Assembly (NCBI GenBank): GCA_001600355.1
Contig: BCJU01000001.1
Coordinates: 827,178-891,177, forward strand
Reading direction: 5' to 3'
Length of the DNA: 64,000 nt
Source of the DNA: Meira nashicola
Lineage: Eukaryota; Basidiomycota; Exobasidiomycetes; Exobasidiales; Brachybasidiaceae
Shown here: positions 1 to 64,000 of the stretch, piece by piece
Numbering within the stretch: the first letter of the stretch is position 1
How the letters are laid out: every line of letters begins with the position of its first letter
Made by a program: the position numbers and the translations under genes
The notes under the pieces: generated by a model
Database searches by the model: none
What the model saw: the letters and a program-made list of their open reading frames with translations, nothing else
Told to the model about the DNA's origin: nothing

Positions 1-1
1 A

Positions 2-181
2 GCAGAAGATCATCAACCCCATATGGAAGAGAGTCTGGTAAATACAACATTTGTAGCTGATTCAGAGAGAAGGTCTCCCATGATCGATAGTGATATCAAT
101 GTCGCTTCTCCGCCTATCGCACATGATCGAACGGATTCCGAAGTCGTACGTAGACTTGCACAAGCTATTGGGGAGGATTGA
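2..181 (+). CDS. C-terminal fragment of an unknown protein
   Basis: An open frame enters from the left edge of the window and ends at TGA 179-181, giving 59 residues. The piece is hydrophilic and acidic, with no motif I recognise, and ends in RRLAQAIGED. Nothing upstream is visible, so neither the start nor the function can be judged. AT-rich sequence follows immediately, which fits a 3' end. That it is coding at all is moderately supported: the frame is open from the window edge and its codon choice resembles neighbouring genes. Confidence 0.5.
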   Translation, partial: AEDHQPHMEESLVNTTFVADSERRSPMIDSDINVASPPIAHDRTDSEVVRRLAQAIGED

Positions 182-270
182 GCGATTGCAAACATATACC
201 ATTATTTTCATTTGTACAATAAAAGTTTCTATTCATACATTTCATCATTTCAATATATAGATAAATGAAC

Positions 271-1209
271 ATCGTGTGACTCAAAAAGATTATTCAGATA
301 ACCACCCGTGTGGTGTATTGATGTCTAATAATTTTAGTGAAAAACAAGAAATAAAAATGTCAAGGAATGTGTCGTGATGTTGTTGGCGAATAGCATTACG
401 TGTATATTAAGGTACATTAATAATTTTTATATTTCTCGCCTTCATTTGAAATAACGTCTTTTCTTAACAATCCCCATTGTTACTTGGCTCTGGACTTCGA
501 AGATGTAATGGAATTAAAGCTGGATCACGCTTCCAATAAATTGGGCTATTAGCCGGATCACGTCTGATGTTAACCATATTAGGGATCTATTTGGGTCAAA
601 TCACAAAAAAGATAGTGAGTAGATTATTAACCTTGGCCTATGATCAACACTTTTTTACTAACCTTTGATAAAACCAAAGAAGCGTCAATTATAATGACCA
701 TGATGAAAATAAGTGGTAATGCAGTGATTGAGAATGATTTCATGTTGGCAACTTTGAAGAAAACAAATTATTTTGTGGGTTGATTGATGAGAATAAAATA
801 ACACAGAAGCAAACTTTGGCAGCTTTTAACACTTTTTCAATCGTTATGTTCGTGCAATTCTTCTAATCAATCCTCGGCTTATCTTCAAAATATCCCGCGG
901 GTGATCTATCCTAGCGGCCACTATTATCATCATCATCAGAATAAGGCGGAGGCCGTTGCATGGATAATTAATTTTCTCTCACAATTAATGGATTAAGAGC
1001 AAAATATAATAACGTAATTTGAAATAAAGGCGAGAAATATAATAATTACTAATGTCTTTTGACATATATGTAGTGCTATTCTCATGATCATCACATGACA
1101 CATTGTTGGCATTTTTAATTTTCGTTTCTACAAATTGATTATGTTAAATCATTAAGCGTCACTACACCACACGGATGCTTATCTCAATCAAGTGTTTTAG
1201 TCACACGAT
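271..1209. mobile_element. Degenerate element with long terminal inverted repeats, no ORF
   Basis: The two ends are imperfect inverted copies of about 190-200 bases. Left arm is about 271-470 and right arm about 985-1209. Both outer ends read ATCGTGTGACT. Exact inverted matches inside the arms include CCGTGTGGTGTA at 306-317 against 1163-1174, and TATATTTCTCGCC at 428-440 against 1029-1041. The ~500 bp interior has no long open frame and does not resemble a transposase. I see no clear target-site duplication. A foldback or MITE-like non-autonomous DNA element is the simplest reading; an old rearrangement that left a large palindrome is the alternative. Confidence 0.6.
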
Positions 1210-1673
1210 TTTGAAATTAAGAATTTAGCTAATAAAAGTGTAAAGTCGTCATTCCGGACGGTCTTCAGCCTTTTCGCACGGAACCGTTTTTTGAAAGTTA
1301 TCACAATGCAAAAGAATTTTAGTTGGTGAAATTGAATTTATGCGACTAATAGGCTAAATTGCACATAAATCAAGTCTTACTCACGATCGATGGGTCTAGT
1401 GCAAAACAAGTTCTAGCCTTTCCATCACTTCCCCGCTGATCGAGAAAAGTGATGAGAACTTCTTGGCGAAGTTGTATTTTCGCTTGGCAGTCTTAAGATA
1501 TTTTTTTCAGAACACAGCTCGATGAAAAGGTGTAAAGACGACACATTTTTTGGCATAATCTTCCCATTTAAGACATCAAGAATTCACTTCTTATTCTCTT
1601 GTCATCAATACAACTTTCAATATAAAATCAAGAAAACCTTCTCACTTTTCTTTTTTCAAACCAAATTATTACG

Positions 1674-1950
1674 ATGAAGACTATTATCTTTCAACTTATG
1701 ACCGTCTTGGTATTCTTTGTGATCGCTTCAACATCTTTTGCTAAGGTAAGTCTAAAGGATTATATAATAAAAAATTAAACATTCTTATTCACTCTTCTCT
1801 CTTTTTTGTGTCAAACAGGAAATTGAAGAAGTGAATAAAGTGGAACGTGAAATGATCACAAGTCAAAATATCGTTGTCAAACGTGAACAAAGCGATTATC
1901 GTCCTCCATACGTAAAGCGTGACAGCCCGCCTTGCTTTGATTACTGCTGA
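1674..1950 (+). CDS. Small secreted peptide precursor with Lys-Arg (Kex2-type) sites
   Basis: This is a two-exon gene with exons 1674-1745 and 1819-1950. The 73-nt intron starts GTAAGT and ends AAACAG. The product is 67 aa. Residues 1-23 form a typical signal peptide (MKTIIF, then a hydrophobic stretch, ending STSFA). A short acidic pro-region follows, then two dibasic KR sites. Cleavage after KR would release EQSDYRPPYV (after removal of its own KR) and the C-terminal nonapeptide DSPPCFDYC. The last peptide has two cysteines four residues apart and could close into a small disulfide ring. A TATA-like TATAAAA lies about 50 nt before the ATG. It does not end in CaaX, so it is not a canonical basidiomycete lipopeptide pheromone. 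A secreted signalling peptide, a RiPP-like precursor or a small effector are the options. Coding status is supported by the intron, signal peptide and paired KR sites; function is unknown. Confidence 0.6.
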
Positions 1951-3266
1951 ATGATCAACAACAATAACGCACAAGAAGAGCAATCATGTCAACCTTTTTC
2001 TCGTTTTCCCCTTTTTTCATTCTGATGACGAACGATGGGTACTTTCACTATTTATCCAAATGTCATATATGTTTGTGTTCAACTACATTCGTCATCATCT
2101 CTCAATCCGATTTCTTTTTCTTTTTCATTTTATTCTCGTGCTCATGAAAGAACAAAAGTCAATATTCTAGCTTAAAATAGATGCATGTGTAAACAAAAAA
2201 GTAATTGCCGGTGATTATAACACGGGACCAGTGATGACGTGTGGGGCTTGATAAAAGAATGAAAAATGCAACTTTATGCTTGTCGGAGGTTTTCTTTATT
2301 CGATTAGGAACGGGCATCTTTCAACGCACTTTTAGTAGCTTTTCTTCGGAGATTTTCATTATAATGCACGAAGAAGTAGACTCAAGCGAGAACTTTTGTG
2401 TATGTGAACGCATGCTTGGCGCTTTTACTGTTCGTCTACTGCTCCCCGCTTTTCGAATAGTGTTCTGTGAATTTTGTACAAAAGTCTACAATCAACCCAG
2501 ACAATACCCACACGCGCAGGGCAAAGTATCTACCCAGTCAGATTGTCTCAATTGACCTGCTACATACTCAATCACGCATTCGATCGCTTGCATTTTATTT
2601 TTGTTATTTTAGCCCCGCAACATCATGATTCGGAGAAGTTAAATTAAACCTTTTTTAGTGTATGAATGTAGTGTACCGCTTTTGCGCCTGCGCAGCGCCT
2701 GCTAAGACGCTCACAGTGCGCCGCGCTCTCACTTTTTCCGTTTCTGTCAAAAAGGGCGTCAGGCCAGGCGTTTTGGTTTGGCACAGACGAATGAACATAA
2801 CCAAACGCACGCCCAAAGCTGGTTACGTAGACTACATACATACGTCCCAAGGCGAAGCAAGCCACCCGCATTTCCAATTGCAATTTTAAGAAGCAAAATT
2901 AAAACAAAAAAAGTCACTAAATACACATGAACTGTATCTTGGGCAGATTTCAAGATCCACTTTCGCCTGCAGCCTTTAATCTAACTTATATAGTTCCCTC
3001 CCGACATCCGAGTTGGTTTTTTTATTTATTAATAGAGTGCCTTTTCGATTAATGTCTGATTGGCTTCTTCATACCTTATCACCATCCACCTCGACAAGCA
3101 ATTCAGTCATCCTCGTCTCCGCTTCTTCTACTGAGTACGGTAAACGTCGTCGAATGATTATCCAATAATAGTACAATCATTCTAATTCCCGCTCCACTCT
3201 CTTTTAAGATCTCATTCATTCTCTCTTGAGGAGGGAATTGAGACAGAGAACGAGCAACCTCCAAAT
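1951..3266. other. Intergenic region before the bHLH gene
   Basis: No convincing gene is visible. A 104-codon open frame at 2241-2555 starts with GTG and has no family features. GC-rich promoter-like sequence with repeated GCGC lies at about 2680-2770. The recurring octamer TAGACTAC is at 2828-2835, inside GTAGACTACATACATAC. A TATA-like CTTATATAG occurs near 2984, about 280 nt before the bHLH start. Confidence 0.4.
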
Positions 3267-4931
3267 ATGACTTCGACAACAAGTCCAATGCACATGTCTT
3301 CTTCGGCAGCTGCAGCTTTTGAGCTGCCATCTATGCCAGGACCTTATGAAGATTTTGAATTTTCACTCAATTTACCGGAGAACATCACAGCTTCCGATCT
3401 CAGTTTAGTCGCTTCGCCTGGCTTTGGAGATCTGTTTGGGCTGAATAATGCTGGAAATATTTTCGGAAGTAGCAGCGGCGGCGGAGGTGGTACAAGTGGT
3501 GCAATGTCCAACTTTTCCGCTTCAACACCTGTCGCTCAACCTGGTACCTCAAGTGGTACGCAAACGCCAAATTTAGTTCCAACAGGTTTCAATTGGAAAA
3601 ATTCTCCAAGAACACCGCGTAATAATGATTTGGATGATACGATGATGACGTCTACCTATACTTCACAGCCTTTGAAGCCTTCTTCCATTCAGCAGACAGG
3701 AGGACAACCACAAGAGATCTTTCCCGGTAGCATGTTAGGCCTAGAATCGCAACCTCAACCTCAAACAACCAGTATGCCTTCTAGTCAATCTTTCGGACAT
3801 CCTTCTCAGCCTCCAATTGCGCCCTTTCCTCCTCCTGCTGGAGGTTCACTTTGGGGTAACACTGGTATGTCATTTCAATCATTTCCTCCCAATCAACAGC
3901 AAGGCGGTGGAGCTGCATTGTTTGACGCAAACGAGACCAATTTCCTAACAAATTTCTTGTCCGGCTTCGAAGGATGGGATTTCAATCCAAATTTACCAAT
4001 GGATTTACCAAGCTTTGCCGAAGCAGAGAAGCAAGCTTATCAGATGGGTTCTTCACCTAATAATAACGAAAACAGGCGCAATTCTAGACAGAGAAGTGCT
4101 TTCGGTAGCATTGGTAGATCTGGCACAAACAAAGGCTCACCACATACAACATTTGGTGGAAATAATCATGCAAGTCCAGCAGGAAAGATGGAAAGCAGTG
4201 TCGGTGCTGCATTTGGACATCCTATGGAAGGATGGAATGAAGATGAAGATGAAGAACAAAGTACTAATAGAAGAAGCAATGTCGGAATGGGTAAAAAGAT
4301 GAAAACAGAACATGGTAGCTTCGATGGTAGAGGGGTCAAGCAACAGCAAATGAACAATTTCAACCCATATTACCACCAACAAGCTCAACCAGCACAACAT
4401 CAGCAACAAGCACAACCTCAATATGACTCTCGTGAATTGCTTTCTGAATCAGAAAAGAGGAGTAATCACATTCTAAGCGAGCAAAGGAGAAGAAATCATA
4501 TTCGTGAAGCTTTCAAAGAGCTTGTTGATCTTTTAGAAGCTGGAAGAGAGTTTGGAGCACGAGGTCTAGGATTAAGTTCAGGAGCGGGAACTGGAATCGA
4601 AGATGAAGGATTAGATGATAGAAGTGATTATGAAAGTACGTTAGAAGACGAAGAACCAAGTGCAGCAACAAAAAGACGTAAACTCAAAGCTAGAAGGAGA
4701 GCAGCCGTAGAAGCAGCTCGTAAAGCAGGCGCAACCGGTCATGCTGCTGCAGCTGCTTTCCTCAACGGTACAGGTAGAGGAAAAGGACGTGGAAGAGGAG
4801 GAAGTGCAGGTGGAGGAGCAGGAAGCAAGAGTGCAGTTTTATTCCAAACCGTTGATCTATTGCATTGGTTAAATGGAAGGAATGAAGTGTTGTCAAAACA
4901 CGTTCAAGAATTGGAAGAAGCACTTGCATGA
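3267..4931 (+). CDS. bHLH transcription factor with C-terminal, long-loop bHLH (Ino4-like)
   Basis: A single-exon gene of 554 aa. Residues 1 to ~385 are low complexity, rich in Ser, Gly, Asn, Pro and Gln, as in activation regions. The DNA-binding segment begins near residue 393 with EKRSNHILSEQRRRNHIREAF; His, Glu and Arg sit where E-box-binding bHLH proteins need them (H..SE.RRR). Helix 1 continues through KELVDLLEAG. The loop is very long, about 95 residues, with an acidic block, a KRRKLKARRR basic block and a Gly/Arg-rich block. Helix 2 (KSAVLFQTVDLLHWLNGRN) and a short coil end the protein. The basic region resembles fungal Ino4-type phospholipid-gene regulators, but the assignment to that subgroup is inference. 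It is convergent with VPS29. The start is the first ATG of the frame. Confidence 0.8.
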   Translation: MTSTTSPMHMSSSAAAAFELPSMPGPYEDFEFSLNLPENITASDLSLVASPGFGDLFGLNNAGNIFGSSSGGGGGTSGAMSNFSASTPVAQPGTSSGTQTPNLVPTGFNWKNSPRTPRNNDLDDTMMTSTYTSQPLKPSSIQQTGGQPQEIFPGSMLGLESQPQPQTTSMPSSQSFGHPSQPPIAPFPPPAGGSLWGNTGMSFQSFPPNQQQGGGAALFDANETNFLTNFLSGFEGWDFNPNLPMDLPSFAEAEKQAYQMGSSPNNNENRRNSRQRSAFGSIGRSGTNKGSPHTTFGGNNHASPAGKMESSVGAAFGHPMEGWNEDEDEEQSTNRRSNVGMGKKMKTEHGSFDGRGVKQQQMNNFNPYYHQQAQPAQHQQQAQPQYDSRELLSESEKRSNHILSEQRRRNHIREAFKELVDLLEAGREFGARGLGLSSGAGTGIEDEGLDDRSDYESTLEDEEPSAATKRRKLKARRRAAVEAARKAGATGHAAAAAFLNGTGRGKGRGRGGSAGGGAGSKSAVLFQTVDLLHWLNGRNEVLSKHVQELEEALA

Positions 4932-5158
4932 TAATGAACAGACAAGACAAATATTTATTTATACTTTTTTATACTTTACTGATTGATTCCGCTAATATTT
5001 TTTTCTGTTATATCTAGAGATGTTGCTTTGGACAGTGACACATCTCTGTATTTGTAAACACACAATCTAATCGCAATTCGCATTGTATCTCAAAAGAAAG
5101 ATTAGGTCATGATTGTCATTGCATACTGTACATTGTCTCTCTTCCGATGGATAAGTAT

Positions 5159-6085
5159 TCATCCATACCTCATCCCTGCCGATCTACGAGGTGCAGCATT
5201 TCCAACGGGAATACCTACGCCTGCAGTTGTACCTTGTAGGCCGCTTAAATTTTGTTCTGAAGCAGGTCGAACGATGGATTGTTTGAATTCCATCTTTTCT
5301 ACTTTTACCTCTCCTTCGATAAGTTGATAAACGTACGTTACCACATTGGGACCTTGAATGTCCAGCAAAGCAAAACTTGGAATAGGTTCTTTGGCTGGTT
5401 TGGGTTCTTTGATTGGTTTAGGCTGTTCTGTTTGTGTTGCTGTTTCTTTATCATCTGCTTTAGTGTCTTTCTGAGCCTCTTTCTCTACTGACTCCTTCTC
5501 TTCAACTTCTGAGGATTTGCTCTCATCTACTTCCTTTTTTGACTTTTCCTCGTCTGATTTTGTGGTTTTGTTCTCATCTGATTCTTTTTCATCTTTTTTG
5601 ACGGATTTTTCTGTATCTTTGACTTCCTCCTCTTGACTTTGTTCATCTTCAATCGGCCAAACGCTAGACCAAGCACCAGTTGCACTTCCAGGATTAACGA
5701 AAAATCTTTGTTCTTTTTCAAAAGCGTCAAATTTATGCGTATGTCCAGTGATCAAAATATCCACATCCATCGATCTTGCAAGTGCGCATTGACTGTCCAC
5801 ATCACCTGCCGGAACGATTTGATGACCGTGCAAGACACCTATCCGTAATGAACCATGTTGAAGTAAAACAGAATTTTGAAAATAAGGATTTTCATCCCAA
5901 TCTCCACGAACAACATGAACGTCTCCTGCGATCGTTCGTAGGTAATCTAATGTTTCACGATCACAAACATTTCCTGTACAAATGATTTGTTGAATTTTGC
6001 CAGGTACTAATAACTTGCGAAATTTACTGGGTAAATCAGATGCTCTATGAGGTAAATGCAAATCACCTATAACGAGAACCAACAT
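5159..6085 (-). CDS. VPS29: Retromer subunit Vps29
   Basis: A single-exon gene of 308 aa. The N-terminal ~150 residues match the metallophosphoesterase-fold Vps29: [10 protein letters not shown] at the start, [54 protein letters not shown] and NPGSATGA. Vps29 is the scaffold subunit of retromer, which recycles cargo receptors from endosomes to the Golgi. The usual C-terminal block ([11 protein letters not shown]...[19 protein letters not shown]) is present. Between the two lies a ~95-residue insertion of almost pure Lys, Glu, Asp, Ser and Thr, at a site where yeast and animal Vps29 have only a short turn. The protein is therefore longer than the ~180-280 aa usual for the family. It shares a ~250-bp divergent promoter with the ornithine carbamoyltransferase gene. 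Confidence 0.93.
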
Positions 6086-6337
6086 CTTGTTTGACTGATT
6101 TGAGAGAGGGTATGGTAAGAAAGAATGAAGGGATCGCTCAGATCAGCATTTATGCGGGTTGGCTGCTCGTGTTAGAATGGAGAATGCAAGCCAAACGCGT
6201 CTGCTTACTAAGTGAAAGAAGAAAGTCTAATTTTTTGGAGAAATGCATAGAGTCATGCCTAGGGAAGATAGTGTTTAAATACGCTACGATAAGAAGAAAG
6301 CTTAAAACTTGTTATTCTCTTTCTCTCCATCACAAAG

Positions 6338-7599
6338 ATGACTATGCATCGATTAGGACATACGGCAGGTAGACCGTTGGGTCAAAAATTGGCCCAAACA
6401 AGTCAAAAGTACATTAGTAGACAGATTCAATTAGCACCTGCAAAGACGAATGATCGTAAACCTCCTTCATTGTTATCTTTAGCAGATTTGAGTCCAAAAC
6501 AAATTTCTGATGTGATTGCATTATCTAGTTCGATGAAATTAGCACATCGTCAAAATTCTCCAAAACATGGTTTAGATCCATCAAATTCACCTGCACAAGG
6601 AAAAGCACAAGCAGGACATATCTTTGATCAATCTTTACGGGATAGAATTATTGCAATTATGTTTTCAAAAAGAAGTACACGAACAAGAGTTGCAAGTGAA
6701 ACTGCAGTCTATTCACTTGGAGGACATCCGATGTTCTTAGGTCCAAGTGATATTCAATTGGGCGTCAATGAGAGTTTGTACGATACGGCAAAGATTGTTT
6801 CAAGTATGGCAGATGGTATTATCGCACGTGTAGGAGGACATGATGAAATTGAGGTATGTATTTGTCACAACAAGATGATTGGATGTGTGCTAATTATGTT
6901 CTGTTCTTAACCCGACAGCTACTCGCAAAAGAATCAGACGTTCCTGTTTTGAACGCTTTATCCGCTCGTTATCACCCTACACAAATCTTAGCAGATCTAC
7001 AAACAATGGTGGAAGATCCACTACTTTCGGTCAAAATGAATGCTTCCAAATCAGCTTCAAGTAGCGAAGAAGATGCAGATTTGGGAATCCTTTCACCTCT
7101 GAAAGGATTAAAAGTTGCTTGGGTTGGTGATAGCAATAACATTTTGGCTGATATGTTGGTGGCTTATCCTAGATTAGGTATTGACCTAAGTGTCGCCGTA
7201 CCTAAAGGATACGATCGTGATGAAATCGTTTGGGGAGAAATGCAAGATGGTTTACGTGTTCCTACAAGTTGGCGTAAAGGTGAAGTTGAATGGACAAATG
7301 ATCCTGCTCAAGCGGTACGTGATGCTGATATAGTTGTAACTGATACATGGATTTCAATGGGAGATGAAGCAAGCAAAGAACAACGTTTACGTGATTTCGC
7401 AGGATATCAAGTTACCGAAGCTTTATGCAAAAATGCAAAACCTGATTGGAAATTTATGCATTGCTTACCAAGAAAACAAAATGAAGTTGACGATCAAGTA
7501 TTTTATGGTGATCGATCAATCGTTTTTCCAGAAGGTGAGAATCGAAGATGGACGATTCAAGCTTTGGTTGATAAAATGTTCGGCAGATGGGAATTGTGA
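6338..7599 (+). CDS. ARG3: Ornithine carbamoyltransferase, mitochondrial
   Basis: A two-exon gene with exons 6338-6853 and 6919-7599. The 65-nt intron is GTATGT...GACAG and phase 0. The product is 398 aa. It condenses ornithine and carbamoyl phosphate to citrulline in arginine synthesis. The carbamoyl-phosphate loop STRTR is at residues 113-117, HPTQ follows in exon 2, DTWISMG is the SMG loop region, and the ornithine-binding HCLP is near residue 353. The first ~35 residues are rich in Arg, Lys, Gln and Ser with almost no acidic residue, as in a mitochondrial presequence. The length is normal for a precursor form. A second ATG two codons downstream could also serve as the start. It is divergent from VPS29. 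Confidence 0.95.
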
Positions 7600-8274
7600 A
7601 GAGAAATGCAGAGAAAGCCGCCGAAAAACGTAGTCGCAATCCGCGTAAACGGCGCCGCTTTTCCTTTCACCCTTTGTGATCACAATCGTAAGCTTTAAGC
7701 GGATAAAGGTTACTTCGGCATGAAAGATGCCTATGTATGTATGAAGGGAGGATGTAAACGGTTATGATCAATTACGGCTTATTACGCCCCCAACTCCGAA
7801 CGGATTGGTGTATGTAAAGAGAAAAACGATCGATCTGTAAAATTGATGAAATGCATGAAATGTGCGCAGACAATTTTGCCCCAACTTTTTAGTGTAGACT
7901 AGTGTTCCCATGAAAATTGGTTTTTGTTTCACTTCTCCGTCGTCCATTCACTGTATTCACTGTCAATTAACCAATCATAAACGGACATCCTTTCTTTCTA
8001 ATCTTTTTTTTTTTTTGTATTTTGACAATTTCATACTCAGTCAAAAAAAGATAAAGGTAAGCGGTCTTGCGATCATGAATTGAGTAATTCCACCGTTTTT
8101 GTTACTGTTCGGCGTTGCGCACGCATTCTGAAAAGGAAAAAGACGGCGAAAGCGGCTTCAGATTGGATGGAATTGATTTTATGCATGTACATTGATGGTA
8201 GAAAGCCTTTTTCGACAGGATGTTCTTGATCATCATCTCCGACGTTTTCATTCTATCACAATCGATCATAAAAC
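7600..8274. other. Intergenic region, promoter side of the FGGY-like gene
   Basis: No open frame with family features. A CCAAT box is at 7971-7975 (TTAACCAATCATAAA), about 300 nt before the downstream start, followed by T-rich sequence. Nothing else could be recognised. Confidence 0.4.
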
Positions 8275-10107
8275 GTGATGTGTTCATCATTTTTAGAAGA
8301 AAGTGTTTTTACACAAACAAAAGTGTTGGTACTCACAGCAAAGAAAGATGAAATAAAAGCAACAGTGATTGAAACAAGATATGGTCAAAGATTGTTTTCC
8401 GTTTATCAAACATTTCAATCGATTAACAGTGCAGAAGGATCACCACATTTGAGCAAAGATTCATTGTTGACTGCATTTCAGAGCTTATTACAACAAATCA
8501 AGACGAGCATCCAAGACCAAATACAAGAAATTGATATGATTATCTGCACAATTGATCCAAAGGCAAAGTACAATTTATACCCTTTCTTGACTGGAAGCGA
8601 CCATTCGGTATTCGATCTTGTTTTGCCTTCAATATCTTTGAAAAAATCCATCAATTTTCCAACAATAAGTGACTGGATGACGAGTCAATTCAATTTTCGG
8701 AATGATTGTCGAGTAAGCGATCCGATACCCGATTTGATAGCTTCTTATCTTTCTTTTTCTGCTGGTCCGGATGATATCGTTTTTCATTTGTCCTTTTCCG
8801 ATGAGATTTTGATCCCTATTCGATCCGATCAATGGAATGATGGAAATACACAAATCGTTTCCAATCCATTCTACGCATTGAACGGTCACACATCCAAGAA
8901 CAACGAACATTATCCCTTCCTTGCTCAAATACGATGTCAAGGATTTGGAAAAGCACGAGATACTATTCGAGAAGAATATACAAAAACGTGGAAAGCATTT
9001 AAGCAGCTCGTTCAAGTTGTAAGTCCAGGTGGAACAGCAGGTTTAGATGATAAAATATTCCTGTTCTTCTTGTTTGATGATCAAGATGAATTGCAATCTA
9101 TTAGAAGATACGAATATGGAACTTGCGTAAGCGAATTCAATGATTTGAGAGCAAATCCTCGTTCAAGTTTGGAAGGACAAGCATTGTATGCGCGCAAGAT
9201 ATTATCCGAATTAAAACAGAAGGAGTCACAAACAACAGCAGACAAATCCAGGGGATATTGGGGACCTGCGAATTGCTTACCATTCAAACCGTTTGATAGA
9301 ATGAGCGTTCCAAATAAATGTTGGATCATCAGTAATGAAAGCTCAACGATTGAGACTGAATGCATTGCTGAAGTGATGGGACAAGTGATTGGTGCACCAT
9401 GCGTTGTACTCGGCGACAATGAAGAAACAACTATATCTCAGTCTTGCATTGGTGCAATTTACCTCTGTCTCTTTCAACAATACTTGGAACGCGGTCAGAC
9501 AGAAGTCACTTATGATGAATTCATACTTTCGTTTCAGCATCAGCATCAACAAAGACCTAATGCACCTACGGGAAATACTACACCCACATCATCACCATCT
9601 CCACGACCACAGCCGGTGGAAGAACAACAACGAACGCCTCGAGCAACAAGACGTAGACCAAGCTTAATTCCTTCGCCTCATGTCCATTTCTCGCTCGATA
9701 GAGGAAGTAGTGGAGATTCAACACCAACTTTACGAAATCGAACAAATCGTGCAATCTCTTCTGTTTCTGCATTATTGTTAAAGGAAGAAGAAAGTATACA
9801 AGATTTAGACGCAACACCAAAACTTCGACAAAGACAAAGAAGCGTTTCACTTTCAGCTTCTACTGTTTATTCTTCTCCGCCTTCTTCTACTTTTGGACAA
9901 GTTTTGAGTCCTCCGACCAGTTTACACTCAGAGCTTACCAATGAGGGAGAGGAAGATGCAAACCTGATCAAAACTCAATTTTCTTCAATCAATAGCTCAG
10001 ATGAAGATTTATGGTTATTTTATGGTACAATGTTGGAAGAGTATGTACGACTATGGGATTCCATTCAGAGAAATAGAACAACTCCCACAATTTCTTCACC
10101 TAAATGA
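8275..10107 (+). CDS. Divergent FGGY/xylulokinase-like protein, probably not an active kinase
   Basis: A single-exon gene of 610 aa. Several blocks line up with fungal D-xylulokinase: FLTGSDHSVFDLVLPSI and WMTSQF in the N-terminal half, VSDPIPDLIASYL at the GDN catalytic-Asp region, GFGKARDTIREEY in the middle, and ECIAEVMGQVIGAPCVVL near the C-terminal end of the fold. Nucleotide-binding signatures are degraded. The first phosphate motif is TAKKDEIKATV rather than a Gly-rich DLSTQ-like loop, the second reads FSDEILIPI instead of GTSDTLL, and the GGAS-type adenosine motif is replaced by SNESS. The last ~170 residues are Ser/Thr/Pro-rich and probably disordered. Comparison motifs are from memory of the family. 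The best reading is a diverged paralogue that kept the fold and lost ATP chemistry. It is convergent with the MAPEG gene, about 85 bp away. Confidence 0.6.
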   Translation: MMCSSFLEESVFTQTKVLVLTAKKDEIKATVIETRYGQRLFSVYQTFQSINSAEGSPHLSKDSLLTAFQSLLQQIKTSIQDQIQEIDMIICTIDPKAKYNLYPFLTGSDHSVFDLVLPSISLKKSINFPTISDWMTSQFNFRNDCRVSDPIPDLIASYLSFSAGPDDIVFHLSFSDEILIPIRSDQWNDGNTQIVSNPFYALNGHTSKNNEHYPFLAQIRCQGFGKARDTIREEYTKTWKAFKQLVQVVSPGGTAGLDDKIFLFFLFDDQDELQSIRRYEYGTCVSEFNDLRANPRSSLEGQALYARKILSELKQKESQTTADKSRGYWGPANCLPFKPFDRMSVPNKCWIISNESSTIETECIAEVMGQVIGAPCVVLGDNEETTISQSCIGAIYLCLFQQYLERGQTEVTYDEFILSFQHQHQQRPNAPTGNTTPTSSPSPRPQPVEEQQRTPRATRRRPSLIPSPHVHFSLDRGSSGDSTPTLRNRTNRAISSVSALLLKEEESIQDLDATPKLRQRQRSVSLSASTVYSSPPSSTFGQVLSPPTSLHSELTNEGEEDANLIKTQFSSINSSDEDLWLFYGTMLEEYVRLWDSIQRNRTTPTISSPK

Positions 10108-10192
10108 TGTAGCAATATATATTATTCAATATAACAATAAGCAATTTTTTCTTTATCTACACTTTTCCCTTCTTTCCTACTACTCTCCTCTT

Positions 10193-10748
10193 TTATGCCA
10201 AAACTTGAGCGGCACGGAAGTACAAACGAACAACGAAGCCAACACCAACGAAGAAGAGGGCAGAACGTAAATAAGACAAAACTTCGTTTGAGGTTACGAT
10301 ATAAGCAACGTTGAATGCAATACGGCTTGCAACGTAACCGAAAGATAAAGCGTTCAATTCTTCAGCTGGCAATTTGGCCTATGAGTAGAAATATAAGATT
10401 AATGTAAGTTTTATATTCTTAAACGATTCATCTTTCAGTCATACTCACCACATTACCGACCACAACAGCAGCAGCGAACCAACCGATTTGCTCTAATCCA
10501 TTTTGTTGAGCAGCTTCGGCACGTAAGAATGCTTCATCGGTTGCAGTCTTTTTTTCCTTTCTATTAACACTTGCAACGAATTTACGTGGACTTACATTTG
10601 TGAATTTACCACCACTTAAAGCAATAATTGCAAAAATATGAGGTGCTAAACATAAACCAAATGCAAGTGGAACTGCATATAATGAATAATTTGGTGTTCC
10701 TTTACCGGTTAAAGCTAAAATTTGATCGTAAAAAGTACGGCTAGACAT
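10193..10748 (-). CDS. MAPEG-family membrane protein
   Basis: A two-exon gene on the minus strand: exon 1 is 10748-10449 and exon 2 is 10378-10193. The 70-nt intron starts GTGAGT and ends TCATAG, phase 0. The product is 161 aa with four hydrophobic segments, at roughly residues 21-45, 85-100, 110-127 and 137-155. The order and spacing, with EQIGWFAAAVVVGNV, then ELNALSFGYVASRIAFNVAYI and a final FFVGVGFVVRLYFRAA, fit the MAPEG fold (membrane-associated proteins of eicosanoid and glutathione metabolism), a family of glutathione-dependent transferases and peroxidases. Fungal members are mostly uncharacterised, so the substrate is unknown. Confidence 0.75.
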
Positions 10749-11452
10749 TTTGAAAGAATGTGTTATGGTAGTGAAGGAAGAAGATATGTTTGGTTGGCAT
10801 GAATTGCAAATACCTAGTCTACATACATATTTTCATTTGTAGAACCTATTCCCACATCACCTCGGTGATTGGTTTGGTAGCATGCACTTTAACCGTACTT
10901 CTTCTTGTGGAGTACTTGTTCTCTACTTTTACGCCCGGTTCGTTCATTTGCCTGCTGAACGTGCGTGAATTATCAAAATTAGCGTAATTTGTGAACAACT
11001 CTGTGTTATATAATCAGTAGGCGGAATGTGATTATTTAATCGCTGTCGCTATTTTATTTTTTTTGTCTTAGCGCCATTCTCAATTTCCCTTTGTTCTTGG
11101 TTTAAAATTAACCGCACTTAACCAGTGTACTTTGCTTCTCCGCTTTGCTTTTCTCTTGTATATGCATGAAATGATTTCCAGGATCCCTTTGTTCTTCTCA
11201 TTGAAGACCGTGGTATTTTGACCAAAGAAACAGCTCATCTTTTCCTTTGAGGATGAATTCGATTGTGCTTTTTGAATAATGCTGAGTTGACACACATTGA
11301 CCGTCTGTGCGGCATATTGCCAATGTCGCACCAACCTTGGTGCAGTCATGAGGAGGGATGGATATTCAGGAACGATGTAGGCAATACTATTCATCAACTT
11401 GAACTCATTCCACCAACATATCTATGGGAAGTCGCCATCAACACATGTAAAG
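10749..11452. promoter_or_regulatory. Divergent promoter region, MAPEG / ABC transporter
   Basis: An inverted CCAAT box (ATTGG) is at 10868-10872 and a TATA-like TATATAA at 11007-11013, the latter on the ABC-transporter side. CTAGTCTACATACATA near 10814 resembles the recurring TAGACTAC-type motif. No coding exon could be supported here. Confidence 0.4.
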
Positions 11453-14400
11453 ATGAAGCGACCCAAAGGAGCAAAAAAAGGTAGTTCGCCATCAGCTGCA
11501 GTGGCTTCAATCAACCCTCGTGGATCGATCAAGTTAATCTTTTCCAAATTGTCCAAACGTGATCATCTTCTCTTCTTTCCTGCGATCGCATGTTCTATAG
11601 GAGTAGGAGTTCTGCCAACACTAATGGCAAAAGTGATCGGTTCTGCTTTCGATTCATTCACACAATATAATCGAGATCAATTAAGTCCAGAATTGGTGCC
11701 ACAATCACAGAAAGATGCATTTATGCATTCAATCGTTGGAGTAATTTGGAAGTTTTGCGCTTTAGGTGTTGGAACGATGATTTTAAGTACATCAATGATA
11801 AGCCTTTGGATTGTTATTGGTGAACGTGTAGCAAAAGAATGGCGTTTACAAACATACACAAAAATGGACGAAAATGATATGAGTTGGTATGAAGTTACAC
11901 TTTCAAAAAATGCTGGAGTGAGTTCAATCGGAGAAAGTGTTGGTGCGGGTGGATTGATGGCAAAATTCTCAAGAGAAACAGATGAAATTCGAGCCGCTGC
12001 CAGTCAAACTTCCGGACAAATGATTGAATCATTAGCAACACTTTTGTCAGCTTTAATCTTGGCTTTCATATCTTCTTGGTCACTTACATTTGTTGTCCTT
12101 TCCACAATTCCTGCAATGATGGTTATGGTACATTTTGTTCAAAAACGTGCAACAATTTGGCATTTAATGGATATGGAGAATATGGCAAAAGCAGGAAAAG
12201 TGTTAGAGCAATCTGTTCAAGCGATCACAACAGTTAAAGCATTCAATTTGCAGTCTAGGCAATTGTACGAGCTTATGCAATCGATTCATAAAACCATCAT
12301 TGCTTGGAACAAACTTGCTTGGATTTATGGTGGAAGACTGGGAGTGATGGCTTGGATGGGATTGATGATGTTTGCTACAGGATTTTGGTATGGTGGTTAT
12401 TTGGTTCAATCCAACAAAGCAACACCTGGTCAAGTCTTTACCACGTTTTGGAGTTGTGTAATCGTGGGAAATACAGTAGGTCCAATGATTCAACGTCTAA
12501 CTTTTCTTGAATTAGGTAAAGTTGCAGCCGCAAGCTTAACAAAGATTGTTCAGCCTGCAGAAGAAAGAGATCGAACTCAAAAACCTCAAATTGATGAAAC
12601 ACTCTCATTCAATGACGGTTTCGAATCAGCAGCACCAGGCAAAGAACACTTTACCAGATTTTCAGGTGATGCAGACGATATGATGACTCGGATCAAAAAA
12701 CGTGTTCCTTCTATTGAGTTGGCTTTACCCAATACGCCTACGTCAAAAGCTTCTTTTTATTCAGACGACAAGTCTACCAGAAGACTTTTAACAAAAAGAT
12801 CAAAATTGTCCCACCTGCCAATCTCGCCAACATATGCACGACCGATGAAGCGTATTTGGCCAACAAGGTCATGCGAAGGAGAGTTGGATCTACAGCACAT
12901 AACTTTTGCTTATCCTTCCCGTACGGAAGATGTGGTTTTATGCGATATTAGTATGTTCATACCCGCAAAAGAGACAACATTTATCTTGGGACAAAGTGGA
13001 TCGGGTAAATCTACGGTCTCTCATTTATTGTTGGGACTCTACGACAATTATAATGGATCAATTTTATTGGACGAACAAGATTTGCAATTTTTGGATCCAA
13101 TTTGGCGAAGATCGCACATTTCTGCAATCGATCAAAATCCAATCATCTTTGATATGACCGTTCATGACAATATCGCTTTGGGTTTGTGTGGAAGGGTGAA
13201 TGAAGATATTCAATTTCAGGAAAATCACGTTCCAAAACTTTCACGTAAACGGGTTATTGAAGCATGCAAGATGACTTTATTGGATGCAGATATTCGAAAG
13301 ATGCCGAACGGATATGACACAAGGCTAGGTGTGGGTGGAGTAGACTTGAGTGGCGGTCAAAAACAAAGATTAGCACTTGCAAGAGCAATTATAAGTGATC
13401 CTACAGTATTGATCTTAGATGAAGCAACAAGTGCATTGGATATAATTAATCGGTCTTTAGTTATGGCTTTAATTCGACAATGGCGTAAGAATAAGACAAC
13501 AATCATTATCACTCATGATTGGAAGCAAATCGATCAAGAAGATTATGTGTATATGATGGAATCGGGTAAAATTGTTGAACATGGTTATAGAACTCAACTT
13601 GCACATATTCAAGGAGGCAGATTTGCACGTCAAATCGAAGAAGAAGGGCAAGAAGATATAGGAAAAGATGTTCCAAGTCCGACTGGCATGGAATGGCGTG
13701 CGTCTAAAGCATTATTAAATCAAACTTCATTCGCAGCTTCTCAACAGCAGTTTCTCGCGCAAAGACAGCATCATCGTGCTTCACGATGGGCTGCTAGCAT
13801 CTTTCCTGGAGGCGGATGGGAGGAATACATGACAGATGTTGTTCCGGTCCGAAAAACACATATTCCTAATAGACCGATTAGCAGAGAAGTGATGATGGCT
13901 TCAGAAAATTTACCAAATTATCCATCACCTTCTGTTACTCGAATCACGCACAAACAATCTTCGTCTTCCATTTCAAGTTTGACATCCTCAACATCCACTT
14001 TGACTGGAGCAGGTAGTGTTGGACATCATGCGAAATTGAGACCGCTTAGATTACCGCAAGAACAGCAAATTCGCAATGTGGTACAAGATGGAATGCAACA
14101 AAGTCTAAAGAACAGTAGCGTTGCCGTTAGCGCTCGTAGACCCGATCAACCTCTACGAAAGATGTGGAGTGAAAATGAATTGGATCAATACACCGTTCAT
14201 GTGCAAGAATATGATGAAGTTCAACAAAAAATACCTCACGATAAACGAAAGGCAAAAGAAGGTTGGATATACGATGTGGACGAAAAGGGCGATGATGTGA
14301 AACAAGAAAGCAGTACATCTTTCAGTCGTCTATTTTTTGGAGCTCTACGAATCATCTGGACAACCCAACCAAAGAAGATTCTATTTCTAGTTGGTCTGTT

Positions 14401-16096
14401 GTGCACAATTCTTGGCGGATGTGTTCAACCAACATTTTCGTTTATCATGGGCAAACTTCTCGCAACGATGGCAACTTCTAATGCACAAGGAACTGTCACA
14501 CAACTTTCATCAATCGTAATCGGATTGGCATTTGCTGATGGTGCTATGCAATGTTTACGATTTGCACTCTTACAACTTTCTGCCAATTATTGGGTAGAAT
14601 CTATCCGACGTGAAGCTGTTAAACGAACTTTTCTTCAAGATAAATCTTGGTATGATAGAGAAGAGAATTCAAATGCAACTCTTATTACTCGTTTGATAAA
14701 AGATCCAGAAGATGCGAAAGGATTTATTAGTAGAATTATAGGTGAAATCTTGGTCGTTCTAACGATGATGTGTGTCATCTTTGTTTGGGCAATCATCGTT
14801 TCATGGCAATTAACTTTGGCAGGTTTGGCTTTAGGACCTATATTTTATTTCGTAATTTCGATTCAGTCCAAGATTATGCTACATTACGAAAAGCAAAATA
14901 AACTTCAACGAGAACGTGTGGCGAAGCAATTTTATATGATGATCAGACATGTTCGTGAAATTCGTGCAATGTCACTTCATCAAGTCTTTAAAGAGAATTT
15001 TACGGATGCCGTTGGATGGACAACGATGAACGCAATTCGTTCTGCTCCTTATAGTGGATTCGCATACGGTTTAAAAGATGCATGCACATACATTGCCCAA
15101 GCATTTTTATATTATATAGGCGCAATTCTGCTTATAAAAGGATTATTAACACTTGCAAGCATGATTATTGTATTTAACTTGATCATCTTTGGTATCACTT
15201 TTGCAGCAAATATTTTGGCTTATTTACCCAACATGACCAAATCCATAAAAGCTATTCATGATGTCGAATCATTGTTACATATGAATACACACAATTCAAC
15301 CGAACATGCAGGTCAATCGATGCCGCCTTTATTAGGTTCATTCGCATTCCACAATGTCACATTCGCTTACCCACAACGACCCGATCGACTTATTTTGGAC
15401 AATTGCTCTTTTACTATACGTCAAGGAGAAAAGGTTGCATTGGTTGGTCAAAGTGGATGCGGAAAAAGTACGATTATATCACTTCTTCAACGATTATACG
15501 AGCCTACAGATGGTGTGATTGTGATGGATGATCAATTTCCACTATCTAAAATTGCTGTTCAACATTTACGCGACCATTTAACATCTGTTTCTCAGCAGAC
15601 TGACTTATTTGATGATTCAATACGTAACAATTTGTTACTTGCAAATCCAAATTTGACAGAAGCAACGATTTGGTATGCGTTAGAAATCGCATGTGCTGCC
15701 GAATTCGTTCGATCTTTGGAAAAAGGTTTAGATACGATCGTTGGAGAGAAAGCAAGTACAATCTCTGGTGGTCAAAAACAAAGAATTGCGATAGCACGTT
15801 GTTTAGTACGTCAACCTTCGTTCCTAGGTGGAAGAGCTTCAATTCGAATTTTAGACGAATGCACTTCTGCTTTGGATCCTGAAAATCAACAAAAAGTTTT
15901 GAAAAATTTGTTGACTAATCAAGATCATCTGACAACACTCATTGTTACGCACAAGTTGGAATTAATGAAAGCTTGTGACCGTATTTTGGTTTTGCAAAAC
16001 GGAAAGGTAGTACAAGATGGTCATTACGAACAACTTATACGACAGAAAGGCGGTCCATTTTCTAAATTAGCCAATGCAGGTGAATGGGGTGCATAA
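11453..16096 (+). CDS. Full-length ABC-B transporter, Ste6-like (lipopeptide pheromone exporter type)
   Basis: A single-exon gene of 1547 aa from ATG 11453. The frame is open further upstream only from a TTG, which I rejected as a start. Order is TMD1-NBD1-linker-TMD2-NBD2. NBD1 has Walker A GQSGSGKST near residue 512, signature LSGGQKQR near 633 and Walker B ILDEATSALD near 655. A ~220-residue Ser-rich linker follows. NBD2 has GQSGCGKST near 1333, ISGGQKQR near 1437 and ILDECTSALD near 1466. The Cys in DECTSALD, a short insertion before that Walker B (FLGGRASIR) and the long linker recall fungal Ste6, the exporter of farnesylated mating factor at the plasma membrane. A general multidrug exporter of the same ABC-B family is the alternative. 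No CaaX pheromone gene was seen nearby. Confidence 0.75.
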   Translation: MKRPKGAKKGSSPSAAVASINPRGSIKLIFSKLSKRDHLLFFPAIACSIGVGVLPTLMAKVIGSAFDSFTQYNRDQLSPELVPQSQKDAFMHSIVGVIWKFCALGVGTMILSTSMISLWIVIGERVAKEWRLQTYTKMDENDMSWYEVTLSKNAGVSSIGESVGAGGLMAKFSRETDEIRAAASQTSGQMIESLATLLSALILAFISSWSLTFVVLSTIPAMMVMVHFVQKRATIWHLMDMENMAKAGKVLEQSVQAITTVKAFNLQSRQLYELMQSIHKTIIAWNKLAWIYGGRLGVMAWMGLMMFATGFWYGGYLVQSNKATPGQVFTTFWSCVIVGNTVGPMIQRLTFLELGKVAAASLTKIVQPAEERDRTQKPQIDETLSFNDGFESAAPGKEHFTRFSGDADDMMTRIKKRVPSIELALPNTPTSKASFYSDDKSTRRLLTKRSKLSHLPISPTYARPMKRIWPTRSCEGELDLQHITFAYPSRTEDVVLCDISMFIPAKETTFILGQSGSGKSTVSHLLLGLYDNYNGSILLDEQDLQFLDPIWRRSHISAIDQNPIIFDMTVHDNIALGLCGRVNEDIQFQENHVPKLSRKRVIEACKMTLLDADIRKMPNGYDTRLGVGGVDLSGGQKQRLALARAIISDPTVLILDEATSALDIINRSLVMALIRQWRKNKTTIIITHDWKQIDQEDYVYMMESGKIVEHGYRTQLAHIQGGRFARQIEEEGQEDIGKDVPSPTGMEWRASKALLNQTSFAASQQQFLAQRQHHRASRWAASIFPGGGWEEYMTDVVPVRKTHIPNRPISREVMMASENLPNYPSPSVTRITHKQSSSSISSLTSSTSTLTGAGSVGHHAKLRPLRLPQEQQIRNVVQDGMQQSLKNSSVAVSARRPDQPLRKMWSENELDQYTVHVQEYDEVQQKIPHDKRKAKEGWIYDVDEKGDDVKQESSTSFSRLFFGALRIIWTTQPKKILFLVGLLCTILGGCVQPTFSFIMGKLLATMATSNAQGTVTQLSSIVIGLAFADGAMQCLRFALLQLSANYWVESIRREAVKRTFLQDKSWYDREENSNATLITRLIKDPEDAKGFISRIIGEILVVLTMMCVIFVWAIIVSWQLTLAGLALGPIFYFVISIQSKIMLHYEKQNKLQRERVAKQFYMMIRHVREIRAMSLHQVFKENFTDAVGWTTMNAIRSAPYSGFAYGLKDACTYIAQAFLYYIGAILLIKGLLTLASMIIVFNLIIFGITFAANILAYLPNMTKSIKAIHDVESLLHMNTHNSTEHAGQSMPPLLGSFAFHNVTFAYPQRPDRLILDNCSFTIRQGEKVALVGQSGCGKSTIISLLQRLYEPTDGVIVMDDQFPLSKIAVQHLRDHLTSVSQQTDLFDDSIRNNLLLANPNLTEATIWYALEIACAAEFVRSLEKGLDTIVGEKASTISGGQKQRIAIARCLVRQPSFLGGRASIRILDECTSALDPENQQKVLKNLLTNQDHLTTLIVTHKLELMKACDRILVLQNGKVVQDGHYEQLIRQKGGPFSKLANAGEWGA

Positions 16097-16175
16097 CAAG
16101 CAGCCTTTCTGTATATTCTCTCAGATGTGTACATTATTATCTCAAATATTGAATTGATTATTGTTTGTCTATATG

Positions 16176-17417
16176 TTAAATGTTTGTGTTCGCTTTCTCC
16201 TCCGTCACTTTTTGAGGGGGAGCTCGACGGGAATCGCGCAAAGCTTTGCTCTGCTTTTTATTCTGTTCATCTTCCCAATGTTGACGATTTTCCAGTCCCT
16301 CTTGCCCTGCTTTACTCAACAAACCAACCACTAATTCACACGTACGTACGCTTTCATCGTTTGCAGGGATGGCATACGTGACCAACCGTGGATCAACATC
16401 CGTATCAATCACACCAATCGTAGGTACACCAGCTTGAGTAGCCTCATTGATGGCATAAAGATTGCTTTTTGGATTCAAGACAACAATCAAATCTGGTTTC
16501 AATCGTTGTGTGGCTAAATTGAGCGGATCTGCTTCGATTTCTCCATTGCCTCTTGAGCGACCGCGTGCATTTCTTTTACTATCCTTTTCGCTCTGCTCCT
16601 CTCGAAGATATTCTTCATATTCATCAACATTTGATAAAATTGCACGACCTAGCACCTTGGGAGCATTACTCAATGTACCTGGCAACCAACGTCCGCCAGT
16701 GACATGGAATCCATTCTTGCCCAACCTTTTTGCAGCGGTAACGATTGCATGTTCTGTTCCTTCCGCCGTTCCCAAAAAGACCACTACACCATCTCTATAC
16801 ACAGTTTCCTTAACCACTTTGCATGCCAATCGCAAAGCAGGTAAGGTGAAGCGCTCGACATCAATGATCGTTTGACCATTCCGTGTACCATATACAAACC
16901 CAGCAGACGCTCGCGAAAGAGATGACTTTGCATGTCCAACATGCGCTGTTGCTGCCATCAAGTGAGAAACGGTTAATTGACGTGCTGTGATGGGATTCAA
17001 ACGTCCATGATGCGGCCTGTATGAATTCTCGCGAGTTTGCGTAGATCCCAAGTCGGCCAAATTGCGTAAACGTGCTTGACGGACATGAAGTCTTTCTCTT
17101 TCTTGATCTATTGCAGCTTGTCTTTCGTTAGCTTTAAGATTATCATAATATTCTTTTGAAGAAATTTGTGGGTCCGCATCCCTAACACTGCCTTCCGAAG
17201 CAGTAAGAGAAACTTGTGCCTCTTGTAGATGTGCAGAAGAGCTGACACTGAATGCTCTTACATTCGAGCATAAGGAGCGACTGACCGAGCCTGACATTAC
17301 CGCATGGCCATTGCTGCCAAGCATATACCTTGACGTACTGGCTAAAGGACTAGCCATGACTATCACAATTCCCACTCCTAGCAAATGATGGTGAGATCTT
17401 TCCACTTGGATTGTCAT
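16176..17417 (-). CDS. MRP4: Mitochondrial small-subunit ribosomal protein uS2m (Mrp4-type)
   Basis: A single-exon gene of 413 aa. The uS2 core spans roughly residues 135-380: HLMAATAHVGHAKS, GFVYGTRNGQTIIDVERFTLPALR, FLGTAEGTEHAI, TGGRWLPGTLSN, RLKPDLIVVLNPKSNLYAINEA, and VPTIGVIDTDVDPRLVTYAIPANDES, the last being the classic uS2 signature. Mitochondrial origin is indicated by the Ser/Arg-rich N-terminus. ATG 17357 (MASPLASTSRYM...) would give a cleaner targeting presequence than the first ATG at 17417, so the start is uncertain by 20 codons. A charged insertion (DSKRNARGRSRGNG) interrupts the core. The tail is charged. It is convergent with the ABC transporter and divergent from the Hsp70 gene. 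Confidence 0.92.
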   Translation of the reverse strand: MTIQVERSHHHLLGVGIVIVMASPLASTSRYMLGSNGHAVMSGSVSRSLCSNVRAFSVSSSAHLQEAQVSLTASEGSVRDADPQISSKEYYDNLKANERQAAIDQERERLHVRQARLRNLADLGSTQTRENSYRPHHGRLNPITARQLTVSHLMAATAHVGHAKSSLSRASAGFVYGTRNGQTIIDVERFTLPALRLACKVVKETVYRDGVVVFLGTAEGTEHAIVTAAKRLGKNGFHVTGGRWLPGTLSNAPKVLGRAILSNVDEYEEYLREEQSEKDSKRNARGRSRGNGEIEADPLNLATQRLKPDLIVVLNPKSNLYAINEATQAGVPTIGVIDTDVDPRLVTYAIPANDESVRTCELVVGLLSKAGQEGLENRQHWEDEQNKKQSKALRDSRRAPPQKVTEEKANTNI

Positions 17418-17987
17418 AAAAAATTACACGCTTCCTTAAAATTATACACCAGTCTTCCGACCCTGTCCTGGCTCTGCTTACGTATGAAAATTGAAACGCA
17501 GTGTTACTTTTTTTAACCAATACAAATTTCCACTAACGGCTGCGGACGGAGCAATACAAATTCTTCCCAATCTTGTAATGCAACACATTTACAGGCGTCA
17601 CGCGTATGTCAAAGCCAAGGGAAGAAAAGTGTAAGGCAAAAAAAGTATTTCTTCCCAAACACAGAAATGCGAGAGCTAGTGCGGTTGCTCAACCAAATGA
17701 TGCACCAATTCTGAGCTTATGGTGCATCTTCTTATGCGAAGCGTGGCGAGATATTCCTTTCGTTTTCCTACTTTCCTGCTTTGGTACCCTTGTCTAGAAT
17801 TTTTCAAGACGGGGCTCAGGCGCGCGCGCTTGCCTTTTTAGAATTTTTTTTTTGTTGCTGCTAAAATCTTCTCAGTCTTTACCATCTTCTCGCCTTGGAG
17901 CGATCTTTACCTCTAACAACCAAAAAAAAAGGACTTTTCAAAACACATTTCTTTGTGTATTGATTACCATACATATAAACAAACAAG
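17418..17987. promoter_or_regulatory. Divergent promoter region, uS2m / SSB Hsp70
   Basis: A CCAAT box is at 17517-17521. GC-rich CAGGCGCGCGCGC lies near 17819 and pyrimidine-rich tracts precede the Hsp70 start. No convincing heat-shock element array was found, which would fit constitutive Ssb-type expression. Confidence 0.4.
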
Positions 17988-20041
17988 ATGTCCGCCGAAA
18001 TTCCCGCTGCGTCTGATGACGTTTACCAAGGTGCCATCGGTATCGATTTGGGTACCACTTACTCTTGTGTTGGTTGGTGGACCAACGAACGTGTGGAAAT
18101 CATTGCCAATGACCAAGGTAACCGTACCACACCTTCTTACGTCGCTTTCACCGAATCTGAACGTTTGATTGGTGATGCCGCAAAGAACCAAGCTGCCATG
18201 AACCCTCGTCAAACCGTTTTCGATGCTAAACGTTTGATCGGACGTCGTTTTGATGACCCAGAAGTCAAGAAAGATATGACCAACTGGCCTTTCACCGTCG
18301 TTGACAAAGAAGGAAGTCCATTCATTGAAGTTGAATACTTGGGTGAAAAGAAGCAATTCTCTCCTCAAGAAATCTCTGCTATGGTTTTGACCAAGATGAA
18401 GGAAATTGCCGAAGCAAAGATCGGTAAAGAAGTTAAGAAGGCAGTTGTCACAGTTCCCGCATACTTCAACGACTCTCAACGTTTGGCAACCAAGGATGCA
18501 GGTGAGTTTTTCTCTTGGGGACTGTGTGCGCTGGGATTACACAAATATTCCATGCTAAGACTGAGATCATCGTTTTAGACGATGTATGCAGAAGACAAGA
18601 TATTCATCTTGTTTAGATGAGCGCATGGCCACAATTTCGCCCTTGATGATTTTTTGAGCGTGAAGTACTGACTTTTGATTTTTTTTCTCTATCAGGTACC
18701 ATTGCTGGACTCGAAGTTTTGCGTATCATCAACGAACCTACCGCTGCCGCCATTGCATACGGTTTGGACAGCAAATCCGCAACCGAGAAGAACGTTTTGA
18801 TTTTCGATTTGGGAGGTGGTACTTTCGATGTTTCTTTGTTGAACATCACCGGTGGTGTTTTCGCCGTCAAGGCAACTGCTGGTGACACTCACTTGGGTGG
18901 TGAAGACTTTGACAACTCTTTGTTGGACCACTTTAAGAAGGAATTCGAACGCAAGCACAAGGCAGACATCTCTGGTGACCCACGTGCAACCCGTCGTCTT
19001 CGTTCCGCTTGTGAACGTGCTAAGCGCACTTTGTCAAGTGTTACTCAAACCACCGTCGAAGTTGACTCTTTGTTCAACGGTGTTGACTTCCAAGCAAACA
19101 TCACCCGTGCTCGTTTCGAAGAGATCAACGCTGCTGCATTCAAGAGCACTTTGGACCCTGTCCAAAAGGTTTTGAAGGATGCTAAGATGGCTGCTGATAA
19201 GGTTGACGATATCGTCTTGGTCGGTGGATCTACTCGTATCCCTAAAATTCAATCTCTCGTTTCCGAATTGTTCGGTGGACGTCAATTGAACAAATCCATC
19301 AACCCTGACGAAGCTGTCGCATACGGTGCTGCTGTTCAAGCTGCTGTTTTAACCAACCAAACCAGCGACAAGACTGCTGATCTTTTGTTGTTGGACGTTG
19401 CTCCTCTCTCTCTCGGTGTTGCCATGCAAGGAGACGTTTTCGGTGTTGTTGTTCCCCGTAACACCCCTATTCCATGCTCCAAGACCCGTACTTTCACAAC
19501 CGTTGAAGACAACCAACAACAAGTCACTTTCCCCGTTTACGAAGGTGAACGTACTCAATGCAAAGAAAACAAGTTGTTGGGAGAATTTGAATTGACTGGT
19601 ATCCCACCAATGCCAAAGGGTCAAGCTGAATTGATCTGCACATTCGATGTCACTTCTGACGGTCTTTTGCGTGTTTCCGCTCAAGAACGTACATCTGGAC
19701 GTAAGGCAAACATCACAATCACCAACTCTGTCGGTCGTTTGTCATCCACTGAAATTGAACAAATGATCAAAGATTCCGAACAATTCAAGGCATCCGACAA
19801 AGAATTCCAAGCTCGTCACGATGCTCGTCAAGAATTGAGCCAATACGCTGAAAACGTTGAAAGCACCATCAGCGGACCAAACGTTAACATGAAGCGTAAC
19901 TTGAAGGTTCAAGTTGAACAAGAATTAGCAAAAGCTTTGGAATTGCTTGAAACTGAAGATGCATCTGCTGATGATTACCGTCGCTCTTCTTTGCGTCTCA
20001 AGCGGGCCGTTCAAAAGGGTATGGCCGGTGCAACAAGATAA
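17988..20041 (+). CDS. SSB1: Ribosome-associated Hsp70 chaperone, Ssb type
   Basis: Exons are 17988-18501 and 18696-20041. The 194-nt phase-1 intron (GTGAGT...TATCAG) interrupts the codon for Gly in DAGTIAG. The product is 619 aa. The Hsp70 ATPase domain is complete: [14 protein letters not shown] near residue 16, [39 protein letters not shown] and [14 protein letters not shown]. The substrate domain follows. The protein lacks the EEVD end of Ssa-type cytosolic Hsp70s and ends AGATR; together with the [25 protein letters not shown] start this points to Ssb, which binds nascent chains at the ribosome. Codon choice is strongly biased to C-ending codons (ACC, AAC, ATC, GTC), unlike the AT-ending choice of neighbours, as expected for a very highly expressed gene. 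This is the longest intron resolved in the window. Confidence 0.93.
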
Positions 20042-20415
20042 ACAGTCGGAAAAACACATGTATATTGCATCTTTTATCGCACGGTCCTTTCATTATCCCA
20101 AAAAATTGCTGTAAAGGGTACAATGTCTTCTTTCAGCAACACTTTCATACACATCGATACAATTGTTTCTCATGACATTAATTGATATGATTTTCTCGCA
20201 CGTTTACGAATGAGGCCAATTGTGCATGCAGTTGAAGACGCGCTTATGTTGGTTCTTTTCAGGCGCGTTAGGGAACAACCTATGAATAAGGAGAACATAC
20301 ATAGACTACACTGATACTTTGGCTTGTTTTTATCGGCTACTCTCCACATCCGGGTTTGTCCTGCGTGTTCACCATCTTGCTTGTGAACCACCAGAACTAT
20401 TTTCAACCGTATAAA
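20042..20415. other. Intergenic region, SSB 3' end and carrier promoter
   Basis: Holds the Hsp70 3' region and the upstream region of the carrier gene. TAGACTAC occurs at 20302-20309 (CATACATAGACTACAC). No gene or RNA was recognised. Confidence 0.4.
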
Positions 20416-21565
20416 ATGGGGGAAAGTCAATTGGTGAGTAATGGTGTTTGGCCCGAACTCTAACTGGTCCAAAGTTTCCCAACGCCGTTGTACTTATATG
20501 AGACTAACAATTACCCCTCTCCCGCACCAATAGCCACCATTAGCTCAAGCTACCGCTGGTGCATGTGGATCGCTAGTGAGTAATACGGTCGTTTATCCCT
20601 TGGATCTACTATCAACCCGTCTACAAACGCAATCCAAAGGCAAAGATGGCAAAGCAGGTTATCAATCCATTTATGGCGCTTTACAGGATATCGTAAAGAA
20701 GAATGGCATTTCAGGATTATATCAAGGATGGGGGGCCGATTCGATTTCGAATGCATTGAGTAACTTTTTGTTCTTTTACTTTCGCGGATTCTTAGTGGAA
20801 AGGGTACGGGAACGAAGAATATCTTCTTCTTCGGGTAGTGGATCGAGCAAAGCTGCTTCTGCAAAGTTTGCTTTGACCACTGCTGAAGATTTGATTGTGG
20901 GTATGTTGGCAGGTGCTTTGAGTAGATTTTTCACGACACCTTTGAGTAATGTTACCGTACGCTTACAAACGAGCGCAACTGCAAAAGAGAGAAAAGAAGA
21001 TGAGAAGGGCAAGGGAAAGCAAGTAGAACCAAATGATTCTGAAAGTGATGATGAAGATGAATATGGATCTGGACCCGGGATTTTGGAGACGATGCAAGAA
21101 ATCAGGAAAGAGAAGGGTATCGCAGGATTATGGTCAGGTTATGAAACTGCAGTCTTGTTAAGCATCACGCCTGCATTAACGTTTTCATTATCACACATCA
21201 TCTCTCGTGCAACTTTACCTAAAGCCGCACAAGCAAAACCATCAAGTCTTCAAACGTTTTTGGTAAATGCAGGCGGAAATGCGTTGAGTACGGCTGCATT
21301 ATTCCCATTAATTTTATGCAAAACACGATTGCAATGGAAAAGTCCAAGTGGAAAACGAGTTTATAGAAGTTTAGCTGATGTTTTACGAAAGACTATCAGA
21401 AGGAATGGTGTCAAAGGTCTTTATCAAGGACTGGAAAGTCAATTACTCAAAGGACTTGTTTCTCATGGAACAACGATGGTCGTCAAACAACGTGTTGAAG
21501 CATTATTCATCACTCTTTTCTTAATCTTGACACAAAAGAGTGGACAAAATGAGCTTACCAAGTAG
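20416..21565 (+). CDS. SLC25 carrier, peroxisomal ANT1/PMP47-like
   Basis: A two-exon gene with a tiny first exon, 20416-20433 (MGESQL), a 100-nt intron 20434-20533 (GTGAGT, branch-like ACTAAC, CAATAG) and exon 2 at 20534-21565. The product is 349 aa. The carrier frame otherwise opens only from an internal GTG and would miss the PPLAQATAGACGSLV start of helix 1, so the spliced start is well supported. Three carrier repeats are visible by their signatures PLDLLSTRLQ, PLSNVTVRLQ and PLILCKTRLQ, each followed by a GLYQG or GLWSG block. An acidic insertion (about residues 155-180, SESDDEDE) interrupts repeat 2. YPLD at the first signature and the overall pattern resemble peroxisomal ATP/AMP carriers (Ant1/PMP47), but this subfamily call is tentative. 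Confidence 0.8.
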
Positions 21566-22502
21566 ATATATGCGTGTGCTAATTGCATGTTGTATGCCAT
21601 ACTACTGTACCAATCATGTTGAAACCGCCAATCATGCTGATTACAAAATCTAGACGTTCTGATTGCGATCTTTGAATTTTAATGGCTTTGCAATAGTTTC
21701 CCTTCTCAAAGGCGCCAACTGATTGGTCAGCCAATAGGTATGTACTATATAATGCATTTATCTTTCTCATGAATCAAATTTATCACAAAGAGCGGAACCG
21801 TGAATGAAAATATCACGTGTGCATGAGTATTTGTGACTTTGTGAGGCGCGTATTCTATTTTCCAAATCTGCATCATTATGTCGGATAGATGGCCCGCTCT
21901 TATGCCAATACTGATCGATCGCGTTGGGTTACTTTTTCATTTTATTAAACTATAATATTATTGTGAGGCTTGATTGGGCCTTTTGCTGCCACGCTCTAGC
22001 ATTGTTCATACAACACACGTAGTCTACGTCCGACGCCAGGCTTGATAGGAGTGCCGTCTTCGGCGCACGCGTACAGGGTAGGCAGTAAAACGTGAGGAGA
22101 AAAAAAAAGAGGGAGAAGAAAGTGTGCGTTCGGGATTGTAGACTACATACGCTACTATAAAAGGCTTATTTGCTGTGCTAAAATACATATCCCGTAGCCG
22201 GGAGTCCATTTCCTTTCTTTTCTTTTTTCATCATTCTTCACTTACGAGAAACGTCTCTTCTTTACCTCTATGTTCAACTAAAACCCAAGAAATTTCGTCA
22301 AAATCTGAGCAGACAAATCATTTATCTTTGATCTTGAAGATATTTGAGGGGTGCAAAAAGGGCGTTTGCACAGATTGCAAAAGGTGGAGAGGTAGAAACG
22401 GAAGATTTTTTTTCAACAATCTGTGACGCATCTATTGACCTTCCTTTGTACCACGAATGGAAACTTTCTCAACTTGATATCCTACTCTATAATACCCTCA
22501 AG
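21566..22502. promoter_or_regulatory. Long promoter/5' region of the KH-domain gene
   Basis: An inverted pair of CCAAT boxes, ATTGGTCAGCCAAT, spans 21722-21735. A TATA box TATAAAA is at 22156-22162, about 340 nt before the ATG. TAGACTAC occurs at 22139-22146, directly upstream of the TATA, and its reverse complement GTAGTCTA at 22019-22026. No coding exon is supported, although the KH frame stays open for 53 codons upstream of its first ATG. Confidence 0.5.
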
Positions 22503-25500
22503 ATGGAAGTATACTCAACATCTTTCACTGTACCAAGATCGTCTTCAGACGCGATTTCATTTGCAGAAGAACGTCCAGCACTCTCTTCACCTGCTTCTCT
22601 TCACGCAGCAGCAGCAGCAGCAGCAGCAGCCGCAGCGACTTCTACATCTCCCAGTTCCGTTTCAACATTATCAGAAGCGAATGCTGTTCAATCAACAAAC
22701 GCAATTCAATCCAGACGGCAAGATGGCTCCACTTTTGCCAGATTTGGCTCAATGCGATCCAGGTTACCACCAAGCGTGAAAGCGTTTATGCCAGCAGCAT
22801 TCGGAGGAAGTAAAAGGACCAGCGATCGAATAGCAGAAGCAGTCGGTACAGGATCTGAAAAAGAAAGTGAAACAGAAGCTGAAGGGGAAGAAAATGTTGC
22901 TTCAGGCACAATCAAGGAAGATAACAAATTGAAAGAGACTGGAAGCAGCACGATAACTGGAAAGAACCTTGTTAGTCTATTCAAGGATCGATCTAATGAA
23001 ACATCCAATGACACCTCTTCGGCTGGACCTGCTGATGGTGAAAAGCAAGAAAAAGATGAAGCTCTGATTGATGAAGGCGCAAAGGACGCCGAAACAGTCA
23101 AGAACGATTTCATCAAATCATCTCCGACAAAGAATCGTGATAGTCGCTCCACAATAGGTACAAAGTCTTCTGTCGATCTATCCTCCAATGCATCAGTTGA
23201 CAGTACAGCACCCAGCACTGCAGCTGCTTTTGGAAGTGGAAAGACGGGATTGACACCATCGGAATCAAGAAGTGCAACTCACAGTGCTTCTGGCTCCTTA
23301 TCCACCTTTGGTTATCAACAAAATCCTTATGGGGCACAAGATTTGCAGGAAGCAATGCAGAAACTCAGCTCAGAGACGATGAATTCACATCAATGCCTCA
23401 TCAACTTCACACCAGTTGAAACGGAAACTTTACGCACGTTGCAGTCCAACGGTAGTTCTACTTCTTTGAGTAGCGATCCATTTCATCGTAACACCTTTCC
23501 TTCCATGCCACCATCCGCTTCTTCCTTTGCATCACCGCATCTGGCTTTCCCTTATATGTCTGGTCTAGAATCCGGATCCGCTTTTGGGGCTTCAAAAACA
23601 GGATCAATGCCAGCAAGATCTCCTGTTAACATCAAGGAGTCACAGAGTAGCAAGGGTGGGAAGTCATCTTCGCATTTCAATTTCCATCTCTCGGGCGGAT
23701 TTCAGCAAGTGATGGCTGCAAGAGGCCAGGTGTTACGAGAACATCCTTTTAGGTCTCGTGCTACGATTAAGGTTGCACGAAATGATTTGTTGACCACAAA
23801 CTCCAGCAGCGGCAGCATCAATGGATCCATTCCTTCTGAAAATCTCAAGCCTGACATTCGAAAGCGATTCGATGAGATTGCTTCGTCATGTAGTTGCATG
23901 ATTTCAATCTCAGCGAACGAACAACAAGGGTCTGATTTAGGAAATGGATTGGAAACGGAAAAGAATGCTGAGATCATCATTGCTGGTCCTTTCGAAGGGG
24001 TTGAACAAGCAAAGATTCTGGTGATGGTGATGTTGGATGAATTGAGTGGTTTATCTACAGAAGTTGTTGAAGTTGACTACAAATTCCATAATATCGTTGG
24101 AGGCAGAAAACGTTGCGTAATCCAAAAGATTCAAGAAGAGACAGGAACAAATATTTATTTGGCAACTCCGTTTCCTAGTGTTTTATCAGCGAATAGAAGT
24201 CCTTCAATTGTCTCTCGACAAAACACAATCTTTATTACAGGTGAATATTTTGGCGTTCAAAGAGCTCGTGATATGTTCTTCCAAGTGTCAATGCACAAAA
24301 GCAAGAATGTGCTTTCGCGAAACACAGCCGTTCTACCTCGAAAGATTGATTGGTTGTTGACAGATCGATTAGAGGATTTGCGTTCGATCATGCAAGACAA
24401 TGCGACATTTATCGGCTTTCCCATGTTGGGATCACAAGCCAGTTTACTGACAATTTATGGTGACAATAGGGTCAGTATCGAGAGAACAATTCGCTCAGTC
24501 ATGCAACTTGCTTGTCAGTTTTTCATTGCGTCTGTCTGGCTGCTTCCGATCTCGTTCGATGGAGTCATGGCGCCCAATACAGTCACAACAGCACAATTGA
24601 CACCTATCCTCAAGTACGTTAGCACTAATTCTGGCGCAGAAGTTGCATTTAAGAATAATTGTTTTGAAATGCATGGAACAGAATCCCAAGTTCGAGCGTC
24701 TGTTTCACTTTTGCTTGAGTCAGATCTTTTGAAAACGTTCAATTTGGAGATTCGATTCCAAATTGAATTGGCTAACGAGCACAGAGATTTTATCAGCGGC
24801 AAAAAGAACGGTAAAATCAACAAGATTATGAAGCAAGGAGTGAGGATCAAATTTGAAACATTCAATGATTTCAACTTTCTTATTGACGTTTCCAGTANTG
24901 ATCGTGCTGGCACGGTCTCGGGCTTGTCGTTGTTGTTGGAAGAATTGCCAGCAGAAATGTCTTTTCACATTCCAGAAAATTATCATAAGCGTATTATNGG
25001 CGTNGGNGGAAAGAATATTCAAAAGACTATGAAGAAGTTNGGAGTCTATGTGAANTTCTACTCGAAACAAGATTTGGACATTGAAACGTACCCTTTCCTT
25101 GATGCTGAGGACAACGTGATCGCACGTACACCAGCTAAAAATGCAGTCAACCTCGAAAACCTTAAGATGGCAGTAACAGAATTGGTCAGTCCAAAGGATA
25201 ANGACTTTGTTTNTGAAACCGTTCCGATTGCACGTAGGTACCATCGAACGTTACTAGGCGAGAAGGGCATCTTCATTCATGACATTGAAAACAAGCTTGG
25301 CTGCTTGATTCGATTCCCTCCACCGGAATCTGCAAACGATTTGGTGTCAATCTTTGGACCTGAATCACANATTCATATTGCTGCTCAGATGCTCTTGGAT
25401 CATGTTCCATTTGAGGCAGAATCGGTGGAAATGACAAGAGTGTTGGAGTCGCATGAATTTGTCGCCCTTGTCGAACGTGTCAAACGTGATTTGAATGTCA

Positions 25501-26966
25501 ACATTGTTCCGATGTCCAATCAAACAAATGCATCACCAACTGCGCCTGTTCAGGGTAGGACTACACCTCCAGCGAGTGACGTTGTCTTCAAGCTTCGATT
25601 GAATAGGAGTAGTGCAGATTTCTTACCCGCAGCAAAGGATGCTTTGGAGGACTTTTTGATCAGCCGTAATATTCAAATTTACCGCGCTGCTGAAAGGAAC
25701 CGAGCCGACTCATTCGCATCAAGTTTTCATCATTTCGCCAATAAGCTCATCTCCGTACCACAAGCTGCCGAATCAACAGACTCGTTTCAGACCGACCCTT
25801 CTGCACGCTACAATCGTCAACAAATGCAAATGCAACAACAACAACAATTACAACAACAAGAAAGCAATCGATTACGTGCCGCTGCTTCTACGCCTGATAT
25901 CAAAGCATTGTTTGATTCACCCAGTATGGCATCTGGTCCTTTTATTCCGCCCAGTGTGCCATTATCCACTTCTGGCGTGATGCCCAAGTCAACAATGTAC
26001 TCGAGCCCATACCAAGATGCATTACGTACTAGCGCTGCTTTCGGTGGTAGCGAGGTATGGGGAGCGCCTACGAATTTGACAGGAAAACCAGCATCGATTC
26101 GAACAAATCAACCGCCAGGACCATCTTCCTTGTCTTCGAATGCTACTTCTCATACCCAACCATCGACACCATCCTCTGCCGGAATCGCTTTTCCACAACA
26201 TGTCACCCGCTTTTCTGATGATGTTGGTGGTATGCAACAACCAAATCAAGCAATGTATGGAGATGCGATGGGCTTTGAAGATAGAGTGAATACATTACGT
26301 AAATCTAGAGCGTATTCTCATCGTGCACAAAGTCTTGACATTGGAGCTCTAGCCGCACAACAAGTGATTCAACAAGCAATGTCGGCAGGTCATCCTAGAG
26401 TAATGACTGGTAGCAGCAGTAGTGGTAGTTTCGGAAGTGCGGCTGAGATGGGTATTCATCCACAAGTTTCAATGGTCAATCAAGCACATGCAAATTCCAT
26501 CAACAATGCTCAACGTCCTTTTGGCGCCATAGGAAGTAAACTGTCAGGACCTAGCGAGATCAATCAATCTCATCACCATCATGTGAGTGGCAGTAATAGC
26601 TTTAGTGGTACACATGGTGTCCCGTTCAATGCGTCCATGCTTGGCGGCGGTGGTGGAATGCAGAACGTTGGCGGAATTCCATCTCATCAGCATTCAGCTC
26701 ATCATTCCTTGCCGCCAACTTACGGCAACGCTCCCGCAAAAGGTCCAGGATATGGTCAATTTTATAGTCCAACGATGAATGTTAACATGCATCAAGGAAA
26801 TCCTAAACAAGTATTCCAACAACAGCAGCAACAACATCATCACTTGCCATCTCCAAGTATTTCACGTTTAGCACCATCTTCTCTGCAACGTGCTCCTGGT
26901 CCAGAGACAGCAGATGAAGTTTTACGCTNGCTTGAACAATTACANTTCCANCCTCCATCCAATTGA
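22503..26966 (+). CDS. Large multi-KH-domain RNA-binding protein
   Basis: A single-exon gene of 1487 aa from ATG 22503; the frame is open upstream only from a TTG. Residues 1 to ~400 are Ser/Ala/Thr-rich, with a poly-Ala tract encoded by GCA repeats near residues 34-45. The centre, about residues 420-1000, carries repeated KH-like units. The clearest GxxG-type loops are VGGRKRCVIQKIQEETG near 527, a RIxGxGGKNIQKTMKK unit near 830 and RTLLGEKGIFIHDIENKLG near 916. KH domains bind single-stranded RNA. The C-terminal third is Gln/His/Ser/Pro-rich and probably disordered. The layout recalls the fungal KH proteins related to yeast YLL032C, which are poorly characterised. Twelve ambiguous bases (N) fall in the gene, nine of them at third codon positions. 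Confidence 0.75.
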   Translation: MEVYSTSFTVPRSSSDAISFAEERPALSSPASLHAAAAAAAAAAATSTSPSSVSTLSEANAVQSTNAIQSRRQDGSTFARFGSMRSRLPPSVKAFMPAAFGGSKRTSDRIAEAVGTGSEKESETEAEGEENVASGTIKEDNKLKETGSSTITGKNLVSLFKDRSNETSNDTSSAGPADGEKQEKDEALIDEGAKDAETVKNDFIKSSPTKNRDSRSTIGTKSSVDLSSNASVDSTAPSTAAAFGSGKTGLTPSESRSATHSASGSLSTFGYQQNPYGAQDLQEAMQKLSSETMNSHQCLINFTPVETETLRTLQSNGSSTSLSSDPFHRNTFPSMPPSASSFASPHLAFPYMSGLESGSAFGASKTGSMPARSPVNIKESQSSKGGKSSSHFNFHLSGGFQQVMAARGQVLREHPFRSRATIKVARNDLLTTNSSSGSINGSIPSENLKPDIRKRFDEIASSCSCMISISANEQQGSDLGNGLETEKNAEIIIAGPFEGVEQAKILVMVMLDELSGLSTEVVEVDYKFHNIVGGRKRCVIQKIQEETGTNIYLATPFPSVLSANRSPSIVSRQNTIFITGEYFGVQRARDMFFQVSMHKSKNVLSRNTAVLPRKIDWLLTDRLEDLRSIMQDNATFIGFPMLGSQASLLTIYGDNRVSIERTIRSVMQLACQFFIASVWLLPISFDGVMAPNTVTTAQLTPILKYVSTNSGAEVAFKNNCFEMHGTESQVRASVSLLLESDLLKTFNLEIRFQIELANEHRDFISGKKNGKINKIMKQGVRIKFETFNDFNFLIDVSSXDRAGTVSGLSLLLEELPAEMSFHIPENYHKRIXGXXGKNIQKTMKKXGVYVXFYSKQDLDIETYPFLDAEDNVIARTPAKNAVNLENLKMAVTELVSPKDXDFVXETVPIARRYHRTLLGEKGIFIHDIENKLGCLIRFPPPESANDLVSIFGPESXIHIAAQMLLDHVPFEAESVEMTRVLESHEFVALVERVKRDLNVNIVPMSNQTNASPTAPVQGRTTPPASDVVFKLRLNRSSADFLPAAKDALEDFLISRNIQIYRAAERNRADSFASSFHHFANKLISVPQAAESTDSFQTDPSARYNRQQMQMQQQQQLQQQESNRLRAAASTPDIKALFDSPSMASGPFIPPSVPLSTSGVMPKSTMYSSPYQDALRTSAAFGGSEVWGAPTNLTGKPASIRTNQPPGPSSLSSNATSHTQPSTPSSAGIAFPQHVTRFSDDVGGMQQPNQAMYGDAMGFEDRVNTLRKSRAYSHRAQSLDIGALAAQQVIQQAMSAGHPRVMTGSSSSGSFGSAAEMGIHPQVSMVNQAHANSINNAQRPFGAIGSKLSGPSEINQSHHHHVSGSNSFSGTHGVPFNASMLGGGGGMQNVGGIPSHQHSAHHSLPPTYGNAPAKGPGYGQFYSPTMNVNMHQGNPKQVFQQQQQQHHHLPSPSISRLAPSSLQRAPGPETADEVLRXLEQLXFXPPSN

Positions 26967-28956
26967 TAGCNGATTGGGTCTTTATTACCTTTTCTTCTGC
27001 GATTGCTTCTTTCGCCTGGCAGGGTGTTTCAAATNAAGAACAAAAGACGGGCATGTCAATACCTTTCATTCGCATACCTATGCATCGCTCGTTTTCTGTT
27101 TGGGAGACACTCTGCCGTTTATCTTTTGCTTTACCTTGCCAATATTCAAATCATTCATCCACACACACAAACACCCACATAACAAGAAGCAGCACCTCCT
27201 ATTACCCGTTTTCTAAGCACATTTTTCAGTCTCTCTCCTTCTGTAGAGGAAGTAGGATTATGTATAAAAGATCTCCATCAAAAGCACTCCATGTTCTTAT
27301 CCATCACAATATATATATACTAAGCAGAAATAATATGGGCTATTATGCCAAATTCAAATCTTTTGCGACAAGTCATAACCAACCCGGAAATCACCGGCTT
27401 GAATTCGGGTTATTAGCAGTGTCCACGTTCACAGTGGGAAGGTACGGGAGTGCGGAGTGCTTGTATATTTTTCCCGCGTCTTTCGCTCGCGTTAAAAGAT
27501 GGTATTTTTTGAAAGCCTTGTTCACGCGTCAGATCCGCTTCGGAGAGTTTTTTTAGTGCCTAAACCGGTTAGAGTTGAAATCAGATGGTTTTCAAACTTT
27601 TGATTTAAAGATTTGAATGACGTTTACTGGTATGCATATTTGTTCCTGAAAGAGATAGATTGATCAATCAGTCTTTGGGTGAAGACGTGATCTGATACGT
27701 ATACATAGATACATAAATAAGTACGTAAAGTTACTTCGGAAAGCTCGGAGGAATGAATGCCCTGAAAATCGCATTGTATGCGCGTATGTAAGTACATACA
27801 AACAATCATGCAATTGCATTGTTTTCATATGCCCGAGACCCTTAAATGGTAGAATGTTGTCGCGGTAAGAAAAGTTTCGTGTGATAAAAAAATGATAAGC
27901 TTACGATAAAGATGAAAGAAGCCTTGTCGATCATTAACGATCAATTTCCCATCATCTTCAATTGCCACCATCATCACTTTACCTATAGAATCGAGATCAT
28001 TGTTGATCACCTTACCACTTTTCATTCTACTTCGACGCATACGCAAATTATGCCATTAACCTCACAATTCAATTTATCGATAATACCAGCTAACTTAAAA
28101 GTTTAGGTAAGTGATCTTGACACTAAAATAGGTCAATATATGCGCTCTTTTTTGATTGTGGTGATCAAGTGGGGCAACAACGATCCGTGCTCTTCATCAA
28201 TACGCTCGCTGTGGATCTTTCTAGTCTTTTTGATCGTCAGAAAATATTGGCACACGTTCCCCCGCTTGAGCAGGGTTCTTTTTTTTCCAATTTATTAGGG
28301 TGCTGCAGAAAGATTGATCGAAAAAAAAATTGTTCTAATCCAAATGAAGCTCCAATCAAGTCATAACATTGTTCTAACACTTTCGCTTTTCTTTTCCTTC
28401 TTAACAGATTATTGATGGTGATCAAATCACGCAACAATAGTACGATACAATCAAATTTCGATTCCGTCATCGCCTGGGAATAATTACCAATTTAAGCTCT
28501 TTTCCAAATCGATCGTACCCTTTTATTGTTACCTACACAGGGGCAGCAAGCGAATTTATTCAATCTGGGTTTTAATCAAAGCGAGCGTTTAAAGCGAAAT
28601 AGAAATTTAACAGTTTAAAAGAGCGCCTTGCCGTTTTGTGTTTGTGCATTACAAGAGGGCGTTGGCATAATCGTAGCGTAGCGCGTTTTCTTGATTTTGG
28701 TTTTTTTGGAGATACGGCATAAAGCGGCGGCGTAGGAATTTTTCAATAAACGAAGCTCTGCCCAGCGCACGCTTTCACAGGAGCCCTACTGCCCGTTCCT
28801 CAGGCGCGTGCATGCATTTGCATACATTCTGTGCATCTCATTTGTAGTTTCAACACAAAAAAAGAAAGGAGAATAAACGAGTGTGCAGCGCCCGTGTATA
28901 TCCTTTTCAGGCAATTTAGGAGAAGAAGTTTCAACTTGTTCTTATCACAAAAAAAA
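26967..28956. other. Long intergenic region, no gene recognised
   Basis: About 2 kb between two same-strand genes. Two ambiguous bases (26971, 27035) lie in the 3' region of the KH gene. The sequence is AT-rich with short TA and T runs. A CCAAT box is at 28287-28291, and a GC-richer stretch (CAGGCGCGTG near 28801) lies about 150 nt before the next start. Open frames here are short, lack family features and change frame often. I looked for tRNA T-loops on both strands and found none. Confidence 0.4.
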
Positions 28957-31530
28957 ATGTCAGCGAAATCCTATCAAGAATTTCCAAGAAGAGGTTCAGC
29001 ATCATCTTCCTCTTCATCATCATACCCAAGATGGACACCTTCGTTTGAAGCAAAAAACAAACATCATCCTTCATCATCTAGATTCACGAAAACGAAAACA
29101 AATGACAATTCAACTTATTTAACGAGCATCAACGATAACGTTGAAGACTGCATTTACGAAGACCAATATTCAGAAATGCCAATCTCGCGGGCTGCCAAAC
29201 GATTGGCAGCATTGACGCAATTGGAAGGAAATAATAATGAAGAGCGAAATGATTGGTGGGAAAATGTATTACCTCCAGGACAACTTGTAGAACGACTAAA
29301 AAGAGCTCAACCTAGTTCTTCAACATCCATTGTTGAAGAAGCAGATAACGGACCTCGTCATTCACGCAAAAGTATCATTCGTAGTTCCACAGAAGATAAA
29401 AAGGGTAAACAATATTCCTCAAATTCTTTGCCACGATCTGCTTCTAGTACATTAATCGAGGAGCATGCATCATCACCGATGTACCTTTCGCCACCTTCGC
29501 AATCTTTAAGTAGCGGACGTATGCGTGCAGGCACTTGGTCTTCACAATCGTCTTCCTATGGATCGCATCCTACGCCGTCAACAAGAAGTAGTATCAGTGT
29601 AGGAGAATTGAGTAGTTCAAGTAGTAGCAATGACGAAACTCCTTCAGAACGCAGAAGTCCAATCTTGGGTGAAGATTGGTCATCGATGTTGCATGGTTTC
29701 GGAGATCGTAGTAGCGGTGCAACTTCTCCCACTTCAATTACACGATCCAAAACCAATCGAAGACGTCGATTTATTGGAAGCGATGATGGAACCGGACTTG
29801 GCGTTAATATCAGAGGAGCAAAAGGAAGTGTCGTTGATTTAGATGAGCGCTTACGGCAATGGAACAATGGCGTTCCATTCAACGCAGAACGTGTAAGTTC
29901 ATCTCCATCAACCAATTTAAGACCATTTCCTTCATCTAGGCAATCGAGAACTGGTTCAACACTTTACGATACGCCAGAGCATAGTTCTGCAGAGGAAGAT
30001 CATCATGGACCATATTACGATAATCACAGATTCCCACGTACGTCCAGTACACGCACCAGCGATACTGTCCGTGAAAGTGTTCGATCAAAAGCAGCATCTT
30101 TGGCTTCTGCACCTTCCTCAAGGCGATCTTCCATCACTGCTGGTCATGCACCTCAATCTTTTAGTTCTTCACGACGGGTGAGTTTCAGTCAAGAGGTTGA
30201 AGTCGTTCAATCGAATGATGTGAAAAAGGTGCAAACGATTGGACGTGCACATGGTCGAAGTATGTCAACGTTAAGCGATAAACACGGAATGGGCCAGAAA
30301 CCGATTGCAACGCCACAAACTCGTACTCATGCTTCAAATCTACGAGCACAAGAAGCTATGAATTCTCGTGGCAAACGATCGACATGTTATTCTGCACCAA
30401 CTAGTCCACGCATGGCTGCTTTGCACCTTGCTGGTGAGGCTAAAGAAAGATCTTACAGTAAATTGAGCCGTGAAACAACGCCTACTTCTAGCGGTCGATC
30501 AACGCCAAAGACAAGAAGTCGCAAAAATTCTTTTAATGAAGAAGAAGATGCAGATGTTGCACGATTGGCAGTATTATCGAACTCTTTGGGTGTTGCACAT
30601 ACCCAATTATCAAGTGCAAGAAGTTTGGCAATGGCTTTAACTCGTCAATTAAGTGCTCCATTAAGGCCATTCTTTCATTTGACATTGCTTGTTAGCATTT
30701 CAAGTGTAGCTTTTGTTGCTTTAGCCAGCTTCTTGTTTGCTGGATATATGTGCACAGTTTGGGATGATGTTAATAGCCGCGGGAAGAGCTTGCAGAATAA
30801 TGTCACTTCAGCAAGAAAGACTCTCGAATCAAGGGTGCAATGGACACGTAAGATGTTGGGCGTTGGGGCATCTGATGAGAAAAAGGATCCAAAACAATCC
30901 AGTGCGAATGAAGCAAATCCTGCCAACGAAGCAGGGCAAAACGCACCCAGTACTCTTACTATGCCGATTCGTTATGCATTTGCTCTACCGATAGCTGTAG
31001 TGCAAAGCTTTATTCCATCGATTACGACAACAAAGTCTGGGAAAAAGGATACCCATGCAACACACGCAACAAGCAGCGCTCCTTCTGGCGCTAAACGATC
31101 TTACAGCTCTCGTCGTGCAAGCAGGAATGACGGTAATGCTTATCATACTCTTCCTCCAAGACCACCACTTTCATCACTTCTTCCTTCGATTGCATTCACG
31201 ATTGTGATTGCATTCGGAGCTGGATTGGCAAGCTTTTTTGCTAATCGTGCTGCAGCACCTGCACCTGCTGGAGAAGCATCTCACCCTACTGTTTCTTCTG
31301 CATCAGGTAGAAGTGCTACTTCTGGTTCGCAAGCCAGCATTGCTGCTTCAAGACGACATGGTCATCATCGATTTGAAAGTAGTTCTTCAACTACTTCCAA
31401 TAGGATGAGCATGCCTGTACAACCTTCTTCTCATGCTCGCCATCGCAGTTCAAATTCAATTTCTGAAATGAATCCATCAGGTCGTAAATCACCTTATTCT
31501 TGGCAAGAAGGCGTTTCAGCTTTCTCTTAA
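28957..31530 (+). CDS. Ser-rich membrane protein of unknown function
   Basis: A single-exon gene of 857 aa from ATG 28957 (MSAKSYQEFPRRGS); the frame upstream opens only from a GTG. Residues 1 to ~560 are hydrophilic and dominated by Ser, Arg and Thr with many SxxR and RSxS patterns, so probably disordered and heavily phosphorylated. Membrane segments are near residues 569-595 (FHLTLLVSISSVAFVALASFLFAG), weakly near 668-690 (YAFALPIAVVQSFI), and near 745-765 (SIAFTIVIAFGAGLASFFA). An amphipathic helix (NSRGKSLQNNVTSARKTLESRV) follows the first. I do not recognise the family. The architecture, with a long cytosolic regulatory arm and a C-terminal hairpin, would suit an ER- or lipid-droplet-associated protein, but that is speculation. 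Confidence 0.7.
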   Translation: MSAKSYQEFPRRGSASSSSSSSYPRWTPSFEAKNKHHPSSSRFTKTKTNDNSTYLTSINDNVEDCIYEDQYSEMPISRAAKRLAALTQLEGNNNEERNDWWENVLPPGQLVERLKRAQPSSSTSIVEEADNGPRHSRKSIIRSSTEDKKGKQYSSNSLPRSASSTLIEEHASSPMYLSPPSQSLSSGRMRAGTWSSQSSSYGSHPTPSTRSSISVGELSSSSSSNDETPSERRSPILGEDWSSMLHGFGDRSSGATSPTSITRSKTNRRRRFIGSDDGTGLGVNIRGAKGSVVDLDERLRQWNNGVPFNAERVSSSPSTNLRPFPSSRQSRTGSTLYDTPEHSSAEEDHHGPYYDNHRFPRTSSTRTSDTVRESVRSKAASLASAPSSRRSSITAGHAPQSFSSSRRVSFSQEVEVVQSNDVKKVQTIGRAHGRSMSTLSDKHGMGQKPIATPQTRTHASNLRAQEAMNSRGKRSTCYSAPTSPRMAALHLAGEAKERSYSKLSRETTPTSSGRSTPKTRSRKNSFNEEEDADVARLAVLSNSLGVAHTQLSSARSLAMALTRQLSAPLRPFFHLTLLVSISSVAFVALASFLFAGYMCTVWDDVNSRGKSLQNNVTSARKTLESRVQWTRKMLGVGASDEKKDPKQSSANEANPANEAGQNAPSTLTMPIRYAFALPIAVVQSFIPSITTTKSGKKDTHATHATSSAPSGAKRSYSSRRASRNDGNAYHTLPPRPPLSSLLPSIAFTIVIAFGAGLASFFANRAAAPAPAGEASHPTVSSASGRSATSGSQASIAASRRHGHHRFESSSSTTSNRMSMPVQPSSHARHRSSNSISEMNPSGRKSPYSWQEGVSAFS

Positions 31531-31676
31531 TGACTTTGTATACCACCACCCTTGCATTTTTGTTTATCATCACGACTTCGTTCTTATACCTTCACGTACA
31601 TATATTAGCACGCACTTGTACCATTTTACACATTCAATGACATTTAGAGAAATGATTTTATTACACATGAAATTGT

Positions 31677-33384
<1,708 letters not shown>

Positions 33385-35310
33385 ATGACGTCCAGACAGC
33401 GCTTCACTCCTCAACATTCACCCTCTCACCCTTCATCGAATGCATCGCCTACTTCATCTGTCAGCGCAGATGACGAGCGAGCAGAAAAACATCAACAACA
33501 ACAAACATCTGATCCTGATCAATCATCTGAAGCTCGATCTATAAAAGAGTTTGAATATCCAAACGCTCTACGTGGATGGACCGCACATCAGAGTCATGGT
33601 CAGGCAACTGTATTGTTTTATGTTCCACGTTGGATACAAGAAGAATCATTGGAAGTGATTATAGGAAATGACAATATTTTTGCAGGTTTACGAGGTCAAA
33701 AACCTATAGTAAATGCACGTTTAGCGGGAAGAATTAATCCAACCACTTCTGCATGGCAATTAGAACGAAAATCAAACGGAAAGCGTAGTCGTAGTAGAAG
33801 CAGAACGCGAATGCGAACACGATCTAGCGATCAGAATAGTAGTAGCGCTTCAAGTGGAAAAGGTTGGGTCAAGGCTGGAGGTCAATCTCTTCAACAAGGT
33901 GAAAGACCTTTAGCAAGTACTTCCAGTCGACCAATTTCACCCGTGCAAAGTGACACATCAAGCTTTGAATTATTAGCCCGAAGTACAGACACGCTTGCTT
34001 CTAGAGGTACAGCCTCACCCCATTCTTTGTCACAAAGTATGACGTTATCCGACGACTGCAATGTACGTAATCCAAACACAGGCAGTATGGAATCGAGCAT
34101 CAGTATCGAACATAGTCAAGCAACTTCCAGTAGTAGCAAAACAAACAACTTTGAAGATCCTACAAGGGATGCTAAACTTGTCACTTTGCATTTAGATAAA
34201 ATTGATGGTGGTATTTGGCCTTGTATCGTTTCAGGTCCCAATCCTACACGAGAAACAATATCAGAACCTTCATTTCAACCACTTGCTCGTCTAATAACTG
34301 TACAATCGCAAGGCTCGTTAAATGCTGCAATCAGTGAAGCTATTCGACAACAACAGCAACAACAAAGCCATTCTAGAAAGGACTCTTTCGACTCTTCTGA
34401 CGGAAATGAAGTAGAAGATTCTGAAGCTATGGTTAATCAAAGCACGACGACCGTAGATACTATCTCTAGTGATGATAGCACAACTGTATTAGGTAGTGGA
34501 CAAACGGCACAAAATGAAGAAGAATTGTATAACATGGATCCAATAACGCTCACCTTGATGGCTATGCAACATGCCAGAAGAAGTTCTACAGTGCCATTCG
34601 GAGGAGCAAGCACTCGAGATGAATCTCAAGCATTTGAATGCTATCGTCGAGCTTGGCGTGATGCTGAAATTCCAACTGCTATTGAACATCTCGTACACTA
34701 CTATCTCCCTCTCAATCCGGCCAAAAAGTCAACAATTTTAGCATCTTACAGGCAACGATTAACGGCAGCTTTAGGAGGTTCAACAGCCTTGGCACGTCTT
34801 TACGTTTCTTATGCTCACCTTTATATGCAATCATACGAATTTGATCGGCCACTTTTAGCACTTCCACTAACAGGAATGTCAAATAATCCGTTTGGTACGC
34901 ATTCTGTTATGCATGAAGGTATACAAGCGGACAGTGAAGGAATTGGTCCAGTGCACTATTTATTAGAAGCAAGACGTCTAGATCCAGCCTTACTTATATC
35001 AGAGGATGATTGGCAAGAGGCAAGGAAGCTAGAAGAAGAACGTAATACGCATCATAATTGGAGTGGAGCAGCATCTCCTTCCGCTAGATCCGATGATACA
35101 AGCAGTCAACCGAGCGTTGGAAAAAGTCGAAAGACAAAACGTCGTAAAGGCGGTTCACAACGTGATAAACTTGGAGGACATCATCATTCTCCTGATCAAG
35201 GAATTGTATTTTTGGTCGTTAGTAGGGCTGCTCTTCTCAGTGTTGCAGTAGCAGGCTGTATGGCGGTAGCAGGTTGGTATCGAAGAGCAGCTACTGGCGC
35301 AAGTGGTTAG
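33385..35310 (+). CDS. Tail-anchored protein with a split CS (p23/NudC-like) domain
   Basis: A single-exon gene of 641 aa. Residues ~52-132 resemble the first strands of a CS/HSP20-like domain: YPNALRGWTAHQSHGQATVLFYVPRWIQEESLEVIIG, then VNARLAGRINPTTSAWQLE. The last strand region appears only after a ~125-residue Ser/Arg-rich insertion, as KLVTLHLDKIDGGIWPCIVSG near 262-285. A helical region with repeat-like spacing (ECYRRAWRDAEIPTAIEHLVHYYL...LARLYVSYAHLYM, about 410-490) may be TPR- or Sel1-like. A single hydrophobic segment near the C-terminus (GIVFLVVSRAALLSVAVAGCMAVAGWYRR) predicts a tail anchor with a short basic lumenal end. CS domains often act as Hsp90 co-chaperone modules. The domain call is by pattern only. 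Confidence 0.6.
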   Translation: MTSRQRFTPQHSPSHPSSNASPTSSVSADDERAEKHQQQQTSDPDQSSEARSIKEFEYPNALRGWTAHQSHGQATVLFYVPRWIQEESLEVIIGNDNIFAGLRGQKPIVNARLAGRINPTTSAWQLERKSNGKRSRSRSRTRMRTRSSDQNSSSASSGKGWVKAGGQSLQQGERPLASTSSRPISPVQSDTSSFELLARSTDTLASRGTASPHSLSQSMTLSDDCNVRNPNTGSMESSISIEHSQATSSSSKTNNFEDPTRDAKLVTLHLDKIDGGIWPCIVSGPNPTRETISEPSFQPLARLITVQSQGSLNAAISEAIRQQQQQQSHSRKDSFDSSDGNEVEDSEAMVNQSTTTVDTISSDDSTTVLGSGQTAQNEEELYNMDPITLTLMAMQHARRSSTVPFGGASTRDESQAFECYRRAWRDAEIPTAIEHLVHYYLPLNPAKKSTILASYRQRLTAALGGSTALARLYVSYAHLYMQSYEFDRPLLALPLTGMSNNPFGTHSVMHEGIQADSEGIGPVHYLLEARRLDPALLISEDDWQEARKLEEERNTHHNWSGAASPSARSDDTSSQPSVGKSRKTKRRKGGSQRDKLGGHHHSPDQGIVFLVVSRAALLSVAVAGCMAVAGWYRRAATGASG

Positions 35311-35765
35311 CAAGGTTGCAGGGTTGTATTTTTCTCACTTTCATCATCATTTGTATTCAATATTTTGTCACAGCTAGCATTCACTCGTTTCAATTCGTCT
35401 TGTTCACTGTGAGGATTCTCGTTTTTGAGTTGATCGGAGTGATTGTATATGTTTTATTATCATATTTAAAGCCAATTAGACTGACTGTAATCTGGCTTAC
35501 ATGTGGAAAGTCGCGTGCGAATGGTTGCCGTCGGATGAAGCCTAAATTGCTCCGCTACATTAGTTTTTTAGCGGAAATGAATAACACCCTTTTTTTTTGT
35601 GGCTCAGCAAAAGAACCTTTTTGTATTTTTGTTTATGTTTTATTTTTATCGTCCGGGCTCCCGATCGAAATGGAGGTATGGAGTGCATATAGACTACATA
35701 CAAATCTTTTGCGATACTCACACGACCATCAAATAGGTAAAAGATCTTTTACGAGAGATTGAGAA
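35311..35765. other. Intergenic region between the CS-domain and PRELI genes
   Basis: TAGACTAC occurs at 35690-35697, inside ATATAGACTACATACAAA, about 70 nt before the downstream ATG. A 162-codon open frame (35274-35762) overlaps the previous gene in another frame; its composition is not protein-like, so it is not called. Confidence 0.4.
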
Positions 35766-36884
35766 ATGGTACGCACATTTATCGATCATGCTCAATTGGA
35801 CATTCCTTATGCAATCTTATGTCCGGTATACTTTTTACGATATCCGAACGAATTAGCATCTCATGTGATTTCGGTCGATGTTTTGGCAAGGCAAATTATA
35901 ACAAGACCTAGACTAAAGCTTGAATCACAAGACGATAAAACGCATACACCTTCATTTTCCGATCCCAGCTCTTCTAGGCAGGTGGCTTTACAGCAACGGA
36001 CAGAGGCTGCAGGACCTTCGAGAAGCTTTTGGGGTTCACCAATTGCTTCTTCTGCATCTACAGAAAGTGAAGAAGATGTTCAACATATTCTAAAGACAAC
36101 AAGGTTGATCCTAAAAAGAGGGACTCTTCCAAAATGGGCACCTTCGGGAATATTGCGAAATGCAGAAAGTTGGGTATTGGAAGAAAGTGAAGTAGAATTA
36201 GATTCTCCCTTTTCATCATCGACGGAAGAACGGCCTGTTGGTGAAGGACGAAAAATGAAATGTTGGACGAGAAATTTGGATCATACAAAAGTGATGGCAG
36301 TAACGGAAAATTTGACATTTACAGAACAGCTACCAGCATCAATAGAAACAGGCAAAATTTCCACAAGTAGATTAGATTCAATACATGATGTCGAATCTAG
36401 TGTGGGTTTTACCTTGTTACAATCTCGAATAGAAAAGTTTGGTTATCAACGTGTACGAACGCATGTTGATGCATCTAGAAAAGGATTATGGATGACATAT
36501 TCAAGATTTTTACAACAACGTTTGCAAGAAGGAAGGATGAATGCTTTGGTTGTCAATGCACTTCAAGGTCAAAGTGGCATAGAAATCACAAATCTTTCTT
36601 CTACTTCTTCTTCAAAAAGAGCCAAGTTACTGGCTGCTTTGCGACCACCATTTTTGGATGGTGACTTCGTTGGACCGATTGCCAGATTACGACAACAAGC
36701 AAAAGATGTACGGATATGGTGGAAAGGACTTGTTCGTGGAGGAACGGCTGATAAAGAACATATGCGAATTAAGCCTGCACAAACGGATGATGATGGAATG
36801 TTGAGTCCTATGGAACGTTTACGAAAGAGATTTTTAAGCCTTCGTGATGGACAAAGGTTATTGCATACCAATGATTCAGAATGA
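35766..36884 (+). CDS. PRELI/MSF1-domain protein (Ups family)
   Basis: A single-exon gene of 372 aa. The PRELI domain begins at the start of the protein, as in the family: YFLRYPNELASHVISVDVLARQI, then a Ser-rich insertion, LILKRGTLPKWAP, WVLEESEVELD, and CWTRNLDHTKVMAVTENLTF. These match the conserved blocks of Ups1/PRELID proteins, which shuttle phosphatidic acid or phosphatidylserine across the mitochondrial intermembrane space with Mdm35. The C-terminal ~170 residues continue the domain end (GFTLLQSRIEKFGYQRVRTHVDASRKGL) and add a basic tail absent from the short yeast proteins. Which lipid it carries cannot be read from the sequence. Confidence 0.85.
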   Translation: MVRTFIDHAQLDIPYAILCPVYFLRYPNELASHVISVDVLARQIITRPRLKLESQDDKTHTPSFSDPSSSRQVALQQRTEAAGPSRSFWGSPIASSASTESEEDVQHILKTTRLILKRGTLPKWAPSGILRNAESWVLEESEVELDSPFSSSTEERPVGEGRKMKCWTRNLDHTKVMAVTENLTFTEQLPASIETGKISTSRLDSIHDVESSVGFTLLQSRIEKFGYQRVRTHVDASRKGLWMTYSRFLQQRLQEGRMNALVVNALQGQSGIEITNLSSTSSSKRAKLLAALRPPFLDGDFVGPIARLRQQAKDVRIWWKGLVRGGTADKEHMRIKPAQTDDDGMLSPMERLRKRFLSLRDGQRLLHTNDSE

Positions 36885-36943
36885 ATGGGATAAAATTGGT
36901 AATGGGATAGATACAATGATTAGGATGCAATAGATTCACTTGC

Positions 36944-37128
36944 TTATGAAGAACAGCAGCACACATGGCAATCGCCTTTGTCAGGAAGGCACATGCACAC
37001 CGTAACTATAACGGGACATACATAACCTCTTGGATGGCATGTTCTGAAGAAATAATATGTGTTAGTGAAGATGAACAAAGTTTTTTTCTTAGTTTTTGAA
37101 AGTGTACTCACCCATGACCACTACCCCC

Positions 37129-37187
<59 letters not shown>

Positions 37188-37209
37188 AAAATACATTGTG
37201 CTTATCGGA
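36944..37209 (-). CDS. Candidate His-repeat/Cys-rich mini-gene (start unresolved)
   Basis: On the minus strand, a spliced frame reads 19 consecutive His codons (37185-37129), then GGSGHG, a 68-nt intron at 37111-37044 (GTGAGT, branch-like CACTAAC, TTCTTCAG), and a second exon ending at TAA 36946-36944. Exon 2 encodes 33 residues with eight cysteines, starting TCHPRGYVCPVIVTVCMC and ending CHVCCCSS. The intron has the length and signals of the other introns here, so splicing is credible. No in-frame ATG exists. The frame is the same as that of the upstream carrier gene beyond its TAA stop at 37212-37210. One extra T in the TTTT run just before the His codons would put the ATG at 37196-37194 in frame. 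Metal binding is suggested by His and Cys content only. Confidence 0.4.
37129..37185. repeat. (ATG)19 trinucleotide microsatellite
   Basis: Nineteen perfect ATG units on the plus strand, CAT on the minus strand. It lies within the candidate His-rich frame, where it would encode poly-His; in the other minus-strand frames it encodes poly-Ile or poly-Ser. Confidence 0.95.
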
Positions 37210-38232
37210 TTATAATCCTAACCGTATCATAGAAGATTTGGTATATTCGAATGCGAGAAAGAGAACAGCATTTGCAGGAATTGCTCTCAAAATTGTTGGA
37301 CCAAGGCCTGCGAAAAATGCAGTAAATCCTCCTTCTGCATACGTTTGACGAGCTGCAAAGATGAATGCATTTCCTGATCTTACGGAAGAGCTATCAGTAG
37401 CTTGAACTCTAGTTTTTATTACGTCTATTGCAAAAGTTGACAGCCAACCTACTACGCCTGCCAAACCGCCCGAGATTGCCATTTCTATATTGCTTAATTC
37501 AGTTGAAGAGTTGGGTTGATCATGAAAAGAGAGTAAAGTTCGATTGAAAACTTCATATGATAAAAAGTAAGGTCCATAACCTAAATCACGAATTGAAGTT
37601 GTACCTAAACCTCTATATAATCCACGAATGCCTCTCTTTTGCCAAATGTTTTGAATGACTTGTAAAGTTGAAGGTGTTCGTTTTGTTGTATCAAAGCTAA
37701 GTTGTTGTCGAATTTTTATCAATTCGATCGGAGAAGTGATCAAAGCGGAAACAACACCACTTGCACAACCTGCCAAAAAGATATCTGTTAATCTGTTTTG
37801 TTGATCTTCACCACCTAAAAATCGAAGTGCTAAACCATAAACACCGAAAACTGACGCATTCATTGCTGCAACACCTAGCATAGGCGACGTTATTCCTTTG
37901 TATAATCCAATGAATCGCTCTTCTGCAATTATCCTTCGTAATGCATCAAAAGCAGAAGAATATCTAGGAAGATTTTGTTGTTGCAATAAAGGCGTATTAG
38001 AAGATGTTTGAACAGCGACTACATTTTGCGGTATTGAAATGGTGTTGGAAGTAGAATGTGATTGTGCTTGTAATCTTGTTTTAATCGTATCGAATGGATG
38101 ACCGGCTAATAAGCTTGCGATACCAGCTGATGTTCCAGCAATAAAGTCTACCAAAGGAGAAGGTTCTAAAAGTCCATCATCTGACAGATTCGGTCTTAAG
38201 CCAAGTCCGCGGTTATCATCAATTGATGACAT
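37210..38232 (-). CDS. Mitochondrial carrier (SLC25), carnitine/amino-acid-like
   Basis: A single-exon gene of 340 aa. The three carrier signatures are HPFDTIKTRLQ near residue 45, SPIELIKIRQQ near 175 and FAIDVIKTRVQ near 275, where the usual Pro is replaced by Ala. Each is followed by the GLYKG, GLYRG or FFAG block. Six membrane helices fit the spacing. RDLGYGPYFLSYE and AIPANAVLFLAFEYTK resemble the acylcarnitine and basic amino-acid carrier group (SLC25A20/29/45/48); the substrate is not certain. Repeat 1 has a ~30-residue Ser/Gln-rich insertion. The TAA stop is followed in frame by the poly-His sequence described separately. Confidence 0.85.
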   Translation of the reverse strand: MSSIDDNRGLGLRPNLSDDGLLEPSPLVDFIAGTSAGIASLLAGHPFDTIKTRLQAQSHSTSNTISIPQNVVAVQTSSNTPLLQQQNLPRYSSAFDALRRIIAEERFIGLYKGITSPMLGVAAMNASVFGVYGLALRFLGGEDQQNRLTDIFLAGCASGVVSALITSPIELIKIRQQLSFDTTKRTPSTLQVIQNIWQKRGIRGLYRGLGTTSIRDLGYGPYFLSYEVFNRTLLSFHDQPNSSTELSNIEMAISGGLAGVVGWLSTFAIDVIKTRVQATDSSSVRSGNAFIFAARQTYAEGGFTAFFAGLGPTILRAIPANAVLFLAFEYTKSSMIRLGL

Positions 38233-38772
38233 CTGTCTTCCTTCTGCTTATCGGAATTCGGTATGTACAATCAATCTTGACAGTTTAGCGGAAGAAAGAA
38301 GAAGGCTTTTTTTTAAAACTTCTCTGTGTGTGTGTTTTTGTTTCTCGGATATTCGATTTTACGTGTAGCCGAATGAAATGGTTTGTGCGGTGTCAAAAAA
38401 AAAATTAAAAAATTGGAGAAAAAAAATATGCGTACACTGACTGACACACACACACAAAAGTACCTTAGTGTACCATAAGCAGCAGCAACACACAGACATA
38501 TGTATGCAGCGCTGCGCCGGCGCACGCCACGAAAAATAGACACATGTACGCGTTCCTCAAACATTGACGGTTAATTTTTGCAATTATGTTCCGTAACCGG
38601 ATCCGTGGCAAAAGCACCGTCAAAGCTGGAAGGAAAGACTCCGAAAGGGAAGAAAAAGTTGCATGAGAGGATGTGAACATCTTCTCGGCCGTAAAGACAA
38701 CTAATGCGTATATAAATCTCACTTTCCAACCTTTCTTTCTTCTTTCTCTTTCCACATCTTACAATAATCATC
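38233..38772. promoter_or_regulatory. Divergent promoter region, carrier / MDR reductase
   Basis: A TATA box TATATAAAT is at 38709-38717, about 60 nt before the reductase ATG. GC-rich GCGCTGCGCCGGCGCACG lies near 38511-38528. A CA/GT run is near 38445-38456. Confidence 0.5.
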
Positions 38773-39831
38773 ATGTCTGCCACTACTACTCTTCCAAAAT
38801 CGTACAAATCATGGGTTTTGAACGAACACGCAAAAGGACCAATCAATGAAAATACATTTAAACTCAAAGATGTTCCAATGCCAGATGTGAACGCATTACC
38901 AGCAAATCACATTCTCATTCGTGTTCAACGTATTGCTATGGAACCTTCCATGAGACCTTCAATCTCTTTAGGTAAATCATATCGTGAACCACATCCATTG
39001 AACGAACCAATGTGGGCATTCGGAATTGGTGAAGTTGTCGGTTCATCTGCTGAACAATTCAAAGTTGGTCAACAAGTTGCATCTATGGTAAACTTTCAAG
39101 AATATGCTTTGATCGATGTTACTAATCCCGCTATCAAAGTATTCCCTGTTGATCCTCGTGTTGGATTGGAATATTTATCAGGTCTTGGTGCACCTGGTCG
39201 TGCAGCTTATTGGGGTTTAATCGAAGTTGCTCGTGTGAAAGAAGGTGATGTAGTCTTGGTTAGTGCAGCAGCAGGAGCAACAGGCTCAGTCGTAATTCAA
39301 TTAGCCAAAGCAAAAGGTGCAAAACAAATTATCGGAATTGCAAGTAAATCAAAACAACAATTCGTCTTAGATCAAGGTGCAGATGTTTGTTTGGATTATA
39401 GTGCTCCTGATTTCGCTGAACAACTTAAAAAAGTTACAAAAGAACAAGTTACCGTTTATTTTGATAATACAGCAGGTCCAATCACTGATGCTGCTTTATC
39501 ATGCATGGCACCTCATGGTCGTGTAGCCGTTTGCGGTGCAATTGCTGATTATCAAAAGATTGGAGGTAAAGAAGGTGGTCAACATGGTATCGTTAATTGG
39601 CGTTACATTCTTTTGATGCGCCTTCGTGTTGAAGCATTTGTTCTTCCAGATTGCACACCTGAAGAACAACAACGTACAACGAAAGAATTGATCGGTTACA
39701 TTTCTCAAGGTAAACTTAAGACACAAATTTATTCTTTCCCTAGAGAAGGTATCGAACATTGTGTTGAAGCTTTGGAAGGTTTATTTACTGGTATGAATAC
39801 TGGTAAGATGACCATCAAGATTGCCGATTAA
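38773..39831 (+). CDS. NADP-dependent medium-chain reductase, prostaglandin/alkenal reductase-like
   Basis: A single-exon gene of 352 aa. It belongs to the zinc-independent branch of the medium-chain dehydrogenase superfamily: WVLNEHAKGPINENTFKLKDVPMP, then RIAMEPSMRPSI, YLSGLGAPGRAAYWGLIEVARVKEGDVVLVSAAAGATGSVVIQLAKAKGA (nucleotide-binding loop AGATGS), VYFDNTAGPITDAAL and HGRVAVCGAI. No zinc-ligand Cys or His cluster is present. Members reduce the double bond of unsaturated ketones and aldehydes (15-oxoprostaglandin 13-reductase, leukotriene B4 dehydrogenase, plant alkenal reductases), often in detoxification of lipid peroxidation products. The length is normal. It is convergent with the alcohol dehydrogenase, 76 bp away. 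Confidence 0.9.
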   Translation: MSATTTLPKSYKSWVLNEHAKGPINENTFKLKDVPMPDVNALPANHILIRVQRIAMEPSMRPSISLGKSYREPHPLNEPMWAFGIGEVVGSSAEQFKVGQQVASMVNFQEYALIDVTNPAIKVFPVDPRVGLEYLSGLGAPGRAAYWGLIEVARVKEGDVVLVSAAAGATGSVVIQLAKAKGAKQIIGIASKSKQQFVLDQGADVCLDYSAPDFAEQLKKVTKEQVTVYFDNTAGPITDAALSCMAPHGRVAVCGAIADYQKIGGKEGGQHGIVNWRYILLMRLRVEAFVLPDCTPEEQQRTTKELIGYISQGKLKTQIYSFPREGIEHCVEALEGLFTGMNTGKMTIKIAD

Positions 39832-39907
39832 AAGAAAAGAAAACTGTGAAATTTGTAACATCTTAAAATTCTGTATCATTGTGAAATAAAGCATAATCAT
39901 TTACATT

Positions 39908-41011
39908 TTACTCAAAAGAGACGACAATGCGACCTTTGAGATCCTTTTGATTATATCTATCATAAACATCTTGAATCTTTTCGATTGGGAATGTTTGTTC
40001 AACGTAAGTTTTGCAACCGCTTCTTGCATGCATATTTACCATCTCTTGACATTCATGAGGAGTACAAATCAAACGACCACGAATAGTTTGTTCTTTAAAA
40101 CTTAAAGCGAAAGAATCAACTTCTAAAGGACCATCAGCCGGTAATCCAACCTCACAAATAATTCCACCTTTACGTAAGAATTGTTGAGTGATTCTAGGAA
40201 GAGAACGATCTTCAGTACAAATGATTGCTTTATCCACTCCTGGATCTGAATCATAAAAGCTTGAACTGAGCTTTTCGATATTTTCATCAGTTAAAAGATA
40301 CTTTTGATCAGGTTTAAGATGATCAGGAATTGAATTTAAAACATCTAAACCTTCTTGACGATTATCCAAAGCAACAACTTTAAATCCAAGTGCTTTTGCA
40401 TATTGAACGCCTAAATGACCTAAACCACCACCTGCACCAACGATTGCAATCCATTGATTTGCTTCAACTCCTGCTGCTTTGAGAGCACCATAAACAGTTG
40501 CACCTGCGCAAAATAAAGGAGCTGCTTCTGTAAATGGAATTTCTTTTGGAATCTTTCCAACTACACGAGAATCCATTTTACAATATTCTGCAAATCCACC
40601 GTCAATAGTTAAACCTAAAAGACCTTTTATATTTTCACATAATTGTTCACCATTCTTTTTGCATGATTTACATTTTCCGCAATAACCATAAGTGTTTATA
40701 CTTCCAACTCGATCTCCTACGTTTATTAAACCTTGTTTTTTTGCTTCAGGTCCAAGTGCAATTACCACTCCTGCAGGTTCATGACTTCCAATCATTCCTT
40801 TAAACGTTCCTTGTGATTCATAAACTCCTTCTAATGTTTGAACGTCTGTGTGGCACATTCCTGCTGCTTTTATTTCAACTAAGATATCGTAACCCTCTAG
40901 GTTTTTTGGAATAGGATGTTGAGTTTCTAATTTCATACTCTTTTTCCATTCTTCGATAACTCCTGCTTTCATTGTAGCAGGAATATCATCTAAACTTTGT
41001 ACGGAAGTCAT
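39908..41011 (-). CDS. Zinc-dependent alcohol dehydrogenase
   Basis: A single-exon gene of 367 aa. Catalytic zinc ligands are seen in AGMCHTDVQ (Cys) and GSHEPAGVV (His-Glu), with the third in PLFCAGATVYGAL. The structural zinc lobe is CGKCKSCKKNGEQLC. The NAD-binding loop is GAGGGLGHLG. These are the class of yeast Adh1 and bacterial AdhP, oxidising primary alcohols or reducing aldehydes in the cytosol. The N-terminus has no strong targeting signal. The length is slightly above yeast Adh1 (~348 aa). The fermentative or detoxifying role cannot be separated by sequence alone. Confidence 0.9.
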   Translation of the reverse strand: MTSVQSLDDIPATMKAGVIEEWKKSMKLETQHPIPKNLEGYDILVEIKAAGMCHTDVQTLEGVYESQGTFKGMIGSHEPAGVVIALGPEAKKQGLINVGDRVGSINTYGYCGKCKSCKKNGEQLCENIKGLLGLTIDGGFAEYCKMDSRVVGKIPKEIPFTEAAPLFCAGATVYGALKAAGVEANQWIAIVGAGGGLGHLGVQYAKALGFKVVALDNRQEGLDVLNSIPDHLKPDQKYLLTDENIEKLSSSFYDSDPGVDKAIICTEDRSLPRITQQFLRKGGIICEVGLPADGPLEVDSFALSFKEQTIRGRLICTPHECQEMVNMHARSGCKTYVEQTFPIEKIQDVYDRYNQKDLKGRIVVSFE

Positions 41012-41303
41012 TTTTGGGTAATGGTGATGGATGTTTAATGGATAGATTAATTATAAATGGATGTCGCACGATTTATTGCACACGACATCAATGTATGTAC
41101 ATTATAAAAGTGAAGGGTTCATACAAGTAGCAAGGGTCAAAGGGTTATACAATAAATATTGGTGTCATGATGAACCCTTTGTGGAGGAGGAGGAAGAGGG
41201 TGCTTATGTAATCATAGTCTTCGTTCTTTTCACACTATAAAATGAAAAGGGTGAAATGGTGATAATAAAAAGAGTATTAAAAAAATGTCTTGTGATTAAG
41301 CAA

Positions 41304-43658
41304 CTACTTCTTTCTTTGTAATCCTAATGCAAGTTCAGCAACACAGATCTGATGACTACCTTTAAGTACAGTGCTTTGAGTACTTGAGCCGTAACTAGCA
41401 AGACCGTCATCTGGAATAACATACATGAGCAATGGCATAGGGTTATTCGAATGATCATGTTGAACTTCTGCTAAGAATTTATAAGTGTGAGCAGGAACTA
41501 CTTGATCATCACCTTCGTATGGCGTCATTAAAATGGCAGGATAATTACCCTTCATTGGAACATTTTGCAATGGTGACCATACACGAATATAATTAAAATC
41601 CACTGGGTTATCCACATCACCAAATTCATAAACTTGTTCAGGTCCACCAGGAGTGCGTTTACGTAAAAAATAATCCAAAACAGGTCTTTCGCCTAAAATT
41701 AAACCGAAAGAAGAAGGAGATTGATTTGCTGCAGCCGTAACAGCAATTGCACCTGCTGTTTCACCTTCTGCAATAATCTTTCCGGGTGAAGTGTATTTTT
41801 GTTTAACTAAATCTTGTGCAACTGCAATTATATCTTCAAATGTTTGTTGTTTATTATGCTTTTGACCTGAAATATGCCATTCTTCACCACGATCATCACC
41901 GCCACGTGCTGATGCAAAAACGAAAAAGCCACCGTAACTGTTTAACCATGAAAATAAGATCGGATCGAAATAATTGTTTTGCGTAATACCATATGCTGCA
42001 AAAGCATGCATCCAAACAGGTGCTTGTCCATTCTTTAGCGTTCCTTTGCGAGAAATTACAAGATAAGGTACTCTTGTTCCGTCTTTACTTATAGCAAATG
42101 CTGTTTCTGTAATGAAATCGTTTGCATTTGTTCCTTTTACATTTGTAGTTATCCAATTCGTTTCAGTATACTTAACTCCGTCTAAAGTGACATCATACAC
42201 TTTATTTGGACAATTTAATGTATTAAAAATCAATTTGAAAGATTTACCTTTGCTTGGTGGAATCATGATAAAGATTGAACCTGGGTGTTCGTTTTCCTCA
42301 ACTTGACGAATAAACTTGCCAGTCTTTAATTCGAATAATTTAGTGTGATAATATCCATCAACCGTATAAATGACGATCAACTTGTCCGAATTAAATGCAG
42401 AAGATAATATAAGTTGAGCATTTTTAACTTCTGGAATGATGGTTGTTAGTGTTAATTTATCTTTTAATTCGTTAAAATCTTTTATTGTCTTTGCTATGCT
42501 CCAATCGAGTTTTGTCTTTGCAATCTTTCCATCCAATGCATTGAGATCCGTTTGAACGTATAAAATATCATCTATAACGTTTAAAGGATCGATAACGTGA
42601 TCATAAGAAGGTGCAATTGAAATCCATTTCATATTTTTGGATAATGTTTGGACGTCTAAACGAGTTGCATATAATCTTGCTTTATTTGTTAAATCATTTG
42701 AGCCATTCAAAATGAACCATTTACCATCATCACTAATCAAAAAAGACCACAAATTATTCGTACCATCAGCCATTTGTTTTTCAGCTTTAGCGATTGTGAT
42801 ATCTTTTTCATACGTTGTTCCTAATTGATGATAACGAACGGAAGATCCGATATCTGTATTATCACCGGAATCACTAGATAAAGTACTCGTATAAAAGAAT
42901 CCTTTACTATCTTGCGTCCAATAAAAGTACCCGTCCACGTTTGGGATCACATCTGGTAAAGTACCCTCACCACCTAAAGGTGAATTTGGACCAGCTTTCA
43001 ATAATGGCTTATCGAATGTACGAACGAACCAAGTAGAAAACTGAGAACTCGAATCCGTAACCATATAAGCAAAGTACTTGCCGTCTAAAGAAGTTTGCCA
43101 CATATTTATACTTGCAGTATTATTTGGACTTAAATAAATTTCATTTAAGAATGGTTTACCGGGTGGAGTGAGAAAGTTATTCTTTTTTGCAAATTCCATT
43201 TCTTCAATTGAAGCAATATACCAAATCGGACGATCTTCGTTTACTCTTTTAAGAGTATAAGTATAAAATGGAACAGGAGCATTTGCAATCAAATCAAACG
43301 TACTGTATTCATCATAATTGAAACCATCTTTGATTGATTGTTCGATAATTTTACGATTTTTGCATTTTGCCATATAACTTTCTGTAAGTTTTGATTGATC
43401 ATCAACGAACTTTTTAACATCAACACTTGTTCCAATTGGACTTTCTAAGTATGTATATGGATCATTAAATGTAACATTGCCTTTTGCGTTTGCAGAACGA
43501 TAAGTACGTGTGAATGGTACTCTTTTAACATTCGGATAAGGATTTTGCTTTGGATTCCAAAATGGAGCGCCAGGAACAGATGCATTCTTGACACCGTTTG
43601 TCAAGATTGCAAAGGTAATAGCAATAGCTGTAAAAGCTTGCAAGAATTGTGATTGCAT
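41304..43658 (-). CDS. S9A copy 1: secreted prolyl-oligopeptidase-like protein, nucleophile Ser replaced
   Basis: A single-exon gene of 784 aa, intact. Residues 1-25 form a signal peptide (MQSQFLQAFTAIAITFAILTNG). The N-terminal block (KGNVTFNDPYTYLES...VKKFVDDQ), a beta-propeller region and a C-terminal alpha/beta-hydrolase domain match family S9A. The canonical nucleophile elbow GGSNGG reads EGETAG here (Thr for Ser, in KIIAEGETAGAIAVTAAANQ). The Asp region is kept as GDDQVVP. At the His loop the sequence is DDGLASYGSS, with no His. By comparison with family motifs from memory, it should not be a normal serine peptidase. Fungal S9A enzymes cleave or macrocyclise proline-containing peptides and are usually cytosolic, so secretion is also unusual. 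It is the last gene in transcription order of a five-copy tandem array. Confidence 0.85.
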   Translation of the reverse strand: MQSQFLQAFTAIAITFAILTNGVKNASVPGAPFWNPKQNPYPNVKRVPFTRTYRSANAKGNVTFNDPYTYLESPIGTSVDVKKFVDDQSKLTESYMAKCKNRKIIEQSIKDGFNYDEYSTFDLIANAPVPFYTYTLKRVNEDRPIWYIASIEEMEFAKKNNFLTPPGKPFLNEIYLSPNNTASINMWQTSLDGKYFAYMVTDSSSQFSTWFVRTFDKPLLKAGPNSPLGGEGTLPDVIPNVDGYFYWTQDSKGFFYTSTLSSDSGDNTDIGSSVRYHQLGTTYEKDITIAKAEKQMADGTNNLWSFLISDDGKWFILNGSNDLTNKARLYATRLDVQTLSKNMKWISIAPSYDHVIDPLNVIDDILYVQTDLNALDGKIAKTKLDWSIAKTIKDFNELKDKLTLTTIIPEVKNAQLILSSAFNSDKLIVIYTVDGYYHTKLFELKTGKFIRQVEENEHPGSIFIMIPPSKGKSFKLIFNTLNCPNKVYDVTLDGVKYTETNWITTNVKGTNANDFITETAFAISKDGTRVPYLVISRKGTLKNGQAPVWMHAFAAYGITQNNYFDPILFSWLNSYGGFFVFASARGGDDRGEEWHISGQKHNKQQTFEDIIAVAQDLVKQKYTSPGKIIAEGETAGAIAVTAAANQSPSSFGLILGERPVLDYFLRKRTPGGPEQVYEFGDVDNPVDFNYIRVWSPLQNVPMKGNYPAILMTPYEGDDQVVPAHTYKFLAEVQHDHSNNPMPLLMYVIPDDGLASYGSSTQSTVLKGSHQICVAELALGLQRKK

Positions 43659-44800
43659 GCTAAAAGAAGGATGTCAAATAGAAAGGATGATTTGTGTTAG
43701 AGTAATAGAGAGAAGTAGATTATTTAAAATTAGTTCCATTCAACATTTTATTATTTTGAGTTCATCAAACACTTGCCATTACAATCTTCTGCCATTTTAC
43801 GTTTCTTATGAAATATTCTCTATCCGTGCTTAATATTGCGCCTGCCAAGATCATAACGTCGTGTTCGAAACAGAAACATTTTTCCGCAAATATTGAATAA
43901 CCGCTTCACCGCTTGCGGTTGACCGCTTCTTCAGGTACACAAATAACGTATACAAAGAGCGGACGCAGTATTATCAAACAACGCTCAGCTCAGTTCATGT
44001 CACGTTGATCATCTTAAACAATTAATCGAACACGAAGAAAAGGGAAAGTTAAATCAAATTGAAAAATCGGTATGAAATAAAAAGGAATAATATAGGAATA
44101 ACGAAGAATAACGATCATTTTCTACGTTCTAAACCCAAAGAAGTTAATATCAAGTAAAAATGGCATTTGCTGAGCTCTTACGCTATCAACAACAAATAAT
44201 AACAAAATTCTTGAAGATTTTAGCCCTCAAGATTTTTTACATACTGAGCCTATAATATTACGCCTTCGAATTAAAATCCAGTTCATATCCTTCTTCTTAC
44301 AGAATGATCTTCACCGTTTTCCTTCACGGCGCCGTATTTAACGTAAATCAATAATCACGAAAGCCTAGCCCAGTGCCAGAGTTTACTAATTTGATTTAAA
44401 ACTTAATTTCGGCTTCTTACATACGCCACACAAGTGTTTTAGTATATCTTGTCTCGAGTCAAATGAATTTTTAACGCGGGTTCTTAACAGTAAATAGCGG
44501 AGAAGAAAATATAAATATAGATTCATTTCATTCTTGTTAAAATCATAAAATGAATAGAAGGATTTTCTTCGTTGGAAGTGATTTTTGTTTTAGATCGTTG
44601 GACGTATGACCTACGGAAGTAAAAAAAAAGCATAAATTATCATTCTGCCAAGACTTTAGACCTAATATTTAAAGCTATCACAAAATACTCTTACAGGGAG
44701 AATCACTCAATCATTTAACTTTCAGACAGCTTGACCGAAATAATTGATTCATAATCGAGGAAGTATCAGAACTTAGTACTAGGCAACAACAGTGGAAGTC
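43659..44800. other. Long spacer between S9A copies 1 and 2
   Basis: About 1.1 kb, AT-rich. It holds the upstream region of copy 1 and the downstream region of copy 2. I see no gene, no remnant of another S9A copy and no RNA gene. Confidence 0.4.
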
Positions 44801-47125
44801 CTAATGATTAACGCGTTGTAAGCCCAAAACATGAGTAGCAAAAGCGATTGAATATACTTCTTCATTGACGTAATTGTCTTCTTCTGTTAATTTTAGATCA
44901 GAAGTACTATAGAGCAAAGGAGAAGGATTGTTTGGTAAATCATGTTGAAGTTCAGCAACCATTTTTCTAGCTTGCCATTGTTGATTGATATCACCTCCAG
45001 GTAAAAATAAAATTGCTGGATATTGTTTTGAAGCATTGACGTTATGTAAAGGTGAGATTTTACGTAACCAATCAAAATCTTTTGGCTTTTGAGGATCACC
45101 ATATTCTTCAGTTTCAGCAGTTGTATCAGCAGATGAATCTGGAAATCGTAATAAATCAAACATTCCATCTTGTAAGATCACAACGCCAAGGTTTCCTTCT
45201 GGTGCTTGATTTGTAACTGACATTGCGGTTGTAGAAGCTGCATATTGTCCATAAATAATCACTTTTCCCTTTGATGTGATTTTATTGTCGATCAAATATT
45301 GGATAACTGCTTGAACATCATCGATTGTATTTTGTTTTTTATCGAGCATACCGGCTTTATGCCATTGTTCTGCTCGTACTTCACCTCCACCACGAGGATA
45401 AATTGCAACAAATACTGCATCATAATCATGAACGAAAGACATGTAGGTTGGATTATAGTATGGTAATCGAATCACCCGATAAGCGCCATAATAGTTCAAC
45501 ATCAATGGTCGTGAGCCATCAAACACCAAACCCGTTCGATAGAATAAATGAAAGGGAACTTTTGTTGAATCTTTAGATGTAGCCCATCGTTTTTCAACAG
45601 TGAACTTAGTTGCATCAATAGATTCTAATTTTGCTTGATATGCAAGCTCAGTCGTTGCAGAACTTTTATCTTTATTCCATTTAATGTAATATAGTTGACC
45701 TGGTGTATTATAAGACCAAGACCAGAGAAAGATATCTGTTCCTGTTTGAAGAGATGCGAGTGAGCTTGAACTTCCGATCAACTCCGGCAAGATTTGTTGA
45801 ACACGTTTTCCGGTTTGCAATTCATAAACAAAGCATTTACGATCTGCGTCTTGAGTATAGCATAGAAGCATTTTGTCATAATCAAATATCGTATAGATAT
45901 CAATCAGTGCATTCTTATCTTCCGGAATTACTGTTGGCTCTAGTTGAGCTTTATCTTTCAAATCGGTCAATTGATTCACTTGACGTGCTTTTGAGAAGTC
46001 TAATTTGTATTTGATAACTTGATTGCTTTCATTGTCATACCGAGCAAGGAAGTAATATTCATTTCCAACGTTTGCCAAAAATTCAAGTTCGAGATCGAAA
46101 CCTGGTGAAATAGAGATCCATTTCTTTGGTGCAGAGAGTGGTTCATCTAAAGTTGTTGCAAATACTCTCGGCTTTGCAGAATCGGTATATTGAAAAACGA
46201 TTAAGTTCTTCCTATCAGTTGAGAGGTGGTAGCCGTACAATATGTCTTCATCCGTTCCAACACTTGATTTGACAAAAACGATGTCATCTTTAACTTTACT
46301 TCCTACGTAATGATACATGAGGCTAGATTGATTGAAAGAGCCATCATCGTTTAAAAGCTCATGCACGTAGAAGAACCCTTTGCTATCAGCAGTCCATCCT
46401 TCCGAGTCATCTTGAGCTCCAGTGATTTGTTCTGGATATGGCTTTGCATCTTTACCTTCATATACGCCAGAGATATCTAAAAGGTGAATTGTTGTTAGAT
46501 TATTTGTACTTTTCTTTTGAACACGATACAGTAGAGTTTTTCCATCAGGGGAAATGCTTTGATCGTAAATGTTATAGTCATTATCTAATGATGCTTCATC
46601 AAATACTTTTCTGCCGGGTAAAGGTGAAAATTTGTTCTTGACTGCTTGATCGATCTCTGCTTGTGTTGCAACATAGAGTGCACGAAAGTCGCTGTTTATT
46701 TCTCGACGTACGTAAAGATAGAAAGATGCATTTTTACTGCCATATGCAACAGGATAACCAAGTTCATCATAATGTCCAGCATCTTTCATTGACGCACGAA
46801 TTGCATCTGCATCTTTACACTTTTGCAAGTAATTCTTGAAGAATGCGTTTTGTTGGTCGTCAAATGTTTGAACTTCTTTTGATGAATCGGATGATTGTTC
46901 AAGATAGTTGTATGGATCGGCAATTGTCACATTTCCATTCGCAGCTGCTGATTGATAAGAAAAGCTCACATCATCACGACGTGCAGAAGGATACGGCGTT
47001 GACTTTGGATTCCAATCTGGTGCCGAAGCTCGAGGAAAGAGTGATGGTCTGTTACGGTATGACAACGCTTGAATGGAAGTGAAAAGCAGAAAAGTTGAAA
47101 GAAGTGAAGTGAAGGGGAGAAGCAT
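44801..47125 (-). CDS. S9A copy 2: secreted prolyl-oligopeptidase-like protein, catalytic residues lost
   Basis: A single-exon gene of 774 aa, intact. The signal peptide is MLLPFTSLLSTFLLFTSIQALS, followed by an S9A start (WNPKSTPYPSARR...NGNVTIADPYNYLEQS). The hydrolase domain is recognisable (DAVFVAIYPRGGGEVRAEQWHKAGMLDKKQNTIDDV, and DFDWLRKISPLHNVN). At the nucleophile elbow the sequence is IYGQYAAS, giving Tyr where Ser is expected. The Asp region is GGDINQQWQ and the His loop STSDLKLTEEDN has no His. It is predicted to be a secreted pseudopeptidase. A TATA box on the minus strand (TATAAAA, complement of 47199-47205) lies ~75 nt upstream of the ATG. It is closer to copies 3 and 4 than to copy 1. 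Confidence 0.85.
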   Translation of the reverse strand: MLLPFTSLLSTFLLFTSIQALSYRNRPSLFPRASAPDWNPKSTPYPSARRDDVSFSYQSAAANGNVTIADPYNYLEQSSDSSKEVQTFDDQQNAFFKNYLQKCKDADAIRASMKDAGHYDELGYPVAYGSKNASFYLYVRREINSDFRALYVATQAEIDQAVKNKFSPLPGRKVFDEASLDNDYNIYDQSISPDGKTLLYRVQKKSTNNLTTIHLLDISGVYEGKDAKPYPEQITGAQDDSEGWTADSKGFFYVHELLNDDGSFNQSSLMYHYVGSKVKDDIVFVKSSVGTDEDILYGYHLSTDRKNLIVFQYTDSAKPRVFATTLDEPLSAPKKWISISPGFDLELEFLANVGNEYYFLARYDNESNQVIKYKLDFSKARQVNQLTDLKDKAQLEPTVIPEDKNALIDIYTIFDYDKMLLCYTQDADRKCFVYELQTGKRVQQILPELIGSSSSLASLQTGTDIFLWSWSYNTPGQLYYIKWNKDKSSATTELAYQAKLESIDATKFTVEKRWATSKDSTKVPFHLFYRTGLVFDGSRPLMLNYYGAYRVIRLPYYNPTYMSFVHDYDAVFVAIYPRGGGEVRAEQWHKAGMLDKKQNTIDDVQAVIQYLIDNKITSKGKVIIYGQYAASTTAMSVTNQAPEGNLGVVILQDGMFDLLRFPDSSADTTAETEEYGDPQKPKDFDWLRKISPLHNVNASKQYPAILFLPGGDINQQWQARKMVAELQHDLPNNPSPLLYSTSDLKLTEEDNYVNEEVYSIAFATHVLGLQRVNH

Positions 47126-47518
47126 GATGTATGCTGCTTTAAAGGTGGATGAAGTTATGGAAGAAAGGATTGAGAGGAAGAAATTCTTAAAGTCTTCATT
47201 TTATATGTTAATTCCAAAGACGTGTTCGGAAACTGATTTTCCGCGGCTTTTCCCCTTTTCGGATCGATAGAATCATCCACGGCCAAGGCACGAAAAAAGA
47301 TTAATTTGCTCGGCTTCATAATCATTTTCGGACCGTAATATGGAATTTGAGTTGCTTACAGTCTTCCAAAAACGGAAGTGTGCATGTGTATGATGTATAA
47401 TGCGTTTGTATTCCGCTTTTTCCGGAAGCGCTGAATTGAAATTAATTATTTAATTATATAGGAACGGAATGAATATGAATTGAAATGAATTTACAAAAGG
47501 GGATGAAGTATGTCTTCA
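47126..47518. other. Spacer between S9A copies 2 and 3
   Basis: Contains the copy 2 promoter, with a TATA complement at 47199-47205 and TTCCG-rich sequence, followed by an AT-rich 3' region of copy 3. No gene seen. Confidence 0.4.
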
Positions 47519-49819
47519 TCATTTACGTGATACATTTAGGACGTAAGCGGCAAGAGCGATAATATAAGCTGATTGCTCTTTTGCGTTCTCATCGTCTGAT
47601 AATGTAGGATCAGGTAAACTAAAGAATAATGGTGAAGGGTTGTTCGGTAAATCGTGTTGAAGTTCAGCAATCATTTTTCTTGCTTGCCATTGTTCGTCAG
47701 GATCACTGTCAGGTAAAAATAAAATTGCAGGATATTTTTTTGAAGCATTTACGTTGTGTAAAGATGAAATTTTACGTAACCAATCAAAATCTTTTGGTTT
47801 TTGTGGATCACCATATTCTGTAACGTATTCTTGTGATCCTGGTGAAGTGGAAAATCGTAACAAATCATACATTCCATCTTTTAAGATCACTAAACCAAGA
47901 TTTCCTTCTGCAGCTTGATTTGTAACTGCCATTGCGGTTGTAGAAGCTGCATTTTGTACATAAATAACTACTTTTCCTTTTGCAGCAATTTTGTTATCGA
48001 TAAGATATTGAATGACAGCGTTAATATCATCAATTGCGTTTTGCTTTTTATCTAGCATACCAGCTTGATGCCATTCTTCCGCTTTTACTTCGCCTCCTCC
48101 CCGTGGATAAGTAAGAACAAAGACAGCATCATAATCATTCACCCAAGTCATAAAAGTTGGTTTATAAGATGGTAACCAAACAACACGAAAAGCACCAAAG
48201 AAGTTAATCATTGCAGGTTTTGTACCATCAAATACAGTACCCTTCTTATAGAATAAATGAAAGGGAACCTTTGTTGAATCTTTTGAAACGGCGTATTTTA
48301 GTTCGATGTTAAATTGAGAAGGATCAATGGTTTTAAGTTTTGCTTGATAAACAAGGTCGCCCGTTGCTAAACCTTGATCAGAATTCCATTTTATATGAAA
48401 TATTTCACCTGGACAATTAAATGTCCATGACCAAATGAATATATCCGTTCCAGTTGATAAAGAAGTTGAAGAACTTGCACTTCCAACAAAGTCAGGTAAA
48501 ACATGTTGAATACGTTTACCCGTAATAAGATCATAAATATAAAAGTTCATCTTTGCATCTTGTGCATAAGAAAGAAGTACTTTGCCTGTATCAAAGACTG
48601 TGAATTGATCAATCAATGCAGTCTTATCCTCTGGGATTACTGTTGGTTCCATTACCGCTTTATCTGATAAATCTTTTAAATTATTTACTTGACGGGCTTT
48701 TGTAGGATCCACCGTATACTTTACGACTTGATTGCTTTCATTATCATAACTTGCAAGGAAATAGAATTCATTTCCAAAATTTGTTACATAATTCAAACTT
48801 AGCTCTTCATCGGGTACGATTGATAACCATTTCATATTTGATGAAATTGGTTGATCTAATGATGCGGTATAAATTCTTGGTTTAGTAGTATCGCCATATA
48901 TATAAACAATAACGAACTTCCTATCATTTGAGACTTCAAAGTACTTTGATTGATTTGGATCATTATCTGATTTAACCGCAATAATATCATCTTGTACCGA
49001 TGTACCTAACTTATGATATTTAAGAGTATCTGTACCATCATAGAAGTTAGCATCGTTATGCATATAAAAGAATCCAACACTATCCGAAGTCCAACCATCA
49101 TATGCATCCGCATTGCCTGAAATCACTTCAGGATTATCCTTTAAACTTGAAATATCACGAAGATAAAGCTTGAAAAGGTCATCGCTACCCTTTTTCCTTA
49201 CACGATATAAGAATGTTTTGCCATCAGGAGAGAGGTTTTGAAAATTTGAATATTCACCTTTATCTAAAATAGCATCATCAAATACTTTTTTACCGGGTAA
49301 TAGTGAGAAGTTATTCTTGTATGCTTGTTCAAGATCAGCTTAAGTTGCAACATAAAAGACACGATTATCACTTCCAAGTTATCTGTGATAATAAGTGTAC
49401 ATAGGATTCTCTTTACTTCCAAATGCATTCGGAAATTGAAGTTCTTCATAATGATTTGCATCGTTTAAGGATGTTTGAATTACATTCAAGTCTTTAAAGT
49501 TCTTTTTCGCATAAGTTTTAAAGAATGTATTTTATTGATCATCAAATATTTCAACTTCTTTTGATGATAAAGCCGATTGTTCGAGGTAATTATAGGGATC
49601 AGCCACTATCACATTACCATTCGCGGCTACAGAACGATAAGAAAAGGTTGTATCACCACGACGAGCAGAAGGATAAGGTGTTGATTTTGGATCCCAAGTT
49701 GAAGAATCTCGCAGGAATAGCGTTGGAGTGTTATGGTTAGGCACTGCTTGGATGAAAGCAAGGTGCGAAATTAAAACAGTCACTAAAGCTGATAAGAACA
49801 AAATCAATGATTGAAGCAT
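47519..49819 (-). pseudogene. S9A copy 3: full-length frame with three in-frame TAA stops
   Basis: The frame runs 767 codons with no frameshift or intron but has TAA at 49532-49534, 49379-49381 and 49340-49342. The ATG and signal peptide (MLQSLILFLSALVTVLISHLAFIQA) are intact, and the frame downstream of the last stop is open for 600 codons to its terminator. By alignment with sister copies, the stops replace Gln, Glu or Gln, and Gln. The elbow reads IYVQNAAS (Asn at the Ser position). The Asp region is DPDEQWQ and the His is missing. A minus-strand TATATAAAA (complement of 49875-49883) lies ~55 nt upstream. It is best read as a young pseudogene of an already non-catalytic protein. Confidence 0.8.
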
Positions 49820-50147
49820 GTTGTTGTGTGAGGATGGTGGCAGAAGAGAACAAAAGAGTTATGAATTCGAATCATTTTATATATCAACCATTACGGCAAC
49901 AGATTATCCGTTACTTTCGTAATTCTTACTCTATAAGATCACAAAAGAAAAGACGGCAGAGTATACACTCCTTGAACGGCGCCGAATCTTGGCCGGAAGG
50001 GTAAATATTGAAAATCAACTTAAAACACTTCTTTTTCTTCCCGGTTCCTTACGTATCACATTTGCCTTTGCAAATTATAGCGGTTCCGATACTGACTGAA
50101 GAAAACAATAATGAACATGTTTATGAAGAAATCTTTATCTGATTTTA
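49820..50147. promoter_or_regulatory. Promoter of S9A copy 3
   Basis: The TATA complement is at 49875-49883. CTATAAGATCACAAA at 49931-49945 is identical to a 15-mer upstream of copy 4 (52577-52591), so the promoters are duplicated along with the genes. Confidence 0.5.
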
Positions 50148-52445
50148 CTAAGTAACACGTTTCAAGTCAAGTACATGAGAAGCAAAAGCGATGGTAAGTG
50201 TTGTTACACTATGAATATCTTCAACCTTTGCTGTTGCCTGACCTGGAGGATTAAATAAAAAAGGATTCGGATTATTTAGTAAATTATATTGAAGTTCTGC
50301 AACCATTTTTCTACCATGCCAATTGAATGTACTATCATTTCCTGGTAAAAATAAAATTGCAGGATATGTTTTAGTTTTATCAACGTTGTGTAATGGTGAA
50401 ATTTTACGTAACCAATCAAATGCTTTTGGGTCTTGTGGATCACCATATTCTGCAACATCATAAGAAGATCCAGGTAAAGTTGAAAATCGTAATAAGTCAT
50501 ATTCACCATAAACACTATATAATCCATCTTGTAAAATTACTGCACCAATGTTACCCTCTGGAGCTTGATTTGCTACTGCCATTGCAGATGTTGAGCTGGC
50601 AAATTGACCATAAACTACAACTTTACCTTTTGCAGCAATTTTGTTATCGATAAGATTTTGAATGACAGCGTTGACGTCATCAAAAGTGTTTTGTTTATTA
50701 GCAAGCATACCTGCTTGATGCCATTGTTCTGCTCTTACTTCACCTCCTCCACGTGGATAAGTAAGTACAAAGACTGCATCATAATCATTCACCCAGCTCA
50801 TATATTGTGCAGAATAAGCAGGAAGCCAAATTGTTCTGAATGCACCAAAGAAGTTTATCATTGCAGGTCTTGTACCATCAAAAACCATACCTTTTTTATA
50901 AAATAAATGAAAAGGTACTTTTGTTGAATCTTTAGAGGTAGCATATCGCTTTTCAACTATAAATTGTGAAGGTTCGATTGATTGTAATTTTGCTTCAAAC
51001 ACTAAATTTGCAGTAGATTTACCTTGTTCTTTGTCCCATTTAATGTGATATAATTGTTCTGGAGCGTTGAAATTCCAAGACCATAAAAATATATCCGTTC
51101 CTGTCGGTAAGGAAATGATTGAACTTGAAGCGCCTTTATAATCCGGTAAAACATGTTCAATACGTTCTCCTGATCGTAAATTATAAACGTAAAAGTGTCT
51201 TTCTGCATCTTCTGTATAACAAAGAAATATCTTATCTGTATCAAAAGTAGTAAATCGATCGATCAAAGCAGATTTATCTTCAGGTATCACTGTTGGCTCT
51301 ACGTTGATTTTCTCTTTTAATTCGCTTAAATCATTAACTTGACGTGCTTTTGTAGGATCGATATTGAATTTGACTACTTGATTACTATGATCATCATATC
51401 TTGCAACAAAATAAAATATATTTTCCAAGTTTTGTATGTAGTCTAACTCTAAATCATCTTTAGGAGCGATTGAGAGCCACTTCATTTTTGTCGAGATTGT
51501 TTGATTTAACGGTGCAAGATAAACTCGAGATTTGTCAGATCCAAAAAATTGATACACAATTATAAAATTTTTATCGTTTGTAACATCGAATGCAATCGTT
51601 GCAGATGGATCACTATCAGCTTTAACGATTAAAATATCATCTTGAGGTTTAGTTCCAAGTTTGTGATATAAGATACTACTTTGAATATTTGTGCCATCGG
51701 ATAAATCTTGCATATAAAAGAAACCATTACTATCTTTTGTCCAACCGTCGTTTAAATCTGAATTTCCAGTGATAACATCCGGTAAATCTGAACCGCTAGC
51801 GATATCACGAATATAAATCGTGCCAAGATCAGGAGAATCTTTTTTCGTAATACGATATAAAAGTTTCTTTCCATCAGGAGATATTTTTTGAAAATAGATT
51901 CTTTCACCTGCTCCTAAAGATGATTCTTGGAGTACTTTCTTGCCTGGAATCGGATTAAATTTTATCTTGAATGCTTGATCAAGTTCAGCTTGAGTAGCAA
52001 CATAAAAATCACGACTATCACTTCCTAATTCTCTATGATAAAATGTATATAACGGATTTTCTGCGTTACCAAATGCTTCTGGAAATTAAAGTTCGTCATA
52101 ATGATCTGCTTCTTTGATTGATGCGCGGATTGAATCTAAATCTTTGAAATTGTTTTTGGTATACGTTTTAAAAAAGGCAGTTTGTTGATCGATAAAAGTT
52201 TGTACATCTTTTGATGATGAAGATTGAAGATAATTATACGGATCAGCAATTATCACATTTCCATTTGCTGCAGCAGCCCGATAAGAGAATGTTGTACTAT
52301 CACGACGTGCAGGAGGGAAAGGAGCTGATTTTGAATCCCAGCCTGAATCACGAGGATGAATTGTTCTACCATCTTGAAATGGCACAGCTTGAACAGTGTA
52401 TAAGCCAAGCACAGCCACAATTGTTGACAAAAAGGATAAAAGCAT
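50148..52445 (-). pseudogene. S9A copy 4: full-length frame with one in-frame TAA stop
   Basis: The frame runs 766 codons without frameshift or intron, interrupted once by TAA at 52086-52088. Copy 3 has CAA (Gln) at the same place (EEL-Q-FPNAFG). The signal peptide is MLLSFLSTIVAVLGLYTVQA. The hydrolase domain is recognisable, but the elbow reads VYGQFASS (Phe at the Ser position), the Asp region is GNDSTFNWHG, and no His is seen in the last loop (FNPPGQATAKVEDIHS has a His only further on). A TATA box is not obvious: TTTAAAAG lies where copy 3 has TATATAAAA. A single nonsense codon could also be bypassed by readthrough or be strain-specific. Confidence 0.8.
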
Positions 52446-52866
52446 GATTGATGTATTCTGATGGATGGTGAGGAATGAAATTAAAGAAGTCTGCTTTTAA
52501 ATCTTTTCAATCAAGCATGAGTACCTTATCGGAAACTTCTCTTCCGTTCCACGGCTCCACTTTAATAACTTAAAAGCTATAAGATCACAAACGGATCCTT
52601 CCATGCACATTAAGTACGCCATTCTTTCCTCAATTTCCGTGTTAAGCGAAATAGTAAGATTCCGAATGGCGAGAAAGTGGAATTAATGGAACAAATAAAA
52701 ATGATGACTCATTAGGTAAACACGATCAAATTGAGGAACATACATCATCACATCATGCAACTTTATTAAAAAAAGCCACAAAAAACACCATCAAATAAAA
52801 AAATTATGGCGGATTGACAGAAATATAAACATTAAAAGAGGAACTAATTTAGTCGTATGACCCCGG
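52446..52866. promoter_or_regulatory. Promoter of S9A copy 4 and 3' region of copy 5
   Basis: Carries the 15-mer CTATAAGATCACAAA at 52577-52591, shared with the copy 3 promoter, and TTCCG-type repeats. No gene seen. Confidence 0.45.
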
Positions 52867-55394
52867 CTAAGCACTTCTTCTTTTGATTCCCAAAGCTTCC
52901 TCCAATATACAGAATTGATAAGTCAATTCCAAAATTGTTGCATCCAAGTGAGAATCGGTAGGAACGAGATACAACAATAAAGGAAATTTGTTATTCGGAT
53001 GAGTGTACTGTAATTCAGATATAAACTTGAAACTGCTGGAAGGAGGTACTTGTTCATCCAAAGATCTTGACGTTAATAAGATAGCAGGATATTGCTTCTT
53101 GGGATTAACATTTTGTAATGGTGACCATGCTCTAACAGCATCAAATCCTTCAGGTGTTGTCACATCACCAAATTCAGCAACATTTCCTTGTCCTATCGAA
53201 GTTCGAAGTTCTAATTGAAAAACATCACAAATCGCTTCTACCATAAATGCAGCACCGATTAATCCTTCTGGAGCTTGATTGATTACTGCTCCAACTGCCA
53301 TTCCACCTACTGAAATACCTTCTAAAATAAGATTTCCTGGTGAAGTGATTTTCTTCTTGACTAAATCTTCTAAAATCGCAAGTGTATCATCAAATGTTTT
53401 CTGTTTTTTCAATCCTTGTGCTGCTTCATGCCAATCACCACCTTCATCACCGCCTCCCCTGTATAATGAATATGATATCAGTTCTAGATATCTATTGATC
53501 ATCAACCACTTCAACTCATCTTACTCCGCCCCAAACCATATATCCATCATAACTCCGAATAAAATCAAAATAGTCAGGTCTATAATAGAGATTATAAATA
53601 TCTCCGTAACTGCCATAAATGTTGACCAGAGTTGGATTTTTCCCAGTCTTTTTGATGTTTTTCCGATAAGTTAAAAAGTAAGGAACTTTTGTACCATCTT
53701 TTGATGTTGCATAAAATTCTTCAATTGCGAAATCATTTGCATTTATACCATTTATTTCTCCTATAAAAACGCTTGAAGTTTCAATTTGACCATTTTCCCA
53801 TTCAAACTCAAATATTTTACTTGGTGAATTCCAACTAAAGAATGACATGATGAGAATGTTGCTGTTCTGATCATTTCGAATATCAAAAAATGCGAGTTGT
53901 TCTGTTATAAAAGAATAAGCATTGTGTTATATAATATCTCTAAATTGTCTTTATTCACTTTTCACTCACCGTTCGGAAGTAATCGTTGAATAACTTTGCC
54001 AGTTTTAAGGTCATACAAGTATACCGTATTTTGACCATTTTCCACATAAGTCACAACACCTTTATCTCCATCTGTGATTCGAAATCCGTCATAATTGATT
54101 AGAGCATCTTTACGTTCAGCAATCACGTCTATAACTTCAGGTCGATCTTGTAATTGTGTAAAATTTTGAACTGTACGAGCTTTACTCCAATCAAGTTTAA
54201 TTTTTGCAATCTTTTTATTTTTTGAATCTTTGTTGGTTAAGAAGTAATATTCATCTTTTATAATTCCGCCAGGTAACATTGAAAAGTTATATGAAGGTGC
54301 CAAAGTGATCCATTTCATATTATTTGAAATCTTTTGTCCTTGAAGCAAAGTTGCATACGTCATCACATCATAATCAGCGTCTACAAAGAGAGAGATGATG
54401 AGCCAGCGACCATCTCTGATTAGGATATAGAAATTGTCAATGATAATGAAGTCATTGTTTTATAACTTAATTTCACTTACGGGCTTATATACGTAAAAAA
54501 ATACGAATATTCTCCAAGATCACCTGCTCGTTTTGAATCAAAAATGATTATGTCTTTTGATTGATCGGTTCCTAAAACATGATATCGAATTTTATAGCCT
54601 TGGATAGGATTTGTGCCTTCTTGTGATTCTACACTTTTAGGCGAAAATATTCCTTTGCTATCAGCCGTCCAAGAAATTTGATCTGCAGTTGAAGGGAGCA
54701 TATCTTTTAATCTGCCTTCACCTCCCTCTGGAAACGTTTTAGCATGTACTAATGGTGTATTAAAATAACGAAAGTACCATGTTCCTAATTCACTTGCTCC
54801 GACTACTAAATAACAAAAAATCTTTCCATCTGGTGAACTGTTGACGTATAAAATATTTGCACTTCCATCTGAGCTTAAAAGTGTTTCATTAAGTAACACC
54901 TTTCCTGGAGGTGTTTTGAAATTTACCTTTTTTGCTGCTTGAAATTCTTCGATCGAAGCAGTATACCAAACTGTACTTCCTGTTCCAGCACGAACGAGAC
55001 TATAAAGATAGAAAGGCTTTCCTCCTGTGTTTGAAGAAATATACTTTACGTATAAATATTTATCGTAATTGTTTGCTTCAGTAAGTGCTTGAATTGTAGC
55101 ATTCTTTCCTTTACAACCTTGAAAATAACTTTCAGTTGTCTTTGTTTGATCACTTATAAATTATTGAATCTCTTTTTCCTTTACTGATCCTTCAAGCCAA
55201 TAATATGGATCGGCGTACGTAACGTTGCCTTTTGCTTTAGCTGATTTATAAGACCATGTCTTGTTTACCCTACGGACTTTAGGATATTCAAGCTTAGAAG
55301 TAGAAGGATTTTTGTGATCGTTGCCATGACTGGGTAACACCACCAAAGCAACCAATGCAATAGCAAAGGCGAATACGTTAACGAAACAATGCAT
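52867..55394 (-). pseudogene. S9A copy 5: intron-containing, triad residues kept, but broken
   Basis: Exons on the minus strand are 55394-54481, 54415-53970, 53901-53520 and 53458-52867. Introns 1 and 2 (54480-54416, 65 nt; 53969-53902, 68 nt) have GTAAGT/GTGAGT donors and CAG acceptors. Intron 3 (53519-53459) restores the family sequence GGVRGGGDEGG only if spliced after AG at 53520, where the donor reads ATGAGT instead of GTGAGT. A TAA also interrupts exon 1 at 55161-55163. The signal peptide is present (MHCFVNVFAFAIALVALVVLPSHG). Unlike the other four copies, it keeps Ser in the elbow (EGISVGG), Asp in LDEQVPP and a His in PTDSHLDA. A minus-strand TATATAAAT (complement near 55456-55464) lies ~65 nt upstream. 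Probably a recently lost active enzyme gene. Confidence 0.75.
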
Positions 55395-55809
55395 GATGCG
55401 CTTTTGTTTGGCAGGAGATAGTTGGTGCTGTTGTAAAATGCGAAATCCAACGTTATTTATATATCCATCACTTCTTGTGACGAATCATATATTTGTTTTG
55501 AAATTACAGCGCGGTTCCGCAAGCAAGAGAAATTCAACCTTTGCTCTCCGCTGCAAATTTTGGCGCAGAGGGCCTGATTAACAAGGAACTGAAACAATTC
55601 TGATGATATCGGATGGCCAGAGCAACGCTTCAAGGATCGGGCCGCTACGAAAGATACAACGAACCATGTGAAGTGGTCAGCTGATAATGTTTGTCGATTA
55701 GCACATGAATTAGTAGAAGCGTAAAGTATCCATTCCATTAAGAGCATACAGTGAGGTAAAAAAAAAATGACGCCCCGCATATACTCTGAGATACACTGCA
55801 TTAAGCAGA
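55395..55809. promoter_or_regulatory. Promoter of S9A copy 5 and 3' region of the unknown gene
   Basis: The TATA complement is near 55456-55464. The rest is unremarkable intergenic sequence. Confidence 0.4.
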
Positions 55810-56631
55810 TTAAGCTAACACACCATTAGCTGATGATGAACTCAGGCCTAAAGCACTTGAGCCAACTTTAGCATCATCATCCAATTCCAATGGAGGAACG
55901 ATTGGCGATCTTGTTCGAGTGACCATTCCAGAACTATTTGTAGACGATCCGGTTAAGGGCATTGGACTTGTACCTCTACTTCCGTTTGCTGGCCTCCTTA
56001 GCCTTCCAGAAGATGATAAAAGTGGACTACTGACACCATTTTGTGGTTTGGTATCAGGCGTTGGAAGTGCATTATGATCGATTGCATTGTTCACATTCCT
56101 TCCATTCCCTCTTCCAGGTCTAGAAGATGTCCCGTTTGTTACTGTTGTAGTATTGCCATTTCCGTTTGTTGAATTGACGGTTGTTGGATTAGATCTGCGT
56201 GTACGATCACTTGTTGGAGGTGTACCAAATCGACTATTTCCATTCGTACTTCCATTACCATTTGCCGTTGATCTCTTTTTACACATTCCAAGTATTCCTA
56301 ATCTTTTCATCTCTTCACGTCTTTCTGCTTCACGTTGTGCTTCACGTTGCTTTGATGCTAATGCTCGGGCTGCTTCCAATTTTGCTTTATGTAATAGAGT
56401 ACCTGGTGCACCTGGATAGCGATCATTAGAAGTAGCATAAATCAATGATTGTAAAGCAGGTGTACCAAAAGTAGCCGGTGCACGATCATGCAATTCAGAA
56501 GAAGAGGATGACTGTTTATCTTCCACTTTGATTTGACTACTGCTTGAGCTGTCATTTGTGTTGTTGTTGATCGGATAAAGAGAAGCGCTTGGTGAGCGAT
56601 ACGGAATCGATTTACGACGTGCTGTCTTCAT
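55810..56631 (-). CDS. Low-complexity protein of unknown function
   Basis: A single-exon gene of 273 aa, rich in Ser, Asn, Thr, Gly and Arg. The only structured-looking part is residues ~60-120: TPALQSLIYATSNDRYPGAPGTLLHKAKLEAARALASKQREAQREAERREEMKRLGI, with a predicted helix of alternating charge. The N-terminus (MKTARRKSIPYRSPS) and several RRS/KKR clusters could act as nuclear signals. TP and SP dipeptides suggest phosphorylation. I do not recognise a family. Coding status rests on the long open frame, a proper ATG and consistent composition. Confidence 0.6.
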   Translation of the reverse strand: MKTARRKSIPYRSPSASLYPINNNTNDSSSSSQIKVEDKQSSSSSELHDRAPATFGTPALQSLIYATSNDRYPGAPGTLLHKAKLEAARALASKQREAQREAERREEMKRLGILGMCKKRSTANGNGSTNGNSRFGTPPTSDRTRRSNPTTVNSTNGNGNTTTVTNGTSSRPGRGNGRNVNNAIDHNALPTPDTKPQNGVSSPLLSSSGRLRRPANGSRGTSPMPLTGSSTNSSGMVTRTRSPIVPPLELDDDAKVGSSALGLSSSSANGVLA

Positions 56632-57559
56632 ATTGATGGAATTCTTTGCTAATTTGAGTTGATCGTAGATGGTGAAAAGAAGCTTTACCTAGCTCCTCCT
56701 TTTGTTGATCACCGCAAAGTTGAATTCTTGAATGGAGGCTTGGGCTTTTTGTGTTACATGCATGTACAGGTCAGATGCATTACACGAATTTTTATCAAAA
56801 ACAAAATGCACTTTATCACTCTCCCCCGCCCTCTACAGTAGTTTCAGATCTGCACATACCAAATCATTTCGCGTCCTCATGTACCGCTTCCCTCGAGCAG
56901 CTCAATGGAAAAACCTTAAAAAAATGCCGACGCGTAAAAAATGCTAATGTTGATCACATAATCAATGAAATCAAAAAGAAAAACATGCATGTTTGATCAA
57001 CCTCTTTCTTCTTCAGAGTGAAAAAGGACTATGTTAACAAAATCACAGATTCTGTCAAAAGATGTTGATAAAATGAAATCGTATAAAATAACACAAGATT
57101 GACTCACAGACTGAAACTCGTGTGCAGAAGCACAATTATTGAACCTTGATTCAACACGTGAGAGCAATTTTGTGTTCAATGCAACAATCAGACGCGTTAA
57201 AATAATGCATTTTTATCATCATCAAACCTTCCTTTCCTTCACTCATTTCCGCAACCTTTATTGTAGGTACAAGAATAAAGACTTTTTTCTACGACTTGTA
57301 CCTCTATCATGGTTGCCAGAAAGATTCATGAAAATACAAATGAAAGAGCGATGTGATTAAAATGCATTTTCGGACCTCAGTTGCTGTTTATGTTGTTTCA
57401 CATTGCTCATACATTTTGCATTCCAGAGATGTACTTTTACCAAAAATGCAATCATTAAAATCAGTAGAGGTTCTCTCCTTTTGTATGACTTGACTTTATA
57501 TGACCAGGAAAAACAGCAAAAAAAAGAGAGATCGTATCGATCCGTCAGGAGCTAACTGA
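56632..57559. other. Intergenic region upstream of the tRNA
   Basis: About 930 bp of AT-rich sequence with no supported gene. An A-run near 57518-57525 reads as a T-run on the minus strand after the tRNA 3' end and fits an RNA polymerase III terminator. Confidence 0.45.
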
Positions 57560-57677
57560 CGACAACTACAGGATTCGAACCTGTGCAGGCAGAGCCCATT
57601 GGTTTAGCACGATTACCCTCGCAAGACGAGGTCGAAATAATTCGAGACCAACCCATTAGCCACTTTGGTAAGTTGCC
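57560..57677 (-). tRNA. tRNA-Ser(CGA) with a 36-nt intron
   Basis: On the minus strand the acceptor stem GGCAACT pairs with AGTTGTC (one G-U), with discriminator G at 57560. The D arm is CCA/TGG. The anticodon stem TTGGT pairs with ACCAA. The loop CTCGAA, closed by A, gives anticodon CGA (57644-57642). The intron is 57640-57605, at the canonical position after base 37. A 14-nt long variable arm (TGGGCTCTGCCTGC) marks a type II tRNA and is serine-like. The T arm is ACAGG-TTCGAAT-CCTGT. All stems close, so the call is firm. It decodes UCG. A T-run follows within ~45 nt. Confidence 0.95.
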
Positions 57678-57823
57678 TTCCCGAGCACCTTGAAAGGAAT
57701 GCTTTAGCACATATAAACCTTAATTGTTGTGTGCAGCTTTTACAGTCGTATTTGCGCGCCAATTTCAAGAATGTCATGTCATGTCAAATCAAAACATAAT
57801 CAATTCAAAGTTGCTTACGTAGT

Positions 57824-59923
57824 CTAAATCGGTAAAATGGTAGGAATGGTTTCCGAATTGCCAAAAATTTCATCGAGATCATCATCCCATGCGTCCAACG
57901 CTTTTTGTAATTCGTTAGAGTTGATTTCACGTAAGGTTGATAGGATACTAGGGTCTTTTTCCATTTGTACATCAAGCGGTGTGATTGGAGTTGAAATCGA
58001 AGAAGAAAAAGTAGTCGTCATGTGAGTGGTATCAGATTCATTATCGATTGTTGTAGAATTGAGACATTTCGGACCAATGATGGAAAATTGCAATTGCGAA
58101 AGATCCACCAACTCTTTCGAATTGAGAATTTCTGATGCTATTTCTTCGCCCTGTTGCACCACTTTCGACTTCATCAAAAAGGAATGAAGTAATTGGCATA
58201 CTTCTTTCACACCCCGACTTACACGTTGTAGCTCACTCCTTCTCGTCATCAATACTAGCGTGTTTCGACCTTGACAAATGGCATGAAAACAATTGACCAA
58301 ATGATTATAATCATCCACTTTTAGCCATTGCATAGGCATTCCAACATCTTGCATAGGTACGAACCAAGGCTCGATTGCTTTAATCAGATCTATCAATTGA
58401 TCATGCATAAACTTTGGCGTGAAAATCCAACTACAACGGCAAGTAGCCACCCAAGAAGCACAATTCTTTCTTCCTTCTTCCAATAGATCTATTTTGGCTA
58501 TATTTCTTCTCTTTTCCAACATCCAATTGATTGTTTGTTGTGAAATAGAATATTGATCTTTGAAAACCTTATTTGCATAGAGTTCACATACTTTTGTCCT
58601 GAATCCTGTTCGAATATGCTGAAGTGTGATTTGCAACATTGCACTTTGTCCACCGCGAAAGTACTTTCTCACGTTGAGATCGGCAATCTCTTCTCCAAGT
58701 TCAAAATGTTCTTTATCAAAATCGGAAACGAGATAACGAGCAACGTCAGTACTTTCATATGTGATCTTTTGAGACATACTGGCCAGCAAATCGTAATAGC
58801 GACCAATCAAAATCCCAATCTTAGCCTGCATAAAAGCAAACTTGCTCAAGACAGGAAGGTGTACCTGTGTTTTTGTGGTACACATACATGTGTTTGCAGT
58901 ATTTGAGTCTGATAATAGACTATTCAAAGAAATATGACTTTGATCCTCCCCACGTAGACAGATACGATAATCTTCTGCTTTGAATCTCGCTGGACTTCCA
59001 CTGTACCATGATCTGACACGTTCTTTTTCGAAAAAACTCCAAAATATTCGATAAATGAGAAGATCTCTCTCTTGTTCCATAATCGTATCATTACGAACGC
59101 CTCGTCTTTGAACGAAAGGTTCACGATGCATACCTGCTTTCTCTAATCCTTCGATTGCAATTATGACACTGCTATCCAAGAAACCTATTGTCCCCGAATT
59201 CTTTTGAAATACGTGTATCATCATAAAAGCAGCAAAATGTTCTGGAGGCCATTCGTTTGTACTTTGAAACCATTCAGGATATGAAAAGATCTCTACTGTG
59301 AGTCTGAATGCTTCTTGGGCCAAAATATCGGCAGTGTATAAGCTGTTGTCCTTCGAATACTCCATTAAGATCACTTCCACTTCGGTAGGAACCATTTGTG
59401 CAGTAATTGCGATGACGATGTATGCTAATGGTTCTAATGCGTCCCATAGAATTGGCGACACTTCCCTGCTTGGTTGACATGGATGCGTTGCAATCGTTCG
59501 ATCCATACGTGTATCTTTTAGAAGATCTCCTATCCAATCTACAAGATTAATATAAAGCGAAAATATTCGCAAGAGGAAGAAAGGTGCTTCGATCAACTGA
59601 TTAAAATGTGAACTCCCACCCTTTTGCCATCTTTTTGGAATTTGTTTAGTCAACGCTGTTGCGATGAATGCATCTACGTCAATATCAGCTACAGAAAGAG
59701 CTTTGTTGTTGTAGTGCTCAGAAGTTTCTCTTGTATTCGCGCATTGACGTTCTTTCGTAACATTTGCTTTCTTGAAGGAGCATTCAGCATTGTCCTTAAC
59801 GCATCTTCCACATGGCTCTTCGCGATCACACTTTCGTTTATGAATCCTACATCGATCGCATGATAATTGTGATCGCTTTCTGACTTGTTTCACTGAAGCA
59901 GATTTATCTTTTTGCCGAACCAT
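57824..59923 (-). CDS. Zn2Cys6 transcription factor
   Basis: A single-exon gene of 699 aa. The binuclear zinc cluster is at residues 22-48: C22-X2-C25-X6-C32-X5-C38-X2-C41-X6-C48, within LSCDRCRIHKRKCDREEPCGRC. A basic stretch (KQVRKRSQ) precedes it. The middle resembles the fungal-specific regulatory domain, with helical repeats such as FAAFMMIHVFQKNSGTIGFLDSSVIIAIEGLEKAGMHREPF and ERDLLIYRIFWSFFEKERVRSWYSGSPARF. The C-terminus is acidic (WDDDLDEIFGNSE), as in activation regions. Target genes are unknown. It is divergent from the aldo-keto reductase with 388 bp between starts, so local control of that gene is possible but not shown. Confidence 0.9.
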   Translation of the reverse strand: MVRQKDKSASVKQVRKRSQLSCDRCRIHKRKCDREEPCGRCVKDNAECSFKKANVTKERQCANTRETSEHYNNKALSVADIDVDAFIATALTKQIPKRWQKGGSSHFNQLIEAPFFLLRIFSLYINLVDWIGDLLKDTRMDRTIATHPCQPSREVSPILWDALEPLAYIVIAITAQMVPTEVEVILMEYSKDNSLYTADILAQEAFRLTVEIFSYPEWFQSTNEWPPEHFAAFMMIHVFQKNSGTIGFLDSSVIIAIEGLEKAGMHREPFVQRRGVRNDTIMEQERDLLIYRIFWSFFEKERVRSWYSGSPARFKAEDYRICLRGEDQSHISLNSLLSDSNTANTCMCTTKTQVHLPVLSKFAFMQAKIGILIGRYYDLLASMSQKITYESTDVARYLVSDFDKEHFELGEEIADLNVRKYFRGGQSAMLQITLQHIRTGFRTKVCELYANKVFKDQYSISQQTINWMLEKRRNIAKIDLLEEGRKNCASWVATCRCSWIFTPKFMHDQLIDLIKAIEPWFVPMQDVGMPMQWLKVDDYNHLVNCFHAICQGRNTLVLMTRRSELQRVSRGVKEVCQLLHSFLMKSKVVQQGEEIASEILNSKELVDLSQLQFSIIGPKCLNSTTIDNESDTTHMTTTFSSSISTPITPLDVQMEKDPSILSTLREINSNELQKALDAWDDDLDEIFGNSETIPTILPI

Positions 59924-60311
59924 CCTAATGCTGAGTTAGATGGATGTCATGGTGGAGAAAGGGATGAAAGATGCGGAATTGAAAATAATGTCCGCGTATA
60001 AATTTTGACACGTAATTTTTACAGTTTTGGCGCGTCAACTGTGTCTAAAAGCTCCAGGAGTTAAACAGGAGTTAAGATTGTTGCGCGTGTGGGGCTTGCC
60101 AGTTGAAATTACAAATTTTTCTTTTTCTCCGCAAATTATCGGATATAAGTAAGCAATTGCGTTGATGTATATGAGAAACGCAAAGAAGGTAAGATGAACG
60201 GAAGAAAAGGTATATAAAGAGGCCAAAAAGTTGCCCTTCGTCACAAAATAAAATATCCAACACTTCATCTTAAAATAACTTCTAAACACTTTACCCAAAC
60301 ATATCTATAAA
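59924..60311. promoter_or_regulatory. Divergent promoter, Zn2Cys6 factor / aldo-keto reductase
   Basis: A TATA box TATATAAA is at 60211-60218, about 95 nt before the reductase ATG. No symmetric CGG pair typical of Zn2Cys6 binding sites was found by eye. Confidence 0.45.
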
Positions 60312-61256
60312 ATGGTAAAAACAATCGTGGGCGTTATGGGCGCTTCCCCTTTCAAAGTTTCATCCTCAATGTCTAATTCTCAACAAATTGATGCTTTCCT
60401 TCAAATTTGCTCACAAAAAGGTGTGAATGAAATCGATACCGCACGTGTATATTTGGATGGAGAGTCAGAAAGAATGTTAGGTCAAGTAAATGCATGTAAA
60501 CGTTTTCAAATCAGTACAAAAGCAAATATTAATATGAACGGATCATTTCTTAAACATGAAATGGTACTAGAAAGTGCTAATGAAAGCTTGAAGAATTTGC
60601 AAACTGATCAAGTAGATATTTATTATCTTCACAGACCTGATCGTACAACGCCAATCGAAGAAACTCTTGAAGCGATCAATGAATTATACACTCAAGGTAA
60701 ATTTAAACGATTTGGTATTTCCAATTATCGTGTAGATGAATTGGAAAATATGATTGAAATCTGTCAAAAGAAAGGTTATGTTTTACCAACAGTATATCAA
60801 GGAAACTATAACGCGATCGCTCGTATTCCTGAAATAGAATTATTTCCAGTCTTACGCAAATATGGAATCGCATTTTATGGTTTTGGTGCAACTGCAGGTG
60901 GTTTATTAGCAAAACCAATCGAAGATTTAAAGAATCCTAAAGAAGGTGGCAGATGGGATGTTTTACCTTTGCTTCCAAATCATTACGGTAAAGAATCAAT
61001 CTTTTCTGCCGTTGAAAAGTTGCACGAAATATGTAAAGAAGGAAATGTTTCCATCTTGGAAGCAAGTTTACGATGGGAAAAATATCATTCAGCTTTAAGT
61101 GAAAAAGATGGTATCTTATTAGGAGCTTCTTCATCTAAACAGATTGAAGAAAATCTTGAAGCGATTCAAAAAGGTCCATTAACCAATACCCTCGTACAAG
61201 CTTATGAAGAGATGTGGAAGACGATCAAGTCGGAAGCACCTAATTATCATGTTTGA
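60312..61256 (+). CDS. Aldo-keto reductase (AKR7/aflatoxin-aldehyde-reductase-like)
   Basis: A single-exon gene of 314 aa. The catalytic tetrad is visible: Asp and Tyr in EIDTARVYLDG, Lys in QISTKANI, and His in IYYLHRPDR. GESERMLGQ, KFKRFGISNYRVDEL, YQGNYNAIAR and FYGFGATAGGLLA are typical of the AKR7 group, which reduces dicarbonyls and aldehydes with NADPH. Near the C-terminus, ILLGASSSKQIEENLEA fits the cofactor phosphate-binding region. The length is normal. The physiological substrate is unknown; detoxification of reactive aldehydes is likely. Confidence 0.9.
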   Translation: MVKTIVGVMGASPFKVSSSMSNSQQIDAFLQICSQKGVNEIDTARVYLDGESERMLGQVNACKRFQISTKANINMNGSFLKHEMVLESANESLKNLQTDQVDIYYLHRPDRTTPIEETLEAINELYTQGKFKRFGISNYRVDELENMIEICQKKGYVLPTVYQGNYNAIARIPEIELFPVLRKYGIAFYGFGATAGGLLAKPIEDLKNPKEGGRWDVLPLLPNHYGKESIFSAVEKLHEICKEGNVSILEASLRWEKYHSALSEKDGILLGASSSKQIEENLEAIQKGPLTNTLVQAYEEMWKTIKSEAPNYHV

Positions 61257-61536
61257 TTTATGAATGTATGCACTCCTTTTCATTATGCTCTTGAATAAAT
61301 GCTATCTCCCCGCGCCTCTTCTATTCCCCTCCACTTCGGTGTAACTTGTGTGCGCATTTCTTCTGCTTTGATGCATCCTTACCCAAACAGATGCATACAA
61401 TCTAACAACCAAAATTTCTTGTCCTCTTCGCCCTACGTCATGATTCACCCTCTCTAAGTAATAACGCTAAAACATTCAATGTACCTGACATAAATGAGAA
61501 TAAAAATGTTTACTTCTAACAATCACAATAATAATC

Positions 61537-61983
61537 ATGTCAAAACCAAACAACGTAAACGAAGATCCACATTTCCCAGGAGATGGATCAATTGCAACAG
61601 GAGTAGTAAATAAAGGACCTGGAGCAACAGCAGAAAATCCAGGAGGTGTTCATCCAACAACAGATGCAAAGAGTGGAAGTTATATGCCTGAACGTAAAGA
61701 AGGTCAACAAGGTCCTTCAATCTTTCATGCGATCGAAAATCCATATGCACTTAAAGAATCATTGAATAAGCTAGAATCAGCTTTAGATGAAGTGATTGAA
61801 TTATTCAAAGGTGAAGGAACAACTTTATCCAAAGATGGTGATTTTGCACAAGGAAAAGCAGGGTGAGTAAAGAAGGAAGAATTTATCGGCGAATATATAC
61901 TAATGTCTTTCTCATCTGACAGAATCAACAAATTCTTACAATGGCGTAAGGAAATTGAAGATATTAAAGCAGGAAAAGAGTAA
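61537..61983 (+). CDS. Small hydrophilic protein of unknown function, two exons
   Basis: Exons are 61537-61862 and 61923-61983. The 60-nt intron (GTGAGT, branch-like TACTAAT, GACAG) splits a Gly codon, and splicing adds 20 residues ending WRKEIEDIKAGKE; without it the frame would stop at once. The product is 128 aa. The first ~60 residues are Gly/Pro/Asn-rich and acidic, followed by a helical part (NPYALKESLNKLESALDEVIELFKGEG). It has no signal peptide or membrane segment. I do not recognise the family; it resembles short stress-type proteins only in composition. Confidence 0.65.
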
Positions 61984-62146
61984 ACAATCGTAAAAAAAGG
62001 CATTTTCTGTATTCATTTCGCATCAAAATGGTAATCATAATTTACACGAAGACGCTTTTTTTAAGGTGGCGAGAAAAGTATGTTGATGAATATGGTATCG
62101 AAAGATGTCCGAGAGTAAGAAAACAAAATCCTCAGCTATTCTTCCA

Positions 62147-62871
62147 TCACTTTCTCTGCTGCTGTTCAACAACCTCTTGTCCTTTTGCTTGTGTGTCAAG
62201 AGCATATTGTTTACCTGCACTTCCAGCTTGCTCTGCCAAATCTTTTCCTTTTTCACTTGCTCGGCCTAATAATGATTTACCTTTAGCTTCCAACTTTTCC
62301 GCTTTATTTTCTCCTTTTCCTGCTAATTCTTTACCTTCATCCACTAATCCTTGTAATCCATCACCTTGAGCAAAGAATGTAATCAAACCACCCGCTCCTC
62401 CTAAACCTGCACCACCAAGTAATCCATTAATCAAACCTGCCCTCCTGAGGAATAAAGCAGGCGTGAGAAGTGATCCAACCAAAGCACCAACTAAGAATAA
62501 ATCATCTTGACGAACTTGTTTGGCATCACGTCGGAGTTTGAATGTACGTGAAGCAGTTGCAGCGGAGTTTTCTTGAGAAGTTATTCCATATGCTGTTGCC
62601 GTTCCTGCTGCACCTCCAATAAGTGGTACAGTCCAACTGAAAAAAGAATGAATGAATCGTCAGTAATTAGCACATTGCTTGAATCCTACCCAGAATATAC
62701 TCACTTATACCGGACTAGACTTCGAATGCTGAATTGTCCTTTCCTGATCGCACTCAAAGCATATAGTGGAGTAGCAGCAAGAGTTGCTAATTCCAATCCT
62801 GTCAATCCATACCTTTGTGCAAAGTATGATTTCTCTCCCTCAAGGACATTTAGTTTGCTAGACGATGACAT
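62147..62871 (-). CDS. Small multi-pass membrane protein with an amphipathic tail, unknown
   Basis: A two-exon gene on the minus strand: exon 1 is 62871-62705 and exon 2 is 62636-62147. The 68-nt intron (GTGAGT...TTTCAG) is phase 2 and joins RYN-WTVPL. The product is 218 aa. Hydrophobic segments lie near residues 23-43 (GLTGLELATLAATPLYALSA), 57-75 (TVPLIGGAAGTATAYGI), 104-122 (LFLVGALVGSLLTPALFL) and 124-146 (Gly-rich GLLGGAGLGGAGGLITFF). Residues ~150-215 are a Lys/Glu/Gly/Ala-rich amphipathic region. The Gly-rich hairpin suggests an organelle membrane protein, possibly mitochondrial; this is inference. No family recognised. Confidence 0.65.
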
Positions 62872-63285
62872 CTTTGCTTTTATGAAATGGTATAATGTGG
62901 TTTGGAAAGAAAGAGAGAGAACTCTTTAACGTTTACGCGCAGCCTTCTATGTATGAGCGGGGGAGGAAAAGTGGAGAATTGCAGAGCTTTTTTTTTGCAA
63001 GGCAGTGTCTAATCCGATCTTTACCGTTAAGATGTTGCCCCTTCAGGCTTTGCGATTCGCGCCCGCACAAAACACGCTAAATTGACAAAGCTCTATTTTG
63101 ACAGGCCTGCCCCGACGCTTCATTGTAAGATAGTTTAAGAAAAGTTCTTCTTGCTTATTTGCTATACATCCGTCATTCTCTCCCAATTGTGATCGTGAAT
63201 AGGCGACACGTTCTATCAGCATAAATATTTCATCAAAACTCTCTTTAATCACATCCCTCATTCTCCCCGTTCAACATCATTCATC
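62872..63285. promoter_or_regulatory. Divergent promoter, membrane protein / Smr gene
   Basis: About 414 bp between divergent starts. No clear TATA or CCAAT box was found. Pyrimidine-rich sequence with CATCA repeats precedes the Smr start. Confidence 0.35.
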
Positions 63286-64000
63286 ATGGCGAACGATATC
63301 GTTTACTTCCTCAAAACCCATCGTCGCCAAATTATGGCGATTGGAAAAAAGATCTTTGCTTTCCTAAAAAATAAAAAGAATACAGCAGCAGCAGGTGCAG
63401 GAGGAGCTGCTGGAGGAGCTGCAGGCTATTATGGAGGTCAACAACAACATCAACAACAGCAACCATACCAACAACCATATCAACAACAAGGACCAGGATA
63501 TCAGCAACAACAACCTCAATATGGCGGCGGAGGTCAAGGTCAAAATTTGTGGGACCATCCACCACCACAAGGACAATACGGTCATCCAAACGCACCTGCA
63601 AACATTCCTGCAGGCGTTAAACCCCACCATGGACGATATAATGATAACGAAATCAATTCCAAAAATGAAAGATACATGCAATTACGTAACCAAGCACGTT
63701 CAGAAGGTGATAAAATGGCAAAATGTTTCGACGATTCTCATAAAGCTTATTCTAACGGTGATGGTGGTAGAGCAAAACAATTGAGTAATGAAGGTCATGA
63801 ACATAAACGTAAAATGGAACAATTGAACGGAGAAGCAGCTGATTGGATCTATCATGCAAATAATGAAGATAGTGGACCAAATGAAGTGGATTTGCATGGT
63901 TTGTACACCCAAGAAGCAATCACAAAGACTGAAGAAGCAATTCGATCAGCTCAAGGTAAAGGAATGCCAGAATTGCGTGTCATTGTCGGAAAAGGTATTC
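63286..64000 (+). CDS. DUF1771-Smr domain protein, truncated by the window end
   Basis: The open frame from ATG 63286 runs off the window (238 codons visible). The N-terminus is basic and partly hydrophobic (MANDIVYFLKTHRRQIMAIGKKIFAFL). An Ala/Gly stretch and a Gln/Tyr/Pro-rich tract (residues ~47-85) follow. A DUF1771 helical unit is clear near 125-190 (YMQLRNQARSEGDKMAKCFDDSHKAYSNGDGGRAKQLSNEGHEHKRKM). The Smr domain starts near 205 with NEVDLHGLYTQEAITKTEEAI and ELRVIVGKG. Smr domains are nucleases or RNA-binding units in quality control and DNA repair. The DLHG motif needed for activity is present; the catalytic end of the domain is outside the window. Confidence 0.85.
   Translation, partial: MANDIVYFLKTHRRQIMAIGKKIFAFLKNKKNTAAAGAGGAAGGAAGYYGGQQQHQQQQPYQQPYQQQGPGYQQQQPQYGGGGQGQNLWDHPPPQGQYGHPNAPANIPAGVKPHHGRYNDNEINSKNERYMQLRNQARSEGDKMAKCFDDSHKAYSNGDGGRAKQLSNEGHEHKRKMEQLNGEAADWIYHANNEDSGPNEVDLHGLYTQEAITKTEEAIRSAQGKGMPELRVIVGKGI

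Follow-up and report, generated by a model that had tools for sequence, protein, structure and literature searches.

The window, a stretch of 64,000 nucleotides of Meira nashicola DNA, contains between positions 41304 and 55394 five genes of the S9A prolyl-oligopeptidase (POP) family, all on the minus strand and arranged head to tail:

41304..43658, minus strand: copy 1 (locus L023), an open frame of 784 aa for a secreted-type S9A protein
44801..47125, minus strand: copy 2 (L009), an open frame of 774 aa for a secreted-type S9A protein
47519..49819, minus strand: copy 3 (L010), with three in-frame TAA codons in its N-terminal part, from the clade of copy 2
50148..52445, minus strand: copy 4 (L011), with one in-frame TAA codon, from the clade of copies 2 and 3
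52867..55394, minus strand: copy 5 (L037 plus fragments), a pseudogene degraded by an in-frame TAA codon and frame shifts

Copies 1 and 2 each match both the propeller domain Peptidase_S9_N and the hydrolase domain Peptidase_S9 of Pfam, as do the open C-terminal stretches of copies 3 and 4; of copy 5 only the last piece was searched, and it matches Peptidase_S9. As all matches lie far above the cut-off, the S9A assignment is not a chance result, and together with the open frames it bears out an earlier note on this DNA that had described five same-strand S9A-like genes within 14 kb. That note had also implied that copies 1 and 2 are the intact members, and these are indeed the only intact genes of the array, with stops in copies 3, 4 and 5 and none in copies 1 and 2. 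Read from their sequence, copies 3–5 are broken genes and not working pseudopeptidases.

A simple tandem amplification of one gene can be ruled out, as copy 1, copies 2–4 and copy 5 fall into three sub-lineages, that of copy 5 being distinct from those of copies 1–4 and matching loci L022 and L028. Repeat-induced point mutation was rejected as the origin of the stops: its two indices (0.72 and 1.35 for the array, 0.62–0.74 and 1.30–1.46 for single copies) are near those of window positions 1–41000 (0.63 and 1.36).

The active site was read by alignment on the canonical POP of the same genome (L019, with GGSNGG, ADHDDR and AGHG). Re-reading confirmed the elbow strings reported previously for copies 1–5 (EGETAG, YGQYAAS, YVQNAAS, YGQFASS and EGISVGG), which place T, Y, N, F and S, respectively, at the Ser position, so that within the array Ser is kept by copy 5 alone; His is likewise present in copy 5 and absent from copies 1–4, the latter as the note had it. 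In copy 1 Thr replaces Ser and Leu replaces His, with Asp retained, while the His loop is gone from copies 2 (Tyr at the Ser position), 3 (Asn) and 4 (Phe). Copies 2–4 have a shorter Asp loop, with an Asp one residue ahead of the expected place that shifts by one column with gap placement, so the equivalence of that Asp to the catalytic one is uncertain. Copy 5 retains the Ser, Asp and His motifs, and as this gene has been broken several times, the sole triad-motif copy of the array is also the most decayed. A misassigned triad, with an intact one elsewhere in copies 1–2 (the case that the earlier note had set against itself), was rejected, as the alignments gave no alternative conserved His; after the elbow no replacement His is conserved, the sole invariant His being that of the general SPLHN motif (13 rows of profile A2).

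The substrate site is altered as well. At Trp595 and Phe476 of the proline S1 pocket (porcine numbering), copies 1–4 carry Q, E, Y, D and Y, Y, F, F, respectively. Copy 1 and clades A and B have lost two classical substrate-site residues, Trp595 and Arg643, which makes ordinary binding of prolyl peptides unlikely. Trp595 is not a strict marker of activity, as P0010 and P0011 lack it yet keep the triad. The alignment establishes, at the level of the predicted proteins, that copies 1 and 2 cannot act as ordinary serine peptidases, having neither the Ser nucleophile nor His; the prediction that these intact, secreted-type members are inactive is thereby supported. Copies 1–4, combining homology with missing catalytic residues, are classed on the same residues as putative non-peptidase homologues.

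Copies 1 and 2 both model confidently as full POP folds (model md510cef2928f for copy 1, mean pLDDT 89.3; model mea62259595ea for copy 2, mean pLDDT 89.7, pTM 0.90). The comparison with porcine and fungal POPs that had been proposed as a check yielded a complete predicted two-domain fold for each, with about 23–28% identity in structural alignments to porcine 1qfm and to the fungal macrocyclases OphP and GmPOPB. The two proteins thus share with these MEROPS S9A enzymes the two-domain architecture and a fold over the whole mature protein, but copies 1–4 differ from POPs in the absence of Ser, His and the S1 Trp and in their secreted-type N-terminus. POPs are normally cytosolic. The N-termini of all five copies look like the signal peptides attributed to them, being hydrophobic in copies 1–4 (as assessed by a hydropathy window only) and signal-peptide-like by eye in copy 5, from 55394; neither copy 1 nor copy 2 ends in HDEL/KDEL.

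The genome contains 28 S9A loci: the canonical POP, which has no signal peptide, a second, distant one, and a radiation of secreted-type proteins. At the 27 loci readable at the Ser position, 13 have Ser and His, 13 lack His (Ser is also gone in 11 of these) and one ends before His. As Ser, Asp and His are all kept in 13 of 27, the earlier reading of the whole family as secreted pseudopeptidases is overstated, although the intact copies 1 and 2 fit it. Most triad-keeping loci (11 of 13) are secreted-type or fall within the secreted group, and these have lost the proline-pocket Trp. Uninterrupted secreted-type copies number seven with the triad (L017, L022, L024–L027, L029) and eight without (L009, L013–L016, L018, L020, L023), some of them neighbours within clusters on C1 and C2. 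The nucleophile position of triad-less members is occupied by Y, N, F, L, H, S, E, G, T or A, with Ser still there in L014, L015, P0006 and P0008. Stops or split frames break at least 9 of the 28 loci (copies 3, 4 and 5, L012, L028, L030, L032, L033/L036 and L031/L034), and some of the dead copies may therefore be no more than genes in the process of being lost.

Triad-less relatives also occur in Meira miltonrushii and in other samples, at 37–76% identity, and 8 out of 10 are 758–787 aa long. Meira is a plant-associated genus. The closest relatives of copy 1 have Ala at the Ser position, among them P0017 from Meira (76% identical, Ser to Ala and His to Leu), and those of copy 2, P0002 and P0007, are triad-less too. 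A third protein search (profile A2) added one match, P0043, which is weak and bacterial. The best tree (42 rows, single-matrix model, columns around the three catalytic residues excluded) implies five triad losses, at least three of them on well-supported branches, in a count where L021 was not scored and P0006, which ends before His, was scored as triad-less, without effect on the number because it lies inside clade A. The rows exclude L032, L033, L034, L036, L037 (the copy 5 piece), P0021, P0022 and P0011, and L035 and L031 fill just 42% of the columns. Triad-keeping and dead sisters can be contrasted in P0020 versus the copy 1 clade and in L024 versus L035.

In 13 of 14 dead-dead pairs dN/dS is 0.19–0.31 by the NG86 method, within an overall paralogue range of 0.19–0.40, and four triad-keeping pairs, one with a broken member, give 0.26–0.36; these values are averages over paralogue history from within-genome pairs, broken copies included, and most pairs are near saturation (dead-dead dS 0.52–1.53). 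Dead paralogues thus lie well below 1 in dN/dS, and the hydrolase domain is conserved outside the active site. The Ser region is poorly conserved, a pattern that plain relaxation fits too.

We favour as the probable explanation that copies 1 and 2 encode secreted POP-fold proteins without catalysis, which selection maintains, most likely as extracellular binders. They would belong to a secreted S9A radiation that has so far been seen in Meira-like fungi only. To judge from the tree, the relatives and paralogue dN/dS, its members lost the triad repeatedly, and those without it then probably stayed under purifying selection. Outside the cell, the propeller and alpha-beta shell may hold on to a peptide or a partner protein and leave it uncut, so that the target would be sequestered or active relatives shielded. 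Copies 3–5 would be casualties of the same birth-and-death process.

That a once-useful secreted peptidase family is instead being lost, copies 1 and 2 being merely not yet interrupted, seems to us rather unlikely. The interruption of copies 3–5 and six further loci, with lone stops that look recent within otherwise open frames, is what such decay would produce, but triad loss is common to distant relatives of largely uniform length, dN/dS is no higher in dead than in triad-keeping pairs, and the hydrolase domain remains conserved beyond the active site. Somewhat less doubtful is a role in which dead members are not independent binders but partners of the secreted relatives that keep the triad, pairing with these, stabilising them or shielding them, for instance as inhibitor decoys. 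POPs are mostly described as monomers and no inhibitor is known, both of which speak against it; the nearly equal numbers of uninterrupted secreted copies with and without the triad, partly clustered together, and the precedent of PsXLP1 shielding PsXEG1 (PMC8960721) speak for it. We regard it as very improbable that the proteins remain enzymatic through an active site that was rebuilt or does something other than hydrolysis: 8 of the 9 clade A sequences have a Ser three residues past the old nucleophile, copy 1 and 5 of the 6 clade B members retain the Asp, and copy 1 has a Thr at the Ser position, all of which could be so read, but no replacement His is conserved, the nucleophile position varies among ten residues, and the nearest relatives of copy 1 have Ala there.

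Although pseudoenzymes that are secreted have been described before, our literature searches turned up no published account of a secreted triad-less POP-fold family, and one that lost the triad repeatedly within a single fungal lineage is, as far as those searches show, apparently undescribed. DPP6 and DPP10 are inactive S9B proteins acting as membrane-anchored ion-channel subunits. They share with copies 1 and 2 an S9-clan fold, a dead active site and the non-catalytic role proposed here, but belong to S9B and are membrane-anchored. The inactivated protease paralogues of scabies mites form a large secreted family with another protease fold. For these, which resemble the array proteins in being protease paralogues with catalysis lost but come from an animal parasite, PMC5553898 reports complement inhibition in vitro. 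A survey of 42 fungal genomes reports no homologues of DPP6/DPP10 (PMC8469457). Ecm14 (PMC7706225) is a conserved fungal M14 pseudopeptidase, secreted, without detectable activity and conserved by descent; it is likewise a secreted-type fungal peptidase homologue, but belongs to a metallocarboxypeptidase family and is a single gene in S. cerevisiae, whereas copies 1–5 form a multigene array. MpChi of Moniliophthora, an inactive secreted chitinase that sequesters chitin (PMC8960721), offers the same logic of binding without cutting in a basidiomycete secreted enzyme fold that has lost catalysis; unlike the array proteins, it is a glycoside hydrolase with a known ligand and a tested function.

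Public records label most Meira relatives prolyl oligopeptidase or prolyl endopeptidase despite the missing triad, and as labels persist after triad loss, the number of fungal S9 "proteases" may be miscounted. About half of the family lacks the cutting residues and yet is apparently under selection, which suggests extracellular binding instead of cutting. More broadly, and less likely than not, Meira-like fungi may have exported a cytosolic peptidase that lost its proline specificity, expanded to more than 20 loci and shed the triad on several independent occasions. Its dead members would then serve as a diversified set of extracellular traps for peptides or partners, in which the former nucleophile elbow provides the variable site. 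Repeated triad loss amounts to a natural replicate experiment, and as triad-keeping and dead sisters coexist, the role of the fold without catalysis can be tested.

The array at 41304–55394, on contig C1 of the 17.9-Mb genome, comprises five minus-strand genes of the S9A (prolyl-oligopeptidase, POP) family. Copies 1 and 2 are open frames of 784 and 774 codons. Copies 3 and 4 align collinearly with the whole of copy 2 (60% and 56% identity) and carry three and one in-frame TAA, respectively, while copy 5 matches the genomic S9A loci L022 and L028 piecewise, the frame changing between pieces. S9A proteins of the genome and of relatives were aligned on L019, the canonical POP of this genome, which has the motifs GGSNGG, ADHDDR and AGHG, a non-hydrophobic N-terminus and a score to porcine POP of 492 bits, vs 201 for copy 1 and 182 for copy 2. 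At positions 554, 641 and 680 of the porcine POP numbering, in which the S1 tryptophan is Trp595, copy 1 has Thr, Asp and Leu, copies 2, 3 and 4 have Tyr, Asn and Phe followed by two gaps each, and copy 5 has Ser, Asp and His. The gaps at 641 depend on gap placement, and all nine sequences of clade A (copies 2–4 and the relatives P0002–P0007) share an Asp one residue earlier; the shortening of the His loop in copies 2–4 is genuine. The five-gene array is a real feature, its active sites having been read correctly in the earlier note. Both preserved copies in the window have dead sites, and the triad-bearing copy 5 is the most ruined. Elsewhere in the window, fourteen scattered single N bases occur at 24898–27035, outside the array.

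One protein search gave at least 35 S9A matches in the genome, grouped by eye into 28 loci and one short fragment. The Ser position is readable in 27 of these loci (the exception is L032), 16 of which retain Ser. His survives in 13, is absent from 13 (L009–L016, L018, L020, L023, L031 and L035) and unread in L021, where the frame ends early. Asp is present in all 13 loci with both Ser and His, and Ser occurs without His in L014 and L015. Stops or split frames interrupt nine of the 28 loci (L010, L011, L012, L028, L030, L032, L033/L036, L031/L034 and L037); among uninterrupted secreted-type copies, seven keep the triad and eight are triad-less. Wherever the start is readable, the N-terminus is hydrophobic except in L019 and L038; for L013, L014, L016, L028 and L029 it was read from a later Met than the first. 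The earlier suggestion that the family had become pseudopeptidases survives in part: dead secreted POP-fold members exist, but the family overall is a mix of these with triad-keeping proteins, and is not wholly dead. The in-frame stops in the otherwise open L010, L011, L012, L028 and L030 are TAA in 7 of 7 cases, those in L032 and L033 TGA or TAG, and the array in the window shows no RIP-like dinucleotide signal. Other features in the window and genome (G000) are as follows.

Window 57824–59923: Zn(II)2Cys6 transcription factor
C2:3.25–3.29 Mb: second S9A cluster, with clade B loci (L012–L016), the canonical L019 and the triad-keeping L024
C2:3252758–3253435 and 3254192–3254773: ORFs 1 and 2 in the second cluster
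C2:3270644–3271372, 3271792–3272619 and 3272640–3273443: ORFs 3–5 in the second cluster
C4:511292–516181: tandem pair of triad-less S9A loci, L018 and L031/L034

The five ORFs have, by eye, hydrophobic N-terminal stretches, and none matches Pfam (0/5), which gives the appearance of a cluster of secreted orphan proteins. In both members of the tandem pair, Glu takes the place of Ser and Lys that of His, and L031/L034 is split across two frames.

A tree of 42 rows, with columns around the catalytic residues removed, recovers the secreted group, the S9A radiation with signal-peptide-like N-termini (35 rows, 100/100). At minimum, five changes between triad-keeping and triad-less states are needed: in clades A and B jointly (clade B being L012–L016 and P0008; 15 rows together, 100/100), the copy 1 clade, L018/L031, L020 and L035. 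Support is weak (64/53 to 87/97) along the backbone linking A+B, L018/L031 and L020, and these may therefore represent fewer than three events. The copy 1 clade, whose sister P0020 keeps the triad (100/100), and L035, a half-length frame sister to L024 (100/100), are separate, and on this tree at least three independent triad losses therefore stand, the direction of loss resting on a triad-keeping outgroup.

Trp595 is absent from every secreted-group member readable there, triad-keepers included, which have Gln or Asn instead; it is no strict marker, as P0010 and P0011, from unnamed samples, have the triad without it. Since it is missing even in triad-keepers, loss of proline specificity probably preceded loss of catalysis. 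The secreted, triad-keeping loci L017, L022 and L024–L030 (L028 and L030 being interrupted) have Ala or Gly in place of Asn after the nucleophile; they are probably peptidases of altered specificity.

Mean pairwise identity in 13 dead sequences of clades A and B is 0.36 at the elbow, 0.37 in the Asp loop and 0.17 in the His loop, vs 0.59 across the remaining hydrolase domain and 0.43 for the propeller; the values for 11 triad-keeping sequences are 0.51, 0.47, 0.27, 0.45 and 0.36, respectively. As a control, sliding windows place the elbow at the 14th percentile in the dead set vs the 73rd in the triad-keeping set; the His window is low in both (0 and 10), and that of the oxyanion Tyr473 lies at 59 and 38. 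To judge from these alignments, the release of constraint in clades A and B is local. Percentiles in the copy 1 clade (four sequences) are 15 for Ser, 92 for Asp, 6 for His and 6 for Tyr473.

dN/dS was computed by NG86 for 20 pairs (14 dead–dead, 4 triad–triad, 2 mixed), and reflects mostly the history before breakage, as several rows are broken copies. Values were 0.236–0.256 within clade A (three pairs), 0.193–0.260 within clade B (eight pairs), 0.200 for L018–L031, 0.306 for L018–L034 and 0.401 for the deep A–B pair L009–L013, with 0.260–0.357 for triad–triad and 0.193 and 0.224 for mixed pairs. Codon bootstraps (100 each) gave upper bounds below 0.43 in all seven pairs tested, and the least saturated dead pairs have dS of 0.52 (L018–L031), 0.64 (L018–L034) and 0.69 (L012–L015). 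From comparison, we infer that the triad-less copies 1 and 2 have probably been retained by selection.

The best relatives of copies 1 and 2 with a species name come from Meira miltonrushii, which, together with the Zn(II)2Cys6 transcription factor, identifies the genome as fungal. Ten relatives were read, from M. miltonrushii (P0003, P0006, P0007, P0008, P0017, P0019) and unnamed samples (P0002, P0004, P0005, P0018): His is missing in nine, the tenth (P0006) being partial and ending before it, and Ser in eight, P0006 and P0008 having it. Eight are 758–787 aa long, P0006 710 and P0007 505. Additionally, Ala replaces Ser in P0022, which ends before His, and P0021 keeps Ser and ends early. The records of P0002, P0005, P0020 and P0021 have the same longest contig (57,932 bases) and those of five Meira proteins share one 4.54-Mb contig, suggesting linkage of the array in these genomes too. 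Among the best ~8000 word-sharing candidates scored, identity exceeded 30% only for proteins of Meira and of unnamed samples, those of the window itself and one record labelled as a fern. The protein of L027:1381–3705 (C2:2676807–2678927) is identical over 775/775 residues to P0023, labelled Adiantum nelumboides, so this fern record probably contains DNA of the fungus.

In the literature searched, which excluded most subscription journals, we found, among the papers listed, no account of a secreted triad-less POP family, and a paper on Ecm14 was the sole match for pseudoproteases in basidiomycetes (PMC7706225). One survey of serine proteases in fungi set "likely inactive homologs" aside and reports higher S9 numbers in plant-associated fungi (PMC5567314); another, of 42 genomes, describes serine proline-specific peptidase homologues as retaining the triad (PMC8469457).

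As read from their sequences, copies 1 and 2 have a secreted-type N-terminus and the full domain set, with neither Ser nucleophile nor His, and would putatively act by binding outside the cell. Clade B members have a Lys-Arg pair soon after the hydrophobic stretch, which would fit Kex2 processing. Members of Meira live in association with plants; two species came from mite cadavers, and three have been proposed for controlling mites and powdery mildew (PMC8880017). Given these associations, the target may lie in the plant, in mites or among competing microbes.
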